Made by a program: the position numbers and the translations under genes
Notes under the pieces: generated by a model
The model's input: the letters and a program-made list of their open reading frames with translations, nothing else
What the model was told of the DNA's origin: nothing
Databases searched by the model: none
From: Pegea sp. RAD2-039
Taxonomy: Eukaryota; Chordata; Thaliacea; Salpida; Salpidae
Direction of reading: 5' to 3'
Length of the DNA stretch: 64,000 bases
Assembly: GCA_034620365.1 (NCBI GenBank)
Contig: JAQGEQ010000151.1
Location: 62,001-126,000 of the forward strand
In this document: positions 1 through 64,000 of the stretch, piece after piece
How positions within the stretch are numbered: the first letter of the stretch is position 1
How the letters are laid out: every line of letters starts with the position of its first letter

Positions 1-975
1 TTATAAACTTTCATAAAAAGCTTTTCTAGAGGTAGCTTCTTGTAATTGTAAATGTCTTTTCTTCGACAACTAATTTTTTAAATTAATAAAAATGTTTTTT
101 ATGTTTTCTTTTATCGCATTTAAGCTGTGAATTTTAAAGTTTATATTTTCACTGTTGCTTTATATAAAGCTTTTTATTTTGAATCTTCAAATTTATGACT
201 TTAACTTTTCATCTGTGATTTACTTTTTTGTACATGTAGTGACGTGAAACACAAACTGTAAGAAACAACTTTCGCTTGATTAAAGAAATCTTAAATTGAA
301 AACTTCTTAATCTTTTGGGAGTTAACAACTGCAGATCATTTGTTAGTGATTAATCGCATTATTATTTAATGAAATCATTTTAATAACTTTGTAATTATTA
401 TTAGTTTAAAAATAGTCAAATGTTTTTCAAGTTCTATAAGTGATTGGATATATTAGATTAGTCGTTGGGTCTGAACTTAATAATTATCAAAATTAATCTA
501 GAAGACTGCGAAATTTTATGCTAACAACATTTTATTTTTGTAAAATCTTTGAAGTAAATTTCTTTCCACTAAAAGATTATATAACGACTTCTAGTAAGCA
601 GTTTACAAATGAAACAAATTCACAGAATTGTTTATAAAGAAAATGATTTATGTATTTACATTAAAAAAAGTTAGAATATCATTTTGCTAGTTAGCTCTTT
701 CTGTAGTTTTATTACAATAAAGTAGTAGTAAACTATCGAAAAAAACATAAAAAGTAGTTGATGTGAAATCTAAAGTTATCTGGTAGTAAGTAATACTTTG
801 TTCTTGAAGATAAAAAAACAACTGTTGAAGCAAAAAAATAAATAATTTTATTACAATTGTAACAAATAATAATCAAGTTATAAAAATCAATAATTATAAA
901 ATATCCCTGGCTTATAGTAGAGAAGATTTAGTGGATGACAATTTCAAAATTATTTTTTCTGATAACATTCTGTAA
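1..975. other. AT-rich stretch without recognisable gene
   Basis: No long open frame, tRNA or tandem repeat is visible here. The sequence is AT-rich with many short homopolymer runs, and it lacks the TGACGTCA motif that marks gene regions elsewhere in the window. It may hold the downstream flank of the minus-strand gene that ends at 976. Confidence 0.5.
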
Positions 976-1644
976 TTATTCTTTTTTTTTTCGATAGAAT
1001 ATTTGTAAGTGATAAACAGTTTTGACTGTTTTATAAGGATTTTCCATTATTATCACATCATAAATATCTTTAGGAAAATGGTCTTTAACGGCATTGGATA
1101 TTTCTTCTTCTGTAGGTTGTTTTAGACTCCATAATACAGAATGACCGATTCCTTCGGTGAAATAGTATGGATAATCATTTTCACAAATTACTAAACGATT
1201 TTCTGTAAAGAACAACTTGTAAAAGCCTAGATCGTAAAATATTACAAAATTATTACTGATTAGTTTGGTTAGAATATTTATAAATAATAATCTGACAAAA
1301 CAAACCATTTGTATCGCAGTCGTGAACGCTTTTTAATTTAACGCCATTTTGGTCTTTCAGTGAAAAAGGAAGATTAAAAAAACGATGTTTGCAGTAACTG
1401 TCAATCGAAATCCATTCTTTACAAATCTTATTTTTAAATATTTTGTATTTTTTCAGCATCTCAAACGATCTGTAATAAATAATCGGATAAATGAAGTTTG
1501 TTTCTCATAGTAGGGGAATTACCTTCCAAAATTTAAATCATTCCTAGAAATTCGTAGTTTTGTTTCTTCCCAACCTAATGGTGAAATGTAAACAACGCTG
1601 CCGTCATTATCATGATATCTCTTTGGATCTTTTAATCTGTTCAT
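976..1644 (-). CDS. DUF3605-like protein (N-acetylglucosamine-induced protein 1 family)
   Basis: Three minus-strand exons keep phase: 1644-1523, 1469-1306 and 1226-976, giving about 178 residues. The last exon carries the family hallmarks: an NDYPYYF segment, then GIGHSVLWS, then a late segment with NPYKTVKTVYHLQIF. These match the DUF3605 pattern of NDxPY, HxVxW and a C-terminal SVxxxHxHxF. The molecular function of the family is not established, so none is assigned. The start is uncertain. I used the Met at 1644, but the frame stays open to a possible splice acceptor at 1690, so an upstream exon may exist. The second intron (1305-1227) was placed by joining phase 1 to phase 1 at a GT-AG pair. 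A reading without this intron breaks the frame. Confidence 0.65.
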
Positions 1645-1689
1645 TTCATAGATGACTGATAAACTATTAGCAATTATCAGATAAATATC

Positions 1690-3026
1690 CTAAAAAGTTT
1701 AAAAGTTTCCTTAATTGTAAACACATAAAGAAAAATAAATTAAAAAAATCAAATAATTGTAGAAAAAGCTACAAAATTATAGAAACTTTTTTTACATTTG
1801 AAAGAATTTAAAACTTTTGTTTCGAAACTGAATTATTTAAATTTACAAATTTCTAATTACATTTTGGAATATAAATAATATATATAAAGAAAAGAGAAAA
1901 AATAGAAATATTTTGATGATGGAAATAAACAACAAAAATATTATAATTAATAAAAGATATCATCGATATTTATGATGTTTAGCAAGAAATCATTTTTATC
2001 AGTCAAATAAATGTTTAATTAATAATAATTTTATCAGTTAAATAAATCAATCCGAATAAAACTCATAAATTAACCAATTTTATACAAATATAAAAGTTCA
2101 TATCACAAAATTATATATTTATACAAATATAAATAATTTTTAAGCTTATAAATAATTAAAACTCAATTTCATTTGACAACATTTACAACATTAAATAAAT
2201 TATATTTAAAAAAATTTTAAATATATCTACAATGTATAAAAATCATGTATTAATAACAAATTTAAACCATAAAGCTTTCTTAGTATAAAAAATTTTGTGT
2301 CAGTTTTAAAATAAATAAGAAATTAAAAGTAGAAAAATATTTTTATTAAAACTGTCATAACAGAAATGTATTTAATCTTGAAAAATGTTGATGAAGTAAG
2401 CGTTAAAACTATTAATGAACTAAAAGTATATAACAAATAGATCTTGGATACAAATAGAACCAGTGAAGCATAACAACAGAAAGCCGAAAGAAACCATTAC
2501 TCCATAAAAACCACAAAATTTACGGAAAAATTTTCTGAAAATAAACAGAAGCGATTAATTTTTATGAAATTGTTTATTATCATTAACAACTATTTTTACA
2601 TTCAAGCTTTACAATACAAATTTTATTTTTTTAATCTTTAATTATATTTTTTTTGTAAATATATAAAGATTTGAAGATATTTCTGATCCAAACTTGACTT
2701 TATCTGATAATTATTTTGATCTTTCAAATCATTTTCAGTTTCATCTAATTATTCTAATATCATTTCTTCTTTTAATAATCAAAATATGGTTTTATGTTTC
2801 AACTAATTTGCTCACTTTCTTCTTCTATTTCATCAGATTAAATTTTTAACTCATCATTTACTTATTCTTCTTCAGTGTTTCTTTCTCTATTAATCTTAAA
2901 TTATGAAACCTAAAAACCTCTTTGCTCGAAGTATTTGGTTTCTTCGAGAGCTGTTGAATTTGTCACTCGCAGCCATGTATTGAATGGAAAAACCCAAAAA
3001 CTCCCGATTACGTCACGATTACGTAG
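1690..3026. other. AT-rich intergenic stretch
   Basis: No gene is supported. A 37-bp segment at 2811-2847 recurs at 6867-6903, and a related motif beginning GCAGC lies near 2970 and again near 6904, so part of this flank is duplicated. Confidence 0.5.
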
Positions 3027-3540
3027 TGATGGGTTACATCGGTGACGTCACTATCGAAGTAGATGAAGAAGGTTGGTTTCGAAGTGATGACGTCGGTCGT
3101 TGTGATGACGACGGCTTTGTTTATATCTGCGGTCGTTTGAAAGGTGATGACGTCATCAGTTAAATGACATCACGTGACCCCATATGTTTGTAGATTTGAT
3201 GATGACGTCACAAGGTGATAAAATCGCTGCTCTAAAGATTGAGGCTCAACTTCGACGGGAAATTACCTTCTGACGTCATCGTCGCCAATCGCCGTCCTTA
3301 CGTCATTGCTCTATTTACGTTACAAGTGATGACGTCATCGGTGATGATTACATCACAAATGATTTTTGCGCAGTGCAAGCACGAAGAATCGATAAATAGC
3401 GGTGATGACGTCATTAGTGACGTATTGACAAAAGAAACGATCGAATTTTGTCGTTCAGCCGGAAGTTCTTCGTTTCGTTTGTCACAAATTTCTTCCGGAA
3501 AGGATTTGAACTTCAATGAAGCGATTCGAGTGAGTTGTGA
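3027..3540 (+). pseudogene. ACSBG-type acyl-CoA synthetase fragment, probable pseudogene
   Basis: The plus strand encodes the C-terminal third of a bubblegum-type (ACSBG) long-chain acyl-CoA synthetase. Visible are a segment with DEEGWFRSDDVG and GFVYICGR, equivalent to the adenylate-forming family motif ending in the hinge GR, and then NRRPYVIALFTLQC and LTKETIEFCRSAGSS, as in ACSBG. A GT-AG intron (3326 to about 3384) joins LFTLQ to CKH in phase. Near 3270 the frame changes: the open frame through KIEAQLRREI meets a stop while the matching frame resumes one register away. I saw neither the N-terminal AMP-binding part nor the last exons. In the family the enzyme activates fatty acids with ATP and CoA. 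This copy is truncated and frameshifted, so probably inactive, unless sequence errors or unseen exons explain it. Confidence 0.65.
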
Positions 3541-3663
3541 CGTCATCATCATATGTGAAATGTGACATCATCATCATACGTGAAATATGACGTCATCATC
3601 ATATGTGAAATGTGACGTCATCATCATATGTGAAATGTGACGTCATCATCATATGTGAAATGT
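3536..3663 (+). repeat. Short tandem array, 25-bp unit containing TGACGTCATCATCAT
   Basis: About five head-to-tail copies of a 25-bp unit lie directly after the last exon of the ACSBG fragment, starting at its apparent splice donor. Each unit carries the TGACGTCA palindrome, with one TGACATCA variant. Confidence 0.85.
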
Positions 3664-6600
3664 TAGAAAAGTTAGAAAATGTCACTTTTCAGTTTAAGCT
3701 TCTTAACAAATTAGTATAGATTTATGAAGCTTAGTCAATTATTTATTAGTTAAAGAACTTTAAAAAACTAATGTTGTGTAAAAAGTTAGTTTAAACTATT
3801 ATCAAATAACAAAAAATTCAATAATAGACATTAAACTAAACATGAGTTGTAGCTAAGAAATATTTTAGTGAATTGACAAACATAACAATCAAATTGATCC
3901 AATTTAACTCAATTCCTAGGAACACATCGATTTGATTCTTTGCATCGAAACTCATCCACATCGGATCTGCAGATAGCTGATTGGAGAATAACATCCAATG
4001 ATAAAGCTTCGATTCATACAAGTTCCTAAAATTCAAAATGTATCAAGATTAATTGAATAACGAACAAATTACAAATTTAAAACAATTCTATCATCATTTA
4101 CAAAACTGTGATGTAAAAACATTACTGACTGTTCTACATCACTAAATGATTTGGGTAACTTGCTGCTTTGTACTGACAATCATAAACTTCTTGACTTCAA
4201 GTCAGTTCTTCTTCAATCTTTTTTGAAATCTGCCAACAACTTCAAATCCAGATAACTTTTGTCAATAAATAAATCTTCAAACTCTAATCAACATCATTTA
4301 TCTTTTATCAAAAAATAATAACTTTTTCAAGTTCAGGTTCAAATACTTAATCATCTTGTAATCTTAAAATGAACTCACCAAATAAACTATTTGTTTAGAA
4401 TTTCTTCATCTGCTTCATACTAAATACTCAAATGTTTTAAAAGCAGAAGTATTAGGATGCTGTTTCACCTTAGGTTTATGGAACCCTCAAAGGTTCAAAG
4501 GTCTTTTTCTAGGCTTTCTTTACAAGCGGCATACCCTTTACTCCATATAAAGACCGTCTCTATAAGCTCACTATAAGATACTTACTATCAAAGCTCTTTC
4601 TACGACCTTTGTCTTCCTACTATCTTTTTAGGTGATCTAATTTGTGATACTTAAGACTTAAAAAAGTTGATTTCAGCTTAGAGAAGCAAGTTACTTGATC
4701 ATCATTACAATTTAACTTTCTATCATAATATGGATCGACTTCACCTCTAACAGCTTCTGTAACAATTCATAAAAAATCTTTTGACAAATAAGTAGTTGTA
4801 GAAGTTTTCACTTCTAGTATTTAGACCACCAACTTGTTATCAAAGTAACTAAATAACCGACAGTAAGTCAATAAACGACAGAAATATTCAAATAATAGAA
4901 ACTGTTTATTAACAACTTTAGAAAAATATATAGTTTAGAAAACAAGTTTATCATTAGATTACTTTTATTATTATCTATTTTGTTTTATTTATATTTTATT
5001 ATAATTCATGTTTTATATAAAACTTTTTAGTTTTTTAACAATTTTGTTAGCTTAAAATTAAATAATTTATTAAATGTAAAAAGTTCAAATTATTTATTCA
5101 AAATATTATTATAATTATCATTATTGTATTCAGCACAAAAACAACATTTATCAGCTAAAAGCTTGTTGTAGCTTCAAACAAATTATTTTAAAAGTCTCTC
5201 CATTAGTTTAAAACTAAATTATTAGACTTAGTTTGAATATAATAATAGAAATTTCATTTTAACATGTTCAGTTTTTGTTCAAAACTTATTTTCGTAGAAA
5301 TCATTTCAACTAACGTTTTATTCCACCAAAAGTTGATATAATGAAGACAAAAACCCAAATTTCATCTTTTAAATCAAATTTTCTTTGAGTTCAAAGTTTT
5401 ACTAAAAAACAAGATGTTAAAATGTTAATAGAATAAATAATAATTTAAAAATTGTACTTACGCAAATATCAAATAATATTTTATCTATTAATATTTAAAA
5501 TGTTTCTACTTCAACTGAATATAATTTCAATTAGTTACAAATCTATTATGGTTTGTTTGCGTAAATATTTGATATAAATTTTGTGGATTTTCAAATAATC
5601 TGTTTCAATTTTCTTAATTATTTGTTTATTAAGATTTATTTTAAAGCTCAGATGTTAGATTTCATTAGTGGTTGTTACTATCACAGCTAAAATAAAGAAA
5701 ATTAAAAGAAACTGATTTGTCGATAAGGTTGCTTCAGTCTCTGTTAGAAATTTTTATCTAAATAATAAAAAGACTTAAAAAGAAAAAGTATTATTATGAG
5801 AGTAAGTTTTCTGCTTTTATAAGAAAATTAACTTTTTTAAAACCATTAGTTGATAATTAAAAAGATTTTTCTGAAATGAATAGAAGATTTTTATTGAAAT
5901 TACTAATTTGTGATCTTTATTATCTTTGAATTTTTAAACTTGACTTATTGCAACTGTAGAAAATGTTCTTTTGTAAAATAGCTTTATTGAAAATTAAAAT
6001 ATTTTAATATTCAATTAGCTGTTCAAGCAACTATTTTCAAACTGAAAATAATTTATATGTATCAAAAAAATTAAATTTAAAATCAACAATTTGTTTTACA
6101 ACTTATTTTCCGGAACTAAAAACTTTTATTTCTTTTTTTTTATCATCTATTTGATAAATATCCTGAAAAAGTAAAACTAATAAAAGTTTAATTCTTTAAT
6201 TATTACACTCAAAATTTATCAGTAAATTTTCTTGCAATAAATCAAATACTTTTTTGGTCGTTTGAAACTTTTACTTTAAAAGTTTATTCAAATAATCTGA
6301 AAACTCACCGCGAATATACCGCGAAAAGATTTGAGCCAACACTTGCAAGTAACATTCTTTCAGCTAATCACTTACAAATGTAGTAGAACTACAAAATGTA
6401 GAAAATATAAACTGTTATTGCCTTGGTGCAATATTCTGTTGTTAATTATTCATCAATTGAAAACTTTTATTATTCAAATCTGAAACTTATTTCAGTCTGA
6501 TAGAAATCTTAGATCTTTTATTTTTCAAAAACAGAAGAGACTCTAACTTTTTTAAACTATTATCAACAAAATATTTCGAAAACCTTTTTTGGTACAACTT

Positions 6601-6940
6601 TTATTACTATTTTTCCTTTTTCAAATCTTTTAGCTTTTTTCGTGTTATATTTCTAAACTATTTTGAAAATTATAAAAACTTTATAATCAGGTAAACTTTC
6701 AACAACCTTTTTAAATCCATTTTATGACATTTTATTATCAAATCATCCATTTCATATTTATTTTACTTTTTCTATTTCTTCATAATCTTTATTTCAAGGA
6801 GCAAATAAATTGACTTAAAAGTCAAATTTTATTAAGAATTAATTTGAGTTACTACTTCCCAGTTTCCTCACTTTCTTCTTCTATTTCATCAGATTAAATT
6901 TTTGCAGCTGTGTGTTGAATGGATAAAATGTTGGCTTGTA
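3664..6940. other. Long AT-rich stretch, no supported gene
   Basis: The only coding-like piece is a minus-strand frame at 3836-4026, listed separately. The rest has no recognisable gene. A moderately GC-richer patch near 4470-4620 has no identifiable homology. Positions 6867-6903 duplicate 2811-2847. Confidence 0.45.
3836..4026 (-). CDS. Possible orphan 3' exon, unrecognised
   Basis: A minus-strand frame follows a plausible acceptor (TTTTAG) at about 4027 and runs about 63 codons to a stop at 3836. It is rich in Trp, Met and hydrophobic residues, with pieces such as LYHWMLFSNQLSADPMWMSF and a hydrophobic tail suggesting a membrane segment. I found no matching upstream exon and recognise no family. 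It may be a real terminal exon, a gene remnant or chance. Confidence 0.25.
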
Positions 6941-7326
6941 ACATGAAGATGCCAATTCACTTCATCTGTGGTGTTAGATGGTCGTCGATGATAACAAGTT
7001 TTCAGAAGTACAACAGCGCGCGCTGTGAATCATAAAAACAAGAAAATCGTCGGATTAAAGATAAATGAAATCTGGGAGTTCAACGCGCAGAAAACTTTTT
7101 CTTCTGCAGATTGAAGAAATCCACCAGAAATCAGAAGATGCCCAAAATGGCGACTGACACTAGTGGCTCATCTTCTGATTGAAGTTTACAGGAAGTAAAT
7201 GTCGGTTTGATCGAGAAGTAGATGAAGACAACTCGATCGTCGGCATTAAATCTCGAAATATCTGGTGGTTAGTCTAGTTGGTGGTTGATTTTATTTCAAA
7301 TCATTCTCAAGTACCGTCGAATAGTG

Positions 7327-7378
7327 TGGCCTAGTAAGCACGCCTTCTTACCAGGCAAGAGGTCCTTGGCTCGAGCCC
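7327..7378 (+). repeat. Candidate tRNA-derived SINE head (A box and B box)
   Basis: TGGCCTAGTAAGC at 7327-7339 resembles a Pol III A box and GGCTCGAGCCC at 7368-7378 resembles a B box. Their spacing is about that of a tRNA gene. The sequence between does not fold into a good tRNA that I can see, and no anticodon stem is convincing. This suggests a SINE head or tRNA pseudogene. The region from 6940 to 7320 upstream is GC-richer than its surroundings but has no gene I recognise. Confidence 0.4.
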
Positions 7379-8127
7379 ATGTGGACACATATCTGTCTTT
7401 TTAGCTGGGTAGAATTGGACCACAGTTTTAAGGACGCGTATAAAATTGATCCTTCTGTTCCGCTGCGTAACAAGGTTGGCGTGGATCTGCTGCATAACAA
7501 GTGGACCACTTCTGGTACATATGCTCGCTGTTAGCGGCTCAAGCAGTCCAACAAGCTTTATAGCTAGCCACTTATCAACCGCAGAAGTATCTTGATATTA
7601 CTTTAGATAGAAGACCCACAATCTGTTACCTCCTGTCCCAGGTCACTGTCCTAGGTCACTGGTTATATAACCCAGTTGCTACATTTGAAGTGGAATTCTG
7701 TTTATAAATTCAACAATCGAAGATTTGCTGATAAATTTGTGAATTAAATAAAATATTTTTTTCTTTTCAAATTTGATTCTTCGAAACTAATTTCAGTCGA
7801 AAAACTTTTTTATTTTTTTTTTATTTTTAAATAAAAATCCATTTAATTAAAAAGTTTGAAATTTTAATAAAATTCACAAAAATTTAATTTCAGTAATTTT
7901 TTACAGAGAAAAAAAAAAAGTTAATTCTTAAATACATCAGCAGATGACGTCATTGCTTCCTACAATTAAATGATGACGTCACTTGATAAGTGGTGACGTC
8001 ATAACATTACATCATATCATTAAAGATAAAATTGGCTACAATAAATAAATGCTTGTTACTATAAGAAGATATTCAATAATAAGCGATTTTGATGACGTCA
8101 TTAAAACCAACAATGTCGATGACGTCA

Positions 8128-11100
8128 TCAGTCGATCTTCACTTGACTGTAAATCATTCTGATGAATCGATAAGAAGCATAAAAACCGATGGAGCCAGTC
8201 AGTATCCAGAAACTGATGACGATGATGATAGTGTAGCCAAAGTAGAGAATCGTTGGAACGAATGCAGTGATATCGAGCTGAAAACGAAAGTTGAAAAAAA
8301 AGAAGAATTTCTCGAAGTTTCTACCTGAGTGTGGAAATAAAAGAGTGAATAAAGAAATACGTAAACAGCAGAACCTCCAGAAACAATAAACGATCTCCAC
8401 CACCAATGATAGTCCTACAAACAATGCTTACGTGACGTCATCAAGCGGTGACGTCATCAGTTACCTCAGTACACAGCTGGAAGTAGACCATGACAATAGC
8501 AATTTGAGAACAAGCGATGATGAGGATGATGAAAACAAGAAAAAGAAACCCAAAAAGATAATAAAACTGATTTTCCCAAATCGCCTGATAAACAAATAGC
8601 GCGAGTGATGACGTCATCAGTGATGTTGTACTCGCTTACTGTGAAGATGAAGAAAAGTTCGATAAAAACTGCTCCAAAAGGAAGAACTCCCGCCATTAAG
8701 ACACTAAAAAAGTGTTTCCGATTAAAAAAATTTAATTCTAAAAGTGTTTCCAAACTGAATTTTTTTAATTCTAAAAGTGTTTCCAAACTGAATTTTTTTA
8801 ATTCTAAAAGTGTTTCCAAACTGAATTTTTTAATTCTAAAAGTGTTTCCAAACTGAAATTGTTTAATTACCTAGCAACAGTTCCTTTATACCATTGTTGT
8901 TCAGGAACTTGACGAGGTATTTGGTTAGTTCGAACTGGATTTTCATAAGAATGTTTTCGATAACCGAAATAAAATCCAACTACAACCAAAGGGAGAGAAA
9001 CACCAAACCACAAACTCAATATCAACAACATGGTGGTGAAAGGTAACTGCAGACAACAACCAGATACTACATCTTCGTCTGTTTCTGGTTTATTTCAACT
9101 TACAGCTCCTGAAGAATGTTTTCCCCAAATAAAAAAGTTGAGAAGAAACGCGATAGAAGCACAGATGCCAGGATACAAAAGCGCGGTTTGAATCGCGGCG
9201 CGTTTCCATAATTGACCTTTTAAACTTTTATATAATCGACCACCAAAATATCCACCAAAAACTCTACAGAAAAAAAAGTATTTCCAATTTCGAAAACGCG
9301 ATCATGACGTCATCAACGCACCCCATCAACAAGTAGAGAGCGAAAGATGAATTTAGAAGTGAACCACGAGAAGACGGAGACAACATTCCCAGCATAGCAA
9401 CCACGATTGTTACTATGGACATCCCAAATACTTGAACTCCAGCTCCAAACAACGAAACTAACAACATTATCTGCAAGTGATGACGTCACAATCTCATTAT
9501 GCAGTGATGACGTCACATACGCGTCGCGGTGGTCGAAACACGTCACCATGAACCAATTTCCAACCAGTTTCTTCGAGAGCATCTTCCAAATCGTCATCGT
9601 CTCGATTATATTTCGCGATATCGCGTCGAAGCGTTCGAACAATTATCATCGTCAAAACACCTTCAACAAAAGCAGATGAGTGACGTCAGAAGCGCGTCAA
9701 TGACGTCATCACACCAGCGAGAAATAGAACGACGACGATTGAGTTGACGATGGAAAACCAGTGGATTTGAACGTCACCCATCGACAAGTAGTTGTCCCAT
9801 CGTGAAGCCCAACGCACGCTACTTTGCTGTTATGACGTCATTGATGATGTCATCAGTGTGCATATGACGTCATCACTCACTTCCCATTTCACTTCATAAG
9901 TGAATAAAAGAGAAGTTGTATCTTTGTTGAGAACTTGTTTGCTTCGATCGGCGCTGATGTCACAGATGACGTCATCAGTTGTAGCGACGGAGGTGCGCGA
10001 TATTGAAGCGGGAAGGACTTCGAAACCAACCACCCGGAAAGTTCCATCAGCTGCATTATCGTTGTATCTGTAGATGTGACGTCATCAACAACTCGAGCAA
10101 GTGACGTCATCAACTGACTTTAGACGAATGATGAGATGATTATTGATGACGTAAGAGCCATCGGCGAGTCGCGCGCCGAGTTTGTAGCCGTGTTCGACGA
10201 TTTCTTCATCTGCTACAGACAGATGTGTTGCTGATGGTAAATTATCCGCTAATCTATATAATAAAGATGATGATGACGTCATCAGAGTTCGCGATCTTAC
10301 AAGTGGATTGAATAGTCTTCTTTGATTCGTTGAATGAATTTTTCAATTTGATTTTCAGTTAATTTCTTTTGACATAAAACTGAACAAGATTTCTCATTCA
10401 TCATGTTGACTTTGTAAGGAGTGTTGACAATACGATCACCACGAAGAACCTCACCTGGAAGCAGATGAAGATCAAGTGAGGATTAGATGAAGATCAAGTG
10501 AGGATTAGATGAAGATCAAGTGAGGATCAGATGAACATCAAGTGAAGATCAAATGAAGATCAAGTGAGGATCAGATGAAGATCAAGTGAAGATCAGACGA
10601 AGATCAAGTGAAGATCAGATGAAGATCAAGTGAGGATCAGATGAAGATCAAGTGAAGATCAGACGAAGATCAAGTGAAGATTAGATGAAGATCAAGTAAG
10701 GATTAGATGAAGATCAAGTAAGGATTAGATGAAGATCAAGTGAAGATTAGATGAAGATCAAGTGAAGATCAGATGAGGATCAAGTGAAGATTAGATGAAG
10801 ATCAAGTGAGGATTAGATGAAGATCAAGTGAGGATCAGATGAAGATCAAGTGAAGATGTGTCAAGTCATCGCTCATATGAAACATATCTTTGTAAAATAT
10901 GTCATAAAACTTGACTCATTTATTATTTGGTTTTTTTCGACTTTTGAATAAAATTTCTTTTTTAAACAAAAATATTTAAAAACCCAAAAAAAGAATTTAT
11001 TAAAAATATTCAAAAGATAATTATTAACCCAAATTTTCAGTTTTATATTCCAACTTTGCAGGTTCACAAAAACCAAGTGAATAATATTCATAAGGTAATT

Positions 11101-11309
11101 GTGTTCTTGAACTTGTCATTTTCACTGCCTACAAAAAAAGATGATAACATTTTAGAAGTGATCTGAAAAAGATTTAAAGATCTTACTTTTATCTCAACAC
11201 TTTCGCCTTTTTCAAATTCTACAGGAGCAACACCAGGAACATAAAATGAATTTACATTTTGAAGAGTCAAACAGCAAATTAAGAACAAAAAAGTAAAAAT
11301 TAAATTCAT
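8128..11309 (-). CDS. TM9SF4: Transmembrane 9 superfamily member (TM9SF4/TM9SF2-like)
   Basis: Fourteen exons keep phase and give 619 residues, close to the family's ~640: 11309-11187, 11128-11029, 10454-10301, 10253-10119, 10067-9881, 9826-9715, 9660-9521, 9470-9322, 9263-9104, 9046-8871, 8703-8640, 8584-8465, 8414-8325, 8277-8128. A signal peptide begins [10 protein letters not shown]. The lumenal domain contains [16 protein letters not shown] and [13 protein letters not shown]. The nine-helix part contains [61 protein letters not shown] and [14 protein letters not shown]. The protein ends in the KxD signal VKID, a COPI/Golgi retention motif in the family. TM9SF proteins are Golgi/endosomal nonaspanins involved in sorting transmembrane cargo. 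The [11 protein letters not shown] segment favours TM9SF4 over TM9SF2. Introns 2 and 10 carry minisatellites. Confidence 0.93.
8704..8870 (-). repeat. Tandem 33-bp repeat in TM9SF4 intron
   Basis: Four to five near-perfect copies of a 33-bp unit containing AAAAGTGTTTCCAAACTG on the plus strand fill the intron between exons 10 and 11. This unit differs from the CTGATCTTCATC and TGACGTCA arrays elsewhere. Confidence 0.9.
10455..10860 (-). repeat. Intronic minisatellite, GATGAAGATCAAGTGA unit
   Basis: About 400 bp of 16-bp-scale units reading GATGAAGATCAAGTGA on the plus strand lie in the intron between TM9SF4 exons 2 and 3. On the transcribed (minus) strand the motif is CACTTGATCTTCATC, and the last copy sits directly before the AG acceptor at 10455. 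Confidence 0.92.
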
Positions 11310-13430
11310 TTTTAAGTTCTAAAAACAGAAATTAAATGTTTAATTAATTATATTTGAAAAATATTTTATTATAGATAAAAAAGTTTAATAAAAATTCATT
11401 ATTATATATTTATATAAAAAATTTCAAAACTTAAAGTTGATTAACTAAATGATAAATATAATTTTTAATATTTTTATCAGAAAACTATAATAATAATTAA
11501 AAAATAATTTATTAGATTTGAATAAAATAAATCTGTTTATAGAATTATTAAAAGTATGAAAAAATAACAAATTCTATAAAAAGTTTAAAATATAAATTAT
11601 AAATTTAGAAATAACTTAAAAAATAAAGAAACAAAAAAACAAATAATAATGTTTTTTTATTTGTTAAATTTAGAATTAAATTCAAAAATATTAAAAAAAA
11701 TAAAACAGAAAGTTAGTAACGAATAATAATAGAAAATTTTTATTTAAAAATATAATATAAAAAATCAGAAAAATATTTTCTTATTTAATAAAAAATACAA
11801 ATTTCAGTTTTTAAACAAATTTTAATCATTTTATTAAAAACTGTTTAATTATTTTAAAGAAAAATAAAAACTTTATTTCATTATTTAACTTGTTATAAAT
11901 TTTAATTATAATAATTTAAAAACTCTAAAAATAGGAAAATATAATTCAGTTTCTTTTAGAAAAATTAGTTATAAAGTTGTAAATATGAGATATTTCATAA
12001 ATCACAATTTCAAAATAACTTTTTAATTTACCAAAAAAAAATTGTTAAATAATTTATTTGAAAAACTTCTTGAAAAGGAAACTAAAAAACAAATTAAATG
12101 ATTTAAAGAAAAAAGTTGAATAAAAAATGAACACGTACCAAACTAACAAGTTTGAAAGTATAAACAAAATCGTTTATTTAACTAAAATTACTCAGAAGTT
12201 TTAATATTCAGTAAATATTAAACTAACAATTTTAACCATAATTTTATATCATTTCTCAAAATTTTAGAAATTTTCTTTTCAGTTTAAATTTTCATTTCCT
12301 TATTTTTGTGTAATGTTATGCTTTATATTAACACACAAATAAAACAATTAAATTATTTTTTATTTAATAAATCTACAAGTTTAAAAAGAACTTTAAATTT
12401 AAGTTTTTATAAAGCTTATAACTCAACAATGTTTTGAAATTTAATATTTAAAAGTTTAAAATGATAAATTTGATTCTATTTTTTTAATTTAAAACATTTT
12501 TAATACATTAATTACAACTTTTTGATTTGTCTTATCAGTAGATAGTCTATAGCTGTTAATTTTTACTTCCTATTTAATCATACAATCTGCCTGAAAAATA
12601 AAGTTTATTTAACCAAGTTTTAGATTTGTTGGTTGAGAGTGTGGTAAGCTTAAATGTTAAATCTAATTTAATCTAAAGTTTTAACAATTAATGAAAAATA
12701 AAATTGATTCAAACCAGTTAAAATTGTTGTTCATACTGATCTCTGCAAAATTATAAAAAAATAGCTTCAAATGTATTGAGGTCTTTGCTGATAAAAGCTT
12801 TCTTCTCAGCACCTTTTTAACGTTTCTTTATGATACTATTTTTTTTGGGTTAAATTTATAACCCTCTTATTGATGTTATTATGAAATTTTCATATTCATC
12901 GAGCTTACAACTTTTAAATTTTAATAAATTAAATATTTCAAATATTGTATAAATAGAAAATCATTAGATACCCAATTGCGGTATATTTAAATTGGGTGAC
13001 AGTCGAATATTTTACCGCTTACGTAAATGTTTAATTTCTTACTACTTTATATTCATAGTTCATTCTGTGCAAAACTGTAATGTGTTCGTAGTGTATGCCG
13101 TGATTACTTATAGCTTTTTTTATCATTGTTTCTCGTCGCTTTTATAATTGAATAAGCCTCTCGTACGGAGTTATTGTCATTTATTCGGTTTATGTGTTTT
13201 GAATTTTTCTGAATTGTTAGCTGATATCTGTTGGTATTGAGCAGTTTTATAGAAAACACATTTCGATTTCTTAGAATTATTTCTCATTTCTGGACAAGTA
13301 AATCATGTCAAGTGCTGTTTCATCTTCTTTAAATGTTCATCACTTTCTTTTCTTCCAACAATTTGCTTGAAACCTTCCAACAATTGATGAGATCTCTTCT
13401 TGTTTAAAGATTCTTTTCAAACGTGAAATA
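11310..13430. other. AT-rich intergenic stretch
   Basis: No coding frame, RNA gene or tandem array is visible, and no TGACGTCA motif. It separates the 5' end of the TM9SF4-like gene from the PHD-finger locus and may hold the TM9SF4 promoter at its left edge. Confidence 0.5.
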
Positions 13431-13432
13431 AA

Positions 13433-13648
13433 TTGCTTACCGGAGATTCAGTTGATCCATCTCTTTTCAATCTTACAACTGGAACGCGCGAGTTTCTTTG
13501 TGATCATAATAAATGTCGCTGGACTGTCGAGCTGACAGAAGAAGATATCTCTTTGGTTAATCCTTCATCATATTCTAAAAAATTGATTTTCAGATTTCAA
13601 CGTAAATGGAAGTTTGTGGACCGCAGTGAACCTTCAGCACTCAACTGA
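13433..13648 (+). CDS. Unrecognised open frame, about 70 codons
   Basis: The frame has mixed, non-repetitive residue composition, with a segment TREFLCDHNKCRWTVELTEE, and ends at a stop near 13648. I recognise no family. It lies downstream of the convergent PHD-finger gene. It could be a small gene, an exon with missing partners, or a remnant of a mobile element. No canonical ATG with good context is evident: the frame opens near a TTG. Confidence 0.25.
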   Translation: MLTGDSVDPSLFNLTTGTREFLCDHNKCRWTVELTEEDISLVNPSSYSKKLIFRFQRKWKFVDRSEPSALN

Positions 13649-13760
13649 AGTGTTTTCATCGTTCGCCTCACAAACGTATCTTCCTTTCAAATCGCGAGAA
13701 GCTCTTCTCGTCACTTTCAGTATTTGCTCACTACCATCAATAGCAAATATTGTTTTTCCT

Positions 13761-14306
13761 TTAAGATTTAATTTTTCTACTTGATCGTCTCAACTTGCTC
13801 GAAACACCACCTTTAGCATTCTTAGGTGGTTCTTTAGCATTCTCAGAAACGTCTGAAGACTTTTCAGCTTTCAAGCAACATTCGTAGCACTTCCTGAAGA
13901 TTAAAGATCAAAAAATTTAAAAAGCCAAACTGTAAGAGATCAGAAGACCAAGTAAAGAATTTGTGACTTCTTTTGATAGTTTTTTCATTTAATGAAGGAT
14001 CCCAACACCAAAAATGCCGTAAAACTCCACAACTTCCACAAGGATACATGTTCTCCAGATCTTCTAACTCCTTGCATTCAGCACAAATTACGCCATTAGC
14101 TTCTACAAACACAACTCATCATCTTATCACCATCCAATCATCTCATAAATCCCAATCATAAATCACTGGTCGTTGTCATGACAACTGATCTCACCTGAAG
14201 TAACCATGACGTCATCATCAAGTGTTTGCATCTTATCTTCCATACAACTTGCAACGTCATCTAAGTGATCATTGCTTGTTTGCGATTTCACCTTGCGTTT
14301 GCCCAT
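13761..14306 (-). CDS. Small PHD-finger protein
   Basis: Three exons (14306-14195, 14102-13949, 13893-13761) give 132 residues. After a short N-terminal tail beginning MGKRKVKSQ comes one PHD zinc finger, with cysteine pairs in CAEC and CGSC, a histidine-cysteine pair in HFWCW, and the closing WKCYEC after the second intron. That is the C4HC3 ligand order, with the conserved Trp just before the last pair. The C-terminal tail is Lys/Arg/Ser-rich and could be a nuclear signal. PHD fingers usually read histone H3 tails, but the specificity is not predictable here. The second donor was placed inside the last finger because only that junction restores the Trp-x-Cys spacing. I do not recognise the orthologue. 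Confidence 0.75.
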
Positions 14307-15088
14307 TTAAAAAATTAAAACTATATTAAAATTCTACAAAAAAATGTTATTATTAAAGTTATCAAAGTATTCTAAAAGAAATCTAAAAAATGATCAAAGA
14401 AATCTGCAAGGTTCAGGGACTACTTATTCTGTTCCACTACTGATTTCCAAACGAATGAAAAGAAAAAATATTGAAATTAGAATTTTTTTCCCGCTAATCT
14501 ATCATTGAAATAAAAAGATATTTTTTGTAATTTAATTAAATGAAAAAATAAAAATATTTTTATTAACTTGTTATTTTCTTTCTTTTTTTAAGTACTCTAG
14601 TAAAAAGCCATTTTGTTTGTTTACTTCAAATAAGTGTAAGTTGTAGTACATGTGATAAGCTGCTAACTTATTTGATTTACAAGTTTGAGTTTCATGCTAC
14701 ATAAGTTGATGAGGATAGTTTAAAGATTGCTACTTTTCACTACAATAAAGTAGATTTCATTTGTAGGTTGAAAATTGATGGTGATCATAATTTACAATTT
14801 AAAAAACCAAAAACTTTAATTTCTTTTTATTCTAAACTAGAAAATATATAAAATTCTTAATTCATAGAAAATGTTGAAACTAAACATAAAATATTTTATG
14901 AAATTATTTTGATAATCAGTAAAGAAAAAGTAGATAAGTTAAAAAATAATTTTTCAAAACTATTAATATACTAAAAATAAATTATTATTTACTTTTATCA
15001 TATATTAGATATTTATCTGTTTTGTTTTTTAAATGTTATATTTATTTTTTTAAAGGTTTTTTTGTAGGAAATTTTGGAAATAGTTGTT
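14307..15088. other. Intergenic stretch between divergent genes
   Basis: About 780 bp lie between the start of the minus-strand PHD gene and the start of the plus-strand TAF1C-like gene, so it must hold both promoters unless unseen exons exist. It is AT-rich, and no clear core promoter element stands out. Confidence 0.4.
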
Positions 15089-18000
15089 ATGAATAATAAT
15101 AATACATTTTATAAAAAGAATTTTCCAAACCTTCAAAGATTTATTTCTAAATATCCTGACGATGAATTAAATCTTTTTACTGATTACGGAACCTTAGAAT
15201 GTGTTGATGTCAATTTAGAAGTAAATTTAAAAATAAAAAATTCATCAAAATTCAATTGTTTCTTTCCAGGTTGAAAATCAGAATTTTTGTCCTTTATCAA
15301 AAAATCATGGATTATTATCATCAGCAAATAATAATAAAAGGTCACGACCTCTTACCTAGAAGATGACGTCACTAAATCGTTGCCTTGCAGATATTTATCT
15401 CCAAAGTGTCCAGCTCTACCTCTAAGAGCTGGATTATGTCCTTCAACTTTATCAACTGATTCCTCTATAGCTGATTATTTTAACATTTTTCATCAAACTG
15501 ACTTCACCACTTCCACTGTTGACAACCAGCTCAGTATGTGATGACGTCATCGCACGCTTCAGTGACGTCATCAGCTTTTATGCAGATGTAAATAGAGATT
15601 TGATAAATTTAGCAAATGATCAACCAGATATTCATAATAAGATGATGTTAGAGATGACAGCAAAATATTTCGCCATGAAGGAAAGTAGTCATCAAAAAAA
15701 ACAAAAAATGATCTTCCAACCGAAAGATGTAAGATCTTCTCACTGATCCTCATCTTCTTCTGATCTTTATGATCTTTAGGTGTATCCCTGTTCAAGTCGA
15801 TTACTTCCCGGATTCAAATCCAGTTTTGTTCCCAAATATTTCCCTCCTCTTGACTGGTCATCTTTTGATCTTCCAAATTCAATCTTGGCTCCAATTGTAG
15901 CTGAAGCAAAGCAACAAGAGGTTCTGGATCATTATGAAGATCAAAGATACGTCGGAGGAGTTCTCAGATACATCCGCCTCAGTCATCTGTGAGTTGATCT
16001 TCATAATCTTCATCACTTCCTGATCTTCATCACTTCCTGATCTTCATCACTTCCTGATCTTCATCACTTCCTGATCCTCATCACTTCCTGATCCTCATCT
16101 TCTCCTGATCTTCATCACTTCCTGATCCTCATCACTTCCTGACCCTCATCACTTCCTGATCTTCATCACTTCCTGATCTTCATCACTTCCTGATCTTCAT
16201 CACTCCCTGATCTTCATCACTTCCTGATCTTCATCACTTCCTGATCTTCATCACTTCTTGATCCTCATCACTTCCTGATCCTCATCACTCCCTGATCATC
16301 ATCACTTCCTGATCTTCATCACTTCCTGATCCTCATCACTTACTGATCCTCATCACTCCCTGATCTTCATCACTTCCTGATCCTCATCACTTCCTGACCC
16401 TCATCACTTCCTGATCCTCATCACTTCCTGATCCTCATCACCTCCTGATCTTCATCACCTCCTGATCTTCATCACTTCCTGATCTTCATCACTTCCTGAT
16501 CTTCATCACTTCCTAATCCTCATCACTTCCTGATCCTCATCACTTCCTGATCTTCATCACTTCCTAATCCTCATCACTTCCTGATCTTCATCACTTTCTG
16601 ATCGTCATCACTTCCTGATCCTCATCACTTCCTGATCCTCATCACCTCCTGATCTTCATCACTTCCTGATCCTCATCACTTCCTGATCCTCATCCCTTTC
16701 TGATCTTCATCACTTCCTAATCTTCATCACTTCCTGATCTTCATCACCTCCTGATCTTCATCACTTCCTGATCTTCATCACTTCCTGATCCTCATCACTT
16801 CCTGATCTTCATCACTTCCTGATCTTCATCACTTAATGATCTTCATCTCTTTCTGATCCTCATCACCTCCTGATCTTCATCACCTCCTGATCTTCATCAC
16901 TTCCTGATCCTCATCACTTCCTGATCTTCATCACTTCCTGATCTTCATCACTTCCTGATCCTCATCCCTTTCTGATCCTCATCACTTCCTGATCTTCATC
17001 ACTTAATGATCTTCATCTCTTTCTGATCCTCATCACTTCCTGACCCTCATCACTTCCTGATCCTCATCCCTTCCTGATCTTCATCACTTAATGATCTTCA
17101 TCACTTCCTGATCCTCATCACCTCCTGATCTTCATCACCTCCTGATCTTCATCACTTCCTGATCTTCATCACTTCCTGATCCTCATCACTTCCTGATCTT
17201 CATCACTTCCTGATCTTCATCACTTCCTGATCCTCATCACTTCCTTATCTTCATCACTCCCTGATCCTCATCACTTCCTGATCTTCATCACTTCCTGATC
17301 CTCATCACTTCTTGATCCTCATCACTTCCTGATCCTCATCACTCCCTGATCTTCATCCCTTTCTGATCCTCATCACTTCCTGATCTTCATCACTTCCTGA
17401 TCCTCATCACTTCCTGACCCTCATCACTTCCTGATCCTCATCACTTAATGATCTTCATCACTTCCTGATCCTCATCACCTCCTGATCTTCATCACCTCCT
17501 GATCTCCATCACTTCCTGATCCTCATCACTTCCTGATCCTCATCACTTCCTGATCTTCATCACCTCCTGATCTTCATCACTTCCTGATCTTCATCACTTC
17601 TTGATCTTCATCACCTCCTGATCTTCATCACTTCCTGATCTTCATCACTTCCTGATCTTCATCACCTCCTGATCTCCATCACTTCCTGATCTTCATCACC
17701 TCCTGATCTTCATCACCTCCTGATCTTCATCACTTCCTGATCCTCATCACTTCCTGATCCTCATCACTTCCTGATCCTCATCACCTCCTGATCTTCATCA
17801 CTTCCTGATCTTCATCACTTAATGATCTTCAAACTTGATCTTCATCACCTCCTGATCTTCATCACTTCCTGATCTTCATCACTTCCTGATCTTCATCACT
17901 TCCTGATCTTCATCACTTCCTGATCCTCATCACTTCCTGATCTTCATCACTTCCTGATCCTCATCACTTCCTGATCTTCATCACTTAATGATCTTCATCA

Positions 18001-20260
18001 CTTCTTGATCTTCATCACTTAATGATCTTCAAACTTGATCTTCATCACCTCCTGATCTTCATCACCTCCTGATCTTCATCACTTACTGATCCTCATCACT
18101 TCCTAATCCTCATCACTTCCTGATCTTCATCACCTCCTGATCTTCATCACTTCCTGATCTTCATCACCTCCTGATCATCATCACTTCCTGATCTTCATCA
18201 CTTCCTAATCTTCACCACTTCCTGATCCTCATCACTTCCTGATCCTCATCACTTCCTGATCCTCATCACTTCCTGATCTTCATCACTTCCTGATCTTCAT
18301 CACTTCCTGATCTTCATCACTTCCTGATCCTCATCACTTAATGATCTTCATCACTTGATCCTCATCACTTCCTGATCTTCATCACTTCCTAATCTTCACC
18401 ACTTCCTGATCCTCATCACTTCCTGATCCTCATCACTTAATGATCTTCATCACTTGATCTTCATCACTTAATGATCTTCATCACTTGATCTTCATCAGGA
18501 GCAACTCATCTTTTGAATTCGGACTTTTGATCTCTTCTCAAGGACCTTCTTTGGATCATTTGAATATTGAATTGATTAAAACTCCTCAAAACTTCCAAAA
18601 AGTCTTCCTCAAATTTCAACCAATCACCAAGCAGCATTTTCCTTTTTTGTAGATTTCTGATTTTCTTCCGATTCGAGGTCAAAGATTCAGTTTTGACGTC
18701 AAATCGAGAATCTTTCAAACAGAAGTCACGACTGATGACGTCATTGATTCACTTCATTACGTCACAGCGCGAACTTGTGGCGGTTTATGGCTCTTCAGTA
18801 TCAACCCGAGGCTTGTTGACGTCATTGATGGTGAAGCGCGATTTAGATGTGATGACGTCATCAAGCATGTTAGCACATTACAACTAGCGGACGTGACGTC
18901 ATGCGTTCAAAGTCCTCACGTCATCAACGAGCGTTTATTCACGACTCAAACAAATGAAATTCATATTTGGAATGTTGAAACTTCAGAAGTGACTTTTTTG
19001 GCTTTTTTCGATTTTTCCAAAAATTCAAATTTTTTTTTAGTTTTTGATTCGAGTTGATGACGAAAGTTCGTTGAGTCGCGATCGCGTCTTGATGACGTCA
19101 TTTGGCGCTCACCCTCGACAACTAGTTGTTGGAAAATCAAATAAACTTCAACTTATCGATTGGCGAAGAAAAGCTTCGAAATCGACGTAAATGACGTCAT
19201 CATCGCGTTTGTGACGTCATTCATTGTTGATTACAGATTACTATTTGAAGTGAGCGATAAAGAAGTGATGACGTCACAGGTGAAAGGAGCGAATCACTTC
19301 GAGATCTTCTTTTCGACGAATTATCATCTTTATCAAATCGACCAAAGATTTCCAAAATTTCCAATCCTCAATTGGAGTCTGAATTTAAGGTGATGACGTC
19401 ATCGTCGCTGACGTCACTACTCACGTGATTTGTTGTTCAGTCATCCGTGTCAAATGATGAACTTCTCGACTTGGTGTAATGCTGATGACGTCACAAACGA
19501 TGGTTTGTTGATCGCTGCAAATCAATTTCCGCGCGAAGTTGTCGCGTTCCACTACGGATGGAAAAATGACGTCATCAAGCACCCTCCTACCTCACTCACG
19601 CCTCCCAGGATTTTCTCATCTTTCAATGACGTGTTTGATCGCGTTATTGATGACGTCACTGATGGGCCAACTATGAAAACGACCATTTTAGCTCAACATT
19701 TTCGAGAGCCTCTGATTGGTTTAACAACTTTTCGAGTTAGTTCCGCTTCAATGATTTTGCAACAAAATGGCGCCGGTGACATCATCTCTCAAAGCATCGG
19801 TTCCGGTGATGACGTCATCGATGATGATTCTACTAAACTCTTCGAACAGTTCACTTGTGACGTCATCAAAGTTTTAGATCAACATCCGATGAAAGATACG
19901 ATCACACAAATCAAAGGTGACGTCATAGTTGATCCGGTCGAAGTCTCCGAAGATGAAGATCAGGAAGATATTGAGATCCCTGATCTGATTGATGTGAATA
20001 ATCCTCCTTCTCAACTCGCTGATCTTCTGATCTCAACGTGGGATGAAGATTACGAAGATGTTTGGAAAAAACAAGAAATTGAAAGAAAAAAGACTGATAG
20101 GAAAATTGATTCAAAACTTTTTGATATTTCAAAAGATCAGAAAGAGATTTCTTCTAAAGATCAAGATCATAATGAAGAGAGATCTTTAGTTGTATTTACA
20201 AAGAAGAATAAGAAGAAGATCAAACAAAAGAGCAAACAAAGAAGTCTTGGTTTCAATTGA
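15089..20260 (+). CDS. TAF1C: TAF1C-like RNA polymerase I transcription factor subunit
   Basis: Ten exons keep phase and give 756 residues: 15089-15220, 15270-15340, 15391-15537, 15575-15728, 15780-15988, 18499-18601, 18653-18988, 19041-19186, 19237-19389, 19441-20260. The middle resembles the beta-propeller region of TAF1C (TAFI110), a subunit of the SL1/TIF-IB complex that recruits Pol I to rDNA: ISDFLPIRGQ, RTCGGLWLF, FGAHPRQLVVG, STNYHLYQIDQRFPKFPIL. The C-terminus is acidic, then strongly basic, and ends KSKQRSLGFN, recalling the RMGF-type end of vertebrate TAF1C. The start at 15089 is the first ATG of the frame; an acceptor-like TTGTAG lies just upstream, so a further 5' exon is possible. 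Intron 5 is a 2.5-kb minisatellite. Many DDVI peptides come from the TGACGTCA motif. The assignment rests on spaced motifs rather than a long alignment. Confidence 0.7.
15989..18498 (+). repeat. 2.5-kb intronic minisatellite, 17-bp CTGATCTTCATCACTTC unit
   Basis: The whole of TAF1C intron 5 is well over a hundred head-to-tail copies of a 17-bp unit with C/T variants (GATCTTC or GATCCTC) and occasional CACTTAATGATC variants. The array begins within about 20 bp of the donor, and the last copy (CTTCATCAG) provides the AG acceptor. The sense strand is strongly pyrimidine-rich. Confidence 0.97.
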
Positions 20261-21441
20261 AGAATTTTCAACAAATTTCTGTTTTTTTCGGTTTTTTTTT
20301 TTACTTTTTCATTAAAAAAAATTTGAAAATTTTTGAAGTTTTCACATCGATTCAATCATAAGCTGATTACAAAATATTCATTTAGTAGTTAAGTCTTCAA
20401 ACAAACTTATTATGCAAATAGATAAAAAAAAAAAACTTTTTGAAAGTTCATCAAGACTAAGAAAGTTTCTATTTTAATCACAAAAAATTGTTTCAAACTT
20501 TTGATTTTGTTTTGTTGCTTAAGAAGTATTATTTTAAACTTACCAAAAAAAACTGTTAAAGAAAAGTAAAAATTGTTTACATTTCTTAAACCATTTGAAC
20601 AATTCCATATGATGAATAAAAAACTATTTTTATAACAGTTGCAAGTATAGATTTGTGAGAATGTGTTAGCGGGAGGTGCTCTCTCCTGGCACCCTCTTTC
20701 GCATTTATTAAAATAAATAAAGCATTAATTCGAATGAATTTAAAACTTAATAAAAAATCTGCTAAAAAGTTAAATTATTTGATTTTTTATTGTGGATTTT
20801 TAATTATAATTGCTTTCAAGTCTCTGAATTATATAAAAAAAAATTCATTTAGAAAGTTAAACGAAAAAGTCAATAACAGCTAGATTTAAAATTAATACGT
20901 TGCCAGAAAGCTTGTTGATCAACTAAAACGCGATTCCAGAAAATTTATTTCAAAATTCGAACATAAACTCGAATCTAAATGTTTTTTAATTTTGTAAATT
21001 TAATAATTAAAGTATTTTTATAAAGTTTTTTTAAGCTTGATTTTAAATTAAAAATTTTGAATTAAAAAAAAAGATAATTTTCTTTTCAGAATCATTAAAA
21101 AGTTTTAAAGACGTTTTAAAAAAATTGTTTATTTTAAATTAAGAAAACTGAATAAAGTTTTGAAATGAAAATTTATTTTATTAAAAGATATTCTTTTATA
21201 AAATTATAAATTTCATTAATAGATTTATAAAAAGTTTTTCTTTAATTTATATTTTTCTGTTTTTATGGATTTTTGTTTATAGTTTGCTTGAAAGCTTTTT
21301 TTAAATAAAATAATAATTATAATGAATTTATTTCAAACAAAAAATTGTGGAATTAAAAACATTAATCATATTAAAAGATAATTTTTATACTAAGATAAAT
21401 AAATTTTTTATTTTTTAAAGATTTAAAATGTGAAAAAAGAA
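20261..21441. other. Intergenic stretch between TAF1C-like and CFAP99-like genes
   Basis: AT-rich with no gene. It contains a LINE-tail-like repeat at 20656-20722, listed separately. Confidence 0.5.
20656..20722 (+). mobile_element. LINE 3'-tail fragment
   Basis: GAGAATGTGTTAGCGGGAGG followed by a CCTGGCACCCTC segment and AT-rich TTTATTA matches, in reverse orientation, copies at 60121-60187 and 38682-38720. The GAGAATGT...TTAGCG core also occurs beside the LINE at 56100-57595. It reads as a dispersed 3' end of that retrotransposon family or a SINE sharing its tail. Confidence 0.6.
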
Positions 21442-23310
21442 ATGACTGAAAATGATGATTCAAAATTATTAAAAATTTCTTCTGAAGCTTTAGATTCATT
21501 TCAATTCAAAGATCAATCAGTGGATCAATTCTTAAACGATTTATTGAATGCAGATGACAGTCTTAGTGATGAAGATTATAATTTCATTACTGAAGTTTTC
21601 TCTGGATGCATCTATTACAAAAAAGCGCTTCAAAACGCGATTGACATCTTTTACAAGAATGAAGGATCTTTAATTTTAAAGAAACATTCATCTCTTCTTC
21701 TAACTCTTCTTTATTTGATCTTATTTCGAACTTCTGATGTTGATGTCGATCATTTACGAAGTCTGACGTCATCACTTCATCCTCAGAACGTCATCAGGAC
21801 TTTTATTCAGTTTCTTCTCAACGCGATTGAAGATGATTCGAAGCTGTATTTTTGTTGGACTTCAGTTTATGATTCGAATTTTGTTGAACAAAATCTCATT
21901 TTTAATCTTCATCAACGAAATCTCGATTTAACGGCGTTGATGACGTCATTGAATGATTTGAAACAACCGAGAAAACTGAAACGCGATGTGACGATGACAG
22001 AAGAATTCGATTTGACGAAACCTAATCCGAAATCAGTTCCGATTCCGAAGGAAATCCCTCAAATGCGCCCCGCTCTTCCAGCTCCCAATTCCACTTTTCA
22101 AGCTCCGAAAACTGAATATTTAAAATCACAGAAAAAACCCCCGAAACCGAAGATTCAAACAAATCGCGACAAGCCGATGTCGGAAAAAACGCGCGCGCGA
22201 TTAGACGCTATTCGAATGGAAGAAGACGCCAAGTTACAGTTTGATAAACAATTGAGAATCGAAAAACCAAAACCAAATCGGCGGGAAGTGAAGATGAATA
22301 TTGCCGCCATTCTGCGTGAGGAAGCTCGATTAGAAAAAAAACAAAAAATGGCCGAAGAAGAGTTGGAAAAGTTGATGAAAGGCGGTTTCGATGCTTCGCG
22401 ATTTGAAAGCTGGCAGAAAGAGAAATTAGATGAAGATGCAAGACGCGAAAAGGTTAAAGAAGCGCGATTACAACTAGAAAGTAAAATAACGCGAGAAGAT
22501 GCGATTATAGCGCGTCAAAAAATTCAAGAAAAGAATTGGATTGAAGCAGAGAAGCTTCGAGAAGAGAATAATCGATTGAAGGACGCGATGGTTGAGATGA
22601 GGATCGCGGAAGAAGCGCGAAGCGTTTTGCTGATCGAAAAAATTCGAAAAATGAATTTTGAAGATTCAAAAGAGAAATTGAAAGAAAAAAAAAAGAAAAT
22701 TCGAAAAGAAGTGGATTTAGAAAGTCGAAAGTTAATGAAAGAAGCTCTACTTCGCGAAGAGGAGCAACTACGTCATCGTAGTGACGTCATCGCTGAAATA
22801 CGTCTGATGGAACGCTCGAATAAGCGACGCGAGAATCAACCACGAGATATGACGTCATTAGCAGGACATCGATTGATCTGTGAAATGTCTTTAAGTGAAT
22901 TGTATGAAAGATTACAAATGCTTCGAGAAAAGGAAATAGAAACGCGCGAAAGACGCCATGACGTCATCAAGGAAATGAAGCAGAAAAAAATTGATGATTT
23001 AGAAGCAAAAATAAAAAAGATTTCGATTTTTAAAGAAGAAACGTCGCGAGTTGTGACGTCACAAAAACAAAAGAAGATTGAAGAAGAGAAGAAAAAGAAT
23101 GAAAATGTGTCTAGTGATGAAGTGATTATGCAAATGAAGGAAGAATTAAAAAGAAAGAAGAGTTTGAGACATAATCAGAAGTCAACTGATGTCAAGGTGA
23201 TGACGTCACTACCACGTGAGTCGAAACTTCTTGAAAAAAATCGCTGGAAACATTTAGAAGAATCTCAAAGAAAAATGAGCGAAAAACGAAAAATTTCGAA
23301 AATAAAATAA
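21442..23310 (+). CDS. CFAP99: CFAP99-like cilia and flagella associated protein
   Basis: A single uninterrupted exon gives 622 residues from the ATG at 21442; the frame's apparent earlier start is a GTG. The N-terminal half is helical, with an LLLTLLYLILFR segment and a WTSVYDSNFVEQNL segment typical of CFAP99. A linker follows with FDLTKPNPKSVPIPKEIP, the family's proline-rich signature, and then YLKSQKKPPKPK. The C-terminal 350 residues are a long charged coiled coil rich in Glu, Lys and Arg. CFAP99 is a conserved axonemal or ciliary protein of uncertain exact role. The gene is unusual here because it lacks introns, which raises the possibility of a retrocopy; the intact frame argues for function. 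TGACGTCA occurs in the coding sequence several times. Confidence 0.82.
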   Translation: MTENDDSKLLKISSEALDSFQFKDQSVDQFLNDLLNADDSLSDEDYNFITEVFSGCIYYKKALQNAIDIFYKNEGSLILKKHSSLLLTLLYLILFRTSDVDVDHLRSLTSSLHPQNVIRTFIQFLLNAIEDDSKLYFCWTSVYDSNFVEQNLIFNLHQRNLDLTALMTSLNDLKQPRKLKRDVTMTEEFDLTKPNPKSVPIPKEIPQMRPALPAPNSTFQAPKTEYLKSQKKPPKPKIQTNRDKPMSEKTRARLDAIRMEEDAKLQFDKQLRIEKPKPNRREVKMNIAAILREEARLEKKQKMAEEELEKLMKGGFDASRFESWQKEKLDEDARREKVKEARLQLESKITREDAIIARQKIQEKNWIEAEKLREENNRLKDAMVEMRIAEEARSVLLIEKIRKMNFEDSKEKLKEKKKKIRKEVDLESRKLMKEALLREEEQLRHRSDVIAEIRLMERSNKRRENQPRDMTSLAGHRLICEMSLSELYERLQMLREKEIETRERRHDVIKEMKQKKIDDLEAKIKKISIFKEETSRVVTSQKQKKIEEEKKKNENVSSDEVIMQMKEELKRKKSLRHNQKSTDVKVMTSLPRESKLLEKNRWKHLEESQRKMSEKRKISKIK

Positions 23311-23711
23311 AATTGAAAAAAATTGAAATTTTCTATCAGATAATGACGTCATCAGAATGACATCATCGATTTATTTTAAATATTCCAAATAAAAATTCTT
23401 GATTATTTATATAAATTTATTTCTTAAAAACTTTAAAAAAATTGTTTAAAACCAAAAAATTAGATTTTCACAAAAAGTTTCATAAAAATATTTTTTAAAT
23501 TTCTAAAAGGTGGTTTTAAATTTTGTTTTTCAAATTTCATATTTTGAGTTCATTACACAAACAAGGAAGTTTTTTTAAATAGGGAAACACAAGATGAGTC
23601 AAATTGATTAGGGTTTACTAAAGTGAAGTTTGCAAATATAATTTGTCAAAAAGTTTACAGAAATATTTAAAGTTTAGAACAAATTAAAAAATATCAACTA
23701 CTAACATCGGT
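23311..23711. other. AT-rich spacer upstream of tRNA-Ile
   Basis: One TGACGTCATCA site lies just after the CFAP99 stop. Otherwise nothing is recognisable before the tRNA. Confidence 0.4.
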
Positions 23712-23785
23712 GGCCGGTTAGCTCAGTTGGTTAGAGCGTCGTGCTAATAACGCGAATGTCGCGGGTTCGATCCCCGTACTGGCCA
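23712..23785 (+). tRNA. tRNA-Ile (anticodon AAT)
   Basis: 74 nt. The acceptor stem GGCCGGT pairs with ACTGGCC (one G-T) and is followed by discriminator A. The A box TTAGCTCAGTTGG and B box GGTTCGATCCC are intact. The anticodon loop reads CTAATAA, giving AAT for isoleucine. It has no intron and is almost identical to the vertebrate gene. An identical copy lies on the other strand at 49545-49618. TTTTTT follows closely as a Pol III terminator. Confidence 0.97.
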
Positions 23786-24286
23786 TATTTTTTATTTCTA
23801 GCTTATTTTCTTCAAAAAAACTTTTTTCCAATTTCATCATTTCAATAATTTTGTTTTTAAATTATTTTGTTGCAAATCAACAGCAGATATCAAAAAGTTT
23901 CAAAACTAGAATTATTTTTAACTGGATTCGATCTTCTTGTGTTCCGAAGATCAATTTTAAATTTTTATTTTCTTCAAATTACATTTTGTTGCAAAATATT
24001 TCAAAGTTTTCAAATTTTAAAAATCTCAGATTTTTTTCTCAATTTTTTTTATTGCTTCATTTTTTTCACTCAAAAAAATCGCTGAAAACAAAATTAGATT
24101 AAAAAAAAATCAAAAAGAAGAAGATTAGGAAAAGATGAAGATCAGGAAGAGTTGAAAGAGATTTTGTCACAGTGTCATTTCAAAAATCATCTCAAGCAGA
24201 AAGATGATGACGTCATCACTGGTGTCGCAACTGATGACGTCAGCAGGTCGACAAATGTTCAAGTATTCGGTTACCATAGCAACATT
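23786..24286. other. Spacer between tRNA-Ile and the TMCC gene end
   Basis: Low-complexity AT-rich sequence, with several TGACGTCA sites from 24200 onward in what is probably the TMCC 3' flank or UTR. Overlapping open frames near 23851-24102 are Phe/Leu-rich and look non-coding. Confidence 0.45.
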
Positions 24287-27200
24287 TCAATTTGATGACG
24301 TCACAAATGATTTTAAAAACTGCCAATGATGATTTGTTATGATGAGTGACGTCATCAACACGACAATGAAAATAGTTGCTGCCTGTGAAGAAGAAGTGAT
24401 GACGTCATCACCACTCGCAAATTCACTCACCTGTGATTGGCCGATCTTCTTCACTCCGTTAACAACTGAGGTTGCTAGTAACAACAATAAAGCCAGAATC
24501 GCCATGACAACGTTCATTAGCTTGCCAACCAGATTGGACCAAACTTCATTGTCAGTTGTTTCAATTCTTCCTTCGCCAGTTCGTTGTTGTTGTCTTTCAA
24601 CTTCACTAATCCGTACTTGACAACTACCCACCGCTTCCTATAGTGATGATGACGTCATACAAACCACGATGACGTCATCAACATCACCTGCATTTGACGT
24701 GTCCTCTCATTTAGATGATAATCAAATTTTGCTTGCATACAATTCAACTCTTCTCTTAATCCATTCAAACCCGATTCTTGAAAACCAACTAAATTGTTCA
24801 CGTGACTTTCTAAACGCTCGTATCTGTGACGTCATATCTTACTGATGTATCAAATGTGATGACGTCATACCTGAAGCGTTCCTGTTGCAAAGTGTTGATG
24901 ACGTCACTGATGTCGTCATGAACTGATTGTTGAAAAGTTTTGAATTCTTCGCAAGTTTTTAAAAAGTTTTCTTTTACATCCTATAAAAACAATGACGTCA
25001 TCACCTGCTACTGATGACGTCATCACCTGCTACTGATGACGTCACAACAAACCTCAACTCCAGTTTTTAAAGAGCAAATTTCAGATAGAATTTGATGAAA
25101 ATGATGATTGATTCGATTTCTTTCATCCAAGATCGGATTTGAAGATTGAACAACTAAATTATCGACGACACCAGGTGGCGCTGTTCCACTTTTTATTTCA
25201 CATTCAGAATTCGAGCTGACGTCATCAGCACTTCGAACTACATCGTATTAGTTTAGGGGATTTTTTTTTTAATTTTTTACTCGAACCTTCTTCAATATCT
25301 TCACGAAGATTCTCGAAATTATCTGAACTTCCAAATCGCGATTTGAATTTATTAGCGAGTCCTTTAGGACGATTTACTAAAACTTCATGAGTTACTTGCT
25401 TCAAACCACCAACAACACCACCAGATATTCCACGAATATTATCGCGAAATCGGCGACTTGTTTGTGACGTCATATCGCGTGATTGAAGTTCACGAATTCG
25501 ATTTTCATATGCTTCATATTTTCGTTTCAACTGTTAACAAGTGACGACGTCACAGAGACGACGATGACGTCACACAGACGAAGATGATGTCACAAACACG
25601 ACAATGACGTCACAAACACGACCATGACGTCACACAGACGAAAATGATGTCAAACACGAAGATGACGTCACTACCACGACAATGACGTCACAAACACGAC
25701 ATGACGTCACAAGCACCACGATGACGTCACAAACACCACGATGACGTCACAAACACGACGTGAAGTCACAAACACGACATGACGTCACAAACACGACGAT
25801 GACGTCACAAACACGACATGACGTCACAAACACCACGATGACGTCACAAACACGACGTGACGTCACAAACACGACGATGAAGTCACAAACACGACATGAC
25901 GTCACAAACACCACGATGACGTCACAAACACGACGTGACGTCACAAACACGACAATGACGTCACAAACACGACATGACGTCACAAGCACCACGATGACGT
26001 CACAAACACCACGATGACGTCACAAACACCACGATGACGTCACAAACACGACGTGAAGTCACAAACACGACGATGAAGTCACAAACACGACATGACGTCA
26101 CAAACACCACGATGACGTCACAAACACGACGTGACGTCACAAACACGACAATGACGTCACAAACACGACATGACGTCACAAGCACCACGATGACGTCACA
26201 AACACCACGATGACGTCACAAACACGACGTGAAGTCACAAACACCACGATGACGTCACAAACACGACGTGACGTCACAAACACCACGACGACGTCACTAA
26301 AACTACGATGACGTCACAAACACGACCTGACGTCACAAACACCACGACGACGTCACTAAAACTACGATGACGTCACTTACTTGTTGTATATGGGTCCTGG
26401 ATTTTTGGTTTTTTCTTTCAAAAGCATTTTTAATTCGACTCAATTGACTTCTGTCAGCTGATTTCGTCAAACGCAAATATTCAGCGACATACTCATCTTG
26501 AGATTTCTTCTCAACATTCAACTGCTCACTAAGATTAATTCAAGATGACATCATCAGTTGTGACGTCATCAACTTCTTACTTGATGCGAAGAATTTTCGA
26601 TTGAAGTTGCTCGATACTTGCTTTGTTCTTTGATGTATCTGATGACGTCATCATTCCATCTACTACGTCAGCTGATGGAGCAACTGATGACGTTTCGTCT
26701 GCTAAAAATAGATTTGAAATGGAGGCCTGTGATTGGACGATATAAAAACCAATGAGAGAGAAGTCATCTGTTGCATCAAGTGATTCGGAAGTGAGGAGGG
26801 CTCCTGCGGACACAATCTCTTCTGGAAGATCAGGTTCAGGATCTTCTTTAAAGACATCTTCAGTTGCTGGCAGAGATGGGATATTCTCTCTACTGTTTGT
26901 CGGCGAAAGTTCAGAGGGAGCTCTGAGAAGAAGATGAAGATCAGAAGAAGATGAAGATCAGAAGATGATGAAGATCAGAAGATGATGAAGATCAGAAGAT
27001 GAATATCAGGAGAAGATGAAGATCAGAAGAAGATGAGGATCAGAAGAAGATGAGGATCAGAAGAAGATCAGAAGAAGATGATAAAAATTAGAAGATGATG
27101 AAGATTAGAAGAAGATGCAGATGAGAATAAGATGAAGATCAGAAGAAGATGAGGATCAAGTGATGAAGATCAAGTGATGAAGATCAAATGGTGAAGATCA

Positions 27201-27583
27201 AATGATGAAGATCAAGTGATGAGGAACAAGTGATGAAGATCAAGTGATGAGGAACAAGTGATGAGGATCAAGTGATGAAGATCAAGTGATGAAGATCAAG
27301 TGATGAAGAGCAAGTGATGAAGATCAAGTGATGAAGATCAATAAGTAGTGAAGATCAAGTGATGAAGAGCAAGTGATGAAGAGCAAGTGATGAAGATCAA
27401 GTAATCATCTTACCTGGATTCAGCTGATTCATTCATTTCAATATTTGATGAAATATCAAGCTACATAAAAAACTGAATAAAAAAAGTGATTTATGGAAAG
27501 AGACTTACCTGTAAATTGGAAGGTGAATTACATCGAGTATCTTTATTCAATTTTCTAAAATTATTTTGTACTTTTTTTAGCAT
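24287..27583 (-). CDS. TMCC-family transmembrane and coiled-coil protein
   Basis: Ten exons keep phase and give 510 residues: 27583-27509, 27460-27414, 26922-26581, 26528-26381, 25530-25287, 25180-25053, 24980-24871, 24823-24688, 24637-24431, 24382-24287. After a low-complexity N-terminus comes the family core: SIEQLQSKILRI, EYLRLTKSADRSQLSRIKNA, FERKNQKS, then VLVNRPKGLANKFKSRFGSS, matching the KPKE...RNKFGSADN block of TMCC1-3. The coiled coil continues with YERLESHVNNL and LREELNCMQAKFDYHLNERT. Two hydrophobic helices close the protein: LVGKLMNVVMAILALLLLLA and ATIFIVVLMTSLII. TMCC proteins are ER-membrane proteins; TMCC1 acts in endosome fission at ER contacts. The exon-6 acceptor was set at 25181 because the alternative reading hits a stop. 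Two introns (26923-27413 and 25531-26380) carry minisatellites. Confidence 0.85.
25531..26380 (-). repeat. Intronic TGACGTCA minisatellite
   Basis: About 850 bp of roughly 18-20-bp units pairing TGACGTCACAAACAC with CACGA or GACGA spacers on the plus strand fill the TMCC intron between exons 4 and 5. Occasional TGAAGTCA and TGATGTCA variants occur. On the sense strand the array starts at the donor (GTAAGTGACGTCATCG). Higher-order repetition of blocks of several units is visible between 25740 and 26220. Confidence 0.95.
26923..27413 (-). repeat. Intronic minisatellite, GATGAAGATCA(A/G) unit
   Basis: About 490 bp in the TMCC intron between exons 2 and 3. On the sense strand it reads CTTGATCTTCATCA, then CTTCTGATCTTCATC close to the acceptor. 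The last unit merges into the TTCTTCTCAG acceptor. Confidence 0.93.
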
Positions 27584-28951
27584 TAGTTTAAATTTTAAAA
27601 AATCAATGAAATCAAAATTTTATATATCTGAAAAAATTGAAATAATTTTTCATAAACTGTAAATAAAATCAAAAAAAAAATTTGAAATTTTCTCAAATAT
27701 ATTCTGACAAAAAAATCTTTTAAAGAAAAGAAAAATGTGAAAATTTAAAGTTGACTTCATAAAAGCTAATTATAAAAAATAACTTTCCGGAAATAAAAAC
27801 AAATTTCAGAAAATTAAAAACTGACGTTATAAAGTGGGCTGTAGAAATATTAAGAAAATATTTTCAACTTATTTAATAAAAGTTATTTTTAGAATTTTAA
27901 ATGTATTTTCAATTATTATCAATTCAAAATATTTCAATAAAATTCCTTAAAACAATTCAATTAAAAAAATATTTTAAAAAAATGAAAAATTCTTACAAAT
28001 GTTCAAGAAAATTAAAATATTTTTTTTATTTATCAAAAATATCTTTTAATATAATCTGTTTAACTTACAAATTTATGTTTTGTATTTATAACAACAAACA
28101 TTTGAAAATTTAACAGATTTAATTGTTTAATTCAAATTAATTATATTTAAAAGCTTATTTTATAGAAAAGTTTTTTTAAATGTACAAAATAAAAATTATT
28201 AAATTAAAATCTGGATAAAAATTTGTTTACAACTTTTTAGTAAAGAAAATTGGAATTACTTAAAAATTAAGAAATTAATTGAAAATTATAAAAAAATAAA
28301 AAAGTTTTAAAAGAAAAAAACTCGAATCTTAAAAAAAAAATAAATAGAATGAAAAAAAAAAACTGTATTGATGATTTTATTAATAACTGACTATTATGTC
28401 TTTTTCACAAATTGCCTTTTTGTAAGTAAACAGATACAACCTCAAAATAAACTTTATTATTTACTAAGTTAACATTTGAGAAAGTATTATCATTAAAACT
28501 TAATTTATTATCTAACGTAATAAAAAACTCTGATTTAAATTTGTGAATAGAATTTTTTTCTTTAAATAAAAAAAATATGATTATGAAATAGTTTTAGTTC
28601 GGTAACTTTTAAACTACACTATTAATTAATCAGTAATAAAATATTTATCAATTATACTATTTTTTAACTAGATGCTGATAAAACAATATTTTAATTGCAT
28701 AAGATCTTATTTTGATATATCTGACTAAACAAGTAAATTTGAAAACTGTTTTCAAATGAAAAAACTCAAGTTTTTTTTTTTATTTCTGGTTGAATAATTT
28801 CAATTTATTTATAACTCAGATTGTTTAAAAGTTGCATATTTTTTAGGAAATAAAATTATTAAGTAAAAAACGAGAATATTCAAGATTTCAGTTTCATAAA
28901 TAGAAATATCATTATCTAAAATTTATTCTTTCAAAGAAAATGGAAAATTTA
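27584..28951. other. AT-rich intergenic stretch
   Basis: No gene is supported. The frame at 27901-28113 is Lys/Phe/Ile-rich low-complexity sequence and looks like chance. Confidence 0.45.
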
Positions 28952-31042
28952 TCAAAAGCTTTCTTTTCCATTTTGTGAGTTGAAATAAAAGTAAATTCGT
29001 TTAGAAATTTCAGGACCGATTTTTCGAACAGTTTTAATTCCTAGACTTCTATTAATGTTGATTCCAGCCAACAAATTCATTTTGAAATCTTCATCTTCTT
29101 CATTTCGATAAGCTTCATTCAGATATTTTACACTTGGATATTTTTGTGCAATAGATGAAGCAATATCTCCACTAACACCAGGAAATTGTTGCAACATTTG
29201 CTTGAAGCATGTTAACTTTGAAGGTTCATCAACAACCTAAAGATAAAAATTCAAATCACTTCAAAAATCATTTATTTGAAATAAGAAATAAATTTTTGTT
29301 GAAATTTTATGAAATCTTTTAATATAAATGAAGAAATATTTTGTGACAAATTTGTGGCACACCTTTATAGAAGGTAAAGTATTGATAAACTTGATTTGAT
29401 TTTTGGTTAATTTCTTGAATTCTTGTTCAGCTACAGCTTTTGTAAAACTTTGAATAATCTTGATACAATCATCAGTAGTCTCAGCAAATCTTACATCAAT
29501 TCTTTTATCAACTTCTAAATCCACTAACAAAGATCGAAAATCTTTCCAATTCACTGAAACCTTTTTATTTTTTCGACTTTTCGATTTGAATTTATTCATT
29601 TCAAAACAAACTAGATGAAAATTGAAGGTTTCTTTCGAATTTTGCCAAAAATCTAAAAATAATTTGAAATTTTTGGTTTGCTTCTGATCTGAAATAAGAA
29701 GATTATTGACAAGATCTTTAGCAGTAAAGAACACAACAACATGAGGACTTATATCCTTCTCATAAAGATGATAACTTTCATTTAAATGATTTATGCTCAC
29801 AGTGTGTCTTTTCCATTGGATGTAAGTGAAATCATTTTGAACAATCTCAAATTGAGCATCAAAATCTTTCTTTAGATCTTCTATTTTAGGATCAAGTTTT
29901 AGCATTTTGATGATTCCTTCATCCAACAAACAAATGACTTTCTTCAAACTATTTTCTGGTTTTATTTCAGCAACAATTTCTCGGAGATCTTCTTTTTCTT
30001 TTACAACTTTTCTTTCTTTTCTTGATCTTATTGAAGGTTCTAAAGTTTTGAAACAAGTTTTCACTGATTGAGACCTCGTCCGTTTTCTTTTGTTTGTTTT
30101 TGGAGTTGAGCAAACTGGTTCTGATACTTCAGAAATTTCAACTGAAGCATCTGAATCAATTGGTTTTGAAGAAAATTGAACTTTTTTACAATCAATTTTA
30201 CTGAAAATACTTTTTTTAAAACAATTTTCATAGAAATCATCAAATTCATCATATTCACTAGCTTCACTGTATTCATCACTTCCACCTCCTTTGTCACTGA
30301 TCTTCACATGATCTTCATTTCTGATCTTCACATGATCTTCATCTCTGATCTTCACATGATCTTTATCTCTGATCTTCACATGATCTTTATCTCTGATCTT
30401 CACATGATCTTCATCTCTGCTCTTCACATGATCTTCATCTCTGATCTTCACATGATCTTCATCTCCAATCTTCACATGATCTTCATCTCTGATCTTCACA
30501 TCATCTTCATCTCTGATCTTCACATGATCTTCATCTCTGCTCTTCACATGATCTTCATCTCTGATCTTCACATGATCTTCATCTCTGATCTTCACATGAT
30601 CTTCATCTCTGATCTTCACATGATCTTCATCTCTGATCTTCACATCATCTTCATCTCTGATCTTCACATGATCTTCATCTCTGATCTTCACATGATCTTT
30701 ATCTCTGATATTCACGTGATCTTCATCTTTGCTCTTCACATGATCCTCATCACTGATCTTCACATGATCTTCATCTCTGATCTTCACATGATCTTCATCT
30801 CCAATCTTCACATGATCTTTATCTCTGATCTTCACATGATCTTCATCTCTGCTCTTCACATGATCTTCATCTCTGATCTTCACATGATCTTCATCTCTGA
30901 TCTTCACATGATCTTTATCTTTTGCTTCTTTTCTTTTTGCTTCTTTTCTTTTATCTTCAACTTTAATTTGAAACTTTCCAAGTTTTTCATTAACATCAAA
31001 AGAATCATCAAAAGATAAATTCCAGTGCGAAGACATCTCCAA
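28952..31042 (-). CDS. EME1: EME1-like subunit of the MUS81 structure-specific endonuclease
   Basis: Two exons (31042-29363, 29236-28952) give about 654 residues. The C-terminal half matches EME1: a nuclease-like domain with SFTKAVAEQEFKKL, then a tandem helix-hairpin-helix end with QFPGVSGDIASSIAQKYPSV, NLLAGININ and IGPEISKRIYFYF. EME1 pairs with MUS81 to cut branched DNA at stalled forks and in recombination intermediates. EME1 lacks the catalytic motif of MUS81, and I see none here. The N-terminal third is dominated by about 25 copies of an 8-residue repeat (DEDHVKIR with variants), charged and probably unstructured, between residues of about 40 and 250. It is followed by an acidic segment and a TPKTNKRKRTRS basic motif. 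The start could be 31042 or the second Met at 31036. Confidence 0.85.
30292..30925 (-). repeat. Translated 24-bp minisatellite inside EME1
   Basis: About 25 head-to-tail copies of a 24-bp unit containing GATCTTCACATGATCTTCAT on the plus strand. The period is a multiple of three, so the frame is kept and the minus strand reads DEDHVKIR. Changes between copies are mostly D/E, I/S and R/K/G substitutions. Confidence 0.96.
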
Positions 31043-32676
31043 ATGAAAAGAACAATTTCTTAATTTGACAAATAATATATAAATATTTGCATATCAACTA
31101 CAATAATAAATAAAAATTTCATTTACTCTTTCAAATCATCCTTTTTAATGTACTTATTTATTTACTAAAGTATATTAAATATATAAAATAAATTTAAAGC
31201 TTTAAATGAAAAGTTTTTTAAGTAATTTAGAAAAATAGAAAAACTACAAAGGTTATCAAAAATAAGCTGAGAAAATAAAGAAAATATTTTGACTCATCAA
31301 TAAATTACTAAAAACAAAATCTTTTAAACTTAATTTTGAAAAAAATTGAGAATAAATAATTCTATAAATGAAAGATAAAGATAAAAAAGTTGCAACTCGT
31401 CTAAACTTATAAAAACAGATTATCTAAAAATTATCAAAATGAAAAATTCTATTTTATATTTGCCACTTTTAATGTCTTTAAAATTAAAAAGTAACTTATA
31501 AAACATAAAAGAAAAGATTATTTACTTATGAATAAAAACTTAATGTATTAATAGTAATTTTTATTGTAAATAAATAACTGTTTTGATTGTATAAGAAAGT
31601 TATTTTGAAACTATTTAAAAAATTCTAATCTAAATAAAATAATGAAAACTAATAAGTTATTTAAAAAAAAAGTAAATAATTAAATTAGAATTACTTTTAA
31701 ATAAATAAGTTAAAGTTTAAAAAATCACAGCGATTTATACTATTTTGGCTTATTTCGAATATACACTTTTAAATCTTGATTTCATTTGCACTTCACAATT
31801 TACTAAACTAAATTAATTAACTAGAATTTCTAAAAAAAACAAATTCTCTCTTAAAATAGAATTTTATCAGAAAATTTAAACTTTGAACCAATCTCATATT
31901 TTTTTCTGTTGTATGTTATGAAGTAGATAAATAAAGGTAGTTTGTTACAAAAGTTATATAAATGTCATTCCTATCTTTTGTATCTGACATTATTCTTCTT
32001 GTTGATCTTTTTGAAATATTAAGATTATTGTTTTAACAAGGAGCGCCCCAACAAACGTTTGCCCAGATAGACGAGAAAGTTGGGTCGTTGTAGTAAACGG
32101 CTTGACTTTCGAAAGGGTGTCTTATTTCTAATGAACTTGTTCAGTTGATTTTCCTTCAAAAAAATTAACTTAAATTGATTATCTATTTTGTTCGAAAACA
32201 AAAATTAAGAAAAAAAATGTCTTAAAATTAATTTCTATTAATAATTTCTGCTAATGTTGAATTAAACTTTGATTTTCATTGAAATATTTTTATATTTTGA
32301 AAATAAGAAAAATTAATTCGTATATTTTTAGCTGAAAAAATTACAATTTATAATTAATTTTTGTAAAAATAATTAGTTTTAAATAATTAATTTTAAATAA
32401 TTAATTTTTCCGAACAATTTTTATAAATTTAATTTTTAAACCCTTAAATTTGTCTGAAGATTTTATTTATTTACAGATAATTTTATTTTCAAGAAGTTTT
32501 TTTTTTATTCTTTTATTTTCTTACCAAAAATTGAAATCTTTTTTTTTTTACTTTTTCAAATATTGTAGAATTAATCAAAATATTTCTAATAATAATATCG
32601 TCGTTTAATTATTAGAAAGTATTATTTTTTTGATAAAACCGTTTTCTTTGAGTTTTTTTTTTCATTAAATATTAAA
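31043..32676. other. AT-rich spacer between divergent EME1 and CKS1
   Basis: No gene is supported. A short GC-richer segment at 32036-32120 containing GGAGCGCCCCAACAA partly matches, in reverse, a TTGGGGCGCC at about 48740 and may be a repeat remnant. Confidence 0.4.
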
Positions 32677-33064
32677 ATGAATTCAAAACCTTCGGAATCA
32701 ACTTTTGAAAAAATTCAGAATAAAATTAAATATTCTGAAAATTATTGCGACAAATTTTATGAATATCGGTAATCAGAATTCTTTGCTGGTAACAGAGACA
32801 GTAAAAAGACAAATATTTTCAGACATGTAACTCTTCCACCGGAATTGGCAATTTTAGTTCCAAAAAATCATTTGATGACGGAAACTGATTGGCGAAATCT
32901 TGGAATTCGTCAATCACGTGGTTGGAGACATTATATGAGTCATTCACCTGGTTTGAAACTTATTTAAATTTGTTTAAATTCAATTTTTTTGTTATTTTTT
33001 AGAACCACATGTCATTTTATTTCGTCGTTTATTACCAAGAATTGAAAATATGGAAATCGCATAA
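32677..33064 (+). CDS. CKS1: Cyclin-dependent kinase regulatory subunit CKS1
   Basis: Three exons (32677-32768, 32823-32950, 33003-33064) give 93 residues, slightly longer than the usual 79 because of an N-terminal tail. The CKS core is intact: [66 protein letters not shown]. These include the phosphate-binding Arg/Trp/Gln residues and the HxPEPHxLLFRR hinge that controls strand exchange. CKS binds CDK1/CDK2 and phosphothreonine sites to promote multisite phosphorylation and, in animals, SCF-SKP2 degradation. The start is the first ATG of the frame, after a pyrimidine-rich leader. The 3' end faces the end of the PIH1D2-like gene about 40 bp away. Confidence 0.95.
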
Positions 33065-33104
33065 AAATTTTTTCAATGAATTTAGCAGCAGAAAGAATTT
33101 TGAA

Positions 33105-35865
33105 TTACAATAAAGACATTTGAAGAGTTAAATTTTTGCTTTTGATGTTGAATTTTGCTAAAACTTCATTTTCATTAATTTCTTTTTCCAACTTTAATTT
33201 TAAATTATAATTTCCCGAAGAAAAAAATCGGACTTGTTTCTAAAAAAAAAAATTTAAAAAATATCCCAAAAAAATTATTTTTTTTTTACTTTTGAGACTT
33301 CAACTTCGAAATTTTTTTGATCTTCAACTAAAGGAGCAAAAATCTTCAACTTCAGACCATTTTCAATTTCTTTCAAAACATATTTTGGTTCCGTTTCAGT
33401 TTTTGAGTCTTCAAAACAACAATTTATCTTTTGATTTCTTCAGTTTTTCAACTTACCAATTTCTTCAATTAATTTCTTTTTAGATTTTCCTCCAATTTCC
33501 TCAAAAATATTTATTCCAGTCGCGTCATCGCTACTTGGTGTGACGTCATCGTTCATTGATAGTTGTTCGAGAAGAGAATCAGGAGAAGACATAAAATTTT
33601 GAATGTTAGTCTCAGATGTAAGTTTATCTATAACATCGGGTTTGTCGAGAAATAGTGACCGAGGATTAGAAGGAAAAACCCCGCAGAAAATTTCTTTAGA
33701 TACCGAATAATTTGGATCAAGATTTAACTGTAAAAGATAAAGATCAAAAATAGAGATTAGAAAGTTGTAAAGAGAAGAAGTGATGAGGATCAGGAAGTTT
33801 TAATTATCAGAAACTTACTTTATTTAGTTGTGAACTGAATTTCAGAATCAATTGAATAAAATCTTTTTTGTCATTTTCATTTGTTTTGATTTCTTTCAAA
33901 ATTCGATCATTAACAGCGACATGAAAAAATAAACCGAAATTTCCCTCTGAAAAATAATTACTTAAAACATTACAACCAATCAGCAACCATCTACCAACCA
34001 ATCAGCAACCATCTACAACCAATCAGCAACCATCTACCAACTAATCAGCAACCATCTACCAACTAATCAGCAACCATCTATCAACCAATCAGCAACCATC
34101 TACAACCAATCAGCAACCATCTACCAACTAATCAGCAACCATCCACCAACCAATCAGCAACCATCTACCAACTAATCAGCAACCATCTACCAACTAATCA
34201 GCAACCATCTACAACCAATCAGCAACCATCTACCAACCAATCAACAACCATCTACCAACCAATCAGCAACCATCTACCAACCAATCAGCAACCATCTACC
34301 AACTAATCAGCAACCAACTACCAACTAATCAGCAACCATCTACCAGCCAATCAGCAACCATCTACAACCAATCAGCAACCATCTACCAACCAATCAGCAA
34401 CCATCTACCAACTAATCAACAACTATCTACCAACCAATCAGCAACCATCTACAACCAATCAGCAACCATCTACCAACTAATCAGAAACCATCTACCAACC
34501 AATCAGCAACCATCTACCAACCAATCAGCAACCATCTACCAACCAATCAGCAACCATCTACAACCAATCAGCAACCATCTACCAACCAATCAGCAACCAT
34601 CTACCAACCAATCAGCAACCATCTACCAACCAATCAGCAACCAACTACCAGCCAATCAGCAACCATCTACCAACTAATCAACAACTATCTACCAACCAAT
34701 CAGCAACCATCTACAACCAATCAGCAACCATCTACAACCAATCAGCAACCATCTACCAACCAATCAGCAACCATCTACCAACCAATCAGCAACCATCTAC
34801 CAACCAATCAGCAACCATCTACAACCAATCAGCAACCATCTACAACCAATCAGCAACCATCTACCAACCAATCAGCAACCATCTACCAACCAATCAGCAA
34901 CCATCTACCAACTAATCAACAACCATCTACCAATCAATCAGCAACCATCTACCAACCAATCAGCAACCATCTACCAACCAATCAGCAACCAACTACCAAC
35001 CAATCAGCAACCATCTACCAACCAATCAGCAACCAACTACCAGCCAATCAGCAACCATCTACCAACTAATCAACAACTATCTACCAACCAATCAGCAACC
35101 ATCTACAACCAATCAGCAACCATCTACAACCAATCAGCAACCATCTACCAACCAATCAGCAACCATCTACCAACCAATCAGCAACCATCTACCAACCAAT
35201 CAGCAACCATCTACAACCAATCAGCAACCATCTACAACCAATCAGCAACCATCTACCAACCAATCAGCAACCATCTACCAACCAATCAGCAACCATCTAC
35301 CAACTAATCAACAACCATCTACCAATCAATCAGCAACCATCTACCAACCAATCAGCAACCATCTACCAACCAATCAGCAACCAACTACCAGCCAATCAGC
35401 AACCATCTACCAACTAATCAACAACCATCTACCAACCAATCAGCAACCATCTACTAACCAATCAGCAACCATCTACAACCAATCAGCAACCATCTACTAA
35501 CTTTTTAATTTCTTTTTCAGCTTTTTTCCATTCATTAGCTGAATTGGTTCATTTTCATTATTTACATCTGGCATTCTTTTCCAACTACAGACGTTGATAA
35601 ATACGTCATATGTGACGTCATCTATCTGTAAATAAAACGTCAAACATTGATGATGTCATAATGAGTTGTTTACTTTTGATGACGTCACCACACAGAAATC
35701 AGCACGTGGCACTGACGTCATCACTTCTTTTTGTTCCATCTGTTTTTCAATGAAAGATTTATAAGCTTTAGGATCTGAAGTATGAAGATCGTCTAATCGA
35801 TCCCAAATAAATCTTGCTTCTTGCATCGTCATGGCAACCAAATTATTCAAATTTGCTGACGACAA
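33105..35865 (-). CDS. PIH1D2: PIH1 domain protein, PIH1D2-like
   Basis: Six exons keep phase and give 317 residues, matching the ~315 of PIH1D2: 35865-35689, 35625-35502, 33946-33819, 33727-33457, 33408-33290, 33239-33105. The N-terminus reads FIWDRLDDLHTSDPKAYKSF, then PRADFCV, as in the PIH1D2 opening. The PIH1 domain follows with VFINVCSWKRMP. The C-terminus has an alpha-crystallin/CS-like part: LKIFAPLV, SGNYNLKLKLEKEI and AKFNIKSKNLTLQMSLL. PIH1 proteins are HSP90 co-chaperones of R2TP-like complexes that pre-assemble axonemal dynein arms in the cytoplasm. The gene begins 117 bp after the stop of the CFAP221-like gene on the same strand. Intron 2 is a 1.55-kb minisatellite. The choice of PIH1D2 over PIH1D1 rests on the N-terminal motif and length. 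Confidence 0.78.
33955..35501 (-). repeat. 1.5-kb intronic minisatellite, 21-22-bp ACCAATCAGC unit
   Basis: About 70 head-to-tail copies of a unit reading AACCATCTACCAACCAATC plus AGC on the plus strand, with 21-bp (CTACAACC) and 22-bp variants, lie inside intron 2 of the PIH1D2-like gene. Longer-range repetition is visible: the order of 21- and 22-bp variants at about 34640-34950 recurs at about 35040-35360, suggesting block duplication. Confidence 0.95.
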
Positions 35866-35982
35866 AAATTTATCATAAAATTAACTCCGAATAAAAAACC
35901 GAAAAATTTTCTCGAAAATTTATTTGAATTTTAAAAGATAAATTTTCAACGAAAGACAGAAGAAGATCAATTTCAGTGAAGA

Positions 35983-38157
35983 TCAGTTTTTAGATTCATC
36001 TTCTTGATGATGTTGATTAAATAAAACTTCCAATTCTTCCAGCTTTTGATGACGTGGTACTTGTTGTACAATGACGTCATTTTCTGTATTATCTGTGACG
36101 TCATCAACTACAAAATTTGCTGCTATCATTTCGGGTGTTAAAGGATTGATGACGTCATCTACACAACAACGCTCATCGTCGACTGGCAACGCGTCCAGTA
36201 ATCGCGGCAATGACGTCATCAACTCATTACGATGATGATGTCTTGGCAACCACGAATCAATTAACGTAGTGACGTCACTAAGTGATCTCATACCAAACGA
36301 AGCAAACCGTTTCCATGACGACGCCAAACCGCGCATGACGTCATCCGGAATTTGATGACAATGTGGAGTGACGTAATAGTCGCGATCAATTATACTTAGT
36401 GGAAGTGGGAGTTGATACGCGAGAACTCCTGGACTTCGATTGAAAACTTTGTCACCAGGTGGAGCTAGTGAGTAGTTTGGAGGACGGAGAAGATGAGGAA
36501 GATCATTTGATGATCCGATGTTCTCCGGGAGTCTTTGATCTGAGCGACTTTTCCGAAGAGGTCTCGACAACTTCGGCGAAATGTATCTTTCCGAATTTTC
36601 TTCAATATTTTCTTCTTCATATTCTTTCATTCGAAATAAACTTTCAACAACTAATTGATGAAATGGTTGCCAAGTGATGACGTCATTATCGCGATCGTTT
36701 GTCGTTGTTTGCGTGACGTCATTACTTCTTAACTTGCTGTTATTACCAACAAAAGCTGCACTTAACGAATCGGTGATTACGTCATCAGTTTTCGCGATGT
36801 TAAAACTTTGTTGAAAAGTTTGAATTATGACGTCATCACTTTCTTTTCTCTGCATGACGTCACCACATCCTTCGTGTGACGTCATTTGTTTCTGATTCAG
36901 TTTTTCTCTCAACTTTTTCAATCTTAAATCGACTCGATGACGTAACAAAACAATTTCCGCTGCTTGCCGGAAACGAAAAAGTGCGCGATGACGTAATGAC
37001 CACGACTCATTTGCATATAAGTTGAGACTTTTCTGAGCTGCTGATGACGTCATTGACGCCACTCGCTTCGATTTGCTATTTTGTTTCTCGTTGCTACGAC
37101 GCTTTAATTCCGTTTCTAACTTTGGAGAATTCTCAGCAATTTGAGTCTCGCGTCGCTTCTTCAATACGTCATCACGTGACGTCACACTCATGACGTCATC
37201 ACCGCGACGAATTTGCCATTTCAGCTGATTGGTTCTTTCACGATTGATGTCATCAAGAATCGCGCGTTCGTGTTCCAACTGATTGTCACGTCGTTGACTG
37301 AATTCCTTACTTTTCGTCATTTCATTGACGATGACGTCATCAACGCGCGCCGGTTGGTTGTTACGACGTCGAGCGATTTGAAGAGGTGAGATGGCGATTG
37401 GATCAAGAAATGATTTTATTGGAGATTCTGGAACTGTTTTGTGACAACTACAAACTCCGGTGACGTCACAGATCAGAGGTAAAGATGCAAACTGTGACGT
37501 AGTCAGTTGAAGCTTCATGTATGACGTCATATATTCAGTAGGATGGTAAGTGATGAGAATTTGAGAAGAAGAATTTGCCAAAATTTCACCACTAGATGGA
37601 GTAACAGAGAAAGATGGATGAGATTGAAGGATTAAGATTTGAAATTGGAAGTTTATTGAACATCTTGAGTGGATGTTGATCTTTCTTGTAAAAGTTTGCC
37701 CCAAAGATTTACCTGAAACTGAAAATGAGATTTTTTTGTGAAATTCTGATGTATCAAGGACTGGAAAAGCATGAATTGGAACAACTAAATGATCTTTATC
37801 AGAACAAAAGATGCGAATGAAGTCATGAAAATAATCCCATTTATCTGGAAGAAATTTCAGTTCGATTTTAAGAACAGTTCCCGCGATAAAACGCGATTTC
37901 TTCTCATATTTAATCTTAAAATGAGATGTTTGAGGTGGAATGATATGAATAACTTCAACTCCACTTGAAATATTACAAATCTTCAGAATTCGTTTTTCTT
38001 CTTTACCAGGAGTAAATCCTTTGAAGTGGATTACACTAGGAGTGACTTTTGCAACTGAATTTTTTTCTAAACGATTAAATGAATTTGTATCTATGACATG
38101 ATTTGGAACCAGTGATTTTTTGGTGATGTCATCAAATAAGTTCTTAGATGACAACAT
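35983..38157 (-). CDS. CFAP221: CFAP221-like ciliary central-pair protein (PCDP1)
   Basis: One exon, 724 residues from the Met at 38157 (MLSSKNLFDD). The frame is open 13 codons further to 38196, but that extension is hydrophobic and atypical. The N-terminal third matches CFAP221, with HydIN-like immunoglobulin folds: PSVIHFKGFTPGKEEKRIL, IIPPQTSHFKIKYEKK, FLPDKWDYFHDFIRIFC, VPIHAFPVLD and YHPTEYMTSYMKLQL. The middle is a charged helical region rich in Arg and Glu, and the tail contains NYSLAPPGDKVF. CFAP221/PCDP1 is part of the C1d projection of the ciliary central pair, and its loss in mice causes primary ciliary dyskinesia. It is about 100 residues shorter than the vertebrate protein. Many DDVI/MTSS peptides derive from TGACGTCA. 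Its stop lies 117 bp before the PIH1D2-like start. Confidence 0.85.
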   Translation of the reverse strand: MLSSKNLFDDITKKSLVPNHVIDTNSFNRLEKNSVAKVTPSVIHFKGFTPGKEEKRILKICNISSGVEVIHIIPPQTSHFKIKYEKKSRFIAGTVLKIELKFLPDKWDYFHDFIRIFCSDKDHLVVPIHAFPVLDTSEFHKKISFSVSGKSLGQTFTRKINIHSRCSINFQFQILILQSHPSFSVTPSSGEILANSSSQILITYHPTEYMTSYMKLQLTTSQFASLPLICDVTGVCSCHKTVPESPIKSFLDPIAISPLQIARRRNNQPARVDDVIVNEMTKSKEFSQRRDNQLEHERAILDDINRERTNQLKWQIRRGDDVMSVTSRDDVLKKRRETQIAENSPKLETELKRRSNEKQNSKSKRVASMTSSAAQKSLNLYANESWSLRHRALFRFRQAAEIVLLRHRVDLRLKKLREKLNQKQMTSHEGCGDVMQRKESDDVIIQTFQQSFNIAKTDDVITDSLSAAFVGNNSKLRSNDVTQTTTNDRDNDVITWQPFHQLVVESLFRMKEYEEENIEENSERYISPKLSRPLRKSRSDQRLPENIGSSNDLPHLLRPPNYSLAPPGDKVFNRSPGVLAYQLPLPLSIIDRDYYVTPHCHQIPDDVMRGLASSWKRFASFGMRSLSDVTTLIDSWLPRHHHRNELMTSLPRLLDALPVDDERCCVDDVINPLTPEMIAANFVVDDVTDNTENDVIVQQVPRHQKLEELEVLFNQHHQEDESKN

Positions 38158-38196
38158 CTTAATTATAAAGAAGTCAAATATTTCAAATTTACCCAA

Positions 38197-40846
38197 AAAT
38201 CACATTTTTATAACAAAATTAAAATTCTTTTTATCTAAATAAATATTTCATTTATATAATTATTTTTTTTTTGTATAATTTATATAGAAAAATTATCATT
38301 AAGATAAAAAAACAATTAAATAATAAATTAGAAAACTTTAAACAAATAAATGTAAAGTTTACAAAAGTTTTTGGAAAAATAGAATTTAAGAAAGCTTCTA
38401 GAAAAACAAAATAATTTGATTACTTTTAAAAATAATTTATAAATTTTTTATCATTTAGAAATTATCTATTTTCTAAAATTTGAATTTTCAAAAACAAAAT
38501 TCTGAATTATTTAACTGAAAGGTTTTGTCAAGTTGCTATTGACAACAACCAGAAAACCTAAAATGGCGAAAAACATTTTTGGATCTGATTATTGAAAATA
38601 CAATTATTTCAAATTAAAACATTCATTTTAACTTAATATCGTAAAAAATATTTTTAGACATTTCATCTGAGATTAGTTGATATTTTATTTACAATAAATG
38701 CGAAGGAGGGTGCCTAAAAAGACTTGATAACTTTGTAACGAGTTTTTGAATAAAGGATTCAGCTCTCTTGTTTTAATCCTTATTACTTCTTCTAGATTAA
38801 AATATTTGATTTATTTCTTGGTGATTTAAAATGGTTGTTGATTTAAAGTTGGCAAGCGTTTGGGTTATCACATCTATACGGGCTTTCTTATCTTTATTTA
38901 CTTCAATCGTACTTCTTTCAGCCTTCATATACTTTTAAACTAGTAAAATCATTTCATTAACTTATTCCATCATAAAAGTTTGCAGCTGCAAAAGAAGCAG
39001 AATAATTATTGATGCTAAATTTTGGGCCTTCAACCCCACTGTTTGATAAGTTTTGTGATTCTTCTACCTTTGATGTTTCTTTGTGCTTCTTCTTCTGTAT
39101 ATCACATGTACTTGCTGCTATTTGATTACAAAAGACGGATGATAATTTAATATATTTAATTGTTTAATAAAGAATATTTATTATTAGATATCTAAATGTT
39201 AACAAGCGTTGAAATATAAATAAAAAGCTGATAAATAAAAAAGGTTAAATAAGAATATAAATAATAGCTGTTTGGATTTTTTTTTAATATTATCACAAAG
39301 TAACAAGATAAAAGATCTTTGAATTTTCTGAAAATCTTTATGTTACAACACAGAAACAGATCAAAAAACTGAATCAAAATCGGCCTCACCAGGGTGTATC
39401 TTTGAAAATTTGTTAGATTTTTATAAGCAGAAATTAAGAATTAAATTAATAAAGTTTTAAAAACAATTTAAAACTTCTTTATTGATTTTTAATTGGCTCA
39501 ATTGTTGAGTAGGTTATTAATGTCTCTTAATTTAATTTTATTTGCTAAATTATTTTACTATGGTCCGCCTTGGCCATAATTTAAGCTATGGAAAAAATTA
39601 CAGAAATCCAGATGTTGCCCATGCAGCAGGATTCCGCTCTCCACGCCAACAATGTATACATCTGGAACAGAAGGACTGATGCAGCTGGAGTCACAAGAGC
39701 TACCAGAGCGACACTGAGTACAGTTGACAAACTGCCTACGAGGCTCCAACTCCGGCGTTGAATTCAAAGTTTTGCATCTTCTAGAAGTTTTGCCATTAAC
39801 CAGACCAAATAGGCCCTTCTACCCGGGTTTTTGTGAACTTTTTCTTCCAAATAATTTGCTGAAATATTTGCTTAAATTGTTGAAAAACTTACTACTTATT
39901 TACAAGCTTACTAATATTTGATTATTTTGTTTTCGACGTATCAAATTTTCAACATATCATTTTAATTTGTCAATTTATATAGCAATTTTTTGTAACAAAT
40001 GTAAACTTAGAAGTAAAACTTTAAATATAAAAATCAACTGTTGATGAATTATACTTTTTATATTTAAAGTTTTAACTTTTTGATCACAAACCAATCAAAC
40101 CATTTTTTTGGTAGTTCTTATTTATAATTTGTGTTTTAACAATTTTGTTGCCATAAATTCATCTAAATTTTTTATTTAAAAATTTTAAATTGATGTAATA
40201 GTAAAAAAATAATTTATATAAATTTTGTAGAGTTGTTGATTAACGATTTTTTAATCTGATCATTTTAAGAATTAGATTAGAATATAAATACAAATTAAAT
40301 TTATTTTTTGTAGATGATATAACATTTTTATGATTCAAAAACTTTCTTGTTTTAATAAATTTATTAAAAAATTGATTTAATAAATTTAAAAATTCCCCCA
40401 AATCAAAATCTTTCTGAATGTTTCATTTCAGAAAATTTCTTTCCAATTTATTTCAATTTATTTTTAAATTAATTTTCTTTAATTTATTTCTTTTTTAAAT
40501 TACTTTTTATTGATACTAAAATATTTTTAATAAAAAAATTCTTATTTTTGATTATTTTAGGTTATAATAAATGTTTAATTTTGTTTATTAATTTATTAAC
40601 TTTTAAAATACTTATATTTATCAATAAACTGTTTTATTTGTTAATTATTTATTAAATATAATTTATTTTTATTTCTTTTTACAAATATAATAAATATTGT
40701 AAAGTTTTTACTTAAATTATTAGAAATAGATTTTTATATAAATGAAAATTTTGATATAAAATTTGATGAATTTTTTTAATTATAATATTTTAGATAATTT
40801 ATATTTTTTAAATTAATTTTAGAAATAATTAAAATCTGTTTAGAAA
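38197..40846. other. AT-rich intergenic stretch
   Basis: No gene is supported. A LINE-tail fragment lies at 38682-38720. A GC-richer island at 39380-39840 has short open frames on both strands without a recognisable family, and may be a degraded mobile element. The rest is AT-rich up to the EXOSC5 start. Confidence 0.45.
38682..38720 (-). mobile_element. Short LINE-tail fragment
   Basis: ACAATAAATGCGAAGGAGGG followed by TGCCT matches, with substitutions, the end of the elements at 20656-20722 and 60121-60187. Only the terminal part is present. Confidence 0.5.
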
Positions 40847-41600
40847 ATGTCGAAATCTGATAAAATTGAAGAATTTGAATTTATCTCTGGTTATCTTCAA
40901 AATACTGATGGTTCAGTCTTTTTTACTCAAGGTATCAACTTCTTCATAATTTTCAAATTCTTCAAATCCTTCTTTAGGACAAACGTCACTGGTTGCTGGT
41001 GTTTATGGACCAGCAGATGTTCGAGATACTCGTATTGACGTCATCAAAGCGATAGTTGATATCAACTTCCGCCCAAAAGTTGGAATCCCTTCAATTGCTG
41101 AAAAATCAATCGAAAAAAATCTTCGTTTGATTTGTGAGAATTGCATCGAAGTGAAAGATCATCCAAAGAGCTGTTTCTATGTGATCTTTCAAGTGATGGA
41201 GGATCAAGGAAACGTAGGAAGATCTCAAAGACCTCAAATCATAAAATTTTATTTCTTCTTCTTTCAGCTTTTTTCAGTTGCCATCAATGCTTTATCTGCA
41301 GCTCTTCAAGATGCCGGCGTTTCCATGAAATTTCTTCCTATCGCTGTTTCTATGGCAACGGTGCAAGTTGATGATGACGTCACCATCGTCGTTGAACCTT
41401 CGAAAGATCGTGAAGTTCAAAGCTCGATGACTTTTATCTTCAGCAACATCAGCAACCAGCTGATTAGTTGCATCCAAGAAGGTCCCATTGATGAATCCGA
41501 CTTTAATCGATGTCTTGAGGTTGCTAAGCAACGAGCTAAAGAAAGAACATCTCGATTTCGTCAAATTGTTTCAAGTCGAAGTCATCTTCAAAATTTTTGA
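40847..41600 (+). CDS. EXOSC5: Exosome component 5 (RRP46)
   Basis: Three exons (40847-40931, 40978-41213, 41268-41600) give 217 residues. The RNase PH fold is recognisable: NTDGSVFFTQGQTSLVAGVY, YGPADVRDTR, RPKVGIPSIAEKSIEKNLR, then ALSAALQDAGVSMKF and IVVEPSKDRE. This is the RRP46 pattern of DGSxxxxQGxTxVxAxVYGP and RPKxGxxxxxEK. EXOSC5 is one of six catalytically inactive RNase PH-like subunits of the nine-subunit exosome ring, which threads RNA to the nucleases. I saw no phosphorolytic catalytic residues, as expected. The ATG at 40847 follows an AT-rich leader. Introns are short (46 and 54 bp). ABCD4 follows on the same strand about 1.15 kb later. Confidence 0.92.
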
Positions 41601-42753
41601 AAAACATTTTTGATAATTTTTGATGAAAAGTAGAAATAAAAACTTGTTGAAAAAATGGTTGATTTCCAAAATGGCCTGAAAATTTTTAAGAAAAAGTCTT
41701 TTGACTTGAAAGTTTCGATCATCACCACCAAAAACAACTTGCATTTCAAATAAACCTTGTTGTTTGCTCAAGACTCGCTTGTTGCAAAAATTTTTTTATT
41801 TTTTAAACCTTTTCTACTGGATTGGCTACAAAAAAAAAATTGTAAAATTTTCAAGCTTAAGATAATCACTAAACATATTTTTAAGTAGATCTAAAACTTG
41901 TTTACAAGATCTAAAACTTGTTTTTTGATAATTTCAAACATACATTGCTAATTGCCAATTACAAAAGTCAGATTTCATTTTTATATGAACTTAAAAAAAG
42001 AGAAACTTTCATTTAGTTTTTTGATAAAACTGATTTCTGAAAATAGAACTTATTGATCTATTTGTTATTTCAAGTTTAATGAAAAACTAACTGAGTTTTT
42101 GATAACAAAAAATAATTCAGTTTTGCCAAACAAACGGAAAATTAATAAATATTTAATATTAGATATTCAATTTTAAATAGTTTTTTTATTTTTTTTCTAG
42201 AAAGGTAAGAATTAAACAATCAAATAATAAAGGTAATTTAACAGGAAGATTTTTTAAAATAAGTATTTTTTTCTTGAGTCATTTTTTGTTTTCAAAAATT
42301 GTAATTTTTTGCGGGACTTTTCTACATGAGTCCATTTTCTTCAATTTTTTTATCACATGGATTAAAAAAGTTTTATAGAAATTTGATAAGTACAATATAT
42401 AATCACAACAACTCTGTTCAAGGTCATTTTACTAGAAACAACTGAATTATTTGATTAAAACTTTGTCTATAGATTAAGAAATCATTTCACAATTTTCATA
42501 ATTTTGTAAAGTTGAGTTTTTATTTTTTTTTATTTAAAACAGCAGATTTTTGAATATTCAAAATTTTATTTTAACTTTTGATAAAAAGTTTTTTTCTTAA
42601 GAATCAAAATAAAGTTTTCTTTCAACAATAAAACTTTATTTAAAAGATTGAACAAATATTTTAATTTAATTCTTTAGTTTTTAAATTCAGTAAAATCTAA
42701 TTTTTTAATAATTCTGGTTGCCATAGTGACTATTATCACTGACGTCAGTTAGG
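41601..42753. other. AT-rich intergenic stretch
   Basis: No gene, RNA or array is visible. It contains the presumed ABCD4 upstream region, with one GACGTCAGT site just before the ATG. Confidence 0.45.
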
Positions 42754-45700
42754 ATGCCTATACCTATCAACAGTCAATTCATTGGATTTTCTTTAAGCTT
42801 ATTTCGAATTTCTTTTATAAAATTCAAATCCAAATCAACTTGCATCTTTACATCCATGATCTTGCTCTCATTAGCTTGTAAGTATAGAATCATTACGTCA
42901 TCAGTTTGTGACGTCATCTCTAGTGCAGGTTGTTATATATTATGTTGGATTAATTCCTTCAAAATACTTTTCTGTTTTGGGAAATGAAGATAAACATGAC
43001 AACTTCTTGAATCTGGTCATCTTCTCTGTTTGTTTGATTATTCTCAATTCATTGGTCAGCTTCTAATTTAAAGTTTTATTCTTTTTAAAGATTTTTTTGT
43101 TTAGATGAAAAGCTGTTTGGCTTATCTCAGCAATCTTTTGTACATCACTTGGAGACATAATTTGTGTCTTCATCTTCATCATATCTACTTTGGAAATTTA
43201 AACTTTTATAAACTGAACAACCAATCAGCAAGTGATATTGACAACTGGTAATTTGAATCTTCATCAATTTCAATTTTAATCTTTAATATCTTCTAGTGAT
43301 CAGAGACTAACTCGAGATGTTGATGAGTTTTCAAAGGTTTGGTGTAAAATCCTTCAACAACTTGTTGTTCTTCCTTTTACAATCTCATATTATTCTTATC
43401 AATGTTTTTATCAAACCACTTGGATTGGACCAATTTCAATTTATATTTATTTCTTCATCGCCACTTTGATTAACAAAAATTTGATGAAACCGATTGTCAA
43501 GTTGAATGTCGAACAAGAAAAGCGAGAAGGGGATTTCAGGTAATCTTCGGATGTTGATCTTCGGATGATGATCTTCTGATGTTGATCTTCTGATGTTGAT
43601 CTTCTGAAGTTGATCTTCTGAAGTTGATCTTCTGAAGTTGATCTTCTGAAGTTGATCTTCGGATGTTGATCTTCGGATGTTGATCTTCTGATGTTGATCT
43701 TCGGGTGTTGATCTTCTGAAGTTGATCTTCGGATGTTGATCTTCTGATGTTGATCTTCTGATGTTGATCTTCTGAAGTTGATCTTCTGATGCTGATCTTC
43801 GGATGTTGATCTTCGGATGTTGATCTTGTGATGTTGATCTTGTGATGTTGATCTTCGGATGTTGATCTTCGGATGTTGATCTTCGGATGTTGATCTTTTG
43901 ATGTTGATCTTCTGAAGTTGATCTTCGGATGTTGATCTTCTGATGTTGATCTTCGGATGTTGATCTTGTGATGTTGATCTTCGGATGTTGATCTTCTGAA
44001 GTTGATCTTCTGAAGTTGATCTTCTGAAGTTGATCTTCGGATGTTGATCTTCGGATGTTGATCTTCTGATGTTGATCTTCGGGTGTTGATCTTCTGAAGT
44101 TGGTCTTCGGATGTTGATCTTCTGATGTTGATCTTCTGATGTTGATCTTCTGAAGTTGATCTTCTGATGCTGATCTTCGGATGTTGATCTTCGGATGTTG
44201 ATCTTGTGATGTTGATCTTGTGATGTTGATCTTCGGATGTTGATCTTCGGATGTTGATCTTCGGATGTTGATCTTCGGATGTTGATCTTTTGATGTTGAT
44301 CTTCTGAAGTTGATCTTCGGATGTTGATCTTCTGATGTTGATCTTCGGATGTTGATCTTGTGATGCTGATCTTCGGATGTTGATCTTCTGAAGTTGATCT
44401 TCTGATGTTGATCTTCGGATGTTGATCTTCTGAAGTTGATCTTCGGATGTTGATTTTCGGATGTTGATCTTCGGATGTTGATCTTCTGAAGTTGATCTTC
44501 GGATGTTGATCTTCTGATGTTGATCTTCGGAAGTTGATCTTCGGATGTTGATCTTCTGATGCTGATCTTCGGATGTTGATCTTCGGATGTTGATCTTCGG
44601 ATGTTGATCTTCTGATCTTTTGCAGGTATCAACATCTTCTTGTACGAAATAGTTCCGAATCAATTTCTTTTTTTCGAGCCGCGAAATTCGAGCGTTTCAA
44701 ATCGAACAAGTTGCTAAGGCAACTGCTAATTTGCATATTTCATCTTTGTAATTGGAGATTAGTTTTGGATTCAGTTGTTAACATCTTTGATTATTTTGGA
44801 AGCATTTTAAGTTATTTGGTTATAGCTATCCCAATATTAAGGGGAGATTATAAAGATTTGAAACCAGCTGACTTGAGTTCTTTGATTTCTAAAAATTCCT
44901 TCGTTTGTATGTACCTCATCTACAACTTCTCACAACTCATCGATATGACGTCATCAATTACTCAAATCGCGACATACACTCATCGGTTAGTTGTTGTTAG
45001 GGGAATTTCCCTGAAGTAAAAGTTTCTTTTCAGTTTAGGAGAATTAATTTCTGCGATTAATTTAAATAATAAAAAAATTACTGAAATTGAATCAACGAAA
45101 ACTTCAAAAACAAATTTGGATTCCTCAAAGCCACTGATGACGTCATCTGATGACGTCACTACTGAAAGTTATTGCGACTTTTACGAAAACATCGAGTAAC
45201 AAATTAAATGTTTTTTTCAATCATTTTTTTCAACTTCATCTTCAGTAGGTTGGTGACGTCATCAACTTCTGACGTCATCTTCTCTACTTCGAAGTTGACC
45301 TTCTCGTTGCCAGGAAATAGTGACGTCATACTTGTGTCAAATCTAGATCTTGAAATTCGTCGTCATAGCAACGTGTTGGTGACTGGGAAGACAGGTAGCG
45401 GGAAGACCTCTTTGTTACGGGTCATGGCAAATTTATGGAGACATCAAAACGGGGAAGTTGAAACTAATTTGAATTTTGGGGCACAGGGGGTCGTTTATCT
45501 TCCCCAAGTTGCTGTCCTTACTCAAGGGACTTTATTAGATCAGGTATCTCCTCATCTCTTCTTGATCCTCATCTTTCTGATCTTCATCTTTTTCTGATTC
45601 TCATCTTTCTGATCTTCATCTTTCTGATCCTCATCTTTCTGATCCTCATCTTTCTGATCCTCATCTTTCTGATCCTCATCTTCCTCTTTCTGATCCTCAT

Positions 45701-48128
45701 CTTTCTGATCTTCATCTTTCTGATCCTCATCTTTCTGATCCTCATCTTTTTCTGATCTGATCCTCATCTTTCTGATCTTCATCTTTCTGATCCTCATCTT
45801 TCTGATCCTCATCGTTCTGATCCTCATCTTCTGATCTGATCCTCATCATCTTTCTGATCCTCATCTTTCTGATCCTCATCTTTCTGATCCTCATCTTTCT
45901 GATCCTCATCTTTCTGATCCTCATCTTTCTGATCTTCATCTGATCCTCATCTTTCTGATCTCATCTTTCTGATCTGATCTTCATCTTTCTGATCCTCATC
46001 TTTCTGATCTTCATCGATTCATGATCCTCATCTTTCTGATCCTCATCTTTCTGATCCTCATCTTTCTGATCTTCATCTTTCTGATCTTCATCTTTCTGAT
46101 CCTCATCTTTCTGATCCTCATCTTTCTGATCTTCATCTTTCTGATCCTCATGATCCTCATCTTTCTGATCCTCATCTTTCTGATCCTCATCTTTCTGATC
46201 TTCATTTTTCTGATCTTCATCTTTCTGATCTTCATCTTTCTGATCCTCATCTTTCTGATCCTCATCTTTCTGATCTTCATCTTTCTGATCCTCATCTTTC
46301 TGATCCTCATCTTTCTGATCTTCATCTTTCTGATCTTCATCTTTCTGATCCTCATCTTTCTGATCCTCATCTTTCTGATCCTCATCTTTCTGATCTTCAT
46401 CTGATCTTCTTCCTGATCCTCATCTTTCTGATCTTCATCTTTCTGATCCTCATCTTTCTGATCCTCATCTTTCTGATCTTCATCTGATCTTCATCTTTCT
46501 GATCTTCATCTTTCTGATCCTCATCTTTCTGATCCTCATCTTTCTGATCTTCATCTTTCTGATCTCATCTTTCTGATCCTCATCTTTCTGATCTTCATCT
46601 TTCTGATCTTCATCTTTCTGATCCTCATCTTTCTGATCCTCATCTTTCTGATCCTCATCTTTCTGATCTTCATCTTTCTGATCCTCATCTTTCTGATCCT
46701 CATCTTTCTGATCTTCATCTTTCTGATCCTCATCTTCCTGATCCTCATCTTTCTGATCTTCATCTTTCTGATCCTCATCTTCCTGATCCTCATCTTTCTG
46801 ATCTTCATCTTTCTGATCTTCATCGTTCTGATCCTCATCTTTCTGATCTTCATCTTTCTGATCCTCATCTTTCTGATCTTCATCTTTCTGATCTTCATCT
46901 TTCTGATCCTCATCTTCCTGATCCTCATCTTTCTGATCTTCATCTTTCTGATCTTCATCGTTCTGATCCTCATCTTTCTGATCCTCATCTTTCTGATCCT
47001 CATCTTTCTGATCCTCATCTTTCTGATCCTCATCTTTCTGATCCTCATCTTTCTGATCCTCATCTTTCTGATCCTCATCTTTCTGATCTTCATCTTTTTC
47101 TGATCCTCATCTTTTTCTGATCCTCATCTTTCTGATCCTCATCTTTCTGATCCTCATCTTTCTGATCCTCATCTTTCTGATCCTCATCTTTCTGATCCTC
47201 ATCTTTCTGATCTTCATTTTTCTGATCTTCATCTTTCTGATCCTCATCTTTCTGATCTTCATCTTTCTGATCTTCATCTTTCTGATCCTCATCTTTCTGA
47301 TCCTCATCTTTCTGATCTTTATCTTTCTGATCTTCATCTTTCTGATCCTCATCTTCCTGATCCTCATCTTTCTGATCTTCATCTTTCTGATCCTCATCTT
47401 ACTGATCCTCATCTTTCTGATCTTCATCTTTCTGATCTTCATCGTTCTGATCCTCATCTTTCTGATCCTCATCTTTCTGATCTTCATCTTTCTGATCCTC
47501 ATCTTCCTGATCCTCATCTTTCTGATCTTCATCTTTCTGATCTTCATCGTTCTGATCCTCATCTTTCTGATCTTCATCTTTCTGATCTTCATCGTTCTGA
47601 TCTTCATCTTTCTGATCCTCATCTTCCTGATCCTCATCTTTCTGATCTTCATCTTTCTGATCTTCATCTTTTCTCAGATTATCTATCCACTTTCATCTCC
47701 TTACTCTCAACTAACTCCTGAAGCTAATCTCACGATGATCAATGACGTCATCACCGCGGTTGGATTACGTCATTGTATCGATAATAATGGAGGATTGACA
47801 TCGAGAATAGAATTGAATTGGAAGAATATTCTGTCTCCTGGTGAAGTCCAGAGATTGATGTTTGCTCGTCTCCTGTATCATCAACCTCAACTTGCTGTCT
47901 TGGATGAACCAACTTCCAGTATCAGCTCCCAGATGCAGGATCATTTCTTCCAGATCCTTCAGAACAGAAGGATCACTTGCTTCACTGTTGCTCATGGTCA
48001 GGGGTTACGCAAGGTTTGATGACGTCATCACTGACGTTACAGGTTATAGAAAGTTTTCGTTTCAGTTTCATAAAAGAGAATTGAATTTAGTTGGAAATGG
48101 AGAGTGGAGCATGAACGAGATTGAATGA
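42754..48128 (+). CDS. ABCD4: ABC transporter subfamily D member 4
   Basis: Nine exons keep phase and give 619 residues (human about 606): 42754-42877, 42924-43054, 43105-43247, 43297-43539, 44626-44985, 45034-45195, 45246-45543, 47678-48013, 48066-48128. The membrane domain has YYVGLIPSKYFSVLGNED, SNLLYITWRHNL, DQRLTRDVDEFSKVW, NVEQEKREGDFR and FDYFGSILSYLVIAIPI. The nucleotide-binding domain has Walker A GKTGSGKTS, a PQ-containing Q-loop region, signature LSPGEVQR, Walker B LAVLDEPTS and H-loop VAHGQ. The signature and order match ABCD4, a half-transporter that works as a dimer and moves cobalamin from the lysosome to the cytosol with LMBD1. A glycine-rich turn in YGxxG is absent, as in the family. 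Introns 4 and 7 are minisatellites of 1.1 and 2.1 kb; the second splits the ATPase domain between Walker A and the signature. Confidence 0.93.
43540..44625 (+). repeat. 1.1-kb intronic minisatellite, GTTGATCTTCKGAWG unit
   Basis: About 70 copies of a 15-bp unit (GTTGATCTTCGGATG or GTTGATCTTCTGAAG) fill ABCD4 intron 4 from just after the donor to TGATCTTTTGCAG at the acceptor. Blocks of about 400 bp recur, for example 43700-44020 and 44090-44400. The long minus-strand open frames here are repeat artefacts. Confidence 0.97.
45544..47677 (+). repeat. 2.1-kb intronic minisatellite, TGATCYTCATCTTTC unit
   Basis: About 140 copies of a 15-bp unit, with TGATCCTC and TGATCTTC variants, fill ABCD4 intron 7. 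The array runs from the donor to CATCTTTTCTCAG at the acceptor. Both strands carry long artefactual open frames (repeating KMRIR or FLILI). Confidence 0.97.
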
Positions 48129-49463
48129 GAAGATGAAGATGTTTGTGTTTAGAGGTGTCTTTAGAGGTTTCTGCAACTGTTTCTGTAACTACTAAAACTC
48201 ACATTTTGTATTTATTCATTTCTTTGATTTTTTAGAATGAAATTTAATTTATAAATTTTTGAGTCAATTATTTAGAATAAAAGTTTTCAAAATTACTTCT
48301 GAAACTGAAGCTGGGTTTTTGCCAAGAAACAACATTTAGAAAGATAAAATGATGAAACGATTTGATGGAGAAAGGCTAGTTGTGCTCAAATGATGTTGAT
48401 AAAAAGCAAAAAGAACTTTTTAGAGTTTCTTCTTCAAAGTTAGTTTGTCTTCTCTCTCGTTCATTTGTCTGCGGAGTAGAGAGCGCTATTCGGAGCGATC
48501 CGCTGCGATATCTTCCCAGTTGCTTGATGTTGAGCGATTTCATATCGCGCTTGCAAGTATCTTTAAAACAGGAACAGCTGATGTTGCGTTTTGATAGCTC
48601 CTCGTATATCAGATGCTAACGTGTCTGATCCAGCAAAACCTGTACTTGATGCTAAGTTGTTGTAGTGAAGTGTTTTGATAGTTCCTCAAACAATAAACCC
48701 GAGCCAGGGAAACGTTTCCTTGCTTTGCTTGATGTACCTTGTTGGGGCGCCTTGGGACTTTCATGTTTGAGATTTTTTGCTGCCAAAGACAACTAATTGA
48801 AAATAAAATCCCAAAGAAGTTGGGACACATCCTTGTTTGACTCCTTTTTTGATGGTGAAGAGCTTCTATCAGCTGTTGACTTGATATTTGTGTGAAATGA
48901 TTGTTAAAGAGGCTAAGTGGTCAGAACATCAACAACAAAATGTAGGAAGTTTTTATTTGTTTCAAAATCTTTAGTCATTAAAAAAGCTTTTCTAAAAATT
49001 TCAACATTTTCTCAAAATAAAAATTCAAGAAATTTTTTTGACGAAAAAATTCCATTTTTTAAATTATCAAATTAAATATTTTATGATTTTTAAAATAAAT
49101 TCTGCTGTCGATGGTAATGATGAATGTTTGTCAAAAAAAAGTTAATTTGTTTAAGAAAGGTATTTTTTAAACATTTTATAATTATTTATAGCTGGCTAGT
49201 TAAACTGCTATCAACTTGTAAGGTAAAAATATTGAGAATTACTAAAAAGTTGGACTTTAAACTCTTAGTAGATTAAAAGATAATTTTTTAAGTGTTTTTA
49301 AGATAAAATTAATCTACTTTTCCAAATACTTTACTAAAGAAATAAATTATATTCTCATTATTTATTAAATTTATATATTTTTATTTTAACCATTAAACAC
49401 TTGAATTTATTAACTAAATAATTTTTAAATAACATTTGTACCTTAAAAATAAGAAAAAAAATC
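48129..49463. other. Intergenic stretch, possible mobile-element remnant
   Basis: AT-rich, except for 48380-48850, which is GC-richer with short overlapping frames on both strands. A TTGGGGCGCC at about 48740 pairs with a similar motif near 32040. No family is recognisable. The segment may be a degraded insertion. Confidence 0.4.
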
Positions 49464-49535
49464 CTCCCCGTCGGGGAATCGAACCCCGGTCTCCCGCGTG
49501 ACAGGCGGGGATACTCACCACTATACTAACGAGGA
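49464..49535 (-). tRNA. tRNA-Asp (anticodon GTC)
   Basis: 72 nt on the minus strand. The acceptor stem TCCTCGT pairs with ACGGGGA, with discriminator G. The anticodon loop CTGTCAC gives GTC for aspartate, and the B box GGTTCGATTCC is intact. It nearly matches the vertebrate gene. A run of A on the plus strand just left (49453-49461) is the Pol III T-run terminator. Confidence 0.97.
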
Positions 49536-49544
49536 AAGAGAATA

Positions 49545-49618
49545 TGGCCAGTACGGGGATCGAACCCGCGACATTCGCGTTATTAGCACGACGCTCTAAC
49601 CAACTGAGCTAACCGGCC
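49545..49618 (-). tRNA. tRNA-Ile (anticodon AAT), second copy
   Basis: 74 nt on the minus strand and identical over its full length to the tRNA-Ile at 23712-23785. It lies 9 bp upstream of the tRNA-Asp on the same strand, so the two could be transcribed as a pair. Confidence 0.97.
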
Positions 49619-50918
49619 ACATGTGATTTCTTTATATATTTTGTATTTATTATTTGACTTAATTTACCTTTTCTATCGTTTAAAAATTTTATCAGAAGCA
49701 ACAAATTTTTTTTGTTTATAAAATTTACTTTATGAAATATATTTTAATAACTTTTTTATAATTAAACAAATTAACACTATGATAAAATTATTCAGATTTT
49801 ATTTCTGAAACTTCTTTATTAAATTAAATTTATTATTTGAAAACAATTATAAAAATTATTCACCAAGTTTAACTTTTATATTATTTAATCAAAAACTTAG
49901 AAAGCTTATATGTTTACAATAAAAAATAATATTAACTTTTAAAAAGTGTTAAAAATTGTAAAATTAAGTAATTACGATTTAGCTTAAGAAAAATTAATAA
50001 AAGTATTCTTAATATATGTTAACCATCAAACAAATAGTTTCTTTAAAAGTAATTTAATATATTTCTTTATCTTAAAAACACAACTAACGCAAAATTGAAA
50101 AAAACCATTTTCGTAAATCTCAACAATCCTACAAAGTATTATGTTTACAAAATGTTTGTAAGGACCAAGAAAATACTAAAATTTTTTCTATTAAAATAGT
50201 TTGTCTTAATTTGCTTTTTTTGTTAGAAATTATAATAGTTTATTTTTTGATATTTGCAAATAAAATTATTTCAAAAATAAATTTAGCTTTTTTATATGAA
50301 AATTGAGCTATTTTTTTGAATTGTTTTCAAGTATTTGTTACAATCATTTTAATAATGATTAAAATATTATTATGATTAATTCATCTTCAGATGAAAAGGT
50401 ATTAACACTTCTATTCTGTATTAACACTTCTATCATATTCAGATCTTGTTAAAAACATTTTTTAAATAATTGACTTCTAGGCATAAGTTGCTGTAGAAAA
50501 AAAAAGTAAACAAAAAATGTAAATGCATGTCTCTGTCATTCAAAGACACATAAACTTCAAAAAAATCCATTTAAAAAGTTGCACAAAGTATAAGTTGTAG
50601 AATTTTAGCTTTAAAAATATAAAAAAATTATAGATTTTATATTACAAAGTAATAAATACACATAAGTTCTATATTTTTAATACTTAACCAAAATTTTCAA
50701 ATGACAATAAAACAAGAGATTAAAGTATTTCTATCTATATATCGTGAAAGCTACATTTCTTGGGAAGAATAAGAAGTTGTGAGATGAAGCAGTACATTTT
50801 GATGATACTTCATAAATCATTTATATATTTTATGAAATAATTTCAAATTTTATTTCTGAAATTAATTTTATAACTTTTAATAATAAATATTTTTTTAAGA
50901 AAACTTTTTACTGTTTAA
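49619..50918. other. AT-rich intergenic stretch
   Basis: No gene or array is visible. A direct duplication of ATTAACACTTCTAT occurs at about 50402 and 50420. The right end leads to the UBAN gene start. Confidence 0.45.
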
Positions 50919-52677
50919 ATGGAAAGCTGTCAGAGAACTGTAAATAATTCACCATTAAATTTTATCAATGGATTATTTCAAAGTATTCACAGTTTTATTC
51001 AAGAAAATGAAGATTTGAAAAGTGTCATTAGGTGACGTCATCATCCATGTGACGTCATCACTTAATGTATAATTTTTTTTATAGAGAGACAAATAGTTTG
51101 ATGGAATCTCAACTAAAAGAATTAGAAAATTTAAAAGTTAAAAATAAAATCAAACGAATTTCAACCAACAGAAATTTCCAGGTCCAAATATTTTCTCATT
51201 TTTAATATTTTTACAAATTGAAAAGTTTTAAACATTTTCTAATCTTCTCATCTATTCTTTGAAACGTTTTTTTTTTGTAGAAATCAAAAAATGTGATTGA
51301 ACGTTTAAAAGATGAAAATGAAAGTTTAAAAACGAAATTGGAAACACTTCAAATCGAGATGAATTTGATAAATCTTCAAATTTCAAAATCTTCGGGAAAT
51401 TTTTCAACTGAGTTCGTCACTTGTTGATGACGTAGTTGATGACGTCATCAGTTGTTTTCAACAGGTGTGAATCGACTTCAGAAGAATTGAATGACGTCAA
51501 AAAGCTACTGAAGGTTTTGCGACTAATTTGCATATGTACTGATGACGTCATCAGGTTGTTTGTAGTTTGCTGTATCTGAACGCGATCGACGAAACGACGA
51601 AATCGACAAATTACGTCATGAACGCGATAAACAGACAGCGAGAAGCGATGAAGTCGATAAAGAATTGAAAACTTCCAAAGAAAAGTTTGTTGAAAAAAAT
51701 TATTGAAAAAAAAAACTGAAAAAAATTTTCAGATTAAAAATTCAAAATGAAGAAATAAAAGATTTGAAAAATCAGTTGACGATGAGAAGTTGTGAAAATG
51801 AGGTAAATCCCCCTCATTTGCATAATCCGCAGAAGTTATTTTCTTCATTTTCAGGGTCTTCAGCAGCAAGTTGTCAAATTGATTTCTGATAATCAAATGT
51901 TTGAAGAACGAATTCAAAAATTTGAATTAAAAGCTCAGAATAGGTATTTAGTCGTTACATCATCAACTTGTGACGTCATCAACGCTTTATAGCGGTGAAT
52001 GTTGGAGACGAGAAGCAGCTGCTGCTGAAGAAGAAGTAATTCGAAAAAATGAAGATGTTGAAAAGATGAGGATTGAGATGAATGAGAAACAATTAACTAT
52101 TGATCGCCTTTGTCGTGATTTCGATCGAGTTCAAAGCAAGAATGGTCGTTTGACGTTACAAGTTGAAAAGGTGACGTCATCACGTGAGAAATCTGATGAT
52201 GACGTCATTGTGTTTCATTAGAATCAATCGGAAATGGATGGAATGTTGGCAAGATTGTTAAGTTCTGAAGATTCTTTAAATAAAAGACATTTTGAAGTTC
52301 GAGAAATTCAAGAAAGATACAAAGAATTAGATGAGAGATACAAATCAAAGATACTTCATCTTGAAAGAGATCTCAATTCAAAAAATGATGATATTTCATT
52401 CTTCAAAACACAGGTATTTCACGCGTTGATGACGTCACGTGTTGATGACGTCATTTACAGTTGGATATGTACACACAAGATTTTACGATTGAAAGGGCTG
52501 AAGCTTCGAGACTTCGTGAACAAAATGAAAATTATAAACAAATGATTTCTGAGGTAATGATGACGTCACTATCATTTACGTGCTGATGACGTCATCAATT
52601 TCAATCGACAGAAAGAACAGTTTATATTGAGATTGACAACACCAATAAGTGACCATAATCAACCGCATCATACCTGA
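50919..52677 (+). CDS. Coiled-coil protein with UBAN-like motif (NEMO/optineurin/ABIN type)
   Basis: Eleven exons keep phase and give 398 residues: 50919-51031, 51085-51181, 51281-51411, 51465-51513, 51566-51684, 51733-51802, 51855-51943, 51993-52170, 52222-52413, 52461-52553, 52612-52677. Almost the whole protein is coiled coil, with SERDRRNDEIDKLRHERDKQ and RRNDE-type heptads. Near the C-terminus is LDMYTQDFTIERAEASRLRE, which fits the UBAN pattern in which a Tyr/Phe pair, Asp-Phe, Glu-Arg and later charged residues bind linear ubiquitin. The protein ends soon after and lacks the C-terminal zinc finger of NEMO or optineurin in this model, so it is closer in layout to ABIN proteins. UBAN proteins act in NF-kB signalling and selective autophagy. 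A further exon beyond 52677 cannot be excluded. Confidence 0.65.
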
Positions 52678-53105
52678 CGTCACTGCTACCTGATGATGAC
52701 GTCACTGCTACCTGATGATGACGTCACTACTAACTGATGATGACGTCACTGCTACCTGATGATGACGTCACTACTACCTGATGATGACGTCACTACTTTT
52801 CGATGATGACGTCAATACTACCTGATGATGACGTCACTGCTACCTGATGATGACGTCACTGCTAACTGATGATGACGTCACTACTTTTCGATGATGACGT
52901 CACTACTACCTGATGATGACGTCACTACTTTCTGATGATGACGTCACTACTACCTGATGATGACGTCACTACTTTCTGATGATGACGTCACTACTTTCTG
53001 ATGATGACGTCACTACTTTCTGATGATGACGTCACTACTACCTGATGATGACGTCACTATTACCTGATGATGACGTCACTACTTTCTGATGATGACGTCA
53101 TTGCT
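52678..53105 (+). repeat. Tandem TGATGATGACGTCACTACTACC array
   Basis: About 19 copies of a 22-bp unit carrying TGACGTCA lie directly after the UBAN gene stop, so probably within its 3' UTR. The variable part is CTACTACC, CTGCTACC, CTACTTTC or CTACTTTT. Confidence 0.95.
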
Positions 53106-54583
53106 TCTTTTTCATTGAATTAGTTACATTTTTTAACAAAACTGATTTTTTTAAATAGAACTTCAAAATTTTCGAAATAAATTCAAGAAATGAAAATTCT
53201 TAGAAAATAAATTTTGAAAATTCAATTCTATAATTAGAAAAAATTTTATGGAAGTTTTAGCACCTTGACTTGATATTTCATCAAACTAACAATTGACAGT
53301 TTAAGGTGCTTATATAGAGACGCCTGCTTGCAGATTTTTGAACTTTTTAAAACTTAATCGTTGAAATCTTCAATAAATTGATGAAAGTTTTGAGTAAAAT
53401 GAATTTTTGAAGTTAGATGAGATGTCAGCAGAGACTTCACGATCGCGAGATAAAGACTCGGAACGCGAGAAGTCGACAGCTGTTGATTTATGCAAAGGTT
53501 TCAAGTCGAGCGACGATGATGACGTCACAACCTGATCGAATTGCATGCAGTGAAGTTGGCTGATTTGGCTTTTATATAAAACAACTTTAGTCTAGTGTTT
53601 ATGGGTTCCAAAAGAACAATGTTTTTGTTTGCTTCATGACGTCATTGGCTAGCTTCATGACGTCATTTGTTACCTTGATGACGTCGTTTTTAGTTAATGA
53701 CATCATCTTTCAGCTTGATGGAGTCCTTTGGTACATTGATGACGTCGTTTATTAATTATGACGTCATTTATTGATTTCATGACGTTTTTTGTTAACTCGA
53801 TGACGTCATTGCTGTTTTCATGAATATCTAGAGTTAGAAAATCCAATTTCCTTTTTTATAATTTTCTTTTAAAGATTTTTTAAAAAATTCGAAAAAAGAG
53901 GAAAAAGAAAAATAGATTGCGAAGAAATAAAGATTAGTTATAGCCGCAGGGTTGTCAAAATAAAAGCTTTTAAATTTGCTATTTTACAAATTATTCTAGT
54001 TTTTAAAGATATTAATTTGTAAAGATTGGAAAAAGTTTGTTTTAATTTGTTTAATTAATTTTTTATTTATTTGTTTTTTTTCTAAGTTTTTTTATTCGAT
54101 TATTTTTGATAATTTATTATTTTTTTATTTATTACTTTTTTATCATAAAGTTTAAAAATTTGAAATATTTTTAAAAAGTATTTTTCTTTTTTATTTCATT
54201 TATAAAACTTTTAACAAAATGAAATTTAAAAACAAAAAAATGTTTTTTCTTTTTTATTAAATTTCATTTTTTAAAAATTCAATTTAAAAATTCAAAATCC
54301 TTTTTTTTTTGTTGTAAAATTTTTTTAAAATATTTTTGGAATTTTTTTGTTATTTTCCAAATTCAATAAAAACTTAATTTTGTCGCAAAATCAAATTACT
54401 GACGTCACGACTGTCTTTTATATCGACTTTTAGCGATCGTGACGTCATCAACTAATTCAATTTTGCGACACATTAAGTGGTAATGACGTCACAAACATGT
54501 AACCCGCCACCTTGTATCTAGCAATCGATGTCGTGACGTCATAATCATCGATATCTTGAAATTTTTACAGAAATATGTGAAAA
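53106..54583. other. Region between UBAN and CUB genes, with a possible orphan exon
   Basis: A coding-like frame at about 53413-53527 reads LDEMSAETSRSRDKDSERE and ends at a stop after DDDDVTT. It follows an AG and could be a missing UBAN exon or a fragment. At 53636-53820 a looser series of about nine TGACGTCA or TGACGTCG sites is spaced every 20-25 bp. The remainder to 54390 is very AT-rich. Confidence 0.4.
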
Positions 54584-56003
54584 ATGGGGAAAATTTCAAA
54601 CTTTTATTTTTTAATCTTTCTGATTTTCATCTTCAAGTTAAATGACGTCACAGCTGTTAGTGAGTACATGACGTCATCAATCATTTACTGATAATTGATG
54701 ACGTAATTAATGACGCAGGCTGCAAAGAAACTTCTTATAATCTGAAACAAAACAGATTTATTCATTTTGCTTCTCCAAGCTTTCCACGAAGGTTCCAACC
54801 TCAAACTCAATGTAATTGGTTGTAAGTGATGACGTCATCAGTTATTTCGTGTAATGACGTCATCAAATGTAGACTAATAGCACCAGTTGGATATCGAGTC
54901 AAACTGAAGTTTGTTTCATTTTATTTGGTTGGTGGACAGGTGACGTCACGACATCTCGATTGCATGCACCAAAAACTACAAATGAATGATTTGTTGAGTG
55001 GAAAAATTGATGGTCCTTATTGTGGTAATTCTCTGCCACCGAGCCTCGTATCGACTGGTAAGTGGTGACGTCATCATTTCAAACGTGTGACGTCATCATT
55101 TACAGGACGAATGATTCGGGTAAAACTTCAATCGGACGCTTTAAATATAAATCAATTTTATAAAGGATTCCAAATCAAAGCGATCGCAACAAAAGAAGCT
55201 TCTTCTGTCAGACGTAAGCATCTATGACGTCATCAACACCACATGACGTCATCACCAATCGTTGTTTCAGTTCGTGATGATGCTGGTAGATGGTTGAAAT
55301 ATTCAGTGAGTGAAGAAGTAGATCCGATGACGTCATTTGAAGAAGTTCTTTCACCTGAATACACGATTCCGCCGCCACCACTAGATGGCGACAACAACAA
55401 CGAAGCGATTGAAGCGCGAAATAAAATGATCAATTTTCAAAATAATATGAGATCATTAGAAGAAGGTCATTCACTTCATCATCCAATCCGTCCCAAGTAC
55501 GTTGTTAATGACGTCATCAATCAATGTAATGACGTCATCAATTTACAGTGTTGTGACGTCACGAAGAGTGATGAAAACCAAACCGCGAACTCAACGTCGA
55601 CGTAGAAGTAACTTGATGACGTCATCACAGCGAAAAGCTTAATTGTGAATTTTCATAGTATTAACTACATCATCAACAACAACATTGATGACGTCATCAC
55701 AAAACAAACATTCACATGGTCACCATGACGACGAGTTACCTCATGGCGTCATCATCGTAATTGCACTTGCTGCAATGTTGCTACTTGCTTTAACATTTGC
55801 TGCTTGCAATTATTGTAAACGAAGGTTTGTGACGTCATCACGTAGTCGTTAGGTGATTACTTGCGCAAATGACGTCATCTTTCAGACGGCTGGCGAAAGC
55901 AGAGAAATCCAAAGAACGACGAGAAGCGATGACGTTGCAAATTCCACTTCCAGTTGTTAAACAAAAAGTGACGTCATCGAATTCACGACGTCAAGCTAAA
56001 TGA
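54584..56003 (+). CDS. Single-pass membrane protein with one CUB domain
   Basis: Eight exons keep phase and give 346 residues: 54584-54659, 54719-54821, 54873-55057, 55106-55213, 55271-55496, 55549-55607, 55659-55824, 55886-56003. A signal peptide (MGKISNFYFLIFLIFIF) precedes a CUB domain with cysteines in SCKETSYNL, TQCNWL, LDCMHQ and GPYCGNSLPP. The domain ends at RVKLQSDALNINQFYKGFQI, the usual IxFxSDxxxxxxGF closing strand. A Pro-rich and then Arg-rich linker and a His-rich stretch lead to one transmembrane helix (VIIVIALAAMLLLALTFAA). A short basic cytoplasmic tail follows. CUB domains bind proteins or calcium, and the ligand is unknown. The RRRR segment before the helix could be a furin-type site. 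I do not recognise a specific orthologue. Confidence 0.75.
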
Positions 56004-56099
56004 CGTAGTTCCTTTTGTTTTTGTGAAATATGTAAATAAAATTATTTCTTTTTCGTCAATTGTAAAAAATTTCGAATAAATTCAAAGTTTTCGATTTCA

Positions 56100-57595
56100 A
56101 ATTTTCTCTAAAAGAATAATTAGCGAGAAGCTACCATCTCTCATCTGCTTTCGGTGAAGAACATCTACCTATCAACATCTATTAAATGAAGAGTGCACTT
56201 CTCGCTAACATACATTCTCACGAATAACAACTTTTAAGTTAAAAATATAGAAAGTAAAAGATGTAACACATGGCATTTCAGTAGTCCTCAAAATAATATA
56301 GCAGTGAACAATTACATGGAATGTTAATAATATTTAAAAAAAAGGAAAAATTCACAGTTTAGAAATGACAATGTTGGCAATATTATAACGGTTCAACTTC
56401 TGCTTGAACAACGCGAGCGACTTCGACATGACAATGTCTGATGGCAGCTGGTTCCATGTACTAATTGTGTGGTATGAGGAAAAAATCGCTCTGACCAATG
56501 TACTAGGTGATATGGGCTTATTAAGATGTAATGTGTGTCGTCTGAGCTGATATAACTTGAGGGAAGGACTAATAGAAAAGAAATTATCAAACTGAATGTC
56601 AATTAAATTGTGGATAATTTTAAAAATAAGAATTAAGTCGTATTTAATCCGTCGGATTTCCAAAGTATCTAAATTTAAGAAACTGATACGATGTTTATAA
56701 CTATCTTTTTAATATTAAGTTTCCTGCATACTAATCTCGTAAATGTAGCCTGAACAGATTCGATTTTTTTGATATCACTAACTTGATATGGCATCCATGC
56801 ACTAACATTGTATTCAAGAATTGGACGTACGTACAATTTGAAAAAATTGATTAAAAAGCATGAGTTCTTAGAAGTATTGGTTCAAGGAATTTACAACTGG
56901 TTTACGAGAAAAAGTTATAAGTTCAGACTTTGTGGGCAGGATTCTGAGCTGCCAATTCGTAGAACAGTTTTCTATAGTGTGTAGTGCAGTTTGAAGTTTT
57001 GAAGAATTATTAGATAATAGCTTGATATCATCTACATGCACAAACACTCTGACATCATCTACTGCTACTAATCTTCTGATGAGGTCTTCGATGAAAATTA
57101 AAAAGAGAAGGAGACCCAGAACAAAACCCTGAGGAACACCACTAGTGATTTGACTAGGAGTAGATAACGATCTTTCTACACGAGTTTGTTGGGTTCTACC
57201 TGATAGGTAATCTTCAATCCACTGTAAGATAAAGCTGTTGATTTTTAAGTTTTTCAATACAGTAACGAGCTTAGTGTGTGGGACAGAATCAAACGCTTTA
57301 GCGAAGCTGAGATATATGATGTCACAGGGAGTGTTAGTTTCGTAATGGGCTGTTAGCTCATTAAAAAAAGTAAGATGTTGAGTCAGGGAAGATCTCTGTT
57401 TCACAAAGCCATGTTGGACATCAGATATTAGATGGTGCTCCATCAAATGACTGGTCATATGATTGTGAATGATATGCTCTTGAGTTCTGCAGATAACTGA
57501 AGTCAGCGAAACTGATCTGTAGTTAAGTGCAGTGTTTCTGGGACTCTTTTTATGAATTGGAGTAATAATAGCTTTCTTCCAAATTTTCATGAAAG
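56100..57595 (-). mobile_element. 5'-truncated, decayed CR1/L2-like LINE
   Basis: The minus strand holds reverse-transcriptase remnants. Frame 57590-56868 has ITPIHKKSPRN, LNYRSVSLTS, FAKAFDSVPHTKL and GVPQGFVLG, and HVDD at the place of the catalytic (Y/F)xDD box. A second frame nearby has LYVRPILEYNVSAWMPY, and 56663-56352 has the C-terminal domain (TISTWNQLPSDIVMSKSLALF). Order and motifs fit CR1/L2-type non-LTR elements. The 5' part of ORF2 (endonuclease) and ORF1 are absent, and frame breaks between the pieces show it is dead. The 3' end near 56120-56240 contains an 11-bp inverted repeat. The copy lies between the CUB gene and the EAPP locus. Confidence 0.88.
56120..56208. repeat. 11-bp inverted repeat at LINE 3' end
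   Basis: TTAGCGAGAAG at 56120-56130 and its perfect reverse complement CTTCTCGCTAA at 56198-56208 flank 67 bp. In transcript orientation they could form a stem at the extreme 3' end of the LINE RNA, possibly where the reverse transcriptase recognises its template. Confidence 0.75.
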
Positions 57596-57628
57596 TTATT
57601 CAAATTTTTACTGACTCAAACTTATCAC

Positions 57629-58125
57629 GTGACTTTTCTTTATTTACATAAATGCGTTTCGCGTACAGTGACGTCATTACTACTCACGTCAAAAGTTTAT
57701 AAAACAATAAAAAAGAAATTGAAAAGTAAAAGTTTACATGTCGTGAAACAGATGAAAATGAATAGAATTCGATTTCAATTTAATTCTTTCACTTATTACA
57801 GGTTTTTTATAATCATAACTGCCTCGTTACCTTTTACTTTAGATGACTTTTATGAAAGTTTGTGGGAAAATATGCATAAGCGTAATAAAAGAGAATTTTT
57901 AGCTTTGTTGAATTCACTTGAAGCATTTGAAGCAAGATTACCAAATTGTAAAAAATGAAATCTTTAAGTTCCTTCTGCTGATGGCAAAAAAGTTTGGACA
58001 TCATAAAATTAAATCTATAAAATGTGAAACAGATGATTGTCAAAAACCAGATGACCATTTGCAACTTGAGGGTTTTCTTCTCTTCAATATTTGATTGAGT
58101 GAAAAAAATAGAAAAAAAAGAAATA
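57629..58125 (+). CDS. Unrecognised coding-like exons
   Basis: Two adjacent coding-like frames occur. One at about 57800-57957 reads ITASLPFTLDDFYESLWENM and EFLALLNSLEAFEARLPNCK, opened by an AG at 57801. The other at about 57950-58104 reads FLLLMAKKFGHHK and CETDDCQKPDDHLQLEGFLL before a stop. They are in different frames and may be joined by an unseen intron. The first stretch of the region (57629-57790) has a TGACGTCA site and may be 5' leader. No family is recognised, so the model is tentative. Confidence 0.3.
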
Positions 58126-58147
58126 AAAGTTTATTTGATATTCGAAA

Positions 58148-58322
58148 ATGTGACGTCATCGACTTCAATGACGTCATCGACTTTCAATGACATCATCTAC
58201 TTCAATGACGTCATCGACTTTCAATGACATCATCTACTTCAATGACGTCATCGACTTCAATGACGTCATCGACTTCAATGACGTCATCGACTTTCAATGA
58301 CGTCATCGACTTTCAATGACGT
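58148..58322 (-). repeat. Tandem TGACGTCATCGACTTTCAA array overlapping the EAPP 3' end
   Basis: About ten copies of an 18-19-bp unit with the TGACGTCATC core (two copies TGACATCATC). The left-most coding bases of EAPP, including its stop at 58303, lie within the last units. Confidence 0.92.
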
Positions 58323-59576
58323 TAAAAAAGTGAAAAATATCATCTTTATCTAAACAAGCAACTTCTGTAGAACATTCTGAACATTTTACAGATTGAAATA
58401 CGTCATCATCATTTGTAACTGCTGATGACGTCACATCTGATGACGTCACGTTTGATGACGCAGCGCGCTTTCGATGACGTTTAAACAAAGTTTTCTTCTT
58501 TGATATTTTAACGACAACATTTTGTTGTTCTTCAATTCGACAATTCATCACAAACATCGCGCGATATTGACCTTCGTAAGTTGAATGTCTGTAAACGATG
58601 ACGTCATAAGTGATGACGTCATAAGTGATGATGATGTTACCTTTGACAATCGTTACACAGCAACGTCATACAAGAAGGACAATTAAGACTGACGTCATCA
58701 TTGTTTTGTGATTGCCGACTACAAAAAAAAGATGACTTATCGGCGATGATGACGTCACTGATGACGAAAACCTGGACTTTTGTTGTTTCACCCAAATTTC
58801 ATCTTCCTCATCTGCATTTGGATCAAATAAAAGATCTTCATCTTTCATCTCCTGATCTTCATCTTTTTTTTGATCCTTTAATCTCAATAAGAATCTTTTT
58901 TCTGCTTCTCCAATTTTATCATCCAGTTTTTGGGACATCAAATTTTCAAATTCATCTTCCGAAGAAGAACAATCTCCTAAAAGAGTCTTGATGTTGATGA
59001 AGAGATTAAATTAAAAGATCGAGACCTTTTATGATTCTTTGAAGAGCTTGCTTCTTCTGATGTCTTGTTCCTTCAAACACTAAATCCACATCATCAACTT
59101 CTTCGGAACTGAAATATTTTCATTTTTTAAGTTAAAAAAACTTTTTGAACTTCATTAAATATACTTTAAAAAAAGTATTTTTTAATAAATTCAACTTTCT
59201 TTAAAATCTAAGTATTTATAAGAAATTAATATTTAAAATTATTTATTAAAATCTTGAGTTAAAGTCAGAGAAATAATATAAAATTTAATATTAAAATTAT
59301 AGAAAAAGTTTTTATAAAATATTCTCAATAAGTTTTAATTAAAATTACTGAATTGAAACTTTATGAATTTATTGTAAAAATTTTTAAAAGAAATTATTAT
59401 TAAAAGATTATAAAAACTTTTATTTATAAGACTTTGTGATATAATTTTTAGATAATTTCTATAAAAAGATTTAATAACTTGCAAGGCATTAAAATAAATT
59501 TAGAAAATATTTACCTATTTCCATCAAATATATCTTCATCGCTGTCTTCTGTAATATAATAATTATAACCATCCAT
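58303..59576 (-). CDS. EAPP: E2F-associated phosphoprotein EAPP
   Basis: Five exons keep phase and give 237 residues: 59576-59515, 59108-59026, 58976-58772, 58718-58641, 58588-58303. The acidic N-terminus (TEDSDEDIFDG) is followed by SSSEDEFENL and DPNADEEDEIWVKQQK. The conserved C-terminal module has LNCPSCMTLLCNDCQRHSTY and QYRAMFVMNC, then CSECSTEVACLDKDDIFHFF. These two CxxC pairs and the FHFFNV end are diagnostic of EAPP, a nuclear protein that in vertebrates interacts with E2F factors. The last residues (IESR) differ from the usual LASHS because the stop codon lies in the adjoining TGACGTCA array. The acceptor of exon 3 was chosen at 58977, since only it keeps the frame. Confidence 0.9.
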
Positions 59577-60941
59577 TTCAAAGTATTTCAAAGTTAGTGA
59601 AGTTGTCGTCAGTAAAACTTAGTTGTAAAATTCCTCAACTAATTTGGCTTTTTCACAATTAGATTTATTAAAACTATTTAATTCCATTTTTATTCTAATA
59701 AAAATATTAAACTTTGTCGTAATATTTGAAAAAATTAACTTTATTTAATTGACATAAAAATCATAATATATTATAAATAAACGATTTGTAAAAAAATCTT
59801 TTTTAATTGAAGTTCTTATGATATGAATATTATCAATATAAACAATATTTCCTGGTAAAACTTTAGTTGCATATTTCATATTTTAAAAGCATACAAAATT
59901 GATATATACCGATAGAATAATAAATATGGCTGCTTAGCAAACAAATTTCCCTTTTATCTTTCTTTACCATATTTATTCAATATTCGTTTAAAAAACTTAA
60001 AGTTAGAATTGAAAATATTTTTATCAATAACATAAAAGCAAATAAATGAAAAATAGTGACTTATCTACTCAAACTTATAGCTTCTTATTTGTAGCTCGTA
60101 ATTTTTAGAAAAAATGTGTATTTATTTATTACAATAAACGCAAAGCAGGGTACCTGAAGAGATCACCTCTCGCTAACACACATTCTCAAAAATAATACAA
60201 TTAATAATTATATATAATTAAGTTGAAAATATAGAAAGAAAAAGTATACTTATAAAAAAGTTTAAGTAATATATTAAAAATTCATTTTTTATAACAATTT
60301 TGGGGTAAATTTTTAATATTTTTCTAACAATAGGAGAATTTAATTTTATTTGCTAATATTCAAATGAATTTAAAGAAAATTTATTTTAATATATTTTTAA
60401 GGCGATTTTTATTTTGGAATTTTTTTATAAAAGCCAAATTAATGTGATGACGACTAAATCGACATTTCAGTTTTATTGACAAAATTTTTGTTTTTCTATT
60501 TTTTAAACTCTAAAATTTTTAGCTTGAATCGAAAAAATGATTTTAAAACTTTATAAATCAAAAAAAAAAAGTTTATATTAATAATTTGTTTATTTAAATT
60601 AAAAAAAAAACTTAATTTTAACTATTAGGTTTTTCTAGAATTGAATTAAACTTTAAAACTATTTCATTTTAAAAGTTTATTTCAATTTATGATTAATATT
60701 TCATATTTTTTATCTTTCTATTCTTGTGAATATAATTTTTTAATTTATATTATTATTATTTATATTATTTTATTAAATTGTATGACCAGAAGTTTTGTAC
60801 TAATAATATTTATTTTATTAATTTGTTTATAAATTATCTGAATAAATGAAATATCTTTTTATAAATAAAATTTTTTCATCAAAATCTCATTTTTTTAGCA
60901 ATTAATATAAAAGTTTAATTAAATTAATATTTAATGTTTTG
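59577..60941. other. AT-rich spacer between divergent EAPP and STX5 genes
   Basis: Contains a LINE-tail fragment at 60121-60245 and otherwise no recognisable feature. It must include both promoters. Confidence 0.45.
60121..60245 (-). mobile_element. LINE 3'-UTR fragment
   Basis: On the minus strand it reads GAGAATGTGTGTTAGCGAGA and then a short GC-rich segment ending in AATAAA. The flank AAGTTGAAAATATAGAAAG also matches the 3' UTR of the LINE at 56230-56260 with few changes. So it is a longer copy of the same tail seen at 20656-20722. Confidence 0.65.
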
Positions 60942-63688
60942 ATGGCAGCTAGGAACCGTTTTGCCAACAAAAGCTCAACAAAAAGTAAAAAAAAATTTAA
61001 AAATTTAATTAGAATCATTTTTACAAATAATTTTTCACAAAATTTTATAATTTTTTCGAATATTTTTTAAGCAATTTGGGAACAGACGACTTCGGTATCA
61101 GGTTTTGATTCAGACGATAGTTTCAGTGAACGAGAAGAAGTGATGACGAATGCAAGTCGCGATCGAACAGTGGAATTTGTTTCTGTCATTAAATCGATTC
61201 GTTGTCGAGTTAGTTACAATTATTTCCATTTTTTAAATTTTTAATCAAATTTTTTTTTCAGCCAAATCAAAAACTGAAAATTTCAAATATTAATTCCGCG
61301 ATCGCTAAAAGAAGTCAATTTTCAAATTTAGCGAAGTAACCCAAAAAAACTGAAATCAATTTTCTAGAATTTCTTCTTCTTCTTTTTCAGACGAATTGGA
61401 GAAGAGCTTGGAAGAACATTTGATAAATTACAAAAGTTGACTTTACGTAAGCTGCTCTTTATTTAATCTTCTTCTGATCTTCTACTTCTGATCTTCTTCA
61501 TTTTCTAATCTTTTTTTAATCTTCTTCTGATCTTCGTCATTTTCTAATCTTTTTTTAATCTTCTTCTGATCTTCTTCTGATCTTCATCATTTTCTGATCT
61601 TCTTCTTCTGATCTTCTCATCATTTTCTAATCTTTTTTTAATCTTCTGATCTTCATCATTTTCTGATCTTCTTCTGATCTTCATCATTTTCTGATCTTCT
61701 TCTTCTGATCCTCTTATAATCTTTTTTTAATCTTCTTCTGATCTTCTTCTGATCTTCACCATCTTCTGATCTTCTTCTGATCTTCATCATTTTCTGATCT
61801 TCTTCTGATCTTCATCATTTTCTAATCTTCTAATCTTCTTCTGATCTTCATCATTTTCTGATCTTCTTCTGATCTTCACCATTTTATGATCTTCTTCTGA
61901 TCTTCATCATTTTCTAATCTTCTTCTAATCTTCTTCTGATCTTCACCATCTTCTGATCTTCTTATAATCTTCTTCTGATCTTCATCATTTTCTGATCTTC
62001 TTCTGATCTTAGTTTGCAAGAAAAGAACTTTATTCGACGACAAACCAGTTGAGATCAGAGAATTGACTTTTATCATCAAACAAGACATTAACAGTCTTCA
62101 GAAGAAGATTCAAATTCTTGAAGAAAAACGAAATATTGATTCAAATAATCGAAAAGATGCTAAACGTCACACAACTTCTGTCGTTAAGACGCTTCGCGTA
62201 AGTCACCAGTGATGACGTCATCGTTGTTAAGGATCTTTTCTGTAGTCTAAACTTGCTGGGATGTCAGATAATTTCAAAAATGTTTTGGAAACACGAAGAG
62301 AAAATATGAAATATCAAAAAAGTCGAAAAGATGAGTTTAGTTCCAATTCGACTTCCAGTCACCAGCAGAGAAGTGAGTGCCCCGTTAAAGTGTCCCATTT
62401 GCCATTTAAAGTGTCCCATTTGCCGTTAAAGTGTCCCATTTGCCGTTAAAGTGCCCCATTTGCCATTAAAGTGTTCCATTTGCCATTAAAGTGTCCCATT
62501 TGCCATTAAAGTGTTCCATTTGCCATTAAAGTGTCCCATTTGCCATTAAAGTGTCCCATTTGCTTTTAAAGTGTCCCATTTACCATTTAAGTGTCCCATT
62601 TGCCATTTTAGTGTCCCATTTGCCATTTTAGTGTCCCATTCGCCATTAAAGTGTCCCATTTGCTATTAAAGTGTCCCATTTGCTTTTAAATTGCCCCATA
62701 TGCTTTTAAAGTGTCCCATTTGCTTTTGAAGTGTCCCATTTGCCATTAAAGTGTCCCATTTGCTATTAAAGTGTCCCATTTGCCATTAAAGTGCCCCATT
62801 TGAAGTGTCCCATTTACTTGGTAGTGGGTCATTTACTTGGTAGTGTCCCATTTACTTGGTAGTGGGCCATTTACTTGGTAGTGGGCCATTTACTTGGTAG
62901 TGGGCCATTTACTTGGTAGTGGGCCATATACTTGGTAGTGGGCCATTTACTTGGTAGTGGGCCATTTACTTGGTAGTGGGCCATTTACTTGGTAGTGTCC
63001 CATTTACTTGGTAGTGTCCCATTTACTTGGTAGTGTCCCATTTACTTGGTAGTGTCCCATTTACTTGGTAGTGGGCGATTTACTTGGTAGTGGGCCATTT
63101 ACTTGGTAGTGGGCCATTTACTTGGTAGTGGGCCGGGCAGATAATGTAATCTGAGAATTTTCTTTTAAATTTTTTCTAAATCTTCTTTTTTCAGCAAATT
63201 CTTTGCTCCTGATGGACGAGCAAAGAGCAATCTCTTCTCAAAACAACTCCGTTTCTATCCCGATCGATGACGCAATGATGACGTCATCGCCTCCGCCGTC
63301 GATGGGACAGAGTTTGGACTTGTTGGGACATCAGGACAGTTACATCAGTGATCGTGCAAATACCATGGAAACCATCGAAAGCACGATTGTTGAACTTGGC
63401 GGAATCTTTCAACAACTCGCTACGATGGTTAAAGAACAAGAAGAACAAGTGATGAGGTAAGTGATGACGTCACTGTTGTATCGATGACGTCATCACAGGT
63501 TAGTTACGAGACACTTTTTGTTTTGTAGAATTGATTCAAATATTGAGGAAAGTGATTTGAATATTGAATCAGCTCATAGTGAAATGTTGAGATATTTTCA
63601 AGGAATTACTTCAAATCGTTGGTTGATGATGAAAATTTTTCTCATTTTAATCATCTTCTTTGTTGTTTTTGTTGTTTTTTTCGCTTAA
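60942..63688 (+). CDS. STX5: Syntaxin-5, Golgi Qa-SNARE
   Basis: Eight exons keep phase and give 347 residues (human about 355): 60942-60984, 61072-61208, 61262-61335, 61391-61446, 62013-62197, 62246-62372, 63195-63456, 63529-63688. The start MAARNRFANKS resembles the long STX5 form with its basic N-terminal segment. SRDRTVEFVSVIKSI is the N-peptide that binds SLY1. The Habc domain has RIGEELGRTFDKLQKLT and ELTFIIKQDINSLQKKIQ. The SNARE motif runs from SYISDRANTMETIESTIVEL with the zero-layer Gln in GGIFQQLA. The C-terminus is NRWLMMKIFLILIIFFVVFV, the membrane anchor. STX5 drives ER-to-Golgi and intra-Golgi fusion. Introns 4 and 6 are minisatellites. Confidence 0.96.
61447..62012 (+). repeat. 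Intronic minisatellite, TTCTGATCTTCATCATT unit
   Basis: About 560 bp in STX5 intron 4 composed of variants of TTCTGATCTTC(TTC) and ATCATTTTC. It runs from near the donor to TCTGATCTTAG at the acceptor. It is less regular than the ABCD4 and TAF1C arrays. Confidence 0.92.
62373..63194 (+). repeat. Bipartite intronic minisatellite in STX5 intron 6
   Basis: Two unrelated units lie side by side. At 62380-62815 there are about 20 copies of a 20-bp unit around GTGTCCCATTTGCCATTAAA. At 62815-63135 there are about 17 copies of a 19-bp unit around TTTACTTGGTAGTGGGCCA. Some copies of the second use GTGTCCCA in place of GTGGGCCA, so both families share the GTGTCCCATTT piece, suggesting one arose from the other. 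About 50 bp of unique sequence separate the array from the acceptor. Confidence 0.95.
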
Positions 63689-64000
63689 TTTCCTATCTAC
63701 AATTCCATCTTGCCAATTTATTAGGCTTTATTAAGGTTTAGGGTTGTAATAATATCAAGTTTTTCATCTTTCATGTAATCTTCTTTTTCTTAGTTGAAAT
63801 AAAATTTCCACAAATTTGAATTTTAAATGAAAAAATTGAGAAATAGATTTGAAAGTAATCAAAATTTCTTTGAGGTTTACAGCTGATCAAAGAGACAAAT
63901 AAATTATTCAAATATTTATTATTTTATATTTTAAGTTCTTTTAACAACAAATAATTAAATCATTTCTAAAAAAGTTTACCGAAAAACACTGACTACAAAA
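63689..64000. other. STX5 3' flank
   Basis: AT-rich. The probable STX5 3' UTR contains AATAAA at about 63800. No further gene is visible before the window ends. Confidence 0.5.

Follow-up and report, generated by a model that had tools for sequence, protein, structure and literature searches.

A sense-oriented, branch-site-like minisatellite family fills introns in a salp genome

Introns of Pegea sp. RAD2-039 hold long tandem arrays of a short unit that resembles a branch site followed by a pyrimidine stretch. All 21 intronic arrays that we counted, in 16 genes, carried this unit in the sense orientation (sign test, 1e-6). We think it probable that the arrays arose when minimal introns of about 50 nt grew through a tandem-repeat family that repeats the intron's own 3' module, and our analysis suggests that it is splicing itself that determines the repeats permitted in introns.

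A preliminary description of the window (the 64-kb stretch of DNA analysed here) had named six intronic arrays with a common core. These arrays are real: TRF recovered all six, and the transcript strand reads (C/T)TGATC(T/C)TCATC. They are listed below together with the intron that precedes the TAF1C array.

10455..11028, minus strand: TM9SF4 intron; array at 10462-10857 of a 22-mer that equals two core units; Pfam EMP70
15743..15779, plus strand: preceding TAF1C intron, no array; the intron end, ctgatcctcatcttcttctgatctttatgatctttag, places array words beside an ordinary acceptor
15989..18498, plus strand: TAF1C intron; array at 16006-18497, 148 copies of the 17-mer ATCTTCATCACTTCCTG; Pfam TAF1C_beta-prop
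26923..27413, minus strand: TMCC intron, filled; 14- and 17-mer array at 26926-27402; Pfam Tmemb_cc2
43540..44625, plus strand: first ABCD4 array intron, filled; 14-mer array at 43543-44616, TTGATCTTCGGATG type
45544..47677, plus strand: second ABCD4 array intron, filled; 15-mer array at 45549-47671 (TTTCTGATCCTCATC); ABC_tran
61209..62012, plus strand: STX5-like intron; array at 61466-62010, ending 2 nt before the acceptor CTTAG (set by hand)

Exon bounds came from a home-made gene HMM, trained with intron costs, and from the reading frame, which together with the AG was used to correct three window introns by hand (TM9SF4, first ABCD4 and STX5). Pfam matches supported four of the five window genes (EMP70, 2e-145; TAF1C_beta-prop, 1e-8; Tmemb_cc2, 1e-13; ABC_membrane_2, 8e-34, read across the array intron of ABCD4). 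The piece with the fifth gene had no Pfam match, and we take that gene to be STX5 from reading its sequence.

The last unit lay 7 (TM9SF4), 1 (TAF1C), 3 (TMCC), 9 and 6 (ABCD4) and 2 nt (STX5) from the acceptor. The proposed association with the 3' splice site therefore stands for the six named arrays, with the acceptor 1–9 nt away, but it is not specific to that site, as most arrays also reach the donor. In four of the six window introns the array began 3–17 nt from the donor and thus filled the intron; the TAF1C array, for example, started 17 nt after the donor and ended 1 nt before the intron end. The distance to the donor was 171 nt in TM9SF4, where the reading frame guided manual placement of the intron bounds, and 257 nt from the predicted donor in the STX5-like gene. 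AG was absent from the TAF1C intron between its donor GTGAGT and its final AG, and the second ABCD4 array intron ran for 2134 nt without AG until the acceptor. By contrast with most array introns, the first ABCD4 array intron contained 80 GT and 17 AG. Its acceptor was set by hand because the HMM had missed the next exon, and the ABC_membrane_2 alignment was unbroken across it.

The full sample comprised the window, 12 other loci of 6 kb each, a 200-kb stretch of a different contig (C21) and an NF1-like intron. Loci outside the window were chosen through a 20-mer on either strand, except for an INTS1-like locus that was met in the C21 stretch. For 14 arrays, Pfam matches above the cut-off backed both the gene and its strand; for the other seven (INTS1, NF1, three in locus L030, STX5 and L038) the strand was taken from the HMM or from reading alone. 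Seventeen arrays ended within 26 nt of the acceptor and 13 within 12 nt, and 15 of the 21 began within 17 nt of the donor, so that they fill the intron. The L038 and CCDC47 arrays ended 89 and 139 nt before the called acceptor. Several genes held more than one array intron (three in L030 and two each in L037, L029 and ABCD4). The AATCTTCTTCT arrays (L030 second and L031) were included as relatives, and L030 introns 2752-3689 and 3799-4417, two in one HMM run, were merged in a rerun with more masking. Three loci on contig C50 (L032-L034), where sense-looking arrays precede a repeated ORF in an uncertain gene context, were excluded from the 21. Nine arrays of other families lay farther from the acceptor (median 60 versus 9 nt, p 0.005) in what is a hand-picked set; dropped from it were arrays that were doubtful or coding-like (window 52450, 53498 and 57576; C21 9350, 54973, 57553, 146789 and 159155) and one truncated where L037 ends.

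The statement that the arrays are always sense held for all of the counted intronic arrays, but not for every array. Two further stretches in the window bear on it.

30297..30920, in a gene on the minus strand: EME1-like coding exon array; 24-mer, 26 copies; peptide repeat DEDHVKIR
24113..24156, minus strand: short 17-mer stretch CCTGATCTTCATCTTTT; 44 nt, 2.6 copies, near convergent gene ends; not counted

The array at 30297-30920 has the same core and lies antisense to its gene, inside a 610-codon frame. We presume from its sequence that this gene is EME1-like, and its ERCC4 domain (6e-5) fell slightly under the Pfam cut-off. With arrays masked, the HMM takes coding-like ones for introns, as at this array and at C21 54973 and 57553. 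This array was an intron when penalised or masked and an exon in the unmasked run, which settled its assignment; the two C21 arrays were set aside by reading. The stretch at 24113-24156 would be antisense at an intron end if the last plus-strand exon of the HMM (24146-24207), a doubtful one, held; we distrusted that exon, and the stretch, lying outside any trusted intron, was left uncounted. Elsewhere, antisense two-unit minimal introns occurred at C6:2030850 and C11:1979140, and three donor-side matches (C19:353891, C259:217515 and C3:738547) are possible antisense arrays. In all, antisense cases comprised the EME1-like coding array and a small number of single words and minimal introns of two units.

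The core was unevenly variable. Along TGATCTTCATC, the numbers of distinct variants were 2, 19, 6, 3, 16, 20, 4, 13, 14, 12 and 15 (17 arrays, 1,184 units; p 5e-5), so that T1, A3 and T4 (and T7) were the least variable positions and N2 was free, as in YTNAY. The base preceding the core was C or T in 1,160 of 1,183 units. The last four units were no better conserved than the others (YTNAY in 63 of 68 versus 1057 of 1115). T7 was as quiet as T1, A3 and T4, yet has no branch-site reason to be so, and a change of T1 to A would also make an AG. The idea that the unit joins a branch site to a pyrimidine tract gains from the quiet TNAT with its free N and from unexpanded intron-like stretches that appear to carry the module; variant counts, however, leave selection partly confounded with homogenisation or mutation bias. 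In the 13 introns whose array ends no more than 12 nt from the AG, the branch point should fall within the repeat, provided that it keeps the usual distance.

Across 20 arrays (20,082 nt), AG occurred 34 times on the sense strand, against 236 expected by composition and 3,516 on the opposite strand, a poverty that is partly due to the unit itself having no AG. AG-free runs covered 2503 of 2510, 2132 of 2134, 2192 of 2194, 1309 of 1311 and 1146 of 1153 nt of intron, so that these five introns of 1.1–2.5 kb had no AG from donor to acceptor. An AG stood within 100 nt of the called acceptor in five of 21 cases (DNAH first, 25 nt; L030 second, 34; first ABCD4, 91; Tec third, 90; CCDC47, 10). X-to-G events inside arrays were few.

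Predicted ordinary introns had a length peak near 50 nt and contained the array words with a sense bias. In 183 minimal introns, array words were among the most sense-polar (TCTTCT 29:0, TCATCT 25:4, ATCTTC 26:6, GATCTT 23:7), and YTNAY was enriched with its A 15–20 nt from the end (33 and 32 versus 19 expected). The intron-like stretch at C21:1168542 is a candidate example of the module near the 3' end of an ordinary intron, although the word TGATC was spread over short introns rather than placed at branch-site distance. Genome-wide pattern matches included intron-like stretches of 48–58 nt holding one to three units. The pattern GTAAGT..TGATCTTC..TTTCAG had 16 matches, versus four with the antisense word, and its GTGAGT version had 27, about 10 of them independent, versus two. 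Seeds were sense-biased by about 3:1 to 5:1, and single words were antisense in about one case in four. An acceptor-side pattern, TGATCTTCATCN{0,30}TTTCAGG, had 34 genome matches, a count for the sense word that was kept out of the polarity comparison, and the pattern TGATCTTCATCNNTTTTGATCTTC had none. We also considered complementarity of the core to U2 and U6 snRNA. By eye TGATCTT fits U2 and TAATCTTC fits U6, but snRNA-complement 6-mers were not special as a group (mean z for U2, 0.43 versus 0.20 in the same-strand control; for U6, 0.04 versus 0.41), and this candidate was dropped.

The unit is dispersed through the genome. The 20-mer CTGATCTTCATCTGATCTTC occurred 110 times and its reversed control not at all, so the core that the arrays share is not due to chance. 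An exact 17-mer dimer occurred 151 times, at at least 23 separate loci among the matches listed, which indicates a dispersed family and not local duplication alone. Shared orientation had been taken to argue against the spread of a satellite; given this dispersal, that argument is not supported, and seeds with a sense bias together with a splicing filter account better for the orientation. Within 264 kb (the window and the C21 stretch), eight of nine word clusters were intronic and sense, the remaining one being the coding array, and none of the nine was clearly intergenic; counted as arrays, seven of eight were intronic and sense.

Neutral local stuttering could in principle produce such introns, if any minimal-intron sequence expands by slippage, polarity is that of the parent sequence, splicing is passive and arrays touch both splice sites for no other reason than the intron's original length of 50 nt. 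Unrelated families do occupy whole introns or begin at the donor (25531-26380, 33947-35501 and 62373-63194 in the window; L036 872-2528 and L037 1324-2880), the seeds are already sense-biased, and intron-wide local expansions are described for chicken dot chromosomes in the available part of one report (PMC12954441). Independent local origins, however, would not give one exact 17-mer dimer at so many loci, 21 sense arrays of 21 go beyond a 3:1 seed bias (0.76^21, about 0.003), and T-N-A-T is less variable than most adjacent positions, so we regard stuttering as rather doubtful. Orientation-blind dispersal, in which a satellite or eccDNA inserts in genes and spacers alike and splice-breaking antisense copies are purged from introns, would account for a 17-mer common to many loci and for a near-identical antisense unit in the coding exon at 30297-30920, where a splicing filter is absent. 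It also predicts spacer copies on both strands, contrary to the clusters in the 264 kb; no flanking element was seen, and the arrays lie mostly between splice sites. We consider it quite improbable.

We give hardly any credence to intron gain, in which an array arrived as a new introner-like intron whose ends made the donor and acceptor. The first or last unit does sometimes include a splice site (CATCAG in TAF1C, GTAATCTTC in ABCD4), and L030, L037, L029 and ABCD4 each have several array introns, but unit length varies from 11 to 22 nt between introns, common element ends are absent, and the 48–58-nt intron-like stretches with one to three units offer a simpler path.

In the expansion of minimal introns that we favour, the module would consist of a branch site, (C/T)TNA(T/C), and then a pyrimidine stretch free of AG, and one or more repeat units would serve as the branch point. 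Slippage, unequal exchange or template copying may lengthen the arrays. Seeds might pass to further introns as copies of existing arrays, with short homology to a resident sense word as the guide, although this step is a guess. Antisense growth would be removed, because it would add an AG together with a purine motif of the GAAGA type to every 11–17 nt of the intron. The seed would set the polarity, and splicing would enforce it. A bolder version, which we think unlikely, is that all units are usable branch sites and that the family may spread through RNA, with excised introns templating the repair of other introns. An intron of 2–2.5 kb would then hold more than 100 equivalent branch points, all leading to one AG since the intron is AG-free from donor to acceptor, and excised introns of nearly pure repeat would give sense-only, intron-only dispersal without element ends.

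One genome thus displays possible steps from a 50-nt to a 2.5-kb intron, and suggests that a splicing code, in which the branch site is kept, AG is excluded and purine motifs stay out, limits the repeats that an intron holds. The reach of spliceosome scanning from the branch point to the 3' splice site has a natural test in AG-free introns of more than 2 kb with many repeated candidate branch sites, and a dispersed sense-only family makes RNA-templated spread of intron sequence a testable question.

We found no report of branch-site minisatellites filling introns in the open-access literature searched, but several known systems share some of their features. On avian dot chromosomes, short sequences are hugely expanded in tandem within introns and are detectable by TRF, with a median intron coverage by simple repeats of up to 93% on some chromosomes; the stuttering repeats may contain a splice donor or acceptor, clusters are local in origin and the chromosomes are GC-rich (PMC12954441). 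The 21 arrays share with this stuttering the tandem growth of a short sequence inside introns. They differ in that one identical 17-mer dimer is present at no fewer than 23 loci instead of arising locally, and in that an AT-rich genome carries a sense, mostly AG-free, branch-site-like unit at dozens of loci, whereas the accessible portion of the avian report describes no branch-site unit (PMC12954441). In Daphnia pulex, CT, CTT and CTTT repeats are denser in introns than their reverse complements, and AAG repeats are denser on the CDS sense strand, a bias that the EME1-type coding array resembles; these are short simple repeats with a partial bias, and the available text mentions neither a branch-site unit nor the filling of introns (PMC3152781). 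Gomafu/MIAT has tandem UACUAAC repeats that are reported to bind SF1 and to alter splicing kinetics in vitro (PMC3116199). Tandem branch-site sequences are common to both systems, here as judged by sequence, but Gomafu/MIAT is a noncoding RNA with the yeast consensus and the arrays lie in introns of many coding genes. In intron 5 of dog LHX3, a short intron, loss of one unit of a small tandem repeat impairs splicing; unlike the arrays, that repeat has six 7-bp units and, in the text available, a length effect between donor and branch site (PMC3223203). Introner elements would be expected to have fixed common ends, whereas unit length and ends differ between the array introns. With dispersed satellite DNA the family shares one unit at many unlinked loci, but not the lack of preference for orientation or gene part. 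The U2-type 3' splice-site signal, YTNAY with T and A conserved and N free, is one that the array units appear to match.

The intronic arrays counted, 21 in 16 genes, were all in sense orientation, in agreement with the preliminary description, and every array that it named was recovered with TRF. Six lie in the window, one on contig C21 (INTS1-like) and 14 elsewhere in the assembly (105.7 Mb, 387 contigs), whose genes look animal. The further loci comprised 12 stretches of 6 kb centred on exact 20-mer matches on either strand, drawn from about 30 clusters listed for the 20-mer; both ends of an NF1-like intron (loci L001 and L008) were also read. Three C50 loci with ambiguous gene context were excluded from the 21. 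On this contig, L032, L033 and L034 are a repeated locus comprising a tRNA-like stretch, a core array and then a common ORF with TKVVYAGFDAKAP. By eye, window 56871-57599 contains a non-LTR reverse transcriptase-like fragment (FAKAFDSVPHTKL), and pieces resembling it occur in C21 and L033.

Arrays were placed in genes with a small purpose-written two-strand gene HMM trained on the window (C17:62001-126000) and C21:400001-600000; exon bounds are those predicted. Its acceptor model spanned just 7 positions, to keep the repeats from biasing the acceptor call. Bounds were corrected by hand, from frame or AG, for TM9SF4, the first ABCD4 intron, STX5, L031, NF1 and INTS1, the acceptor of the last having been placed 212 nt away by the HMM. 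In the first set, nine of ten pieces had Pfam matches above cut-off that agreed on gene and strand:

TAF1C
ABCD-type transporter
TM9SF/EMP70
TMCC
dynein heavy chain
PPIP5K-like
Tec-like kinase
vitellogenin-type lipoprotein
CCDC47

The sole exception, the STX5 piece, had no supporting match above cut-off. Two of seven pieces in a second set were above cut-off (Kringle at L031; Med26/TFIIS-N at L036, spanning the array intron), which together with the first set places 14 of the 21 arrays in Pfam-supported genes. Matches below cut-off were found for the EME1-like ORF (ERCC4, 23.5 versus 24 bits) and L038 (cadherin), and searches of the INTS1-, NF1- and L030-pieces returned none. The names INTS1, NF1, EME1 and STX5 are those we presume from the translations.

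In the TAF1C intron, the sequence reads exon, GTGAGTTGATCTTCATAATCTTCATC, 148 copies of a 17-mer, CTTGATCTTCATCAG, exon. The arrays had been described as ending at the 3' splice site, and most are indeed close to the acceptor (≤26 nt in 17/21, ≤12 nt in 13/21), but they are not confined to the 3' side; they fill the intron, lying ≤17 nt from the donor in 15/21. Those that do not fill it are at the acceptor (TM9SF4 and STX5) or the donor (CCDC47). For nine hand-picked arrays of other families, the start was likewise at the donor (median distance 4 nt); they stopped farther from the acceptor, at a median of 60 nt versus 9 nt for the core family (p = 0.005). The branch-site-like family is thus the one that regularly occupies the position of the 3' signals.

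Other minisatellite families fill introns at window 33973-35501, 25546-26376, 62385-63134 and 8731-8868, with each array beginning directly at the donor. For 33947-35501, the repeat unit includes the donor itself, GTTAGTAGATGG. A second family, with unit TGTCCCATT(T/A)GCC, recurs in introns of separate genes, again in the sense orientation (window 62385-62802; L037 1472-2872). The TGACGTCA palindrome, with 218 occurrences in window 1-64000 versus 47 in 200 kb of C21, is present in exons (peptides MTSS and DDVI) and introns alike.

Across 20 arrays (20,082 nt), the sense strand contained 34 AG dinucleotides, versus 236 expected from composition; the opposite strand contained 3,516. Five introns of 1.1 to 2.5 kb (TAF1C, second ABCD4, first L030, second L036 and PPIP5K) had no AG from donor to acceptor. 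However, the first ABCD4 intron contained 17 AG and 80 GT, INTS1 contained 7 AG and 56 GT, and in five introns an AG lay <100 nt from the acceptor as called. Consistent with the proposal that the units are amplified branch-site modules, the variant profile of the core matched YTNAY. Among 1,184 units from 17 arrays, distinct variants by position of TGATCTTCATC numbered 2, 19, 6, 3, 16, 20, 4, 13, 14, 12 and 15 (chi-square p = 5e-5), with few at T1, A3 and T4 and position 2 free, and the preceding base was C or T in 1,160/1,183. A simple context mutation bias is less likely, because T4 (3 variants) and T10 (12) each lie within ATC; T7 was likewise quiet, without known reason. The variant pattern is that of YTNAY, and the branch-site role is putative. 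The last four units were no better conserved than the remainder, a result that homogenisation or the use of every unit could produce.

Of 287 well-flanked predicted introns, 160 were 45-59 nt long, the peak of the length distribution. Array words were sense-polar in the 183 minimal introns (117 from C21), where YTNAY was also enriched with its A 15-20 nt before the intron end; the TGATC word alone was spread across the intron. Single words favoured sense by about 3:1, and this polarity rose to 21:0 in arrays. The pattern GTAAGT..TGATCTTC..TTTCAG, marking intron-like stretches and with 20-80 nt permitted, gave 16 matches of 48-66 nt. The antisense word gave four, of which two were 32-nt copies of a single element (binomial p = 0.012 for 16 versus four). 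A GTGAGT version gave 27, of which 14 were one 67-nt element and three another, leaving ten sense (one merely 29 nt) versus two antisense. The 67-nt GTGAGT...TTTCAG stretch, whose 14 copies differ by few changes (C64, C104, C136, C261, C267, C273 and C286), looks like a mobile minimal intron or repeat element. A donor followed within 30 nt by one core occurred 105 times in sense (about 75 of 100 listed being independent and 21 one repeated string) and 49 times in antisense, about 24 after those inside sense arrays were dropped by eye; the antisense matches include possible antisense arrays. The string identical in those 21, GTAAGTTTGATCTTCATC, found on C172, C174, C179, C217, C376, C377 and other contigs, is probably one dispersed element. 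Some intron-like stretches contain two or three units (for example, C1:5593782-5593830, and C59:399723-399780 with two ABCD4-type units).

The exact dimer of TGATCTTCATCACTTCC occurred 151 times, at no fewer than 23 loci among the places listed, on many contigs; gene context was established for two (TAF1C and L030). That one 17-mer arose separately in so many positions is unlikely; its seeds must either move or be copied. A near-identical unit lies antisense within a coding exon of the EME1-like gene (window 30297-30920), which shows that the sequence can occur in the opposite orientation at a site that splicing does not judge. This in-frame, 26-copy coding repeat encodes the peptide DEDHVKIR, and its unit is almost identical to that of the TM9SF4 intron array, but antisense.

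In the open-access literature searched, we found no report of introns filled in the sense direction by a dispersed, putative branch-site unit. The parts of this combination have counterparts. Intron-wide tandem expansion, as in the arrays here, is known in birds as sequence stuttering (PMC12954441); Daphnia introns contain pyrimidine repeats that are stranded, like the sense arrays (PMC3152781); and Gomafu contains branch sites in tandem (PMC3116199).
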